Virus record (IMG/VR): IMGVR_UViG_3300030000_000661 | Location: 1-33,979 of that record | Length of the DNA: 33,979 nt | Direction: 5' to 3' (one strand) | DNA from: a virus | Shown here: positions 1-33,979 of the stretch, one piece after another | How positions within the stretch are numbered: the stretch's first letter is position 1 | How the letters are laid out: each line of letters starts with the position of its first letter | Translations under genes and position numbers: made by a program | The notes under the pieces: generated by a model | Seen by the model: only the letters and a program-made list of their open reading frames with translations | What the model was told of the DNA's origin: nothing | The model's database searches: none

Positions 1-1137
1 TCAGAACGCCAATTCGGCGCATACCTCCAGGTACTCGATCTTCTTTTCGCCGTGCCCCTCCTGATAGTGCTTCGTCATCTTCTCGTCTGCGTGCCCCATC
101 AGCGCCTGGATGTATTCCAGGGGGAATTTCTGTTGCTCATACAGCCAGGCGCCCAGTGCGCGGATCTCATGGAAAGTGGGGCGTTCGCCTGCCAGCACGT
201 GGTCGTAGGCGTGTGCCGCGTCCCTGGCCTTGCTGAACTCCTTGGTCAGGTAGTCAGGCGTTACCGAGGTCCAGTGGTCCTTGGCGTCGATCTGCTCCCG
301 CCTGCGGGCCTTGGGCTTGTAGTGGATGAGGTAGGGCGATGCGAGCGGTGAGCGCAGGCACTCCCCGACCACCTCCCGCAGCGCCGCACCCATGGTGATT
401 TTGAGGTGCACAGGGTTTTCATAGCCCTGGGTCTTGCCTGGCGAGACCGTGAGCGTGTTCTTCTCCATGTCGGCAGCTGACTTCAACCAGGTTACGATGT
501 CTTCCCGGCGCTGAAGGCTGGCCAGGGCCAGGCGGATTGCCCGCTTTAGCCAAGGCGGTGTGGTCACTGCATCGATGATCATCTTCAACCCGTCGGGCGT
601 GTGGCGCTGGCGCTTCTTCTCTGCCTCCTTCTTCACCAGGGTGAGCTCTGCGTTGTTACGCTCGGCCAGGCCCTTGGCTACCGCAAAGGCGAAGATCTGC
701 ACCCAGAGCCCTCGGTGCTTCGTGTAAGCGTTGTTGCTGAAGTTGTCGAGGTACTCGGCCATGGCCAACACATCCAGCTGGCCGATCAAGCGGTCACCCA
801 GATCCTGCCGGTACCGCTCGAGCTTGAACTTGATTTCCTCTAGGGTGCGGGCCGCGTATGACCGATCGGGCAACCACTCTTCTTCGAAGCGCGTCAGCAG
901 GTTGCTCACCATCGGCAAGCGGTCGCCAGTCAGAACAGCCAGTAGCGAGCCATCGTCTACGACCAGCTCAGCGAACTTGAGGTTCGCGGCCCTGGCCAGC
1001 TTGATTGCCTCCTCCAGAGGCCGGTTGATGCTGGTCATCACGCCGGTGACCGGGTTGCGGTACCGCCAATACTTCCCGTTCGGGTACAGGTTTGGCGGCA
1101 GCTTTCTGTTTTGCAGCGTGCGGGGCCGGGCTGCCAT
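1..1137 (-). CDS. int: Prophage tyrosine integrase
   Basis: Site-specific tyrosine recombinase that would integrate and excise the prophage at att sites outside the window. Residues ~12-50 resemble the lambda Int arm-binding domain (LPPNLYPNGKYWRYRNP), followed by a core-binding segment and a catalytic domain. Numbered from the ATG at 1137, the catalytic residues visible are Arg ~211 in LQRRED, His323/Arg326 in HEIR, His349 in MGH and Tyr358 in KHY. The length (378 aa) is normal and the gene is intact. A GTG three bases upstream (1140) is possible, but the ATG is better spaced from a GGAG. It starts on the stop of xis, so the two are translationally coupled at the distal end of the leftward pL operon. 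Confidence 0.95.
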   Translation of the reverse strand: MAARPRTLQNRKLPPNLYPNGKYWRYRNPVTGVMTSINRPLEEAIKLARAANLKFAELVVDDGSLLAVLTGDRLPMVSNLLTRFEEEWLPDRSYAARTLEEIKFKLERYRQDLGDRLIGQLDVLAMAEYLDNFSNNAYTKHRGLWVQIFAFAVAKGLAERNNAELTLVKKEAEKKRQRHTPDGLKMIIDAVTTPPWLKRAIRLALASLQRREDIVTWLKSAADMEKNTLTVSPGKTQGYENPVHLKITMGAALREVVGECLRSPLASPYLIHYKPKARRREQIDAKDHWTSVTPDYLTKEFSKARDAAHAYDHVLAGERPTFHEIRALGAWLYEQQKFPLEYIQALMGHADEKMTKHYQEGHGEKKIEYLEVCAELAF

Positions 1138-1370
1138 CACCCTATCTCCAGCATCTTGGCCAGCAGCGGGTCGCTCGAACCCATGATTGCTGCCTGCACA
1201 TCGACGAAATACATCCCGCCTTTTACCTCTCCTATCACTTCGCCTTCCTCAATCCATTTTTTCAACTGCTGCAGGCTCGGCTTCCCGCCGACGTACCGCA
1301 ACTTCCTGTATTCACCGGCCTCCATGAGGCGCGGCAGCTTGACCGTAATCTGGGCCAGGACTTTTGCCAT
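1137..1370 (-). CDS. xis: Excisionase-like protein (Xis)
   Basis: A 77-residue protein directly upstream of and overlapping int. Its centre (PSLQQLKKWIEEGEVIG followed by GGMYFVD) matches the winged-helix pattern of small phage excisionases: a recognition helix with Lys-Lys-Trp, then a Gly-Gly-x-Tyr-Phe-Val wing. Xis proteins bend att DNA and direct the integrase toward excision. The position agrees with this. Assigned by motif and context only. Confidence 0.8.
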   Translation of the reverse strand: MAKVLAQITVKLPRLMEAGEYRKLRYVGGKPSLQQLKKWIEEGEVIGEVKGGMYFVDVQAAIMGSSDPLLAKMLEIG

Positions 1371-1408
1371 GATGATGCTCCGCGCCGCGCTGGGCGGCAG
1401 AAGGTGGG

Positions 1409-1600
1409 TTACAAGTTGATGACCTGGCTATTAGGGTCGAAAGGCTTGCCATCAGGATCAGGCACAAGAGCCGGGACGTTCTTTCGGATAAATTCGTCGA
1501 AGCACTGCGGACAACTGATCGTGTTCGCGGTGCGAAGTTGGGTGTGTCCGGTGTATCCGCACACCAGGCACTTCATTGCAGTCGGGATAACGTAGGACAT
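1409..1600 (-). CDS. Small zinc-ribbon protein
   Basis: 63 residues with two Cys-x2-Cys knuckles (CLVCG near residue 11 and CPQCF near residue 30) separated by ~17 residues, a zinc-ribbon arrangement. The C-terminal half is acidic and polar. A GAGGA ribosome site precedes the ATG. It lies in the leftward early operon just upstream of xis. Function is unknown; small zinc ribbons of this type are common phage early proteins and may bind nucleic acid or a host protein. Confidence 0.65.
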   Translation of the reverse strand: MSYVIPTAMKCLVCGYTGHTQLRTANTISCPQCFDEFIRKNVPALVPDPDGKPFDPNSQVINL

Positions 1601-1768
1601 ACGAATTCCTCGCCCGCCATCGGCGGCAGGCTGTTCAGATTATTGAGTGGGTTGTTTCAGAACTTTCTGATGTTCGCAGGCGTTGCGCCTGGCTATCGTT
1701 AATGCGCTCGCCCAGCTTATGTCTTGCCTACTGCCGATGGCTGACCGTCAAAGGGCCGGGCGGGCTCT

Positions 1769-1951
1769 TCACCTCTTGTATCCGCCGCTGATGCGGTCGG
1801 CAATTCCTTCCAGCTTCTCCGCCATCCCCCACATATCGTTGTTGTCGCGACGGGATACGACCTTGCAACGGGCAACGTTGCGGCCGATCAAGATCCATGC
1901 AGCCAACCTGATCAACCAGGCCTCGGCCTTTCTGCGAAAGAACCTGTTCAT
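1769..1951 (-). CDS. Small basic phage protein, hypothetical
   Basis: 60 residues. An Arg-rich N-terminus (MNRFFRRK) is followed by a short hydrophobic stretch (AWLIRLAAWILIG), suggesting a membrane-associated or amphipathic helix, and then a basic tail. Its ATG overlaps the stop of a 17-codon ORF upstream as ATGA, which supports coupled translation within the leftward operon. Family not recognised. Confidence 0.5.
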   Translation of the reverse strand: MNRFFRRKAEAWLIRLAAWILIGRNVARCKVVSRRDNNDMWGMAEKLEGIADRISGGYKR

Positions 1952-2001
1952 GGCTTCGGCCCCGTGTAGATCAGGTAGAGCATGTAGGAGAGGGCGATCA
2001 T
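1948..2001 (-). CDS. 17-residue hydrophobic micro-ORF bridging two genes
   Basis: Reads MIALSYMLYLIYTGPKP. Its ATG overlaps the stop of the 195-residue gene (ATGA at 1998-2001), and its own TGA overlaps the ATG of the 60-residue gene (ATGA at 1948-1951). Perfect four-base overlaps at both ends fill the gap between the neighbours with no non-coding base. The peptide is almost entirely hydrophobic and could span or dip into the membrane. Either a real microprotein or a coupling element that passes ribosomes to the next gene. Confidence 0.45.
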   Translation of the reverse strand: MIALSYMLYLIYTGPKP

Positions 2002-2585
2002 GGGGTCACCCGTGCAGCCGCGATTTCATCAATAAGCGATTGCGGGAGAGAGGCGACAAACTCGCCTTGCGACCACGATAGTGGCTCGGACTGGCGGATC
2101 ATTTCGTTCAGCAGCTCGAATGCCGCAAGCAACTGGTCGTCGCGGATCTCGCCGTCCTCCGGCAGGTCATCACAGAAGTGATCTGCCGGGTCGATTTGAC
2201 TGGGGTAGTTCGGTTCGCAGATGCAGAGCTGCAGTTCGTCCAGATCAATATCGCTGTCGATGAGGTAGTCGCGCAGACTGTCTTCGTCGAAGAAGTACTG
2301 GTCGCCGTCGAAGAACACCAGCGGTTCGCCGGTCCACTCCTTGACCGGCATTGCTGCGAATTTTGCTTGGCGACGGGCGTGGTGACACTCATTGCAGGAA
2401 CGGTTCACTTCATAGATCGGGTGCTCAGGGTTCACATCGCAGCGGCGGTGAGTAGCTCCGCAGTAACGGGCAAGGTTTTCGTCGTCGCCGAAGAAGCGAC
2501 CGCCAGCGGAAACCCAGCCAGTAACCGTTTTGAGACTGGCCGCTTCCGGAGCGTCGTACATGATGATTGGCTTTTGTGCAGACAT
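1998..2585 (-). CDS. Phage early protein, hypothetical (195 aa)
   Basis: An acidic protein of 195 residues with a Gly-rich aromatic segment near residues 22-34 (TGWVSAGGRFFGDDE) and a Cys/His cluster near residues 42-70 (GATHRRC then SCNECHH) that could bind a metal. The C-terminal half is rich in Asp and Glu. An AAGGA ribosome site precedes the ATG. It heads a three-ORF coupled block in the leftward early operon. It resembles uncharacterised proteins of Pseudomonas phages; no function can be given. Confidence 0.7.
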   Translation of the reverse strand: MSAQKPIIMYDAPEAASLKTVTGWVSAGGRFFGDDENLARYCGATHRRCDVNPEHPIYEVNRSCNECHHARRQAKFAAMPVKEWTGEPLVFFDGDQYFFDEDSLRDYLIDSDIDLDELQLCICEPNYPSQIDPADHFCDDLPEDGEIRDDQLLAAFELLNEMIRQSEPLSWSQGEFVASLPQSLIDEIAAARVTP

Positions 2586-2708
2586 GACTTCGTCCTTGGC
2601 CGCTATAGCGGCTAACTTGAAAGGGATAGATGGCTTTGTGCCTCGATAGAGAATCCACCCGATTGGGTGTAAAAATATTGTTCAAATTCGTTCAAGGAGG
2701 GAGGGCGT

Positions 2709-2951
2709 GTGTCATACATTCGGGATGTGCCAATCGAACATGAATACCTCGGGCAGAAGGTGTTTCTGAAGTTCGAGTGGGAGCGGCCAAACGATGTGAC
2801 ACCGGTCCTTTTCCGGGTGATTGAGTCGAGCGAGATTCCCGGCTTTGGGAATGTGGCTGCGGAGATCGCCGGCCCGTGGGAGGACTACCAAGCCGCCATT
2901 GCTGAGGCTATGGCGGCGGCCCAGCGCCGGATCGACAGTCAGCTTCCATGA
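2709..2951 (+). CDS. Hypothetical 80-residue protein
   Basis: Rightward gene starting at GTG, chosen because a very strong ribosome site (AAGGAGG at 2694-2700) lies eight bases upstream. Small acidic protein with an aromatic N-terminal half (HEYLGQKVFLKFEWERP) and a C-terminal Ala-rich helix. It is divergent from the leftward 195-residue gene, with a ~120-base spacer between them that probably carries promoters. Family not recognised. Confidence 0.55.
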   Translation: MSYIRDVPIEHEYLGQKVFLKFEWERPNDVTPVLFRVIESSEIPGFGNVAAEIAGPWEDYQAAIAEAMAAAQRRIDSQLP

Positions 2952-2973
2952 CTGCCTCCCGGTCAGTTAAAAC

Positions 2974-3372
2974 CTATGTGCCTACTTTTCCAGAGTGGTT
3001 AACAATTTTGGTGTGCTCAGCCTGCTCCACGAGGCTAAGAAGAAGCTTGGCGTACGCATCAAGCTTTCTATGTTCAGCAGCTACCAATGGATGGAAAAGC
3101 TCTGTGAGGATTGTTGCGAGCTTTATGGCAACCTTCTCGTTTAGTTCTTTAACAGCTCCAGTTGAGCTACCTAATCGATAAATATTATTGTTTGGAATTT
3201 CCAAGGCGACTAACACGCCGTCAATAAATCCATCTATGAAACCGTCAAGACGCTCGCATTTACTGCGTACAGCCATTGCGTCCGGTGCGTTTTGATAGTT
3301 CCAGTGCACTTCAAAGTGCGCACCTTTTTTCTTGACCGATATTTTTTTGGGTAGCTCTAACTGGCGTTGCAT
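2974..3372 (-). CDS. Hypothetical 132-residue protein
   Basis: Start set at 3372 because a GGAGGAGG ribosome site sits just upstream; an earlier ATG at 3396 would place that site inside the gene. The N-terminus is basic (LPKKISVKKKG) and the rest is largely helical, with an odd duplication GFIDGFIDG near residue 47. It is more AT-rich than its neighbours, hinting at a later arrival. The 145 bases upstream (3373-3517) hold no gene and no clear signal. Function unknown. Confidence 0.55.
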   Translation of the reverse strand: MQRQLELPKKISVKKKGAHFEVHWNYQNAPDAMAVRSKCERLDGFIDGFIDGVLVALEIPNNNIYRLGSSTGAVKELNEKVAIKLATILTELFHPLVAAEHRKLDAYAKLLLSLVEQAEHTKIVNHSGKVGT

Positions 3373-3517
3373 GCTTCCTCCTCCATAACGATACATGTGC
3401 TGCCTTGCACAGGGGGATAAACCCTTAAATTCTTATCTTGAATGTGACCCTTGAGTAAAAATAGCTCCGTATCACGTAAGAGTCCGCTAAAAATGCTGCT
3501 GGGTGTTTCTTTTTAAC

Positions 3518-3907
3518 CTAATCCAGTGCCGCCCTTTCGACGGTGACCTGCTGAAGCCCCGCGATGCACTGCTCGATATAGTCGATGCAGGCGTAGACCC
3601 CTGCGGTGTTCTCGCAGCCCGACAGGGCTTTCAAGTCTTCTGGCAGGCTGAACAGCAACCCTTCCAGCACATCCACCCGCTCATCCGCTGCGGTCAGGCG
3701 ATGCTGCAGGGCCGCCTCGCGTGCAGTGATGTCCTCGAAGTGCTGTGCCAGCGTGCAAGCGAAGTCGCCGGCAAGGCGCTCGCTGATGTACTGGCGGTAG
3801 TCGTGGCGCTTGAGGACGGTCTTGAACAGGTTGGCGATATAGCCGCGGCCGCCGTCTGGGGTGTCCAGGTTGAACGCTGGCTCCGCTTGTTTGTTTCCTG
3901 TAGGCAT
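3518..3907 (-). CDS. Hypothetical helical protein (129 aa)
   Basis: Start at 3907 follows an AAGGA at a suitable distance; the longer reading from 3961 has no such site. Mostly helical, with a possible coiled coil in the second half (ITAREAALQHRLTAADERV) and two Cys in the C-terminal third. Divergent from the 78-residue gene at 3978, leaving 70 bases for two promoters. Unknown family. Confidence 0.55.
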   Translation of the reverse strand: MPTGNKQAEPAFNLDTPDGGRGYIANLFKTVLKRHDYRQYISERLAGDFACTLAQHFEDITAREAALQHRLTAADERVDVLEGLLFSLPEDLKALSGCENTAGVYACIDYIEQCIAGLQQVTVERAALD

Positions 3908-3977
3908 GAGGTGTCCTTGCCGGGCCAGGCCCAGGCGGTGGGTGCTACGATGGCGTCTCACTCAAACGAGCAAGCCC

Positions 3978-4214
3978 ATGACAAAGCACGATATTTATGA
4001 TGAGCACGAAGGCTTTCAGCTCTGGAACTACATGGAGTGCGAGAAGGACGAGGAGGGCCGGGAGACCTGGCGGATCAACGTCGAAGTGAAGCGGGGCGGC
4101 GAAGTGGTCGTGCCGGTTGTTGCGGGTGATCGCACCTACGTTGACCGTGGCCTGGCGCAGGTTGCCGGCCGAGAGCTGGGTGCCAAGCTGGTGTCTGCAA
4201 GCAAAGCCCGATAG
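3978..4214 (+). CDS. Hypothetical 78-residue protein
   Basis: Rightward gene, acidic N-terminus (HDIYDEHEGFQLWNYMECEK), then a beta-rich middle and a Gly/Ala helix. Start placed at the ATG of MTKHD because upstream in-frame codons overlap the divergent gene. It ends 10 bases before the convergent leftward gene at 4225. Resembles small uncharacterised proteins of Pseudomonas prophages; no function assigned. Confidence 0.5.
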   Translation: MTKHDIYDEHEGFQLWNYMECEKDEEGRETWRINVEVKRGGEVVVPVVAGDRTYVDRGLAQVAGRELGAKLVSASKAR

Positions 4215-4224
4215 GCATTTCAGG

Positions 4225-4602
4225 TCAGGCGGCGTGAGTCGATTCTGGAATCCAGTCCGCAAAGCCGACCTTCGGAACGCCTGTCTTTGGATTGATGATC
4301 GGCTCGCCCTTTGCGTCGACCAGGACGGCCTTGGTCCTGATCTTCATGTCGCGGCAGGTAATGCTGCGCCGCGCCATATCGATGAATTGCTGCGCGTATT
4401 GGGGGGCATCGAAGAAAGGCGAAAGCCGAACGCTTTTATTGCCGGCCATAATCTTTGCGACCTGCACCTCTACAGCTGCCTCCCACTCGGCAATGGTCAG
4501 CTCGACTCGCTTGCCATCCACTGTCTTGATTGTCCCGGTGAATTCGCGGGCATCTTCTCGAGCCCAGTTCTCGCTCATTCCAAACACTGCGAAGGTGGTC
4601 AT
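4225..4602 (-). CDS. Hypothetical phage protein (125 aa)
   Basis: 125 residues with a good GGAG ribosome site. The centre reads VELTIAEWEAAVEVQVAKIM, then a Pro/Phe segment and a C-terminal VGFADWIPE. No membrane segment, no Cys cluster and no catalytic motif could be seen. Part of the leftward set of small early genes. Family known to me only as uncharacterised in Pseudomonas phages. Confidence 0.6.
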   Translation of the reverse strand: MTTFAVFGMSENWAREDAREFTGTIKTVDGKRVELTIAEWEAAVEVQVAKIMAGNKSVRLSPFFDAPQYAQQFIDMARRSITCRDMKIRTKAVLVDAKGEPIINPKTGVPKVGFADWIPESTHAA

Positions 4603-4697
4603 AGCTCTACTCCAGGCAGCCGATTGCCTCGCCGGCTGGCGTGATTCGTAAATTGGGTTGATGATTTGCGCTCAGCAAAAACCTGACGGTGACTGCG

Positions 4698-4883
4698 ATG
4701 AGCACGAAAACCGATGTGGAAGCGATACGCCTGATAGGCGATGAGGTTGTCCGGCTGCTGAGCCTTCCCGAAGAAAGGCTTGAGGCTGAGGTGCGCCAGG
4801 GGCTCAAGCTGATCGCTGACCTGGCCCGGTGGCGCGACCTGGCAGGCATATCAGCCCCCGAGCCTGCTGGCGCAGTTCGTTGA
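4698..4883 (+). CDS. Hypothetical 61-residue acidic helical protein
   Basis: Rightward small gene (MSTKTDVEAIRLIGDEVVRL...). A GGTGA seven bases upstream favours this ATG over a GTG at 4689. The sequence is one long acidic amphipathic helix region ending in a Pro-rich tail. It lies 50 bases upstream of another small rightward gene and may share its transcript. Function unknown. Confidence 0.45.
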   Translation: MSTKTDVEAIRLIGDEVVRLLSLPEERLEAEVRQGLKLIADLARWRDLAGISAPEPAGAVR

Positions 4884-4932
4884 TATGGGGTATTACGGGT
4901 GACCGGCATGGAGCCGGATCAAGGAGAGACTC

Positions 4933-5127
4933 ATGAGCAATCAGGCACAAATAGACGCGCTGGAACACCTATTGATTGCTGTTCTGAAAAGCACGCCCGG
5001 GGCCCCAAAAAAACATCTAGTCGAAACGGCACAAGGATCTTTGCTGGGAAGTGATGGTCCTGGAGGTCCAGCGCAGAAGTCTGCGGCAGTCGACTATCTC
5101 AACTACATCGCTTCCCGCATCGGTTAA
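4933..5127 (+). CDS. Hypothetical 64-residue protein
   Basis: Preceded by a strong AAGGAGA ribosome site nine bases from the ATG. Two helices (IDALEHLLIAVLKS and VDYLNYIASRI) flank a Gly-rich loop. It converges on and overlaps by four bases the leftward gene ending at 5124. Its composition fits a small phage protein; no function can be given. Confidence 0.55.
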   Translation: MSNQAQIDALEHLLIAVLKSTPGAPKKHLVETAQGSLLGSDGPGGPAQKSAAVDYLNYIASRIG

Positions 5128-5489
5128 TCGGGTCTTTCGATTTCGTCGTCAGGTTCAGGCGGGTCGTCGGCGAGTGACTTAAGGCCCGCAGCCCGGATGA
5201 TCTGCGACACCTTTTCAGTAACAACAAAAGGTGTCGTGACACACTTGAGCATCTGCGCCGCTGTTTCGAAGTCAGCGGCGATCACGTTGCGCAGGAGGGT
5301 CTGGTGCACTTCCTGCTGGTTGTTGAAGCCGTGCTGCTTCATCAGGCGCTTGAGGTCCTTCTTGAAGATACCGGCCACCTCAATCGTAAATTTCTCGACG
5401 CCCAAGGCAGCGTCCTTCGCCGCTGCCTTCTCGCGCTTGCGGCGCTGTTTGAGCGCCTCTGCTGTCGGCTCCTGCTGTTCCTCGGCCAT
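5124..5489 (-). CDS. Hypothetical phage protein, possible DNA-binding (121 aa)
   Basis: 121 residues: a Lys/Arg-rich helical N-terminus (LKQRRKREKAAAKDA), then FTIEVAGIFKKDLKRLMKQH, which looks like a strand followed by helices as in ribbon-helix-helix or replication-arrest type proteins, and an acidic tail. AGAGG ribosome site before the ATG. Member of the leftward early operon. DNA binding is inferred only from the basic N-terminus. Confidence 0.55.
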   Translation of the reverse strand: MAEEQQEPTAEALKQRRKREKAAAKDAALGVEKFTIEVAGIFKKDLKRLMKQHGFNNQQEVHQTLLRNVIAADFETAAQMLKCVTTPFVVTEKVSQIIRAAGLKSLADDPPEPDDEIERPD

Positions 5490-5570
5490 GGCCTACCTCT
5501 TCAATTCCACTCGCGGTCAGCACTGGCCATAGCTGCCGCCGGCGCTTATTCACTCTGTTGTTTATCCGCC

Positions 5571-5885
5571 TCAAGCCTGGTCACCGATGGTGATGCCGTT
5601 CTCGATGGCGATCATTTGCACGCGCTTCACCCTGATCGACATGGCTGTGCCGATCTGGGTGGCGGTGAGGCCTTTCTCGGCATGCTTGCGGACCTCTGGG
5701 GCCAGGCGCTTCCGTTCAGCGCGCAGGCGGTCCTGGTGGCTCGACGGGCCGTAGCCATTGATCTCGCCGCTCACGCCCTGGGCAATCTGCTGGGCGCTTC
5801 CACCACTTCCGAAAAAGGCGTCCATCTGACGGCCCAGCTCCGCGACGATTGCGTCGCGCGGGTTGGGCATGGGTGCACCAATCAT
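5571..5885 (-). CDS. HTH-like small phage protein (104 aa)
   Basis: The C-terminal half (KHAEKGLTATQIGTAMSIRVKRVQMIA) has the layout of a helix-turn-helix: helix, ATQIG turn, then a recognition-type helix with Arg and Lys. The N-terminal part is a Gly/Gln-rich linker. Its ATG overlaps the stop of the upstream gene by four bases (5882-5885), so both are translated together. Probably a DNA-binding accessory protein of the early operon; target unknown. Confidence 0.55.
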   Translation of the reverse strand: MIGAPMPNPRDAIVAELGRQMDAFFGSGGSAQQIAQGVSGEINGYGPSSHQDRLRAERKRLAPEVRKHAEKGLTATQIGTAMSIRVKRVQMIAIENGITIGDQA

Positions 5886-6151
5886 CGGGCACCCCCGGCC
5901 AGGCGGGCCGCCTGCGCTTCAAACTGGCTGGCCATGTCCACCGCGGCTTTGTAGATCCAGCGGAAGGCCTTCGTCTTCCCGGTGACCAGATCAACGATGT
6001 GGTAGGCATTGCCCACTGTCTGCACCTGGAAGCGCACTTGCTTCTCCGGCATCACCAGGTTGACGCGGCGGGCAAACTCTTCGCGGGCCATCTGGCTGCG
6101 AACCATCAGGGCGCCGAGGACTTCCCGGCGTTGTTGCATCAGTGGGTGCAT
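5882..6151 (-). CDS. Hypothetical phage protein (89 aa)
   Basis: 89 residues: basic helix at the N-terminus, a beta-rich middle (EKQVRFQVQTVGNAYHIVDLVTG, residues ~36-58), then a helix to the C-terminus. GAGG ribosome site at a good distance from the ATG. Coupled by a four-base overlap to the HTH-like gene downstream. Function unknown. Confidence 0.55.
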   Translation of the reverse strand: MHPLMQQRREVLGALMVRSQMAREEFARRVNLVMPEKQVRFQVQTVGNAYHIVDLVTGKTKAFRWIYKAAVDMASQFEAQAARLAGGAR

Positions 6152-6178
6152 GGCTGATACCTCGGTGTGGGGTTGCGT

Positions 6179-6292
6179 TTATTCGTCAGGGCCCTGACCG
6201 CTTGGTGGTTGCCGGTGGGCACAGAGGAGGGCGCTGACGGATAAATGCAGGCGAAAAAAAGCCCGATCGAAACCGGGCTTATGTTTTGTCAC
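6179..6292 (-). CDS. Possible 37-residue ORF containing a terminator hairpin
   Basis: GTG start with a GGAGG six bases upstream, running to TAA just before the 89-residue gene. It lies in what would otherwise be a 300-base gap between two leftward genes. Reads MTKHKPGFDRAFFRL..., where GFDRAFF is encoded by the terminator hairpin itself. Either translation past the hairpin regulates termination, or the ORF is incidental. Weak evidence beyond the ribosome site. Confidence 0.3.
   Translation of the reverse strand: MTKHKPGFDRAFFRLHLSVSALLCAHRQPPSGQGPDE
6253..6280 (-). terminator. Rho-independent terminator, leftward
   Basis: On the minus strand AAGCCCG pairs with CGGGCTT around an eight-base loop and is followed by a run of T. 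It lies between the LuxR-like gene and the rest of the pL operon, so it would gate leftward early transcription unless antiterminated, like tL terminators in lambda. Confidence 0.75.
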
Positions 6293-6451
6293 AAACGCCT
6301 CCGTACGTGACAAGCCAGCGGGGCCATGTGGGCTGCGCTGGTATGTGTGCGTTTACATGGCTGCCAATCCTCCGTGCCGGGGTAAGAGAAATCAGCTCAG
6401 CAGAACACCTCGAAAGAGACATTCGTGAGTAAGGGGCGCGCTGGTTTTTTG

Positions 6452-6766
6452 TTAAATTGGGGTGATGATCTGCAGTTTTATTGCCTCGGCAACCATTGCG
6501 GTTTGCCGAGTTACCTTGAGCTTGAACATTGCACAACTAAGCCGTTTTGAAACCGTACAAGGGGCCACTCCGGCAACCCTTGCTATTTCCTTCGCAGTAA
6601 ATCCTTCGGCGGTATACAGGAGGTACAGAACTTCTCTTGGTGCAAGTCCGCGCCCGAGGTGTCCTTTCCAATTTTTACTTACCAGTTCTTTGTCCATGGC
6701 CTGATCATAACTGCCGGTGCATCCCAAAGCACCCTCGTAAGAAGGTGCTTCAGTGATGCTGTCCAT
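6452..6766 (-). CDS. LuxR-type helix-turn-helix regulator, first gene of the pL operon
   Basis: 104 residues from the ATG at 6766 (another ATG at 6796 is possible). Residues ~40-82 form a LuxR/sigma-70 region 4-like HTH: LAPREVLYLL, then GFTAKEIARVAGVAPCTVSKRL, ending with a recognition helix. No receiver or ligand domain is present, so it is a stand-alone DNA-binding protein. It is the first gene downstream of pL and of a boxA-like site, the place occupied by antiterminator N in lambda. It could be an early activator or part of an antitermination switch; which one is not decided by sequence. Confidence 0.75.
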   Translation of the reverse strand: MDSITEAPSYEGALGCTGSYDQAMDKELVSKNWKGHLGRGLAPREVLYLLYTAEGFTAKEIARVAGVAPCTVSKRLSCAMFKLKVTRQTAMVAEAIKLQIITPI

Positions 6767-6935
6767 CCTACTGCCGCCAGGAGTGGCGGTGCGCATTGCT
6801 TGCCGGGTCGTTCACTCGGTTCAGGCGTCTCACCATCGAACAGTCGTACAGGTTTTTCCTGTCGTGGGCAGGCTTTCGGGCCTGTCTGCTCGCCGGTCGC
6901 CGGTAGAGGCAATGCGGTCTGTTGTTTGTTGCTTT

Positions 6936-6950
6936 GATTGTTAAAGAACG
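6936..6950 (-). promoter_or_regulatory. boxA-like antitermination site in the pL leader
   Basis: On the minus strand the leader reads CGTTCTTTAACAATC, close to the boxA element of rRNA leaders and lambda nut sites (core CTTTAACA). It is ~50 bases downstream of the predicted pL start and ~170 before the first gene. The rest of the leader (6767-7000) shows no convincing gene. Confidence 0.55.
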
Positions 6951-7000
6951 GCAAGCCCAAAGGCCCTGCGCAGTCACCAGCTAGCGAAAGCGATGAGATA

Positions 7001-7041
7001 ATTATTGCCTAAGGAATTATTAAAGGTCAATGCCTTAGGAA
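7001..7041 (-). promoter_or_regulatory. pL promoter with operators OL1 and OL2
   Basis: Minus-strand promoter: -35 TTGACC (7025-7030), 18-base spacer, -10 AATAAT (7001-7006). Two operators of the family TGCCTNAGGAA lie over it, at 7006-7016 (TGCCTAAGGAA) and 7031-7041 (TGCCTTAGGAA), with centres 25 bases apart. Repressor on either site would block leftward transcription into the LuxR-like gene and on to xis/int. The same motif occurs at the cI-cro divide. Confidence 0.75.
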
Positions 7042-7061
7042 ATAATAATTTCTATGGGCAC

Positions 7062-7088
7062 AAAAAAGCCCGCTCTTGGGGCGGGCTT
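7062..7088 (-). terminator. Terminator of the cI operon
   Basis: Stem AAGCCCGC/GCGGGCTT (7066-7073 with 7081-7088) and a seven-base loop; the minus strand then has TTTTTT. It ends the leftward cI operon just after the 311-residue gene and before pL, separating lysogenic from early leftward transcription. Confidence 0.85.
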
Positions 7089-7105
7089 CTTTTGCTGGTT
7101 GGTGT

Positions 7106-8041
7106 CTAGTCTTCAGTTATCAGCTTGTAGGTGGCAAGCTCCCGATCCGTAAGTGGTTGGATTCGTACGTACTTCATGGTTTTGAGACGCACCTCCATCC
7201 CTAGCCGATACTGCTGAATCTTGCTGTACTGCTGCTTGTTGTAGCTGATCTTGTGCTTAGCGCGGTCGCTACGAATATAGATTGCGCCATTTTCCTTTAG
7301 GTCAGTAATCGTACCGAACAGCGTAACAACTTCAGGTTTCAGCGTTTCAAAAATCGATAATTTTTCATGGGCTGCACGCACTGCTTCTAGCGATCCGCCC
7401 CACTTATAGACCTTTGAGTTAGGTGCGGGCCAAGTCAATTCAGCACCGATCGACTGCCTTTCAAGAACACCTAGCATTTCGCTCAGAGATTTAGTCGCCT
7501 GAACGCCAATGACAGTTACTAGCTCCCTAATCTTTTCAGGAGATGGAGCGCTCAACACATCAAATATTTGCTCAAGCGCGCCTTCCATCGGAGAGTCTCC
7601 AGTTGTGTCCGGGGTAATATTCCCCGCAAACATCAATCGGGTTGATCCGAATGCGAGGCCGGACAAGCGAAGGTCTATCTCTCGTGCCATATCCTCCGGT
7701 ATTCCCCGCGAGGGCGAGATTCCATGCCTTAGATGGAAGGCGGCGTGCGCTAAGGCACCATTAAACTTATCGGCGAGCTTGGATAGCAGTCGAAGCGGAA
7801 TGCTTCCGTCCATGCGCATGCCTACGAGCCTGAGCTCGACTACCTCGTGTTGAAGCGCACACTTCGCCTGGCGAAGCTCCTGCTGCAGCTCTTCTTGGTG
7901 CGTTTTCCATGAATTAAGGGCGAGTTGAACCGAAAACCTTCCAGGCGATTCCTGGAGGATTTTGCTATCTCGATCAATGAATTGATCCACTTGAGCTAGC
8001 TGACGCTCAAGCCAATCGATTCGATTCGCCTGCTCAGTCAT
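7106..8041 (-). CDS. Unrecognised 311-residue partner in the cI operon (rexB-like position)
   Basis: 311 residues. Residues ~5-65 are a predicted coiled coil (WLERQLAQVDQFIDRDSKIL onward). Residues ~68-140 form an alpha/beta segment with VELRLVGMRMDGSIPLRLL and LRLSGLAFGSTRLMFAGN. The C-terminus (~238-300: LFGTITDLKENGAIYIRSD...YRLGMEVRLKTM) looks like a small beta-barrel. No signal peptide or membrane helix, so cytoplasmic. Its ATG overlaps the stop of the nucleotidyltransferase gene by four bases, implying co-translation and probably a complex. It is last in the cI operon, between cI and pL, where lambda has the exclusion gene rexB, although the protein is unrelated to RexB. Function unknown. 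Confidence 0.8.
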   Translation of the reverse strand: MTEQANRIDWLERQLAQVDQFIDRDSKILQESPGRFSVQLALNSWKTHQEELQQELRQAKCALQHEVVELRLVGMRMDGSIPLRLLSKLADKFNGALAHAAFHLRHGISPSRGIPEDMAREIDLRLSGLAFGSTRLMFAGNITPDTTGDSPMEGALEQIFDVLSAPSPEKIRELVTVIGVQATKSLSEMLGVLERQSIGAELTWPAPNSKVYKWGGSLEAVRAAHEKLSIFETLKPEVVTLFGTITDLKENGAIYIRSDRAKHKISYNKQQYSKIQQYRLGMEVRLKTMKYVRIQPLTDRELATYKLITED

Positions 8042-8499
8042 AAGTTAACCCTCACGGCTGCCAATCCCTTTGGAGTCCGCTCATCTCTTTGAGTGCCAAA
8101 TTTCTGAGTCCAAAAATCTAGTCCTTCCCTATCCTCCAGCCGGACCGGAAAAACGTGCAACTTAAAGCGGGATTTGACGGTGCGCGTATCGAATAATCCA
8201 TTGAGAACAGGCTTCGCAGATTCAGAAATAGAGTCAATTGTTTCCGAGTCGAAGACCAACAAAATGTCGATGTCGTCCGGCTCGGGCTTTTCACACATGA
8301 ATGATCCGTCAAGCCATGCGAAGCCACTGAAACCGGTAGATTCAAGCATTTCTAAGTATACGCGCAGGGCGCCAAAAAGCCCCGGCCGCCTGACGGATTC
8401 AGGGAATCTGTCGACAGTTAGGGCTTTAAGTTCTTCAAGGGTATACGGATGGATTCCCTCGCCGAGAAGCGGGGTGTAGTCAATTTTTTCTTGGTTCAT
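8038..8499 (-). CDS. MNT-type nucleotidyltransferase in the cI operon (rexA-like position)
   Basis: 153 residues with the core motif of the polymerase-beta nucleotidyltransferase superfamily: WLDGSF (Gly65-Ser66), ten residues later Asp76-Ile-Asp78 in PDDIDILLVF. It resembles the small DUF6932-type enzymes (from memory). The third acidic residue usual on the next strand is not obvious; that strand reads FKLHVFPV with a His, so activity is uncertain. Such enzymes transfer nucleotides to proteins or RNA and occur in toxin-antitoxin and defence modules. It overlaps cI by 20 bases and the 311-residue gene by four, so all three form one transcript made in the lysogen. Confidence 0.75.
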   Translation of the reverse strand: MNQEKIDYTPLLGEGIHPYTLEELKALTVDRFPESVRRPGLFGALRVYLEMLESTGFSGFAWLDGSFMCEKPEPDDIDILLVFDSETIDSISESAKPVLNGLFDTRTVKSRFKLHVFPVRLEDREGLDFWTQKFGTQRDERTPKGLAAVRVNL

Positions 8500-8938
8500 C
8501 GTTAGGCATCAAAAGGTCCATTGCCTGCTTGAGCTTCAGAGCTTGCTCCTCAGTCATCCCTAGCATCCTGCTTGCCATCTCATCTACCGCCATCCGATGT
8601 CCTGGGCTCACCCGGGAATACAGATCGTTCTTCTGGTATTCGCTACTGGAATAGATATTTGCCACATCGGCAATCTCTTCAGCTAAACGCTTGCTGTACA
8701 GCTCAGCCGGTATGCCGAAAAGCTTATAGATTCCGACCGCGATGTCTTTGTTTAGAGCAAGCCGACCATTCAGGTAATTGCTGAACGACCCTTGATTCAT
8801 CCCAAGGGCAGCCCCGGCCATTTCTTGGGTAACCCTCTTTTCTTTAGGGCGCGAGAAATTCTCCTGGAGCACCAGGGCCTTTAGAGCTGCGCATTCTGCC
8901 AGCTCCCAGTCTTCTAGCTTCCGCTTTTCTTTGCTCAT
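8480..8938 (-). CDS. cI: CI-type repressor without a self-cleavage domain
   Basis: 152 residues. The N-terminal ~95 residues match the HTH domain of Pseudomonas prophage CI proteins (LEDWELAECAALKAL, then VTQEMAGAALGMNQGSFSNY with the recognition helix at ~47-58). CI proteins of this type usually run ~230-260 residues and end in an S24/LexA-like protease with a Ser-Lys dyad. Here the C-terminal 55 residues are a short helical segment (VDEMASRMLGMTEEQALKLK) with no such domain, so RecA-stimulated self-cleavage is not expected. The ATG has no ribosome site because the predicted pRM transcript starts almost on it. It is divergent from cro across three operators. Confidence 0.88.
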   Translation of the reverse strand: MSKEKRKLEDWELAECAALKALVLQENFSRPKEKRVTQEMAGAALGMNQGSFSNYLNGRLALNKDIAVGIYKLFGIPAELYSKRLAEEIADVANIYSSSEYQKNDLYSRVSPGHRMAVDEMASRMLGMTEEQALKLKQAMDLLMPNDEPRKN

Positions 8939-8946
8939 GATGGCCG

Positions 8947-9017
8947 AGTGTATTTCCGTAGGTATTGGCTAACAAATTCCTTGGGCATTGATTTAATTAA
9001 ATGCCTGAGGCAATAAT
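8947..9017. promoter_or_regulatory. pRM/pR with three operators (OR region)
   Basis: Three related 11-base sites: 8953-8963 TTCCGTAGGTA, 8977-8987 TTCCTTGGGCA and 9002-9012 TGCCTGAGGCA (a perfect palindrome), with centres 24 and 25 bases apart. Leftward pRM: -35 TTGTTA (complement of 8970-8975), 17-base spacer, -10 TACACT (complement of 8947-8952), giving a start at about 8940, so the cI message is leaderless or nearly so. Rightward pR: -35 TTGATT (8988-8993), 18-base spacer, -10 AATAAT (9012-9017). The layout copies the three-site lambda OR. Confidence 0.8.
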
Positions 9018-9044
9018 TGGTGTGCGAACTACGGAGGAATGGCA

Positions 9045-9245
9045 ATGAGCCGAATCCCGCTATCTCAATTTGCGGAAAAAAATGGGCAAACAAAGACCGC
9101 AGTTTTGCTCGGAATGACCCAGGGCGCTCTCAATAAGGCATTGCGGGTCGGTCGAGATGTGTACGTGACGGACATGGGTGACGGGAAGTTCAAGGCCGAG
9201 GAGATAAGGCCGTTCCCGCGTCAGGTTCAACGCCTCCGAAACTAA
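9045..9245 (+). CDS. cro: Cro-family repressor
   Basis: 66 residues from the ATG at 9045, chosen over the ATG at 9039 because GGAGG (9033-9037) is seven bases from the former and only one from the latter. It resembles lambda Cro: IPLSQFAEKNGQTKTAVLLG, then MTQGALNKALRVGRDVYVT (helix-turn-helix at ~16-38), and a basic C-terminus. First gene of pR. It would bind the same operators with a different preference and turn down pRM after induction. Confidence 0.88.
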   Translation: MSRIPLSQFAEKNGQTKTAVLLGMTQGALNKALRVGRDVYVTDMGDGKFKAEEIRPFPRQVQRLRN

Positions 9246-9283
9246 GCGTCACCCAGTTTGGCCGGTTCATAGACATAGTTTCG

Positions 9284-9299
9284 CCCACACATTAGTGGG
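9284..9299 (+). other. Short hairpin between cro and the CII-like gene
   Basis: CCCAC pairs with GTGGG around ACATTA. It lies where lambda places nutR and tR1. No clear boxA was found next to it and no T-run follows, so its role (boxB-like or RNA stability) is open. Confidence 0.3.
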
Positions 9300-9330
9300 G
9301 CTCCACGGAAACAAAATTGAGGTTTTACGA

Positions 9331-9753
9331 ATGGAAGATTTCTTGAGGGCTTGCCACTCCACCGTTAAGGAAAGCGGTGCAGAAGAGCTGGCCGGGAAGA
9401 TGTGCTTGGCGCACGTGAGCCTGCTTCAGCGCTCAAACCCGGATAACGCGGCGCATCATCTGACGATTGAGCACCTGTTCGGGATTTTGCTGCACACCGG
9501 CGACATGCGCCCGTTGACGTGCCTTGCCAATCAATTTGGATTCGACCTTGTAGCGCGGATAGCCCCCCCACCAAAGGCGCTGACCAAATCAATGATCCAT
9601 GTGGGTAAGGAAGTCGCAGACCTGACCATCGCAGTTCATCAGGCCCTGGATGATAACCATGTCTCGAGCCAGGAAAAGACCGAGATCATTGCCGAAATTG
9701 GTCATGTCCGGGAAAGCCTGGCAGTGATGGAAGAGTCGGTAAAAGCGGCATAA
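9331..9753 (+). CDS. CII-like phage regulatory protein (CP76 family)
   Basis: 140 residues starting MEDFLRACHSTVKESG; the start follows GAGG, and the family normally begins at this motif. Matches the Phage_CP76/CII-like family: a helical N-terminus (LAHVSLLQRSNPDN, HLTIEHLFGILLHTGD) and a helical coiled C-terminus. In related phages it acts in the lysis-lysogeny decision or as an early activator. It follows cro in the rightward early operon and is closed by a hairpin. Confidence 0.8.
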   Translation: MEDFLRACHSTVKESGAEELAGKMCLAHVSLLQRSNPDNAAHHLTIEHLFGILLHTGDMRPLTCLANQFGFDLVARIAPPPKALTKSMIHVGKEVADLTIAVHQALDDNHVSSQEKTEIIAEIGHVRESLAVMEESVKAA

Positions 9754-9769
9754 GTAGCAGGCATAAAAA

Positions 9770-9792
9770 AACCGCCTGGCAGGGCGGTTCTT
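9770..9792 (+). terminator. Hairpin terminator after the CII-like gene
   Basis: AACCGCC (9770-9776) pairs with GGCGGTT (9783-9789), followed by CTTCT and preceded by a run of A, so it is stronger on the minus strand and moderate rightward. It separates the regulator from the replication genes and would need antitermination to pass. Confidence 0.6.
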
Positions 9793-9823
9793 CTAACAAC
9801 TTGTAAAACACTGTGGGGCGATT

Positions 9824-9952
9824 ATGAGCATGACTTCTACCCCTGGCAATACCTATGGCGACGCAACAGCTCTTCGAAGGTCGCGAGAGGTGTCGCAACA
9901 CCCAGATCTGGCCCCTGTATCCAACCCAAAGCTTCAAGGAAGTTTGCTGTGA
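9824..9952 (+). CDS. 42-residue ORF coupled to the replication gene O
   Basis: ATG at 9824 with GGGG a few bases upstream; reads MSMTSTPGNTYGDATALRRS... and ends in TGA that overlaps the GTG start of the next gene as GTGA (9949-9952). The exact overlap suggests translational coupling. Polar, no motif seen. It may be a leader gene setting the level of the initiator. Confidence 0.5.
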   Translation: MSMTSTPGNTYGDATALRRSREVSQHPDLAPVSNPKLQGSLL

Positions 9953-10722
9953 GCGTCCAAGCAATGTCGTGGGCTCTCTCATTGCCCATCCAGTCACTGA
10001 AAGACTCCAGCGCCCGGCATGTATTGCTGTGCCTGGCCAACTACGCCAGTTCGAACGGCGTCGGCGCTTTTCCGTCGGCCAAAACGCTCACTGACGATAC
10101 CGGGCTCTCCGAGCGTACGGTGCGAATCAAACTGGATCTACTGGAGGAGCTCGGGTTCATCGTTCGCGGGAATCAGGCTCTAGCCGCCGTGTATATCGAT
10201 CGGAATGACCGTCGCCCAGTTGTTTATGACTTGATGATCAAGCGGGGTGCAGTAGTTACACCCCGTGATGACAGAACGGGGTGCAGCCTTGAACAGAGCG
10301 GGGTGCAGCCTACGACAGAACGGGGTGCAGCCACTGCACCCAATACATCATCTAACCATCAATTAACCGAAGAGCAGCAGCGCGAGCTCGCGGAATTGAT
10401 TGCCGAGCAAGATCGCCAGGCCCTGGAATCGCAAGATGATCGCCAGCGCTTCGCCATGTTCGCCGACTTCGTTCCGCCCGAAGAGGCGTTGCAGACTCAA
10501 CTGAAAATCGCGGGCCTGCCAGTCGACTCGATGACCGACGAACTGCTGGCAGGTTTCAAAGGTTTCTTCGTCGCCAAAAGCTCCGTTCTCGATACCGCTG
10601 CTGGCTGGTGTTTCAAGCTGGCCGGCTGGATCAAGCGAGAGCGCGCGCAAGCCGCTGGCACTGTCGGCAGCGATGAAGGCTCGGCCGGTGATGACTGGGC
10701 TGCGAAAGGAGTACGCCTGTGA
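9949..10722 (+). CDS. O: Replication initiator, lambda O-like
   Basis: 257 residues from GTG, preceded by AAGGAAG. Residues ~1-72 form a winged HTH (FPSAKTLTDDTGLSERTVRI, then KLDLLEELGFI) of the type used by phage replication initiators. Residues ~85-120 are encoded by the iterons and are probably a flexible linker. The C-terminal half (~160-240) is helical and resembles the DnaT/O C-terminal region that contacts the helicase loader. The next gene starts within its stop codon and is the P-like loader, completing an O-P pair as in lambda. Confidence 0.85.
   Translation: MSVQAMSWALSLPIQSLKDSSARHVLLCLANYASSNGVGAFPSAKTLTDDTGLSERTVRIKLDLLEELGFIVRGNQALAAVYIDRNDRRPVVYDLMIKRGAVVTPRDDRTGCSLEQSGVQPTTERGAATAPNTSSNHQLTEEQQRELAELIAEQDRQALESQDDRQRFAMFADFVPPEEALQTQLKIAGLPVDSMTDELLAGFKGFFVAKSSVLDTAAGWCFKLAGWIKRERAQAAGTVGSDEGSAGDDWAAKGVRL
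10243..10375 (+). repeat. Iteron replication origin inside O
   Basis: CGGGGTGCAG occurs four times in direct orientation at 10243, 10277, 10299 and 10321. The last three sit in an 18-base repeat ACAGARCGGGGTGCAGCC (10271, 10293, 10315) with an exact 22-base period, two helical turns. Immediately after comes an AT-rich stretch (~10340-10375) that could melt. Iterons in the middle of O followed by AT-rich DNA is the layout of lambda ori. Confidence 0.8.
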
Positions 10723-11405
10723 ACAGATCAAACAAGCCTGTCGCCGTAGGTGAACTGGTTGCTCGCCGCCGATCTGATCCAACCTATCAGGGTCCCGAGC
10801 AATCGTCGGCGGTTGTCGTTGTTGACCCTGCAACGCGGGCGGTAATTGATGACCTGTTCCTGCGCTTACGTGGTGCCTGCGGTGCCTGGCGGCAGTCCTG
10901 GCCAACAGAGACCGTAATGGCCGCTTCGAAGCTGGAGTGGCTGGGCGAGTTCATGCGTTCGGGCATCACGCGGATGGAGCAGATCGATCACGGGATGCGC
11001 GTGGTAAGCGCAAGCAAGTCGGCGTTCGTGCCTGCCCCTGGCGTGTTTGTCAGTTGGTGCTTTGCCCCTGAAGGCCTGGGCCTGCCCAGTGTTGAATCTG
11101 CTTACGCCCAGGCATTGCGCAACTGTCACCCCGCCATGCGCAACTGCTCGAAGTGGTATCACCCGGCGGTGTACCACGCTACCGCAGCGGCCGGCTTCCA
11201 CAGCTTGCCGCTTCTCTCTCGGGAACTGGGCCTGGCCAGCTTCGAAAAACACTACCTCAACCAATGTCGGCTGATTTGGCAGGGCCATGACCTGGCACCT
11301 GTCCCTGTTGCTGAGCTTCCTGCCCCGAAACCCAAAATCACCCCGGACATTGGCAACAAAGCCTTGGCCGAACTGCGCGCACGCCGCGCCGGAGTATCCC
11401 TATGA
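10719..11405 (+). CDS. P: Replication protein P-like helicase loader
   Basis: 228 residues, overlapping O by four bases. It matches the lambda replication protein P family: an N-terminal region VIDDLFLRLRGACGAWRQSW, then KLEWLGEFMRSGI, and the typical C-terminal ending ALAELRARRAG. In lambda, P recruits the host DnaB helicase to O-bound origin DNA. The gene order ori/O, P fits. A Cys/Trp/His-rich middle (CHPAMRNCSKWYHPAVYHA) looks well conserved for the family. Confidence 0.8.
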   Translation: MNRSNKPVAVGELVARRRSDPTYQGPEQSSAVVVVDPATRAVIDDLFLRLRGACGAWRQSWPTETVMAASKLEWLGEFMRSGITRMEQIDHGMRVVSASKSAFVPAPGVFVSWCFAPEGLGLPSVESAYAQALRNCHPAMRNCSKWYHPAVYHATAAAGFHSLPLLSRELGLASFEKHYLNQCRLIWQGHDLAPVPVAELPAPKPKITPDIGNKALAELRARRAGVSL

Positions 11406-11626
11406 GCGCACTCAATACCCAGGTGTCCGGTGACCACTACAAATCCCTGACTATTCAGCCCATTGAGTACATTCACGCAAACAACATCCCTTTCGCCGAG
11501 GGGAGCGTGATCAAGTACGTGACCCGGTGGCGCGACAAGGGAGGCCTGGCTGATCTGGAAAAGGCCAAGCACTTCCTCGAGTTGCTGATTGAGCTCGAAG
11601 AGAAAGCGATGGTTGCACCGGCATGA
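11402..11626 (+). CDS. DUF3310 small protein
   Basis: 74 residues with the DUF3310 signature near the start (VSGDHYKSLTIQPIEYI) and VIKYVTRWRDKGG followed by DLEKAKHFLELLI. The family occurs in many phages; T7 gene 1.7, a nucleotide kinase, carries such a domain, so a role in nucleotide metabolism is possible but unproven here. Four-base overlaps with both P upstream and the recombinase downstream. Confidence 0.8.
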   Translation: MSALNTQVSGDHYKSLTIQPIEYIHANNIPFAEGSVIKYVTRWRDKGGLADLEKAKHFLELLIELEEKAMVAPA

Positions 11627-12951
11627 GCACCAAAATCCAAACTTTGACCGTGAAGCTCTCGGACGCCGAGATTGGGCGAAACGCCAAGCTCGAGCACGTG
11701 CGCGACTTGCGGGATGCCGGGCACCCGGCATTGCACTTTCGGTTCGCAAAAAATCGCACCTGCGGCTCCTGGTACTTGCTCAACAAGCGCCGATGGCACC
11801 GCATCGGCGCCTTCCCTGACCTGAACACCAAGCAGGTGCTCGCGGCCTTGCCTGCGATTCGCCTGCGGGTGGCGGCTGACGGCGCGGCCAGCGTCTCCGG
11901 CTGGGTGACCGTGGGCGAGCTGCTCGACTGGTTTGGCGATCGCATGGCCAAGTCGCGCGCGCTTTCGGAAAAGCGTCGGGCCGCCGGCAAATCAGCGATC
12001 AGCTGCCAGCTCAAGCCGCGCCTGAACGACCTGCTGCTGCGCGACGTCAGCGCGCAGACCCTGGACCAGTTGCTGATGTGGCCGGCCCAGGCCGAACTGT
12101 CGTTGTCCTACGTCCAGCAGCTCTACCGGCTGCTCGCCGTGGCCTTCCGGCAGGCCCGCAAGCTGGACCTGATCCCGGTCAACCCGATGGCGGAGCTCAA
12201 GTTCGTCAACTTCACCACGGCTCGCATCCTGCCCAAGCCTGCGCGGCTGCGGGACGTCCAGTTACCTGAACTGGTGCAGCTATTGGCCGAGCGCTTCTAC
12301 AGTGCACCGGGCGACGCCATGCTGGCCTTGATGATGCTGTGCCATGGCACGCGGATCGGCGAGACGCGACAGGCGCGTTGGGCCGACATTGCTCTGCCGG
12401 AGCGCGAGTGGTTCCTGCCGGCCGATCACACCAAGAGCAAAACCGAGCTGCGGGTGCCGCTGACCGACCAGGTGATTGCGCTGCTGCAGCGCTACCGTGA
12501 TCGCCAGGCCGTCCAGGGCTACGAGGGCCAGTTCCTGTTTCCGTCGCGCCGTGGCAAGCCGCTGAGTGATAACCAGGCCAGCGCGGTGTTCACGCGGCTG
12601 GGGCAGGGCGCCTGGACCAGCCACGACCTGCGCAAGGTGGCCCGCACTGCCTGGACTGACCTGGGCGTCGACGGGCACATCGGCGAGATGCTGCTCAACC
12701 ACTCTCTGGGCAAGATCGCCTCTACCTACATCAACACCCAGGCCAAGGAGCAGCGTCGACTCGCCCTGGTCAAGTGGCACACCTGGTTAGATCAGCGCGG
12801 CTTTCAGGCGATCCATGAGCAGACAGGCGTTAGATCTGAAGATTCGCAAAACCTCGTAGACGCCTTGAATGGCGGGGCCTGCGAGGCATTCCCACAATTT
12901 GTTAAGGGCGAGGTTTTAAAACATGCAGAAACGACAGGGGCCTGGCTTTAA
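11623..12951 (+). CDS. Second tyrosine recombinase, within the replication operon
   Basis: 442 residues. N-terminal DUF4102-like region (HPALHFRFAKNRTCGSWYLL, residues ~35-55), core-binding domain (~85-190), catalytic domain (~205-385). All catalytic residues are visible: Arg ~244 in GTRIGETRQARW, Lys in TKSKTELRVPL, His ~334/Arg ~337 in HDLRK, His in LNHSLGK and Tyr ~368 in STYI. It is coupled to DUF3310 rather than next to an att site, while a separate int/xis pair occupies the left end. It may resolve multimers, invert DNA or be an acquired integrase. The last ~50 residues (IHEQTGVRSEDSQNL onward) are less GC-biased and extend past the family end. Confidence 0.85.
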   Translation: MSTKIQTLTVKLSDAEIGRNAKLEHVRDLRDAGHPALHFRFAKNRTCGSWYLLNKRRWHRIGAFPDLNTKQVLAALPAIRLRVAADGAASVSGWVTVGELLDWFGDRMAKSRALSEKRRAAGKSAISCQLKPRLNDLLLRDVSAQTLDQLLMWPAQAELSLSYVQQLYRLLAVAFRQARKLDLIPVNPMAELKFVNFTTARILPKPARLRDVQLPELVQLLAERFYSAPGDAMLALMMLCHGTRIGETRQARWADIALPEREWFLPADHTKSKTELRVPLTDQVIALLQRYRDRQAVQGYEGQFLFPSRRGKPLSDNQASAVFTRLGQGAWTSHDLRKVARTAWTDLGVDGHIGEMLLNHSLGKIASTYINTQAKEQRRLALVKWHTWLDQRGFQAIHEQTGVRSEDSQNLVDALNGGACEAFPQFVKGEVLKHAETTGAWL

Positions 12952-13243
12952 GCGGGATCGGATCGAGCTTGAACCCTGCTCGATCTGCAAGGGTAGGGCG
13001 GTAGTGACGGGGGTGTTTTATGAGCTGGTTTGCACGGATTGCAACGGCTCAGGTTGGGTTGTTCAGGGGACCAAGTTGGTGCTTTCTGTCGACGAGTTGG
13101 TCACCCAATTGAGTTTCAAATTGCAGCAGGTACAGCGCGAAGTCTTGGCGTTAAAGACTCCTCCAACACCGATAGGGCCGCAGAGCCAATACGAGCAACC
13201 AAACCGCCTGGGAGCAGGCGGAACAAATTACACAGGGGATTGA
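12923..13243 (+). CDS. Small zinc-finger phage protein
   Basis: 106 residues overlapping the recombinase end by 29 bases. CSICKGRAVV and, ~18 residues on, CTDCNGSGWV form a Cys4 zinc centre like those of DnaJ (CxxCxGxG), followed by a helical segment and a polar tail. Found between replication and Q, where lambdoid phages carry nin-type zinc-binding genes. Possibly a nucleic-acid-binding accessory factor. Confidence 0.7.
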   Translation: MQKRQGPGFKRDRIELEPCSICKGRAVVTGVFYELVCTDCNGSGWVVQGTKLVLSVDELVTQLSFKLQQVQREVLALKTPPTPIGPQSQYEQPNRLGAGGTNYTGD

Positions 13244-13247
13244 GAGC

Positions 13248-13637
13248 ATGATGATTCGTAAGCCAGCTGGCCGGCCTTTGGGGGATACCGAATATCTGCT
13301 TGAACAGTGGGGCTGGTGGAGGATGGACGGGGCTGGGATGCCAAGTTACACATCGCCTACTCTCGCGCTGATGCGGCAGGCTACCGCTTATCCATCATCG
13401 AGCAAGAGCTACTGCATAACTGACGATTGGGCGACGGCTATCGATGGCGCGGTTGCGAGACTGGCTCATCGCGATCAGCAGATGGGGGACGTGATCTGGC
13501 TGTACTTTGGTGCAAAATGGCCCATGTTGCGAGTAGGAAAGCATTACGGGCTAAGTGAGGGAAAGACTAGGGAGTTAGTACGAGCAGGAGTAGCTTGGAT
13601 CGACTGCGTTGTTTGCCTGATGTATAGCGTCGCATGA
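13248..13637 (+). CDS. Q: Antiterminator Q-like protein
   Basis: 129 residues (ATG at 13248 or 13251). The C-terminal half carries an HTH-like region typical of phage Q/antitermination proteins: VIWLYFGAKWPMLRVGKHYG, then LSEGKTRELVRAGVAWID. Q binds near the late promoter and modifies RNA polymerase to read through terminators. It is the last early gene, directly before the late region, as expected, and the many hairpins inside the late operon fit a Q-dependent scheme. Confidence 0.75.
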   Translation: MMIRKPAGRPLGDTEYLLEQWGWWRMDGAGMPSYTSPTLALMRQATAYPSSSKSYCITDDWATAIDGAVARLAHRDQQMGDVIWLYFGAKWPMLRVGKHYGLSEGKTRELVRAGVAWIDCVVCLMYSVA

Positions 13638-13651
13638 AATGTTAACTGTAT

Positions 13652-13676
13652 ATCTGCCGAGCTCACGTCGGCAGAT
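13652..13676. terminator. Hairpin between Q and the cargo gene
   Basis: Perfect nine-base stem ATCTGCCGA/TCGGCAGAT with loop GCTCACG. Followed by GTTTGA on the plus strand and by ATACAG on the minus strand, so the T-tract is weak either way. It separates two convergent genes and may terminate both; a role near the late promoter is also possible. Confidence 0.55.
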
Positions 13677-13704
13677 GTTTGATGTGACTGTGGATGTTTT
13701 TTGA

Positions 13705-15150
13705 TTAATAACCGGCATAGTCTGGATAGGCAAATAGTCTGCCTGATCGAGCGTCATCTAGCCATTTGAATGCACCTTCAAGGTTGTAAATACCAATGAT
13801 GCTTTCCGCTAATGCTATGTGCTGCAGAGAAAATAGAGATATCAAAATGTTATCAATGGCATTACTTTTGCTGAAGATATGCATGAAGTCATCTTTTAAG
13901 TTGGTGCCGTGAGCCAAATTAGCATTAGCTTGAGCGAGATATATGTCGAAGAGCCTGTCATAATACTCAACAAATTCTCTGTCGCGCGCGAAGTAAAATA
14001 AGGTTTCGATCCCGGCCAGATACTCGGCGTCAACTTCATTAGTAAATGCATCCCATACTTTGTTTTGTGGGGTGCCTCTCGCTATCAGTCTTTCTAGCAA
14101 GCTTTCTCTGTCAAACTTTATTTCAGTGTATGGTGTGTCCTGGTCTTTGCGGAAGTCAGGGTTCTCCTTGAACCACTCACCTATAAATCGCAGCAATTTT
14201 TCTTCTGAAATACCTTTGAGTGGGAGCGGGGAGTTAATCAGTGGAGCGAGATTGTAATGTTTTTTTATGACGTCCACGGCTTTTGAGAAGTCCCTGCTCC
14301 CAAGCCCATACTCTGTTTTGATACGATCCTTCACTGAAGTGAATTCCTCATCTCTCCATTTCTCGATGCGTGGTAGCTCTTTAGCAACTCTAAAGATTTC
14401 TGGGCGAGATAGTTTTTCTGTAAAGGAACCTTGATTGTACTCTGACTGCAACCAGTTATTAAGTTTGTGGAGTGAATCTAGATTTTTTTCAAGCTCGTTA
14501 AACTTTTTCTTCAGGAGAATGAAGTTTATGACGGATACGTCTGTTAAGTGCTTCTGCGAGTCATTGCTAATTGGGTAGCGAAAGGTTTGCCCTGTTGGAT
14601 CAGTTTCTGCAATATCTAAAATGGTTGCTTCTGCTCTTTGGTTTGCGGCTATATATCTTTTGTCGATATTCTCCGATTGTGTTTTGAAGAAGCTCCAAAT
14701 TATGTTGATGTCGTGTGAGCTGGATGAATTGAAGTGAATATTGATTTTTTTGAGTTTGGCGATTTCAATGATTTCATCAATGGCGCCTTTCAGTCTTAAT
14801 TCTACTGAGTGGCGCATATTGAAGCAGACTGGGTAAACAAACTCGTCGACACTGAAGCGAGTGCTTCGATCATTGATAACCAGGTCAATCAGAATGTTTG
14901 CCGCTTTCGAAAAACCCTCCGAATATTCAACATAACTAGGTTGACCGTTGTTACCAACACAGGCGTTCGCCCAGGTGGGTTCTGCTCCACGGAAGGTTGG
15001 ATTTTTGTTAGTCATCAGCCTGGAAATTTCCTTGTTGGGGTCTGAGCCTATGTATCGATGCCATTCTAGGGCGGGTTGTGGGGAGTGCATATCCTCAGTG
15101 GTCGTAAATGAGAAAAATAGCTTTTCCGCGCGGAATAGGTCTGTTTTCAT
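13705..15150 (-). CDS. AT-rich cargo gene, HEPN-like, candidate phage-defence protein
   Basis: 481 residues, leftward, against the late direction, clearly richer in A/T than its neighbours, so probably a separately acquired moron. Residues ~79-152 follow a pattern seen in HEPN-like uncharacterised proteins: a helix, VDEFVYPVCFNMRHSVELRL with Arg113-His114, then SHDINIIW (145-152). The rest is mostly helical (IARGTPQNKVWDAF; FVEYYDRLFDIYLAQ) with no membrane segment. HEPN proteins are often RNases in abortive infection. The site between Q and lysis genes is a known position for lysogen-expressed cargo. Function not established; the fold call rests on memory of the motif. Confidence 0.75.
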   Translation of the reverse strand: MKTDLFRAEKLFFSFTTTEDMHSPQPALEWHRYIGSDPNKEISRLMTNKNPTFRGAEPTWANACVGNNGQPSYVEYSEGFSKAANILIDLVINDRSTRFSVDEFVYPVCFNMRHSVELRLKGAIDEIIEIAKLKKINIHFNSSSSHDINIIWSFFKTQSENIDKRYIAANQRAEATILDIAETDPTGQTFRYPISNDSQKHLTDVSVINFILLKKKFNELEKNLDSLHKLNNWLQSEYNQGSFTEKLSRPEIFRVAKELPRIEKWRDEEFTSVKDRIKTEYGLGSRDFSKAVDVIKKHYNLAPLINSPLPLKGISEEKLLRFIGEWFKENPDFRKDQDTPYTEIKFDRESLLERLIARGTPQNKVWDAFTNEVDAEYLAGIETLFYFARDREFVEYYDRLFDIYLAQANANLAHGTNLKDDFMHIFSKSNAIDNILISLFSLQHIALAESIIGIYNLEGAFKWLDDARSGRLFAYPDYAGY

Positions 15151-15189
15151 TGCAGCGTGAACTGCTGTGAACGCAGCGAGACGCTTTCA

Positions 15190-15218
15190 AAAAACCGGCC
15201 ATCGAGCCGGGTTTTTTT
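15190..15218. terminator. Bidirectional terminator upstream of the lysis genes
   Basis: CCGGC (15195-15199) pairs with GCCGG (15206-15210) around CATCGA, with T7 on the plus side and a run of A before it giving T6 on the minus strand. It would block late transcription before the holin unless RNA polymerase is Q-modified. Confidence 0.8.
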
Positions 15219-15229
15219 ACCAATTTCAG

Positions 15230-15254
15230 GCCCTGCACAGCGCGGGGCTTTTTT
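15230..15254 (+). terminator. Second terminator before the holin
   Basis: GCCCTGC pairs with GCGGGGC (one G-T pair) around a five-base loop and is followed by six T. In tandem with the terminator at 15195, it makes a tight block in the ~180-base gene-free leader of the late operon. Confidence 0.7.
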
Positions 15255-15331
15255 GTTTTCGGCCCCACGCCTGTCTCCTTGCCTAAAGCGGATGCCAGCG
15301 ACGTAGAGGCCGACCTATTTGAGGAAACAGG

Positions 15332-15652
15332 ATGAACTCCGAGCATCAGGCGCTGACAGACGTGCCCCTATGGTTGTTGGTTTTGTTGAGCATGGCTGGT
15401 CTGTCCGGCGAGATGCTTCGGGCGTCCGGCACTGATCTCGGGTTGCGCCAGATCCTACAGCGAGTCGCGTTGCGTTTTTTAGCCTCAGGGTTGTTGGGTA
15501 TGGCGACGTTGCTCTTAGCCATGGCGCTCTGGAGCAACCTCTACTTGGCCGCAGGTCTTGGTATTGTCATTGCCGTGATTGGTGCTGACGTGGCCGGCGG
15601 GCTCTATACCCAATTTCTGGCCAAGAAGGCGGGTATTCAGCCTGGCAAGTAA
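15332..15652 (+). CDS. Holin
   Basis: 106 residues with three hydrophobic segments: VPLWLLVLLSMAGLSGEML (~11-29), FLASGLLGMATLLLAMALW (~49-67) and YLAAGLGIVIAVIGADVAG (~71-89), and a basic C-terminus. This topology and size fit a class I phage holin, which forms the inner-membrane hole that releases endolysin and starts lysis. GAGG precedes the ATG. It is the first late gene, far from the endolysin/Rz genes at the other end of the operon. Confidence 0.8.
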   Translation: MNSEHQALTDVPLWLLVLLSMAGLSGEMLRASGTDLGLRQILQRVALRFLASGLLGMATLLLAMALWSNLYLAAGLGIVIAVIGADVAGGLYTQFLAKKAGIQPGK

Positions 15653-15667
15653 GGGAGGGGAATTGCC

Positions 15668-16408
15668 ATGATCAATATCAAACTCGATGCCGACAGTGTT
15701 CCGTTAGCCAGAGAGATTTCGGACATCCAGCGTAAGCATCTGCCTTTTGCATTGGTGCTGGCTCAAACCCGGCTTGCACAGCGGGTAAAGCCTGGCGTAC
15801 TGGCCGTAATGAAGCAGCGTCTTGATCGGCCCACCCCTACAACACTGAACAGCCTGTTCATCCAGATGGCGACCAAGACGCGTGGTGCAAAGGTTTACTT
15901 CAAAGATTCCTGGGCCTCGGGCATTCCTGCAGACGCCTATCTGCAACAGGCGGTACAGGGTGGCCACCGTCCTCATAAGCGTTTTGAGAAGGCGCTGATT
16001 GCTAAAGGCCTGATGCGCTCGAGTCAGTACGCGGTGCCGACATCAGCATTCCTCAATCAGTATGGCAACGTATCTCGCGGCACGATGACCCGCATCTTGT
16101 CAGGCCTCGGAGCTGCAGAGACATCCGGCGGCTATCAGGCCAACGCTTCGAGCAGTAAACGTAGCCAGCGCAAGGGCAATGCAAAGCGTTACTTCAGCGG
16201 TGCTGTCGATGGTGAGCGTGGCGTCTGGGAGCGGCGAACGATGGGCAAGGGCAGTGCGGTTCGCCCTGTGTTCCTGTTCACGAATGGCACCCCGGGTTAC
16301 CGCGTGATCTTCCCGTTCTTCAAGATCGCCGAAAACATCGTGAAAGCGCACTACGAGGCCGAATTCACAGCTGCACTAGGTCAGGCGATTGCCACTGCTC
16401 GGCCATGA
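15668..16408 (+). CDS. Phage structural-type protein, possibly tail/neck (gpZ-like)
   Basis: 246 residues, strong GGGAGGGG ribosome site. The N-terminus (SDIQRKHLPFALVLAQTRLAQRV) and later basic beta-rich parts resemble, loosely, lambda minor tail protein Z, which acts in tail completion. It ends with a helix typical of such proteins (HYEAEFTAALGQAIATAR). It sits between holin and terminase rather than among head-tail joining genes. If it completes tails, it is one of the few joining factors left after loss of the capsid block. Assignment tentative. Confidence 0.5.
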   Translation: MINIKLDADSVPLAREISDIQRKHLPFALVLAQTRLAQRVKPGVLAVMKQRLDRPTPTTLNSLFIQMATKTRGAKVYFKDSWASGIPADAYLQQAVQGGHRPHKRFEKALIAKGLMRSSQYAVPTSAFLNQYGNVSRGTMTRILSGLGAAETSGGYQANASSSKRSQRKGNAKRYFSGAVDGERGVWERRTMGKGSAVRPVFLFTNGTPGYRVIFPFFKIAENIVKAHYEAEFTAALGQAIATARP

Positions 16409-16410
16409 CA

Positions 16411-16490
16411 GGCGATCCCGCCCCCCCCCGGGGGCAATCTCAACGGGTCCTCCCGAGGGGGCCGGGCATAGGGGGTAATTCGGGCCCCGC
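16411..16490. other. Candidate cos site: GC-homopolymer tract before the terminase genes
   Basis: A gene-free stretch with C9 (16421-16429) directly followed by G5, then CCCGAGGGGGCC, AGGGGG and GGGCCC within 75 bases. The large terminase subunit is of the cos-cutting lambda type and cos usually lies just upstream of the small subunit, as here. The exact nick positions cannot be read from sequence. Long homopolymers are also error-prone in sequencing. Confidence 0.4.
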
Positions 16491-16533
16491 TTCATCACTA
16501 TGTATGACCCTTTTCCAGAGGTTGGTTGTTGTT

Positions 16534-17085
16534 ATGTCTTCGAAGATCACAACGATCACACGGCAACCATTCTGGCTGAACAAGAAGACCATGGCCGATA
16601 GCCTCGGTATTTCGGTTCAGGCCTTTGACAAATGGGGGGTTCCTCCGGTGGCAAAGATCGGCCGCGAGTCGTTTTATGACGTCCGGTCGGTGCTGGATAA
16701 TCGCCTTCAACACCAAACCGGCAAACAGCAACCTGATGCTGATGAACGCGATCCGCACATTGCTTACAAGATAGATTGCGAGCGACTGCGTCTGACCAAA
16801 GAGCAGGCTGACGCCCAGGCACGTAAAAACCGGATCGGCGACAAGGAGCTGGCTCCGGTCGCTTTCATGACTTTCGCGCTCTCCAAGTTGTCGGCGCAGT
16901 TGGCTGCAACCCTTAACACCATTCCCAAGCTCGTGAAGCGTAAGCACCCCGATATCGCCGTGCGACACCTCGATGCGGTCGAGAACGAAATTGCCGTTAC
17001 GCGTAACGCCGCTATTGGGTTGGCTGATCGTGTGCCGGAGCTTTTGGATGAGTACATCGCCACCTTGGATGAGGTCGCTGGTTGA
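16534..17085 (+). CDS. Terminase small subunit (Nu1-like)
   Basis: 183 residues; start set at the ATG of MSSKITT, behind AGAGG, though ATG 16504 is possible. The N-terminus is a MerR/Nu1-like winged helix (LNKKTMADSLGISVQAFDKW, residues ~14-33), which binds cos DNA in lambda. The helical C-terminus (ALSKLSAQLAATLNTIPKLV) should contact the large subunit. Overlaps the large subunit gene by 17 bases. Confidence 0.8.
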   Translation: MSSKITTITRQPFWLNKKTMADSLGISVQAFDKWGVPPVAKIGRESFYDVRSVLDNRLQHQTGKQQPDADERDPHIAYKIDCERLRLTKEQADAQARKNRIGDKELAPVAFMTFALSKLSAQLAATLNTIPKLVKRKHPDIAVRHLDAVENEIAVTRNAAIGLADRVPELLDEYIATLDEVAG

Positions 17086-19099
17086 CGCTGTCCGGCGCGG
17101 GCTAAAGAGCCTGCACAAAGATGCCCCTATGACGGCTGTCGAGTGGGCCGACGAATATTTCTACATGTCGTCTGAGTCGTCCTACGGCGAAGGCAAATGG
17201 ACGACTGAAGCCTTCCAAGTGCCCTTGCTGAATGCCATGGGTAACGACCTGATCGAAGAGTTGAACCTGCTGAAGTCGGCGCGGGTTGGTTACACCAAGA
17301 TGTTGGTGGCGAACATCGCCTACAAGATCGAACACAAGAAGCGCAGCGTCTGCATGTGGAGTCCGACCGACGACGACGCTAAAGACATCATGAAAAAACA
17401 CGTGGATCCGATGATCCGTGACGTGCCTGTGATCAAGGCGCTGGCGCCCTGGTGCGGAAAGAAACACGGTGATAATACCCAAGAGTCCAAGGTCTTTGAA
17501 AACCGCAAGGTGCTGTGGTGGTTGGGTGGTACAGCCGGCGGTAACTACCGAGAGAAAAGCCCGGATGAAGTGGGGTACGACGAGCTATCGAACTTCGATG
17601 AAGACATTGACGGCGAAGGGTCTCCGACCTTCCTGGGCGATAAGCGTCTCGAGGGTGCGACCTACCCCAAGTCGATTCGCGGTTCCACCCCCAAGTTGGC
17701 TGGCACCTGCCAAATCACTCGGGCCGCTGAGGAGTCTGCCTACCTCATGCGCTTTCACATCCGCTGTCCGCAATGCCGCACCGAACAGACCCTGAAGTGG
17801 GGCGGCAAGGATGATTCGTTTGGCATCAAGTGGCTGAAAGATGAGCGTGGTGAGGTCGTCAAGGCCTGGTATCTGTGCGAGTCCGGTAACGGCTGCACAT
17901 TCGAACATTTCGAGATGGTCGAGGCGTCCAGAGTCGGTCGGTACATCTGCGAAAAGACCGGCATCTGGACGCGTGACAGTATTGAGTGGTTCGAAGCAGA
18001 CGATACACCGATGCGCACGCCGCGCCGGCTCACATTCCACATTTGGACGGTGTATTCGACGTTCACCACCTGGGTAAAGATCGCCGATGAGCGCGTCAAG
18101 GCCGGCAAGGATCGAGGCAAGCTCAAGACCTTTACCAACACCACGTTGGGTGAGGCATGGGAAGAGGACCAGACCGAGAAAGTCGACTGGGAGTTGCTCT
18201 ACGGACGGCGTGAAGTTTACGCCGCCCAAGTGCCGCCGCGCGTAGCAGTGCTGACCGGTTCGATCGACACCCAGGACGACCGATACGAATTGCGTGTTTG
18301 GGGGTGGGGGGCGGGCGAAGAGGCTTGGTTGATTGATCGCCGGATTCTGTACGGCGATCCGGATAGCGCGGTTCTAAAGCGAAAAGTCGGGCTTGAGCTG
18401 CATCGGCAGTACGCCCGCGCAGATGGTGCGGTGATGCGAGTTGAGCGTTGGTGTTGGGACTCCGGCGGCCACCACTCTGATGCTGTCCGTGCCGAAAGCC
18501 GCAAGCATGGCGTGCATTGGGTGATCCCGATTTTCGGGGCCAGCACCTACGGCAAGCCGATTGCGAGCTTCCCGCGGCGCAAGGAAAAGAAGTCCAAAAC
18601 CTACCTCACGGAAATTGGTACCGACAACGCTAAAGAGGTGATCTACAACCGCCTCAAGCTACAGCCGGACGGCAATCGTCCGGTGCCAGGGTTGGTGCAC
18701 TTTCCAGCGGATGACCTCATCTGTGACGGCGACGAGCTGAAGCAGCTAACCAGTGAAAGCAAAAAATGGATCATGGCCCGAGGTCGCCGCGTGCTCCGCT
18801 GGGATGCCAGCAAGAAGCGCAATGAGGCGCTCGACTGCTTTGTGTACGCCTTAGCGGCGCTGCGTATCAGTCAGGAGAAGTTCGGCCTTGATCTTGAGTA
18901 TATGGCCAGCCAAAACCCGGCATCGGGCGTTTGGGAGCTGCCAGACGAGTCGGATGACCCAGATGAGCCGGGCGACCTTGATGATCCACAACTCCCGGCC
19001 GTTGAGCCAGAACCGGCCCTGGTGCCGATCCAACCACAACCAGACCATCAGCCCGCCGCCGGCGGCTGGATTGAATCAGGAGCGAACGCATGGCTGTAA
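17069..19099 (+). CDS. Terminase large subunit, lambda GpA family
   Basis: 676 residues, full length for the family (lambda gpA 641). Packaging ATPase and cos endonuclease. Walker A-like KSARVGYTK at 69-77 (the lambda variant is nearly the same), Walker B-like VGYDEL at 168-173, and nuclease acidic residue Asp400 in GSIDTQDDR. CPQC (233-236) plus Cys270 and Cys276 could bind zinc. The C-terminal ~50 residues are Pro/Asp-rich and probably disordered. Start chosen at MRSLVDAV because the longer reading lies within the small subunit gene. Intact, although the capsid it should fill is not encoded nearby. Confidence 0.95.
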   Translation: MRSLVDAVRRGLKSLHKDAPMTAVEWADEYFYMSSESSYGEGKWTTEAFQVPLLNAMGNDLIEELNLLKSARVGYTKMLVANIAYKIEHKKRSVCMWSPTDDDAKDIMKKHVDPMIRDVPVIKALAPWCGKKHGDNTQESKVFENRKVLWWLGGTAGGNYREKSPDEVGYDELSNFDEDIDGEGSPTFLGDKRLEGATYPKSIRGSTPKLAGTCQITRAAEESAYLMRFHIRCPQCRTEQTLKWGGKDDSFGIKWLKDERGEVVKAWYLCESGNGCTFEHFEMVEASRVGRYICEKTGIWTRDSIEWFEADDTPMRTPRRLTFHIWTVYSTFTTWVKIADERVKAGKDRGKLKTFTNTTLGEAWEEDQTEKVDWELLYGRREVYAAQVPPRVAVLTGSIDTQDDRYELRVWGWGAGEEAWLIDRRILYGDPDSAVLKRKVGLELHRQYARADGAVMRVERWCWDSGGHHSDAVRAESRKHGVHWVIPIFGASTYGKPIASFPRRKEKKSKTYLTEIGTDNAKEVIYNRLKLQPDGNRPVPGLVHFPADDLICDGDELKQLTSESKKWIMARGRRVLRWDASKKRNEALDCFVYALAALRISQEKFGLDLEYMASQNPASGVWELPDESDDPDEPGDLDDPQLPAVEPEPALVPIQPQPDHQPAAGGWIESGANAWL

Positions 19100-19296
19100 C
19101 AGCGCAGGAAATGCTCGAAAAGTACCTGCAAGCCGAAGCGGACGTGCTGGCCGGCAAGGACGTTCAGTTCAATGGCCGTCGTGTTGTCATGGCGGACCTG
19201 CCGGCCATCATCGCAGGCCGAAAAGAGTGGGAGCGCCGAGTAGCTCAATCGCAAAAAGGAGGACGCCCGGGCTACTCCCTGGCGTCGTTTGAATGA
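19090..19296 (+). CDS. Head-completion protein, lambda gpW family
   Basis: 68 residues, overlapping the terminase end by 10 bases and the portal start by four. TAQEMLEKYLQAEADVLAGK, then VQFNGRRVVMADL, match the gpW family, which seals the portal after packaging and makes the platform for tail joining. The order terL, gpW, portal is that of lambda. Retained although no capsid gene follows. Confidence 0.85.
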   Translation: MAVTAQEMLEKYLQAEADVLAGKDVQFNGRRVVMADLPAIIAGRKEWERRVAQSQKGGRPGYSLASFE

Positions 19297-20828
19297 ACCT
19301 GCTGGACAAAGTCCTAGCGCCGCTATTTCCGGGCATGGTGGCCGAGCGGCTGCGTGCGCGTAACGTGATCATGGCGTTTGAAGCCGCCTCTGTGACGCGC
19401 ACGCACAAGGCCAAGAAGCAAACCAAGAGCGCTGATGCGTCGCTGAACAAAACGCTGAAATCATTGCGTGAGCAGTGCCGCAAACTGGACGAAGACCACG
19501 ACATTGTTACGGGGCTTTTTGATCGCCTGGAAGAGCGGGTGGTGGGTGGTCCGGGTATCGCGGTGGAGCCGATTCCGCTGGGTTACGACGGCACGATTCA
19601 CGGGGCGTTTGCGGCCTCGGTCAAGGCTCTGTGGGGTGAATGGTCGCTTAAGCCGGAGACATCCGGTGAGTTGACCCGGCCGCAAATGGAACGGCTCATG
19701 TGCCGCACTTGGCTGCGTGATGGCGAGGGGTTGGCGCAAATGCTTATGGGCAAAGTGCCCGGCTACGAACACTTGCACGGCGTGCCGTTTGCGCTGGAGC
19801 TGCTGGAGCCGGATTACCTGCCCATCGACTACACCGACCTGTCCAAGGGCATCGTCCAAGGGGTGGAGCGCAACGCGTGGCGCCGGAAGCGGGCTTATCA
19901 CCTGTTTAAAGGGCATCCAGGGGATCAGCTCGGCATCTTTGCGCAAAACACCAAGCGTGTGCCGGCCGAGCAGATGATTCACATTGCGCATCGAAAACGC
20001 ATTGGCCAGAACCGTGGCCAGCCGCTGCTGCACGCGGTGTTGATCCGATTGGCGGATATCAAGGATTACGAGGAAAGCGAGCGGGTCGCGGCGCGGATCA
20101 GTGCGGCGCTGGCGATGTACATTAAGAAAGGCACCGGTGAGGACTTTGTGCCTGCTGGCAATGGTGAGAATCGGCCTGAGCGTACATTTCCAATCGCGCC
20201 GGGCATCGTGATCGACACGCTGCTGCCCGGTGAAGACGTCGGGATGATCGAGAGCAACCGCCCAAACCCCTTCCTTGAAGGCTTCCGCAATGGCCAGCTC
20301 AAGGCCGTCGCGGCGGGTACACGCGGCACGTACTCCAGTGTGGCGCGCAGCTATGACGGAACCTATTCGGCGCAGCGTCAGGAGCTGGTCGAGGGGCAGT
20401 TGGGCTACGACCTGCTGCAACACGAATTCATCGACTACTGGTGCCGGCCGGTTTATCGCAAATGGCTCGAAATGGCGATTCTAAGCGGCCAACTGGTTGT
20501 TCCCGCCGATGTCGATCCGCGCACGATTTACGGCGCGTTTTATCAAGGTCCGGTGATGCCCTGGATCAATCCGGTGCATGAGGCCACGGCTTGGAAGCTT
20601 CTGGTTGAGGCCGGCTTTGCAGACGAGGCAGAGGTGGCCCGGTCGCGGCAGCGCAACCCTTCAGAACTCAAGGCGTCGCGCAAGGCGGAAGTCGCCGCGA
20701 ACCGCGAGAGCGGGCTGGTTTTCAGCTCGGACTATTACCACCAAATCTACGGGAAGAATCAGCCCAATGATGACGAAAAACAACGGGCCGCTGATGCGGC
20801 CGCGGGCGTCGATAAGCCCGACGAATAA
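19293..20828 (+). CDS. Portal protein, lambda family
   Basis: 511 residues, normal length for lambda-type portals. Typical segments are present: ALELLEPDYLPIDYTDL, HIAHRKRIGQNRGQPLLHAV (~230-249) and GTYSSVARSYDGTYSAQRQE (~352-371), followed by a C-terminal DDEKQRAADAAAG. Portals form the dodecameric ring through which DNA enters the head and onto which the tail attaches. Nothing suggests decay. In relatives it is followed by a ClpP-like prohead protease, whose first ~70 codons follow here and overlap the portal end. Confidence 0.93.
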   Translation: MNLLDKVLAPLFPGMVAERLRARNVIMAFEAASVTRTHKAKKQTKSADASLNKTLKSLREQCRKLDEDHDIVTGLFDRLEERVVGGPGIAVEPIPLGYDGTIHGAFAASVKALWGEWSLKPETSGELTRPQMERLMCRTWLRDGEGLAQMLMGKVPGYEHLHGVPFALELLEPDYLPIDYTDLSKGIVQGVERNAWRRKRAYHLFKGHPGDQLGIFAQNTKRVPAEQMIHIAHRKRIGQNRGQPLLHAVLIRLADIKDYEESERVAARISAALAMYIKKGTGEDFVPAGNGENRPERTFPIAPGIVIDTLLPGEDVGMIESNRPNPFLEGFRNGQLKAVAAGTRGTYSSVARSYDGTYSAQRQELVEGQLGYDLLQHEFIDYWCRPVYRKWLEMAILSGQLVVPADVDPRTIYGAFYQGPVMPWINPVHEATAWKLLVEAGFADEAEVARSRQRNPSELKASRKAEVAANRESGLVFSSDYYHQIYGKNQPNDDEKQRAADAAAGVDKPDE

Positions 20829-21468
20829 GCCTGAGGAAAGCTGGTATTCCATTCGTGCTGCGTCGCGGGGTGTGGCTGAAGTCATGCTCTATGACGATAT
20901 CGGCGCCTGGGGAATCTCGGCTCGCCAGTTCGCTCGCGATCTGGCGGCGCTCGGTGACGTCTCACAGATCAACCTATCAGACGGCGCCGGCTGGACCAGC
21001 GCCTGGGTGCGCTGGCACAGCCAGGCCGCCGGCAAGGCCCGCCACTGGCGAGCGCCCAGCCTGGGCGAGCAGGGCGCGTTGATCAGCCCCAGTGGAGAGC
21101 CGGCGCAGGGTACGTTTGTCGCTGGCCTGTACGGCAACGCCGGCCCCCAGCCGGATAACCGCGACCACGTCGAGGTCTGGCGCTTTGATGATGGCGGCTC
21201 GCTGGTCTACGACTGGCAGGCCAAGAGCTACACCATCAGCCTGCCCAGCGGCACGGTGAGCATTCAGGTCGGCGGCAGTTTGGCGGTGGTGACGGACAGC
21301 GCCATCACTGGCAAGGCCGACACCATCACCCTGACCGGGAAAATCACCCTCAATGGCGACGTGCAAATCAACGGTGCCAGCCTGCAGCACAACGGCGTAA
21401 ACGTGGGATCGACCCATACCCATATGGGCGTGATGCCAGGCCCTGGGTCAACCGGCGCGCCGCACTAA
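20767..21468 (+). CDS. Deletion fusion: N-terminus of prohead protease joined to baseplate spike V
   Basis: 233 residues. Residues 1-70 (ESWYSIRAAS..., DDIGAWGISARQFARDLAAL, GDVSQINL) are the start of a ClpP-like prohead protease, which should continue LRINSPGGDV with the oxyanion-hole glycines. Instead, at residue 71 (base ~20977) the sequence becomes P2 gpV: DGAGWTSAWVRWHSQAAGKA, PSLGEQ, PSGEP, LYGNA, a beta-helix stalk (DTITLTGKITLNGDVQINGA) and the iron-binding spike tip GSTHTHMGV. P2 gpV has ~35 further residues at its N-terminus, lost here. The protease has no catalytic Ser or His. The frame is open across the joint, so a hybrid spike may be made; whether the OB-fold closes without its first strand is doubtful. 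Uses the protease start, overlapping portal by 62 bases. Confidence 0.85.
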   Translation: MMTKNNGPLMRPRASISPTNKPEESWYSIRAASRGVAEVMLYDDIGAWGISARQFARDLAALGDVSQINLSDGAGWTSAWVRWHSQAAGKARHWRAPSLGEQGALISPSGEPAQGTFVAGLYGNAGPQPDNRDHVEVWRFDDGGSLVYDWQAKSYTISLPSGTVSIQVGGSLAVVTDSAITGKADTITLTGKITLNGDVQINGASLQHNGVNVGSTHTHMGVMPGPGSTGAPH

Positions 21469-21495
21469 TACCGATCAGCAACCCATAACCCCATC

Positions 21496-21517
21496 AACCG
21501 CCGAGAGCGGTTTTTTT
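21496..21517 (+). terminator. Terminator hairpin between V and the next tail gene
   Basis: AACCGC/GCGGTT stem with CGAGA loop, ending in T7. The core CCGCCGAGNGCGG recurs at 31751-31764 and the following TTTTTTGTGCCTG recurs at 32922-32934. It would stop unmodified polymerase within the tail operon. Confidence 0.75.
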
Positions 21518-21533
21518 GTGCCTGGAGAACAGC

Positions 21534-21734
21534 ATGGTCACCCCCAAGAAACTTACTGAAGACCTGGCCAGTACCGGCCCTGCGATGTTTCGCGACACCC
21601 TCTATACCTCCCGCGCTCTGTTCTTGCCGGACGGTCGCCAATTGGCGGTGGCCCAGGGGCGAGTGTCCGCCGAAGCCGGTGACACCATCGCCATGGACTA
21701 CCTGAGCAAGCACCCGGATCTGCAGAAGGAGTAA
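21534..21734 (+). CDS. Small conserved tail-region protein, hypothetical
   Basis: 66 residues starting MVTPKKLTEDL after GGAG. Mixed alpha/beta: TGPAMFRDTLYTSRALFLPD, then GRQLAVAQGRVSAEAGDTIA. It lies between baseplate genes V and W, so a baseplate or assembly role is likely, but P2 itself has no gene here and I do not recognise a named family. Confidence 0.6.
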   Translation: MVTPKKLTEDLASTGPAMFRDTLYTSRALFLPDGRQLAVAQGRVSAEAGDTIAMDYLSKHPDLQKE

Positions 21735-21738
21735 CGCG

Positions 21739-22065
21739 ATGATCGGAATGGATCGCCGCTCCGGCTTGCCGCTGTCGGGCATCGAGCATGTGCGGCAGTC
21801 CATCGAGGACATCCTGACCACACCGCTCGGCAGCCGGCGCATGCGGCCGGAGTACGGCAGCAAGTTGCGCCGCTTTGTCGATCTGCCGGTGACCGAGGGC
21901 TGGAAAAGTGCGGTGCAGGCCGAGGTCGCTCGGGCGTTAGAGCGCTGGGAACCGCGGCTAAAACTGGAGCGGGTGCGGGTGACGGCGGTGGTGGGTGGCC
22001 AGATCACCTTTCAGCTGACCGGCCAGTACCTGGGTAATAGCGCGATTTTGGAGGTGGCGGCATGA
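21739..22065 (+). CDS. W: Baseplate protein W (gp25-like)
   Basis: 108 residues, the size of P2 gpW and T4 gp25. Conserved segment DRRSGLPLSGIEHVRQSIED, then TPLGSRRMRPEYGSKL (~33-48), the gp25 EPR-type core motif region. Wedge protein that helps start sheath polymerisation on the baseplate. Overlaps J by four bases. Confidence 0.9.
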   Translation: MIGMDRRSGLPLSGIEHVRQSIEDILTTPLGSRRMRPEYGSKLRRFVDLPVTEGWKSAVQAEVARALERWEPRLKLERVRVTAVVGGQITFQLTGQYLGNSAILEVAA

Positions 22066-22943
22066 GCACGCTGGATTTGTCGGCACTGCCGGCGCCGCAG
22101 GTGCTGGAAAGCCTCGACTTTGAGGAGCTGTACCAGGGCAAGCTGAGCACGTTTCGTCTGTACATGGGCGACAACTGGTCCGCCAACCTGGAGAGCGACC
22201 CGGTGGTCAAGCAGCTGGAGCTGGCGGCCTACCGCGATATGCAGCTGCGGGCCCGGGTCAACGATGCGGCCAAGGCCTTGCTGCTGGCCCATGCCAAAGG
22301 CACGGATCTGGATCACCTGGCGGCTAACGTCAGCCTGTCGCGTCTGGTGATTCAGGTAGCGGATCCGCTGGCGGTGCCGCCGGTGGAGGAGGTCAAAGAG
22401 TCGGACGATGCTTTGCGCGAGCGTGTGCAGTTGGCCTATGAAGGCCTGACCACCGCCGGCCCGCGTAACAGCTACATCCTGCATGCGCGCAATGCCTCGG
22501 CCCTGGTCGCGGATGCCTCGGCCGAAAGCCCATCACCGGCGCGCGTGACGGTGACCGTGTTAAGCCTGGACGGCAATGGCACGGCCACCCCGGCGCTGTT
22601 AACGACAGTAGCTGCGGCGCTCAATGATGAGGATGTGCGGCCGCTGGGGGATCGGGTCACGGTGCAAAGCGCCCAGGTGTTGCCGTACCGCATCGATGCG
22701 GTGCTGCACATGAAAGGCCCGGGCCCTGAAAGCGATGCCGCCCTGGCCGAAGCCGAGCGCAAGCTGGCGGCCTGGATCAATCCCCGCAAGCGCCTGGGCG
22801 TCGAGGTTGCACGCTCGGCCATCGATGCGCAGTTGCACGTCGCCGGCGTGGCCCGGGTTGAGCTGGCCAACTGGCAGGACATTGCCCCGACGATGGCTCA
22901 GGCGGCGTTCTGCACGGGCTACAGCGTGACGCTGGGAGACTGA
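22062..22943 (+). CDS. J: Baseplate protein J
   Basis: 293 residues, matching P2 gpJ (302) and the Baseplate_J family. Features: FEELYQGKLSTFRLYMGDNW near the start, KGTDLDHLAANVSLSRLVI (~80-98) and GLTTAGPRNSYILHARNAS (~129-147), the typical AGTxxxY-type core. Forms the wedge of the contractile baseplate with W and I. No sign of decay. Confidence 0.92.
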   Translation: MSTLDLSALPAPQVLESLDFEELYQGKLSTFRLYMGDNWSANLESDPVVKQLELAAYRDMQLRARVNDAAKALLLAHAKGTDLDHLAANVSLSRLVIQVADPLAVPPVEEVKESDDALRERVQLAYEGLTTAGPRNSYILHARNASALVADASAESPSPARVTVTVLSLDGNGTATPALLTTVAAALNDEDVRPLGDRVTVQSAQVLPYRIDAVLHMKGPGPESDAALAEAERKLAAWINPRKRLGVEVARSAIDAQLHVAGVARVELANWQDIAPTMAQAAFCTGYSVTLGD

Positions 22944-22944
22944 C

Positions 22945-23550
22945 ATGAGCAGTCTTCTGCCGATCAACAGCACGCCGCTGGAACGGGCGATTGAGGCGGC
23001 GAACGCGGGTGATACCGAGATTCTGCTGCGCACTCTCTACGACCCAGCCACCTGTCCGGTGCACCTGTTGCCGCAATTGGCCTGGGCCTGGTCGGTGGAT
23101 CGCTGGGACCCGCGCTGGTCCGAGGCGGTCAAGCGCAACGCTATCCGCGCCTCGTTCTTCATCCATGCGCGCAAGGGCACCATCGGCGCGTTGCGTCGGG
23201 TGGTCGAGCCGCTGGGTTACCTGATCGAGGTGGTGGAGTGGTGGCAGACGGTGCCCGAGGGCGAACCCGCCACCTTCGCGCTCAAGGTCGGGGTGCTGGA
23301 CACCGGTATCACCGAACAGATGTACCAGGAGCTGACCCGGCTGATCGACGACGCCAAGCCGGTGACCCGGCACATGACGGGCCTGGCGATCAGCCTGGAG
23401 ACCTCCGGTGTGATCGGCTTCGGCGCCTACGTGGATGAGGGCGAGGTGATCGACGTGTACCCGCCAAACCCGCGCGATATCGAGGTGACCGGCCGCTATG
23501 GCCAGGTCATGTGCATTGATGAAATTGACACCCTGGACGTGTACCCATGA
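22945..23550 (+). CDS. I: Tail protein I
   Basis: 201 residues, in the range of P2 gpI (176). Family signature LPINSTPLERAIEAA at the start, then CPVHLLPQLAWAWSVDRWD (~39-57) and a following Lys/Arg-rich helix. Baseplate wedge component linking J to the tail fibre. It overlaps the fibre gene by four bases. Confidence 0.92.
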   Translation: MSSLLPINSTPLERAIEAANAGDTEILLRTLYDPATCPVHLLPQLAWAWSVDRWDPRWSEAVKRNAIRASFFIHARKGTIGALRRVVEPLGYLIEVVEWWQTVPEGEPATFALKVGVLDTGITEQMYQELTRLIDDAKPVTRHMTGLAISLETSGVIGFGAYVDEGEVIDVYPPNPRDIEVTGRYGQVMCIDEIDTLDVYP

Positions 23551-25457
23551 TCGATTCAAACAGTCAGTTCTTCGCCATCCTCACCGCAGTGGGCGAGGCG
23601 AAACAGGCCAACGCTACGGCGCTCGGCGTGTCCTGGACCTTCAAGGAAATGGGCGTAGGGGATGCCAACAACACCGACCCCATTCCGAACCGGACGCAAA
23701 CCAAGCTGATTAACGAGTGGCGCCGGGCCCCGGTTAACCAGGTGCGCACCGACCCGGCCAACCCGAACGTGGTGATCACCGAGCAGGTGATCCCGGCCGA
23801 CGCCGGTGGACGCTGGATCCGCGAGATTGCCCTCTACGATGCTGACGGCGACATGGTGGCGGTGGCCAACTGCGCGCCGAGCTTCAAGCCCTTGCTGGCC
23901 CAGGGCACCGGCAAAACCCAGATCATCCGCATGAACTTCATAGTGGCCAACACCGCGCAGATCGTGCTCAAGATCGACCCGGCGGTGGTCCTGGCAACCC
24001 GCGAGTACGTCGACAATGCGGTGATCGAAGCGCTGGCGAAGATGGATTTCAAACACTCGGCGCTGGTGGCCACCACCGCCAACATCGCGTTGAACGGGAT
24101 CCTGACCATCGACGATGTGCTGCTGCCGGCCGATGCCCGGGTGCTGGTGAAGAATCAGAGCCAGGCCAAGGACAACGGCTTGTACGTGGTGTCAGCCACG
24201 GGTGTCTGGAAGCGGGCGCAGGATGCCGACAGCAGTCCGGAAGTGACCCCGGGCCTGTTTGTCAGCATCGAGAAGGGCACGGTCAACGGCGACAGCGTCT
24301 GGCAGTTGGTCACGGATGGGCCAATCACCCTGGGCACTACGCCGCTGGCTTTTGAGATGGCCGTAGGCCGTACCGGCATCAGCGCAGGCTCATATGCCAA
24401 TGTCACCGTCGACAAGTACGGCCGGGTGATCGCCGGCACCAACCCGAGCACCCTGGCCGGTCATGGCATCACCGACACCTATACCAAGCCTGAGATCGAA
24501 TCCATCGTAGCGCAGGCGTCGTCGCTGCCTGTCGGCTCTATGGTGGCATTTCCCAAGGCCAGTGTGCCGCCTGGGTTCCTTGAGATTGATGGCAGTGTGA
24601 AGATTATTGCTGCCTACCCTGATCTCGCTACTTACCTCGGCACCACGTTCAACAAGGGCGATGAGGGCGCGGGCAACTTCCGATTGCCGGACTCTAGGGG
24701 TGAGTTCCTGCGCGGCTGGGACCATGGGCGCGGTGTTGATGCTGGGCGAGCGTTGAGTACAAATCAGGTGGACGCGTTCCAGGGCCACCTCCAAAGCCCT
24801 CCAGCGGGTATGACAGGCTTTTTAACCATCGGCTCCGGCGGTTGGGCGCAAGTTGCGGGTAGCGGCACCATTCTCTCTCCGGCGACAGGCGGGCCAGTAA
24901 CAGACGGGGTTAACGGTGTACCTCGCACAGCGAACGAAACCCGTCCGCGCAACCTGGCGGTGATGTGGTGCATCAAGGCTTGGAACGCTCCCATCAATCA
25001 GGGGAATATCGACGTCGCAGCTCTTGCTCCATTGGCCGCTCAGGCCACCGAGGCCAATCAAGGAACGGCGAAAATTGCGACTCAGGCGCAGATGCTTGCG
25101 GGCACAGATGACGCGTTGATCGTCACACCTAAGAAACTTCGTTGGGGTTTTTCCATCGGTCTGGCGAGCAATGGCTACATCGCCTTTCCTTCGTGGCTGG
25201 GTGGTCTGATTGTTCAGTGGGGCAGGGGTACAAACGCAACAGCCGGCCCAGTTACTGTGTTGTTCCCTATCGCATTCACAACTTCCAAATTTTTCGATCA
25301 CGCAGTGCCGATCGTAGCTTCTCCGACTGGCTGGGATACATCGCAAACTGTTGGGGATACGTCTAGAACACAGTCAACATTCAATAGGCGTGGCGGTGGC
25401 TCTTCTACTAACTCACCAACAAATTTTGATGTTTATTGGTTTTCGATTGGGTACTGA
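23547..25457 (+). CDS. H: Tail fibre (P2 gpH-like) with collar and gp53-like tip
   Basis: 636 residues. Residues ~1-155 are the conserved baseplate-binding domain (DUF3751-like: FFAILTAVGEAKQANATALG, WRRAPVNQVRTDP). Next come a repeat-like stalk (LVATTANIALNGILTIDDVL) and a tail-collar domain at ~330-405 (GSMVAFPKASVPPGFLEIDG, FRLPDSRGEFLRGWDHGRG). The tip at ~530-636 resembles the gp53-like C-terminal domain (IVQWGRGTNATAGPVTVLFP), which should set host range. The gene becomes more A/T-rich toward its 3' end, as expected of exchanged receptor-binding modules. Intact. Confidence 0.92.
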   Translation: MIDSNSQFFAILTAVGEAKQANATALGVSWTFKEMGVGDANNTDPIPNRTQTKLINEWRRAPVNQVRTDPANPNVVITEQVIPADAGGRWIREIALYDADGDMVAVANCAPSFKPLLAQGTGKTQIIRMNFIVANTAQIVLKIDPAVVLATREYVDNAVIEALAKMDFKHSALVATTANIALNGILTIDDVLLPADARVLVKNQSQAKDNGLYVVSATGVWKRAQDADSSPEVTPGLFVSIEKGTVNGDSVWQLVTDGPITLGTTPLAFEMAVGRTGISAGSYANVTVDKYGRVIAGTNPSTLAGHGITDTYTKPEIESIVAQASSLPVGSMVAFPKASVPPGFLEIDGSVKIIAAYPDLATYLGTTFNKGDEGAGNFRLPDSRGEFLRGWDHGRGVDAGRALSTNQVDAFQGHLQSPPAGMTGFLTIGSGGWAQVAGSGTILSPATGGPVTDGVNGVPRTANETRPRNLAVMWCIKAWNAPINQGNIDVAALAPLAAQATEANQGTAKIATQAQMLAGTDDALIVTPKKLRWGFSIGLASNGYIAFPSWLGGLIVQWGRGTNATAGPVTVLFPIAFTTSKFFDHAVPIVASPTGWDTSQTVGDTSRTQSTFNRRGGGSSTNSPTNFDVYWFSIGY

Positions 25458-25472
25458 GGGGAGGTTTTGGGT

Positions 25473-25898
25473 ATGCGCTATTACAGCAAGTCTACTGGCT
25501 CTACATACATAGCTGGCCTGCACGGCTCAATGCCGGCGGATGCAGTTGAGATATCCGAAGACCTGTACTTGTCGGTCATAGGTAATCCAGCGTCTGGAAA
25601 GGCCCGTGCTCACGACGATAGGGGTTTGCCGTATCTGATCGACGCGCCTGTACAGCTTCCGGATCTGCAAGCCCAGGAGCGCGAATGGCGCGACAGCGAA
25701 CTGATGACGGCAACGGGTATGCGCGACCGCCACCGCGACCAACTGGAGATCGAGGTCGAAACCACGCTTCCGGCTGAGCAGTTCAAAGAGCTGCTGCTGT
25801 ACATGCAGGCTCTGCGCGACTGGCCGCAATCGCCAGACTTCCCTGTGCTTGAGCAGCGCCCTGCAGCACCACCCTGGATCGCCGAACAAACCCAATAA
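25473..25898 (+). CDS. Tail fibre assembly chaperone
   Basis: 141 residues; start at ATG 25473, eight bases after GAGGGGAGG. N-terminus MRYYSKSTGSTYIAGLHGSM and central IDAPVQLPDLQAQEREWRDS match the Caudo_TAP fibre-chaperone family. The C-terminal helix (LLLYMQALRDWPQSPDFP) is diagnostic. Needed for trimerisation or attachment of the preceding fibre and normally exchanged with it. Confidence 0.9.
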   Translation: MRYYSKSTGSTYIAGLHGSMPADAVEISEDLYLSVIGNPASGKARAHDDRGLPYLIDAPVQLPDLQAQEREWRDSELMTATGMRDRHRDQLEIEVETTLPAEQFKELLLYMQALRDWPQSPDFPVLEQRPAAPPWIAEQTQ

Positions 25899-25925
25899 AC
25901 GCCCCGCATCGTCGGGGCGTTTTTC
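25899..25925 (+). terminator. Terminator after the fibre chaperone
   Basis: AACGCCCCG pairs with CGGGGCGTT around a short loop and is followed by TTT. A strong Rho-independent hairpin separating the fibre genes from the sheath gene. Confidence 0.85.
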
Positions 25926-25957
25926 TTTCCTGCTACCCGTAACACGCACACCCCTTC

Positions 25958-25995
25958 AGCCTCGCTTATGCGGGGCTTTGTCATTTCTGGAGCTT
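25958..25995 (+). promoter_or_regulatory. Hairpin plus ribosome-site module before the sheath gene
   Basis: AGCCTCGC/GCGGGGCT stem (25958-25977) with TTAT loop, then CATTTCTGGAGCTT (25982-25995), the ribosome site for FI. The same 14 bases recur before gene D (31772-31785), also after a hairpin, suggesting a copied module or a shared translation-control element. Confidence 0.6.
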
Positions 25996-25999
25996 ATCC

Positions 26000-27166
26000 A
26001 TGAGCGGTTTCTTTCACGGCGTTACTGTCACGAATGTGGACACCGGCGCGCGCATCATTGCGTTGCCGACGTCCTCGATCATCGGCCTGGTGGATACCTT
26101 CACCGAGGCCCCGGCCTTCACGGCCAAGGCCAACGACCTGGTGCTGATCACCAACGAGCGCGAAGCCATTGCGGCCTGGGGTCCGGACGCGGCCATCACC
26201 AAGGCCTGCCAAGCCATTTACCTGCGCGCCAAGGCGGTGATCGTGGCGTGCGGCGTGGCCAAGGTGGCGGATGCGGCGCAGCAGACCTCGGCCATCATCG
26301 GCGGCGTGCTGGCCAGCGGTAAGCGTACCGGCCTGCAGGCGCTGCTCGATGGCAAGAGTCGCTTCAACGCTCAGCCGCGCTTGCTGGTGACGCCCAAGCA
26401 CAGCTCGACCCTGCCGGTCGGTATGGCCCTGGTCGCCCTGGCGGACAAGCTGCGTGGCCTGGCCATCCTCGACGGCCCCAACACCACCGACGAGGCGGTG
26501 ATGGAGTACGCCAAGAACTTCGGCGCCAAGCGCGCCTTTATGGTCGACCCAGGGATTCAGTACTGGGACACCGTGGCCAGCGCGACCCTCGACACATCGG
26601 CCTCGGCCTGGGTCGCCGGCCTGTTTGCCTGGACCGACAACGAGTACGGATTCTGGGCCTCGCCGTCGAACAAGGATTTCGTCGGCGTCACCGGTACCAC
26701 GCGCGCCATTGAGTTTCTGGACGGTGACGAGACCTGCCGGGCCAACCTGCTCAACAACGCCAATATCACCACGATCATTCGTGACTCGGGCTTTCGCCTG
26801 TGGGGCAACCGCACGTTGGCGAGCGATCCAAAGTGGGCGTTTGTCACCCGGGTGCGAACCATGGACATCGTCATGGACGCGATCCTCTTCGGCCACAAGT
26901 GGGCGGTCGACCGCTCGATCACGGCGACCTATGTCAAGGACGTCACCGAAGGCCTACAGGCGTTCATGCGCGACCTGAGGAACCAGGGCGCGATCATCAA
27001 TTTCGAGGTGTATGCCGACACCGAGCTCAACACGGCCAGCCAGCTGGAGCAGGGCAAGGTGTACTGGAACATCCGTTTTACCGATGTACCGCCGGCCGAA
27101 AACCCCAATTTCCGGGTCGAGGTCACCAACCAGTGGTTGACCGAAGTCCTCGACCAAGCCGCTTAA
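26000..27166 (+). CDS. FI: Tail sheath protein FI
   Basis: 388 residues, like P2 FI (396). Begins SGFFHGVTVTNVDTGARII. Characteristic strings: SIIGLVDTF, FVGVTGTTRAIEF, then NANITTIIRDSGFRLWGNRT (~250-270) and RTMDIVMDAI. It forms the contractile outer sheath. It is first of the FI-FII-E-T-U-X-D block. No truncation. Confidence 0.95.
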   Translation: MSGFFHGVTVTNVDTGARIIALPTSSIIGLVDTFTEAPAFTAKANDLVLITNEREAIAAWGPDAAITKACQAIYLRAKAVIVACGVAKVADAAQQTSAIIGGVLASGKRTGLQALLDGKSRFNAQPRLLVTPKHSSTLPVGMALVALADKLRGLAILDGPNTTDEAVMEYAKNFGAKRAFMVDPGIQYWDTVASATLDTSASAWVAGLFAWTDNEYGFWASPSNKDFVGVTGTTRAIEFLDGDETCRANLLNNANITTIIRDSGFRLWGNRTLASDPKWAFVTRVRTMDIVMDAILFGHKWAVDRSITATYVKDVTEGLQAFMRDLRNQGAIINFEVYADTELNTASQLEQGKVYWNIRFTDVPPAENPNFRVEVTNQWLTEVLDQAA

Positions 27167-27178
27167 GGAGCCGCAGCA

Positions 27179-27688
27179 ATGGCAATGATTCCCGAAACCC
27201 TGGCGAACATGAACCTGTTCGCCGATGGCGTCAGCTTCCAAGGCGACGTGCCCAGCCTGACCCTGCCCAAGCTCACGCTCAAGACCGAGGAGCACCGCGC
27301 CGGCGGCATGGACGTGCCGGTGGAGCTGGACATGGGCATGGAAAAACAAGAGGCCGGGTTTACCACCACGGGCGTGCGCCGCGAGTCGCTCAAGTTCTTC
27401 GGCCTGGCTGACGGCACCTCGTTCAACGGTGTGTTCCGTGGAGCCTTCAAGGGCCTCAAGGGCAAGGTCACCCCGGTGATTGTGACCCTGCGCGGGCTGC
27501 TCAAAGAGATCGACATGGGCGACTGGAAGGCCGGCGACAAGGCCGAGATCAAGCACAACGTGGCCTTGACCTACTACAAGCTCGAGGTCGACGGACGCCT
27601 GATCTATGAAATCGATGCGCTGGGTATGAAGCGTGTCATCAACGGCGTGGACCAACTCGCCGCCCAACGTTCGGCCCTGGGCCTTTAA
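27179..27688 (+). CDS. FII: Tail tube protein FII
   Basis: 169 residues (P2 FII is 172). MIPETLANMNLFADGVSFQG at the start, KTEEHRAGGMDVPVELDMGM in the middle (~38-57) and a C-terminal YKLEVDGRLIYEIDALG match the family. It polymerises into the inner tube driven through the target membrane on contraction. Twelve bases after FI, with AAGGAG. Confidence 0.95.
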   Translation: MAMIPETLANMNLFADGVSFQGDVPSLTLPKLTLKTEEHRAGGMDVPVELDMGMEKQEAGFTTTGVRRESLKFFGLADGTSFNGVFRGAFKGLKGKVTPVIVTLRGLLKEIDMGDWKAGDKAEIKHNVALTYYKLEVDGRLIYEIDALGMKRVINGVDQLAAQRSALGL

Positions 27689-27700
27689 GGAAATCCCCTC

Positions 27701-28003
27701 ATGTCTCAAGTCAAAAAGACCCCGGCCTGGATGGTCCTCAGCGCTGAGAGCGTCGTGGTGAGTCTCACCAAACCGGTGCAAATGAACAGCGTCACCTGCG
27801 ACAAAGTCACCTTGCGCGCCCCAACCGTGCGCGATGTGCGCGCGGCCAATACCGGCGCCTGCGGCGATGACGAGCAGCGTGAGCTGCTGCTGTTTGCCAG
27901 CCTGGCCGAGGTTGGTGCCAAGGACCTGGAGGGCATGACCCTCAAGGACTACCAGCGCCTGCAGGCCGGTTATTTTCGCCTGGTGCAAGACGACGAACTT
28001 TGA
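27701..28003 (+). CDS. E: Tail assembly chaperone E
   Basis: 100 residues ending ...VQDDEL at CTT TGA. A small protein between tube and tape-measure genes, as P2 E; VTLRAPTVRDVRAAN and a C-terminal DYQRLQAGYFRLV fit. These chaperones coat the tape measure. In most contractile and lambda-type tails a fraction of ribosomes shift frame near the end to make a longer form, and a second frame is open here. Confidence 0.85.
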   Translation: MSQVKKTPAWMVLSAESVVVSLTKPVQMNSVTCDKVTLRAPTVRDVRAANTGACGDDEQRELLLFASLAEVGAKDLEGMTLKDYQRLQAGYFRLVQDDEL

Positions 28004-28115
28004 CCCGGTGGTGATGAAGATGGCGGCAAAGCGGCTTGCGAGCGAGCTGCACTTTTCCGCCGAGGAAATCATGACCATGCGCTTTTGCGACATGGTCTGG
28101 TGGCTCACGGACTGA
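27701..28115 (+). CDS. E-E' frameshift product (+1 at CTT TGA C)
   Basis: After Leu100 (CTT, 27998-28000) the zero frame stops at TGA. One base forward, the frame continues GAC CCG GTG and encodes 37 residues (DPVVMKMAAKRLASELHFSA...WWLTD) to TGA at 28115, giving a 137-residue protein. CTT TGA C is the shift site of bacterial prfB. The extension has the size, helical composition and MAAK...FSAEEI pattern of GpE-type extensions. No strong SD-like stimulator was seen upstream. A separate start at ATG 28014 is the alternative. Confidence 0.6.
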
Positions 28116-28144
28116 GCCTGTCACATCGGGCATAGGGGCGACAG

Positions 28145-30694
28145 ATGGCGAGCAAACTGGCATTAGGGTTGGTGATCGGCGGCGCCGTCAGTTCGACGGT
28201 AGGCGCTGCCTTCAAGACGGTTGAAAACCGGATCAAGAAGCTGGAAGAAACAGGCAACCGGGCCAAGGTGCTGAAAAACACCATCGGCGAAACCATGCGC
28301 CTGCGTGATGAATGGAAGAAGGCCTACGAGACCGGCTCCGCCTCGGCGTCCGGTCTGCTGCGTAAGCTCGAGGGCAATCTGGATTGCCTGCGCAAGCAGG
28401 GGGTGCAGGTCCACAAACTGCGCCAGGAATACCAGGCACTCGGACGGGTCGCCAAAGGTGCAGATCTGCAGCTTAAGGGGCATGAGCAAATCCGCCAGGG
28501 CAAGGACAGCCTCAAGTCAGGGATCGGCCAGGCAGTGGCCGGTGTGGGGGCAGTAGCGATTCCGACCAAGATCAGTGCTGACTATCAGGCGATCATCCGT
28601 GACATCGCGATCAAGGCGGACGTGGCCAACAAGCCGCAAGAAGCCCAGATGACCCGCACCATCATTCAGACCTCGCAAGACACTGGGATGGGCCGCAACG
28701 ATGTAGCCGACCTGGTGAATCAGTTGGTCGGTGCCGGCATGGAGCTGGACAAGGCGCTGTCCTACGCACCAGTGGCGGCCAAGTTCGCCATTGGGCAGGG
28801 CGCAACCGGGGTCGACACCGCGAACATGATCCAGGCGCTGCAGCAGAACGCCAAGATCAGTGACCCCAAAGTCATGGAGAAAGCCCTGGAGGCTATCGCC
28901 CTGCAGGGCCAGGCGGGCAGCTTTGAGGCGGCCGACATGGCGCGCTGGTTTCCGCAGATGCTGGCCGGCATGGAGAAGATCGGCATCACTGGGCTGGACT
29001 CGGTGAGCCAACTGGGCTCGATGCTCCAGGTGCAGATGAAGACTGCCGGCGGGTCCGATGAGGCGGCCAACAACCTCAAGAACTGGATGGAGAAAATCGG
29101 CTCCGGAGACGTGGTGAAGTCCTACAAGGAGGCGGGCATTGATTACCAAGCCTCGCTGAACACCGGTATTCAGGGGGGCATGTCGACCCTGGAGTCCAGC
29201 TTTGCGCTGGCCCAGCGCTACGTCGAAGCCACCAACCCGGAGCAGGCCAAGAAGATGGCCGAAGCGACGGCCAAGATCAGCAAGGAGACAGATCCCGCCA
29301 AGGCCAAGGCCATGCTGGAGTCCCTGGAGAAGGCCCTGCGCACCGGTGACATTTTTGCCGACATGCAGGTCAAGGCTGCACTCACTGCCTTCTCTCAGAA
29401 CAAGGCGCTGTATGAGCAGCTGAAAGCCGAATCGAAGAACGCCACCGGCATCCTCGACAAGAACCTGGCCGAGCGGCGCGAGTCGTCATCGCAGATGTGG
29501 GCCGAGACGGCGAATGCCTTGAACGACAGCATGCGCGCCGTGGGTGATGCCTTGCGGCCGGTGACGGACTCCGTAGCCCAGGGCATCACCGTGGTGGCCA
29601 AGTCGCTGACCGGTCTCACAGAGAAGGCGCCGCCGTTGGTGCTGGGCCTGACCGCCCTGGGCGCCGGGCTGATCGCGCTGAAAAACGTGGTGGCCGCGTT
29701 CAAGATCGGCAAGGGCCTTCTCAACGTGGCCCGGGGCTCGATGATGGGCAACCCGAACGTGATTCAGCGGGTGTTTGTAACCAACGCTGCCGGCATGGGC
29801 GGCGGTGATTACGGCGCCGATGGCGGCAAGGACAAGAAGGGCCGCAAGGGCGGCCGCACTGGGCGGGGTGGTCGCGGCCTGCGCGGTGGCATTAGCGGCA
29901 TCGGCCAGGCGCTGAAAAGCGTCATCACCGGTGGCGGGGTGGGTGGTGCAGTCAAAGGCGCGGCGTCGGCCGGGATTGGCAGTGCGGCGCTTAAGGGCAT
30001 CGGCTCGATGGCCAAGGGCGCTGCACCGTTGATCAAGGGCGGCGCCGTGTTGTCGGTGCTGGGTGCCGGCATCCAGGTGGCGGACACCTACCAGAACGCC
30101 ACCACTCGGGATGAAAAAGCTGAGGGCTATGGCGAGGCGGCGGGGAACCTGGCCGGCGCTGCAGCGGGGGCGGCAGCAGGTGCTGCAATCGGTTCGGTGG
30201 TGCCGGTGATCGGCACGGTGATTGGCGGCCTAATCGGCGGCGCTCTGGGCGCCTGGGGCGGATCTGCTGCAGGCGGTGTCCTGAGCAAAAAAATGTTCGG
30301 CAGCGATGAGGCGCTTAAGTCGATGCCGGCTGCTGGGCCGCTGATGATGACCAACGCCGGCAAGGACATCCCGCCCGTCCTGGGCGACATCGCCAAATCA
30401 TTCAAGACCGGCCAGACCGATCCGGCGATGGGGCAGGTGGTGCGGTCGATGGCCCTGGCGTCGCCCACTGTGGCAGCGCCGCCGATGATCAAGGCACCGG
30501 AGCCACCCAAGCCCGCGCCGCCCAAGGTTGAGCAGCAGCTTACCTTCGCACCGCATATGCCCATCGTGGTGCATGGCGATGTGAAAGACCCTGCGCAATT
30601 GGCGCGGGAGATTGAGCCGCAACTGCGCCGGATGTTCGACGAGTTCAACCGCCAGGCGGCGGCCCGTCAGCTGTCCGACGCACCACATCTTTAA
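28145..30694 (+). CDS. T: Tape measure protein T
   Basis: 849 residues, close to P2 gpT (815). Starts ASKLALGLVIGGAVSSTVGA. Residues ~20-120 form a coiled coil, the middle is helical (MELDKALSYAPVAAKFAIGQ; MARWFPQMLAGMEKIGI), and there are hydrophobic segments at ~495-520 (PLVLGLTALGAGLIALKNVV) and ~665-715 (Gly/Ala-rich). The C-terminus is Pro-rich, ending VHGDVKDPAQLAREIEPQL. Sets tail length and probably enters the target envelope. Intact. Confidence 0.95.
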   Translation: MASKLALGLVIGGAVSSTVGAAFKTVENRIKKLEETGNRAKVLKNTIGETMRLRDEWKKAYETGSASASGLLRKLEGNLDCLRKQGVQVHKLRQEYQALGRVAKGADLQLKGHEQIRQGKDSLKSGIGQAVAGVGAVAIPTKISADYQAIIRDIAIKADVANKPQEAQMTRTIIQTSQDTGMGRNDVADLVNQLVGAGMELDKALSYAPVAAKFAIGQGATGVDTANMIQALQQNAKISDPKVMEKALEAIALQGQAGSFEAADMARWFPQMLAGMEKIGITGLDSVSQLGSMLQVQMKTAGGSDEAANNLKNWMEKIGSGDVVKSYKEAGIDYQASLNTGIQGGMSTLESSFALAQRYVEATNPEQAKKMAEATAKISKETDPAKAKAMLESLEKALRTGDIFADMQVKAALTAFSQNKALYEQLKAESKNATGILDKNLAERRESSSQMWAETANALNDSMRAVGDALRPVTDSVAQGITVVAKSLTGLTEKAPPLVLGLTALGAGLIALKNVVAAFKIGKGLLNVARGSMMGNPNVIQRVFVTNAAGMGGGDYGADGGKDKKGRKGGRTGRGGRGLRGGISGIGQALKSVITGGGVGGAVKGAASAGIGSAALKGIGSMAKGAAPLIKGGAVLSVLGAGIQVADTYQNATTRDEKAEGYGEAAGNLAGAAAGAAAGAAIGSVVPVIGTVIGGLIGGALGAWGGSAAGGVLSKKMFGSDEALKSMPAAGPLMMTNAGKDIPPVLGDIAKSFKTGQTDPAMGQVVRSMALASPTVAAPPMIKAPEPPKPAPPKVEQQLTFAPHMPIVVHGDVKDPAQLAREIEPQLRRMFDEFNRQAAARQLSDAPHL

Positions 30695-30703
30695 GGAGGG
30701 ACC

Positions 30704-31549
30704 ATGGCTTATATGGAGCAGCTGCAGTCGGGGTTCCAGTCCCTGGTGGCAGCGGGGGAGGCCGGGCGGCAAAGTGCCGACGGCATGCTGGGCCCCATAA
30801 ACGGTGCAATCAGCGACATCACCGGCGCCGCCTCGGAGCTGGAGAACATACCGTTTGTGGGGCCTGAGCTGGGGGCCAAGCTGCAGCGGTCCATGCGCGG
30901 CATCACGGCCGCTCAGGCTGCGGTCGGTGAGGTGGCGGCCAAGTACAGCCAGGCGGTCACGGCGGCGAGCCAGATCCAGGAACGCATGGGCGCGCTCAAG
31001 GAGCAGGCGGCCAGGGCCAGCGCTGCCATCAACCGCATCGGCGGGCAGATCAGCCCAAGCCTGGGCAACATCTTCCCGACCGGCGCCTTCGGTGCTGAGA
31101 CCACGCCGGCGGCCGAGGCGGTGAAGCCGTTCCCGCACCTGCTGATCATTCAGCCGTTTCGGGCTGCCGGCGAGGCCTTCTACTTCAACCTCGATACGGC
31201 GGCCTTTGATGAGCTGCGGCGGCAGACGGGCTTTCGTTGGGCAGCTCAGGAGCGCCTGACCCGCAGCATCGCGCAGCAGGCGGTGGGCCAGGGCGACGAC
31301 AAGATCACCCTCAAGGGTGCGATCTTCCCGGGGTTCAAGGGCGGCCTCGGTCAACTGCAGACATTGCGCAGCATCGGGCGTCGTCTGCAGCCGCTAAGCC
31401 TGACCACCGGCTATGGCGAGGTGCTGGGCACTTGGTGCCTGATCAGCCTCGAGGAGGAACAAAGCCATCTGCTGGCCGGCGGTATCCCGCGTAAACAAGG
31501 CTTTTCACTGGAGTTTGTGAGCTATGGCGACGACCTGCAGAACGTCTAG
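30704..31549 (+). CDS. U: Tail protein U with long N-terminal extension
   Basis: 281 residues; P2 gpU is ~160. Residues ~145-281 match gpU (HLLIIQPFRAAGEAFYFNLD, FDELRRQTGFRWAAQERLTR, DDKITLKGAIFPGFKGGLGQ). Residues 1-130 are a Gly/Ala-rich helical and coiled region (SQIQERMGALKEQAARASAA) absent from P2 gpU. gpU acts in tail completion at the tube tip or terminus. It overlaps X by 26 bases. Confidence 0.88.
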   Translation: MAYMEQLQSGFQSLVAAGEAGRQSADGMLGPINGAISDITGAASELENIPFVGPELGAKLQRSMRGITAAQAAVGEVAAKYSQAVTAASQIQERMGALKEQAARASAAINRIGGQISPSLGNIFPTGAFGAETTPAAEAVKPFPHLLIIQPFRAAGEAFYFNLDTAAFDELRRQTGFRWAAQERLTRSIAQQAVGQGDDKITLKGAIFPGFKGGLGQLQTLRSIGRRLQPLSLTTGYGEVLGTWCLISLEEEQSHLLAGGIPRKQGFSLEFVSYGDDLQNV

Positions 31550-31730
31550 CGGGGATCTGCTCGACACCCTCTGTCATCAGTATTACGGCCACCTGAATGG
31601 CTGTGTCGAAGCGGTGCTGGATGCCAACCAGGGCCTAGCCGACGAGCCCCAACCGTTCCGGGCCGGGGTGTTGATCGTGCTGCCAGATCTGCAGAGCCAG
31701 GCCGAGGCCACGGTGCAGCTCTGGGATTGA
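31524..31730 (+). CDS. X: Tail protein X
   Basis: 68 residues, matching P2 gpX (67) and the Phage_tail_X family: SSGDLLDTLCHQYYGHLNG, then VLDANQGLADEPQPFRAGV, then VLPDL. It has the character of a LysM-like peptidoglycan-binding fold. Small hub component between U and D. The start overlaps U in another frame. Confidence 0.9.
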   Translation: MATTCRTSSGDLLDTLCHQYYGHLNGCVEAVLDANQGLADEPQPFRAGVLIVLPDLQSQAEATVQLWD

Positions 31731-31748
31731 TGCCCGCGCTACCTATAG

Positions 31749-31785
31749 ACCCCGCCGAGTGCGGGGTTTTCCATTTCTGGAGCTT
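31749..31785 (+). promoter_or_regulatory. Hairpin plus ribosome-site module before gene D
   Basis: ACCCCGC/GCGGGGT stem with CGAGT loop and TTT, then CATTTCTGGAGCTT (31772-31785), identical over 14 bases to the module before the sheath gene. The hairpin core CCGCCGAGNGCGG is shared with 21499-21510. Confidence 0.65.
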
Positions 31786-31790
31786 GAACA

Positions 31791-32837
31791 ATGAAACCTG
31801 AGTTCCGAATCGTTGCGGACGGGAAGAACATCACGGCGCTGATCAACGACCGACTGTTGACCTTGCGCACTTCGGACAAGCCCGGCATGGAGTCCGACGA
31901 GTTTGAGTTGCGCATCGATGACCGCGACGGCGCCGTGGCCTTGCCCAGCCGTGGGGCCAACATCGAGGTGTACATGGGCTACAGCGGCCAGGCCTTGACC
32001 CGCCTAGGTCGCTATACGGTCGACGAGGTGGTGGTGTCGGGTCCGCCGGACTCCATCGAGATCCGTGGCAAGGCCAGCGACATGCGCGGCAGTGGCAAGA
32101 CCACCCGCAGCGGCAGTTGGGAAGGTGTGCCACTGCAGCAGATCGTACGTGATGTGGCAGCGCGTAATGGCTGGACGCCGCTTTGCCCGGTCACCACCAA
32201 GGTGCCCCGGGTCGACCAGCTCAATGAATCCGACTTCAACTTCATCACGCGCCTGGCCAAGCAATACGACTGCACGGCCAAGGTGGCGGATGGCAAGTTG
32301 TTGGTCCTGCCGCGCCAGGCCGGACAGAGCGCGAGTGGCAAGGCCCTGGGCACGGTCACCGTTCACCGCCGCGACGTGAGCCGCTACCAGTTCCGCCTCG
32401 GCGACAAGAGCACACACAAGGCTGTGCAGACCAAGCATCAGGACAAGAAGAGCGGAAAGCTGCAGGTGGTCGACCTGGCCAACGATGAGTCGCCCGATGG
32501 CCTGCCGCCGGTGCACACCGACCGGCATATCTACCCGAACAAGTCTGCAGCCGAACAGGCGGCCAAGGCGCGCTTGGCGGCGTTCAACCGCAGCACCGCC
32601 GGCGTGCGCCTGGAAATGCTCGGGCGTACCGACCTGTTCGCCGAACGCATGATCAACGCTCAGGGATTCAAGGCCGGGCTCGATGGTGAGTACCTGGTGG
32701 AGTCGGTGGAGCAGACGTTCACCCAGTCGGGCTGGAGCACCACCGTCGAGTGCAACGGCGGCAAGAAGGGCAAAGCCAAGGCCGCCGGCAAGAAGAAAAA
32801 GAAAGAGACCAAGCCGCTCAGGGTTGAGCAGCTTTAA
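31791..32837 (+). CDS. D: Tail hub/late control protein D
   Basis: 348 residues, like P2 gpD (387). KPEFRIVADGKNITALINDR at the start; MESDEFELRIDDRDGAVALP (~30-50); a LysM-like and gp27-type hub region; C-terminus very Lys-rich (KKGKAKAAGKKKKKE). It connects the tube to the spike V at the baseplate centre. Last tail gene before lysis. Intact. Confidence 0.93.
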   Translation: MKPEFRIVADGKNITALINDRLLTLRTSDKPGMESDEFELRIDDRDGAVALPSRGANIEVYMGYSGQALTRLGRYTVDEVVVSGPPDSIEIRGKASDMRGSGKTTRSGSWEGVPLQQIVRDVAARNGWTPLCPVTTKVPRVDQLNESDFNFITRLAKQYDCTAKVADGKLLVLPRQAGQSASGKALGTVTVHRRDVSRYQFRLGDKSTHKAVQTKHQDKKSGKLQVVDLANDESPDGLPPVHTDRHIYPNKSAAEQAAKARLAAFNRSTAGVRLEMLGRTDLFAERMINAQGFKAGLDGEYLVESVEQTFTQSGWSTTVECNGGKKGKAKAAGKKKKKETKPLRVEQL

Positions 32838-32861
32838 ACCCACATCACTGGAGACGTACGC

Positions 32862-33467
32862 ATGACCATTACCGCGCAGCAGTTGCTGCAGATCCTCCCC
32901 CAAGCCCGCCAAGTTGCGGGCTTTTTTGTGCCTGTGCTGAATGCGGCGATGGCACGTTTCAAGATCAACTCCCCGGTCCGCATGGCGGCCTTCATCGCCC
33001 AGGTGGGGCATGAGTCCGGCCAGTTGACCCGAATGGTCGAGAACCTGAACTACAGCGCGGAACGGCTCCAGGCCGTTTGGCCGAATCGCTTCGACGCCGC
33101 TCTCGCCGTGCAGGTGGCCCGCAAGCCGGAGCAGATCGCGAACATCGCGTATGGAGGCCGGATGGGTAACGCGTTGCCCGGCGACGGGTGGAAGTATCGA
33201 GGCCGGGGCCTGATCCAGTTGACCGGTGCGAGCAACTACCGCGCCGCTGGCGCCGCCCTGGGCCTGGACCTGGTAAATCACCCTGAGCTGGTGGAGCAGC
33301 CCGAGACTGCCGCCCTGGTCGCCGGTTGGTTTTGGCAGTCGAACGGCCTCAATGAACTGGCCGACTCCGGGCAGTTCGCCAAGATCACCCGAACCATCAA
33401 CGGCGGCCTGACTGGCCAGGCGGACCGCGTCGCGCTGCGCGACCTGGCCGCGAAGGTGCTGTCGTGA
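32862..33467 (+). CDS. Endolysin, GH19 chitinase-like
   Basis: 201 residues. TAQQLLQILPQARQVAGFFV start; FIAQVGHESGQLTRMVENLN (~45-64) carries the catalytic Glu of GH19 muramidases; YGGRMGN, then GDGWKYRGRGLIQLTG (~107-122), and NINGG-like TINGGLTG near the end are diagnostic. Cleaves peptidoglycan when the holin opens the membrane. No signal peptide. The first 25 codons include a terminator-like hairpin. Confidence 0.93.
   Translation: MTITAQQLLQILPQARQVAGFFVPVLNAAMARFKINSPVRMAAFIAQVGHESGQLTRMVENLNYSAERLQAVWPNRFDAALAVQVARKPEQIANIAYGGRMGNALPGDGWKYRGRGLIQLTGASNYRAAGAALGLDLVNHPELVEQPETAALVAGWFWQSNGLNELADSGQFAKITRTINGGLTGQADRVALRDLAAKVLS
32902..32927 (+). terminator. Terminator-like hairpin inside the endolysin gene
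   Basis: AAGCCCGC (32902-32909) pairs with GCGGGCTT (32916-32923) around CAAGTT and is followed by a T6 run. It encodes QARQVAGFF, so it is fully coding. The trailing TTTTTTGTGCCTG (32922-32934) is identical to 21512-21524. Confidence 0.6.
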
Positions 33468-33979
33468 GTGGCGCAATCTGGCGCCTGTGCGGCGTGGTTC
33501 TCGTCGTCCTGTTGCTGATGGCCGGGAGCGGGTGGGCCGCCTGGGAGTGGCAGGCCAACAGTTACGCCCGACAGTTGGCCGAGCAGTCTGAGGCTTACCA
33601 GCGAGAGCGAGAGCGCGCGGCAACGGCTGTAATCGACTGGCAGGAAGCCCAACAGACCGCACGTCGAGAACTGGAGGATCGGCTCCAGGCGAATGACCAA
33701 ACCCATTACCAGGAATTGACCAATGCTCAAATCGATCAGGCTCGCCTGCGTGACCGGCTGGCTACTGCTGATGTGCGGCTGTCAGTCCTACTCGCCGCCC
33801 CGGGTGGTGGCGGTGGGATGTCAACCACCACCGGCGCCGGCAGCGTGGTTCATGGAGCCGCGCGCGGTGAACTTGACCCAGCGGCTGCTCAACGAATTTT
33901 CGCCATTGCCGGCGACGGGGATCAAGGATTGATCGCGTTACGGGCGTGCCAGGCGTATGTCACGCAGGTGCTACGGTGA
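33464..33979 (+). CDS. Rz: Inner-membrane spanin Rz
   Basis: 171 residues from GTG, overlapping the endolysin stop as GTGA. One N-terminal membrane helix (LCGVVLVVLLLMAGSGWAAW, ~8-27), then a long periplasmic coiled coil (~30-105), as in i-spanins, which fuse inner and outer membranes in the last lysis step. Stop codon at the final base of the window, so complete. Confidence 0.88.
   Translation: MSGAIWRLCGVVLVVLLLMAGSGWAAWEWQANSYARQLAEQSEAYQRERERAATAVIDWQEAQQTARRELEDRLQANDQTHYQELTNAQIDQARLRDRLATADVRLSVLLAAPGGGGGMSTTTGAGSVVHGAARGELDPAAAQRIFAIAGDGDQGLIALRACQAYVTQVLR
33723..33932 (+). CDS. Rz1: Outer-membrane spanin Rz1, nested in Rz
   Basis: 69 residues in another frame inside Rz. Signal peptide MLKSIRLACVTGWLLLMCGC with a lipobox ending in Cys20, then a Pro-rich mature part (SPPRVVAVGCQPPPAPAAWF), the hallmark of o-spanin lipoproteins. 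The nested arrangement matches lambda Rz/Rz1. Confidence 0.85.
   Translation: MLKSIRLACVTGWLLLMCGCQSYSPPRVVAVGCQPPPAPAAWFMEPRAVNLTQRLLNEFSPLPATGIKD

Follow-up and report, generated by a model that had tools for sequence, protein, structure and literature searches.

The window analyzed here, 33,979 bp long, makes up an entire IMG/VR virus record, which ends within or at prophage genes. Its order runs from a left-end integrase through a replication module, terminase, portal and a contractile-tail module to lysis genes. The integrase is of the tyrosine type (1-1140, minus strand; PF00589 with a lambda-type arm-binding domain), and a weak phage-repressor match lies at 8480-8938. On the plus strand follow a holin-like gene (15332-15652; PHROG 3897, which has no named function; it shares 39% identity with the putative holin of tailocin L010), a minor tail protein gene (15668-16408; PHROG 1924), the small and large terminase subunits (16405-17085 and 16973-19099; PHROGs 57 and 15), a gpW-like head-tail adaptor (19090-19296; PHROG 118) and a portal protein of the lambda family (19293-20828; PF05136, PHROG 21). 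Further along the same strand are the baseplate genes W, J and I (21739-23550; PHROGs 43, 4226/6 and 48), a tail fiber (23547-25457; PHROG 327), the tail sheath and tail tube (26000-27688; PHROG 23 and PF04985), the tape measure protein (28145-30694; PHROG 794), the tail genes U, X and D (30704-32837; PHROGs 76, 46 and 52), and an endolysin with an Rz spanin (32862-33979; PHROGs 181 and 2466). Beyond the portal, the gpW-like adaptor and 70 residues of a protease, no head protein was detected in the window.

Between the portal and the baseplate genes lies an open reading frame of 233 aa (20767-21468, plus strand), in which the first 70 residues of a ClpP-type prohead protease (20767-20976) are joined in frame to the baseplate spike protein gpV from its residue 34 (20977-21468). 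The product reads MMTKNNGPLM...DVSQINL up to the joint and SDGAGWTSAW...STGAPH after it. The protease part is 98.6-100% identical to the protease N-termini of the related loci L082-L088, and residues 20-70 match PHROG 133, head maturation protease (E=3.5e-17). From residue ~73 the product matches gpV, through PHROG 9992 (E=6.2e-17), Pfam Phage_base_V and a beta-helix trimerization domain, with PF04717 (positions 22-75), PF21930 and a weak PF18946 in this part. The spike part thus consists of an OB domain that misses the first ~20 positions of the profile, a beta-helix and a weak apex motif, whereas PF04717 is matched over positions 2-75 in the intact gpV proteins that were tested, which include one tailocin protein; an intact gpV relative also matches the phage baseplate protein 4S37 (E=1.6e-61). 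An earlier note on this DNA, made from its letters only, had read the frame as a fusion of a protease N-terminus to gpV, and the profile matches together with the breakpoint mapping bear this out. The 3' end of the portal gene overlaps both the start codon of the frame and a possible ribosome site. With the frame open and the protease start region kept, the hybrid may be translated, an in-frame outcome being expected by chance in about one-third of such joints. The earlier note had suggested that the fusion be modeled for closure of the OB fold. No closed OB fold was seen in an AlphaFold model (mean pLDDT 50.6), to which little weight is given in view of a shallow alignment and the lack of an intact gpV model as control; it hardly counts for or against a defective element. 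A Pseudomonas host is probable, because the fusion protein has 79 of its 80 best genome relatives in that genus.

The two sides of the joint have different nearest relatives. On the left, the terminase, portal and protease start are closest to L084 and L082 (87-88% DNA identity). These belong, with L086 and L089, to a group of intact Pseudomonas prophages with an A-type head, which show the same gene order and 84-88% DNA identity over this region. However, they carry an extra 3.2 kb with capsid, connector and collar genes, and the tail genes of L084 and L082 are just ~74% identical to those of the window. On the right, gpV and the tail genes are closest to the prophage L004 and the partial L005 (94-97% DNA identity), but L004 has a full gpV and a collar gene, and it differs in the type of its portal, protease, capsid and connectors, a head type here called B. 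Except for copies of the joint itself, none of the fetched loci closely resembles the window both left and right of the joint. The matches of left-side relatives end at ~20972-20976 and those of right-side relatives begin at 20975-20992; the relatives of the two sides share just 1-2 bp (T/A) at an illegitimate joint placed at 20975-20977. Because the nearest phage lineages differ between the two sides, the joint would have arisen either through one non-homologous crossover between two phages or through a later deletion that removed the module boundary in an intact mosaic. The deletion proposed in the earlier note therefore holds as the loss of a segment of 3.2 kb, but need not have been internal to a single phage.

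That the data are metagenomic, and that the nearest relatives differ between the two sides as they would in a chimeric contig, could suggest that the joint was made during assembly. However, the exact joint, over 30 bases, recurs in L002, L003 and L160 (L160 being listed together with L242), each from another metagenome. L003 differs from the window at 1 base in 7,723, and the full contig of L160 shows 1 mismatch in 16,217 bp. Moreover, the 1-2 bp common to the relatives of the two sides is far below any assembly k-mer. Because of the three further contigs an assembly collapse, named in the earlier note as grounds for rejecting the deletion, is excluded, and an assembly artefact is very unlikely. 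A scan of genome contigs with the degenerate pattern QINLSDGAGW gave no match, and no sequenced isolate with the joint was found. The other copies of the joint are practically identical to the window, leaving no divergence by which selection after the deletion could be gauged. L002 follows the window except in a part of the fiber (L002 5147-6429, window 23621-24903), where it is 100% identical to L005. The L002 fiber is 6% divergent from that of the window, and the switch to L005 identity occurs at 23,621, after a 152-bp stretch identical in both. This contig was considered as a sign of evolution after the deletion, but it carries little weight, as recombination and a chimeric contig are indistinguishable in it.

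The missing segment was sized by comparison with related loci. Approximately 55 of them carry both sides, separated by 3.18-3.46 kb, or by 5.3 kb in three where the left match ended early; against L084, the stretch missing from the window is 3,208 nt. In L084, this stretch encodes the remainder of a protease/major-capsid protein, a decoration protein, Hc1 for head closure, a PHROG 1072 member and gpV residues 1-33. The loss of a capsid module, guessed in the earlier note at roughly 3-4 kb, is thus confirmed by alignment with intact relatives. The ~55 loci with both sides all contain this interval, and no second, independent capsid deletion was found among them. The two head types differ in their gene structure, with the prohead protease and the major capsid protein forming one fused gene in the A type (L084 11286-13553 and relatives) and being encoded separately in the B type (L004).

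Contrary to the earlier note, in which every other late gene was considered intact, the tail terminator or collar gene has also been lost. In relatives, the gene directly upstream of gpV belongs to PHROG 1072, which has no named function in PHROG. With a profile built from 56 homologues, a single solved protein was hit, the R2-pyocin collar PA0615 (E=1.4e-47), and structural matches of an AlphaFold model of the protein (mean pLDDT 87) are the collar of pyocin R2, the terminator of phage Mu and lambda gpU. PHROG 1072 (L004:5553-6095, L010:4463-4981) can therefore be named a tail terminator/collar protein, homologous to PA0615. No collar homologue was found in the window by a six-frame profile search, in which the positive controls L004, L010 and L084 were recovered. 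Among the related loci with gpV, 199 have sufficient sequence upstream of it, and 198 of these carry the gene; the 199 are the best-ranked loci in the searches, include some duplicates from overlapping contigs and contain 182 distinct gpV sequences. The sole exception, L177 (P. wadenswilerensis), has no collar gene upstream of gpV and carries head genes on the other strand; it is possibly a rearranged prophage. Mu and SPO1, which are myophages, form longer tails when the tail terminator is lost, and their tubes protrude at the wrong end upon contraction (PMC11784142). Because the element has no collar gene and its spike has a truncated OB domain, normal tails are unlikely, and the idea in the earlier note that it could make tails is not supported.

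Altogether, the element is very probably a recently broken, defective Pseudomonas prophage formed by a non-homologous join. Its integrase, repressor and replication genes are present and essential virion genes are gone, as in cryptic prophages in general, which are recognizable prophages minus an essential module lost through deletion or recombination; it differs from these by a single exact in-frame fusion of two modules, very recent in look. The protease start would have come from a phage with an A-type head, and gpV from codon 34 onward from one with an L004-like tail. The genes in between, for the protease/major capsid protein, decoration protein, head closure and collar/tail terminator, are lost, as are the first 33 spike residues, while the integration, replication, terminase, portal, tail and lysis genes are kept. 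DNA packaging by the element alone would be impossible, and an inability to form infectious particles would follow from the capsid loss unless this is complemented. Tails would be uncapped, and the spike would be poorly seated as the start of its OB domain is gone; induction would therefore be expected to lyse the cell but to yield neither plaques nor normal tailocin particles. The gene losses, the fusion and the recurrence of the joint can be read directly from the aligned sequences. Against a defective element it can be argued that the frame across the joint is open and the protease start kept, so that a hybrid spike may be made, and that near-identical copies in several metagenomes indicate an element that persists, although a spreading host clone would explain these equally well.

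Of the two options given in the earlier note, a decaying prophage and an early tailocin, the former is the better one. An early-stage tailocin, whose headless contractile tails would kill relatives with the hybrid protein as spike, agrees with the lack of capsid genes and with the open frames for sheath, tube, tape measure, baseplate, fiber and lysis proteins. Moreover, the tail family of the window has also been domesticated as mutS-linked tailocins (L010, L161-L169), L010 having the order mutS, repressor, holin, collar, gpV. Among the related loci, 37 have no detectable head genes; the tail module lies beside mutS and/or a PrtR-like repressor in 34 of these, the other three not being classified further. 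The gene order in L010 fits the R-tailocin site described between mutS and cinA/recA in P. protegens CHA0 and relatives (PMC7815802). However, all 37 keep the collar gene that was lost here, and the gpV N-terminus has been lost too, whereas the OB profile starts at position 2 in the intact gpV proteins tested. The absence of terminase and integrase is among the criteria for an R-type tailocin (PMC13075995), yet both terminase subunits, the portal and the integrase are present in the window, together with replication genes, and the PrtR-like repressor of L010 has no match there at E<=1e-5. Pseudomonas R-type tailocins (mutS/cinA; R2 pyocin) resemble the element in having no capsid genes and in having lysis genes and homologous gpV, sheath and neighboring tail genes, but they retain the collar/tail terminator and the full spike and lack terminase, portal and integrase, which is the reverse of the situation here. 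Further marks of R-type tailocins are regulation of the PrtN/PrtR type and a fixed place in the chromosome, at mutS/cinA or trpE/trpG. The tail is also incomplete, with no collar and a gpV lacking residues 1-33. Because terminase, portal and integrase have been kept while the collar and part of the spike have been lost, the element does not qualify as a tailocin, though its tail genes are of a tailocin family, and an early stage toward one is very unlikely.

The capsid loss could also be compensated from outside. A co-resident intact phage might supply head, collar and spike in trans and package the genome, allowing a satellite-like spread. The terminase, portal, integrase and replication frames are open, complementation of the missing proteins in trans is conceivable, and intact relatives of both types (L083, L084, L004, L005) occur in contigs whose sample numbers are near those of the headless copies. 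However, there is no evidence of transfer, the near-identical copies in different samples agree with a clonally spreading host, and no interference or capsid-remodeling gene of the satellite kind was recognized among the PHROG and Pfam matches, so that dependence on a helper is improbable. A capsid-less, satellite-like parasite that is alive with its own terminase, portal and tail genes, with the hybrid spike being tolerated or interfering with the helper, is likewise given a very small chance.

Phage mosaicism is often attributed to illegitimate recombination, the products of which are mostly junk and soon lost. The defective prophage described here looks like one such failed product caught in nature, with one exact and fresh joint present in several metagenomes. 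In practice, missing capsid genes alone are insufficient to call a prophage a tailocin. The collar gene upstream of gpV is informative in this respect, being kept in every tailocin-like locus examined of this tail family and gone in the element.

Other genes of the window may be mentioned. Between the holin-like gene and a Q-like antiterminator lies a 481-aa gene (13705-15150, minus strand) for which PHROGs, Pfam and PADLOC gave no match; its region is 87% identical in L084. The replication module contains a second tyrosine recombinase besides the left-end integrase (11623-12951, plus strand, 442 aa, PF00589), in a region showing 81-87% DNA identity across several relatives. Two adjacent genes on the minus strand (7106-8499) form a candidate defense pair, matching the PADLOC models PDC-M63B (E=2.8e-147) and PDC-M63A (DUF6932, E=4.8e-42).

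What the first reader, a model, noticed from the sequence alone, without database searches (positions are those of the whole stretch)
27985..28115. +1 frameshift at CTT TGA C joining tail chaperones E and E'
E ends with CTT TGA C, the exact heptamer of the prfB frameshift, and the +1 frame runs 37 codons that look like a GpE extension. P2-type and lambda-type phages use -1 shifts and Mu -2, so a stop-codon-based +1 site would be an unusual solution, possibly responsive to release-factor 2 level.
Basis: partly seen in the sequence, partly recalled or inferred. Interest (0 to 1): 0.7.

Follow-up and report, generated by a model that had tools for sequence, protein, structure and literature searches.

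The report
+1 frameshift in phage tail chaperone
This prophage almost certainly makes a second, longer version of a tail-building helper protein by letting some ribosomes skip one base, but comparison with hundreds of relatives shows that the skip most likely happens at a conserved "TTT C" 24 bases before the stop codon, and not at the release-factor-2-like CTTTGAC sequence that drew attention to it.

Summary
The E/E' +1 join is real and deeply conserved; the site proposed for it is most likely wrong. E (27701-28003) is a Phage_TAC_7 tail chaperone between tube and tape-measure genes. It ends CTT_TGA_C, and the +1 frame runs on into an E' domain homologous to the -1-frame E' of other phages. 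CTT_TGA_C is not conserved: it occurs in 59 of 195 distinct relatives with a +1 E'. Others have GTT, ATT, GTG or CTG before TGA, TAA or TAG, and many have no stop there (R-pyocin-type clusters, a Burkholderia-like genus). TTT_C is shared by all 195, TTT_CGN by 194; here TAT_TTT_CGC at 27971-27979. On a tree of 167 sequences the TTT third base never changes, while third bases upstream change 25.6 times on average; the supposed slip codon CTT changes at its first base 19 times. In the Burkholderia-like group the substitution pattern switches from frame 0 to frame +1 at TCN_TTT_CGA, with no stop nearby. Best model: P-site tRNA-Phe slips from UUU to UUC, giving a 137-aa E-E' protein. UUU_Y is known to be +1-prone in bacteria, and UUU_CGN is the +1 motif of influenza PA-X and plant amalgaviruses; I found no report of it in phage tail chaperones. 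Nothing was measured.

The parts
27701..28003 (+). gene E, tail assembly chaperone (zero-frame product, 100 aa, PF10109 Phage_TAC_7)
   Evidence: ORF; Pfam E 1.9e-21 over cut-off; close relatives
27971..27979 (+). proposed +1 frameshift motif TAT_TTT_CGC (E-, P-, A-site codons)
   Evidence: TTT_C in 195/195 and TTT_CGN in 194/195 distinct relatives with +1 E'; zero parsimony changes in the TTT codon among 167 sequences
27974..27977 (+). shift tetranucleotide TTT_C: tRNA-Phe re-pairs from UUU (27974-27976) to UUC (27975-27977)
   Evidence: protein-anchored codon count 161 TTT to 1 TTC, the exception lacking E'; mechanism inferred
27978..28115 (+). E' domain in the +1 frame as read after the slip (45 aa plus stop TGA)
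   Evidence: read-through with TTTC=F gives one open 137-aa fusion; E' homologous to -1-frame E' of other phages
27998..28004 (+). CTTTGAC heptamer named in the finding; includes E's stop codon
   Evidence: present; not conserved: 59/195 relatives; first base of the CTT codon changes 19 times on the tree
27701..28115 (+). predicted E-E' fusion protein, 137 aa
28145..30694 (+). tape measure protein, presumed client of E and E-E'
   Evidence: phrog_794 tail length tape measure E 1.3e-193; PhageMin_Tail
27179..27688 (+). tail tube protein FII, upstream neighbour
   Evidence: PF04985 E 5.3e-59
26000..27166 (+). tail sheath protein, upstream neighbour
   Evidence: PF04984 and PF17482

Best explanation
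E and E-E' are the paired tail assembly chaperones of a contractile-tailed, P2-like prophage. Most ribosomes read E to its stop at 28001 and make the 100-aa E. A minority slip +1 when the Phe codon UUU (27974-27976) is in the P site and CGC in the A site: tRNA-Phe, which reads UUU and UUC, moves forward one base to UUC. Translation then continues in the +1 frame (GCC UGG UGC...) to 28115 and makes a 137-aa E-E'. By analogy with lambda gpG/gpGT and P2 E/E+E', E binds the tape measure protein and the E' domain recruits tube subunits. Shown by sequence evolution: the +1 fusion, the invariance of UUU_C, the frame switch at that codon, and the non-conservation of CUU_UGA_C. Inferred: that the slip happens in vivo, its efficiency, the tRNA mechanism, and the function in tail assembly.
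For: (1) TTT_C is in the E/E' overlap of 195/195 and TTT_CGN of 194/195 distinct relatives with a +1 E'; CTT_TGA_C 59, CTT_TGA 94, any NTT_stop 140. (2) With the site anchored on protein (Y-F-R), the Phe codon is TTT in 161 of 162; the one TTC (L187) has lost E'. Other Phe codons in these genes: 126 TTC, 83 TTT. In the Burkholderia-like group the site is 26/26 TTT against 45 TTC and 5 TTT elsewhere. Among 47 clusters under 80% identity: 47/47 TTT against 15 TTT and 45 TTC elsewhere, Fisher p 2e-17; that script used TTTC as its anchor, so the protein-anchored count is the fairer one. (3) Parsimony on 167 Pseudomonas-group sequences: TTT [0,0,0] changes; third positions of the 60 codons upstream average 25.6, minimum 6; third positions of the next three codons are suppressed (11, 1, 4), as dual coding predicts; CTT [19,4,7], stop [7,12,5]. 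(4) In the Burkholderia-like group the variable position moves from frame-0 third to +1 third directly after TCN_TTT_CGA, and the E stop lies 57 or more nt downstream. (5) L173: TTT_C is kept although it sits one codon later. (6) 0 of 18 relatives with a -1 E' have TTT_CGN. [quoted passage not shown] UUU_CGN is the +1 motif in influenza PA-X (PMC3498833) and plant amalgaviruses (PMC5052127).
Against: No expression or mass-spectrometry data. CGC is a common Arg codon in these genes, so A-site slowness is not an obvious driver. No downstream RNA structure stands out (mean z about 0 to -0.6; window z 0.82) and no conserved upstream SD-like element is seen, so the source of efficiency is unexplained. 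In the Pseudomonas group codons 4-7 after TTT still vary mostly at frame-0 third positions, so +1 constraint between TTT and TGA is clear only for codons 1-3. Sequences are related, so counts are not independent.
Confidence: 0.86

Rival explanations
1. prfB-like +1 shift at CUU_UGA_C: the ribosome pauses at UGA, tRNA-Leu slips from CUU to UUU, and output follows release factor 2 level.
For: The exact heptamer is present. CUU_U is the most efficient +1 shift site next to a stop codon in E. coli (PMC5009743), so some slippage there is plausible.
Against: Heptamer in 59/195 relatives; P-site base C changed 19 times on the tree; stops include TAA and TAG; many members have no stop there. No SD-like element 3 nt upstream, which prfB sites have almost universally. 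Does not explain the invariant TTT.
Confidence: 0.04
2. Two-site model: UUU_C is the main site, and ribosomes that miss it get a second chance at CUU_UGA_C in the subclade that has it, giving two fusion products that differ in the linker.
For: Both motifs are present in the window clade; both lead into the same +1 E' frame.
Against: No sign of selection for C in the NTT codon: C and G are both common there. The upstream stimulator of prfB is absent.
Confidence: 0.08
3. A -2 shift (as in Mu) around TAT_TTT_CGC, which reaches the same frame with one extra residue (YFFAWCK).
For: Mu uses -2 in the analogous genes (PMC5009743); -2 and +1 reach the same frame.
Against: After -2, tRNA-Phe would face AUU or ACU; the bases at that position vary (TAT/TAC/TCC/ACC). 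UUU to UUC at +1 is a cognate re-pairing.
Confidence: 0.02
4. No frameshift: E' is translated independently from its own start (GTG/ATG at 28008-28019) or is a decayed gene remnant.
For: The window has GTG GTG ATG AAG ATG in the +1 frame just after the stop.
Against: Starts are not conserved (L047 DPARQK, L012 DAATQK). E' is under purifying selection and homologous to frameshifted E' in other phages. Does not explain the invariant TTT.
Confidence: 0.01

Closest known systems
P2 E/E+E' and lambda G/GT tail assembly chaperone frameshifts
   Same: Same gene position between tube and tape measure, two products sharing an N-terminus; E is PF10109; E' is homologous to the -1-frame E' of Mica, FoX1 and Jilinvirus phages
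   Different: Direction +1 instead of -1 and UUU_CGN instead of TTTTTTG-type heptamers; 0 of 18 relatives with -1 have UUU_CGN
UUU_CGN class of +1 frameshift sites (influenza A PA-X UCC_UUU_CGU; plant amalgaviruses)
   Same: Same P- and A-site codons; the Burkholderia-like members even have UCC_UUU_CGA; no stop codon or RNA structure needed
   Different: Bacterial ribosomes and dsDNA phage/tailocin genes; CGC is not rare there; efficiency unknown
Bacterial UUU_Y +1 sites (Yersinia YopN-TyeA, tentatively assigned)
   Same: tRNA-Phe slip UUU to UUY on bacterial ribosomes without an adjacent stop (PMC5009743)
   Different: There a single gene; here a conserved site across many prophages and tailocin clusters
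prfB +1 frameshift (CUU_UGA_C)
   Same: Identical heptamer in the window
   Different: No SD-like element, not conserved, stop can be TAA, TAG or absent
Stop-adjacent +1 sites in Gram-positive phages (SPP1 17.1 CCC_UAA, Listeria PSA CCC_UGA)
   Same: +1 shifts in phage tail genes
   Different: Tail tube proteins with added domains rather than chaperones; proline codons; stop-dependent

Membership tests
Frameshifted tail assembly chaperone pair (G/GT, E/E+E') | Lies between tail tube and tape measure genes | tested here: met
Frameshifted tail assembly chaperone pair (G/GT, E/E+E') | Zero-frame product belongs to a tail chaperone family | tested here: met
   PF10109 E 1.9e-21, over cut-off
Frameshifted tail assembly chaperone pair (G/GT, E/E+E') | Conserved overlapping extension in a second frame | tested here: met
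   195 distinct relatives with +1 E'; hhalign E 3e-10 to -1-frame E'
Frameshifted tail assembly chaperone pair (G/GT, E/E+E') | Two products at a fixed ratio, both needed for tails | not testable with these tools
   needs protein or genetic data
prfB-type shifty-stop +1 site | CUU_UGA_C in the gene | tested here: met
   27998-28004
prfB-type shifty-stop +1 site | AGGGGG-like element 3 nt upstream of CUU | tested here: not met
   sequence GACGACGAACTTTGAC against the definition in PMC12421855
prfB-type shifty-stop +1 site | Heptamer or RF2-read stop conserved among orthologues | tested here: not met
   59/195; TAG in L191; no stop in L054, L159, L162-L165, L168 and the Burkholderia-like group
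UUU_CGN +1 site class | In-frame UUU_CGN in the overlap, conserved at nucleotide level | tested here: met
   194/195; zero changes in TTT
UUU_CGN +1 site class | Frame transition located at UUU | tested here: met
   substitution pattern switches at the site in the Burkholderia-like group and is consistent in the Pseudomonas group
UUU_CGN +1 site class | Measured +1 shifting with a junction peptide | not testable with these tools
   predicted peptide LQAGYFAWCK

The most novel reading that the evidence does not exclude
UUU_CGN is a +1 frameshift signal used by both bacterial and eukaryotic viruses. A large family of contractile-tail chaperones in Pseudomonas and Burkholderia-like prophages, and in R-pyocin-type tailocin clusters, depends on it without a stop codon, SD-like element or RNA structure. 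The family switched between -1 and +1 shifting at least twice while keeping the E' domain.
Probability: 0.6. Interest if true: 0.7.

Novelty: new variant of a known kind. Interest (0 to 1): 0.57.

Why it matters
Tail chaperone frameshifts are a textbook case of ratio control. Here the same two-domain product is reached by a slip in the opposite direction, at a motif known mainly from influenza and plant viruses. Several independent lineages give a natural experiment on what a minimal +1 site needs on bacterial ribosomes, and the presence in R-pyocin-type clusters makes it testable in laboratory strains. It also corrects annotation: in the annotated +1-type records looked at here (OQ658366.1 and two Pseudomonas plasmids) E' is not annotated.

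Tried and rejected
CTT_TGA_C as the site: rejected as the main site because of non-conservation. Independent start for E': no conserved start codon. -2 slip: mismatched re-pairing and a variable preceding codon. Downstream RNA structure: none beyond shuffles. SD-like stimulator: none conserved in the per-codon profile. E' against Pfam, PHROGs and NCBIfam: no hit on its own; homology found only by profile comparison. A first classifier script used a faulty pattern and was redone (replaced). Two genome-search runs failed on the centre handle. Literature searches found +1 tail-assembly shifts only elsewhere (haloarchaeal HSTV-2 as very likely +1; SEA-PHAGES actinobacteriophage data include +1 shifts), and none at UUU_CGN in phages; most subscription papers are not in the library.

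Full report
What is there. The window is a P2-like contractile-tail prophage record: sheath 26000-27166, tube 27179-27688, E 27701-28003, tape measure 28145-30694, gpU, gpD. E is a 100-aa Phage_TAC_7 chaperone (PF10109, E 1.9e-21). It ends GAA CTT TGA C, and the +1 frame is open from 27939 to 28115.

Is the +1 join real? Yes, by conservation. All the relatives from the first two searches have the TGA and a +1 ORF, and all but one, L009, with its E' broken downstream, keep the full E' ending in an MVWWLTD-like motif. Wider searches of viral contigs and of about 1,200 genomes gave 215 distinct sequences: 195 with a +1 E', 18 with a -1 E' and 2 with neither. The +1 E' is homologous to the -1-frame E' of phages such as Mica, FoX1 and the Jilinviruses (hhalign probability 96.7%, E 3e-10) and to the E' of the Burkholderia-like group (99.1%, E 4.5e-19). 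No start codon for E' is conserved.

Where is the shift? The heptamer is not conserved. Junctions include GTT_TGA, ATT_TGA, CTT_TAA, GTT_TAA, GTT_TAG, GTG_TAA, TTG_TAA and CTG_TAA. In several lineages there is no stop there, and E runs on past the conserved start of E' (L054, L159, L162-L165, L167-L169, L174-L183, L185, L188, L207). In a Burkholderia-like genus (organism not named by the tool, so this label is a guess from genome size and group size; group of G1060) the E stop lies tens of bases downstream and overlaps E'. Of candidate +1 sites in the overlap, TTT_Y is in 195 of 195 and TTT_CGN in 194; the exception, L173, has TTT_CTG one codon later. CTT_TGA_C is in 59. Named public records agree: plasmids NZ_CP062157.2 and NZ_CP085886.1 have TAT_TTT_CGT and TAT_TTT_CGC with CTG_TAA and CTT_TAA ends.

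Why TTT_C is the slip and not just a conserved Phe. Anchored on protein sequence, the codon is TTT in 161 of 162; the single TTC belongs to L187, which has lost E'. Elsewhere in the same genes Phe is TTC more often than TTT (126 to 83; in the Burkholderia-like group 45 to 5). On a tree of 167 Pseudomonas-group sequences the TTT codon shows no change, while third positions of the 60 codons upstream average 25.6 changes (minimum 6). The next three codons have suppressed third positions (11, 1, 4), as expected if a second frame begins there. The NTT codon before the stop changes 19 times at its first base, and the stop itself is variable (the alignment was anchored on TTTCG, which excluded only L173). 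In the Burkholderia-like group the variable position switches from frame-0 third to +1 third immediately after TCN_TTT_CGA. CTTTGAC is thus explained as +1-frame Phe-Asp codons read out of register.

How it most likely works. tRNA-Phe reads both UUU and UUC, so a +1 slip from UUU onto UUC in the P site keeps cognate pairing; the next codon read is GCC. The 137-aa product was written out with TTTC read as one Phe. The E-site codon is UAU or UAC in most of the Pseudomonas group and UCN in the Burkholderia-like group. A UAU or UCU spacer codon helps at prfB (PMC13245932) and UCC helps in influenza (PMC3498833); whether this matters here is inference. I saw no RNA structure and no SD-like element. 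By analogy with lambda, where gpG and gpGT coat the tape measure and T recruits tube subunits (PMC5009743), E and E-E' should do the same; this is inference.

What is known. Bacterial ribosomes are especially prone to +1 shifting on UUU_Ynn (PMC5009743). UUU_CGN is the +1 motif of influenza PA-X and plant amalgaviruses. P2-type phages use -1 at TTTTTTG (PMC3091744), and relatives of E in Wolbachia WO, AcaML1 and others have GGTTTTTTG. +1 shifts in tail-assembly genes have been proposed (haloarchaeal HSTV-2). I found no report of UUU_CGN in a phage tail chaperone, with the caveat that many papers are not in the library. On a poorly resolved 82-column tree the label +1 or -1 needs at least two changes. 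It is therefore a member of the frameshifted chaperone kind, with a new variant of the shift.

Limits. Everything is comparative; no shift was measured. A minor contribution from CTT_TGA_C in this particular prophage cannot be excluded. The window record itself carries a deletion of head genes, so it may be a defective prophage or a misassembly, but the E/E' region is intact and shared with relatives.

Noticed in passing
window 20884-21465, junction near 20975: Head genes are missing: the lambda-type portal (19293-20828) is followed by an ORF that appears to fuse the start of a head protease to the later part of gpV (the protease part judged by eye). In relatives G1303 and G1297 the two sides lie about 3.2 kb apart, so this record has a roughly 3.2 kb deletion or an assembly collapse.
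   Followed up: partly
L186, L189, L190, L193, L194, L199, L203: In these Pseudomonas-family loci E is tandemly duplicated within one open frame of about 201-217 aa; the second copy carries the TTT_CGN site and E'.
   Followed up: no
L346 (OQ658366.1), 18475 bases: Deposited as 'Pseudomonas phage sp., complete genome', but it has tail, baseplate, fibre and holin genes and no annotated head genes: it looks like an R-type pyocin cluster. Its chaperone has TAC_TTT_CGC and no stop at the junction.
   Followed up: partly
L187 (reverse strand): A fused double-E gene that lacks a recognisable E' and has TTC instead of TTT at the site: a natural control.
   Followed up: partly
L331, L329, L330, L336 and L209: More divergent E genes with a different E'-like +1 extension also carry TTT_CG (for example ACC_TTT_CGC, CAG_TTT_CGG), suggesting the motif reaches beyond the two main groups.
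   Followed up: partly
L009: E' is broken downstream of the junction although TTT_CGC is kept; probably a recent decay.
   Followed up: no
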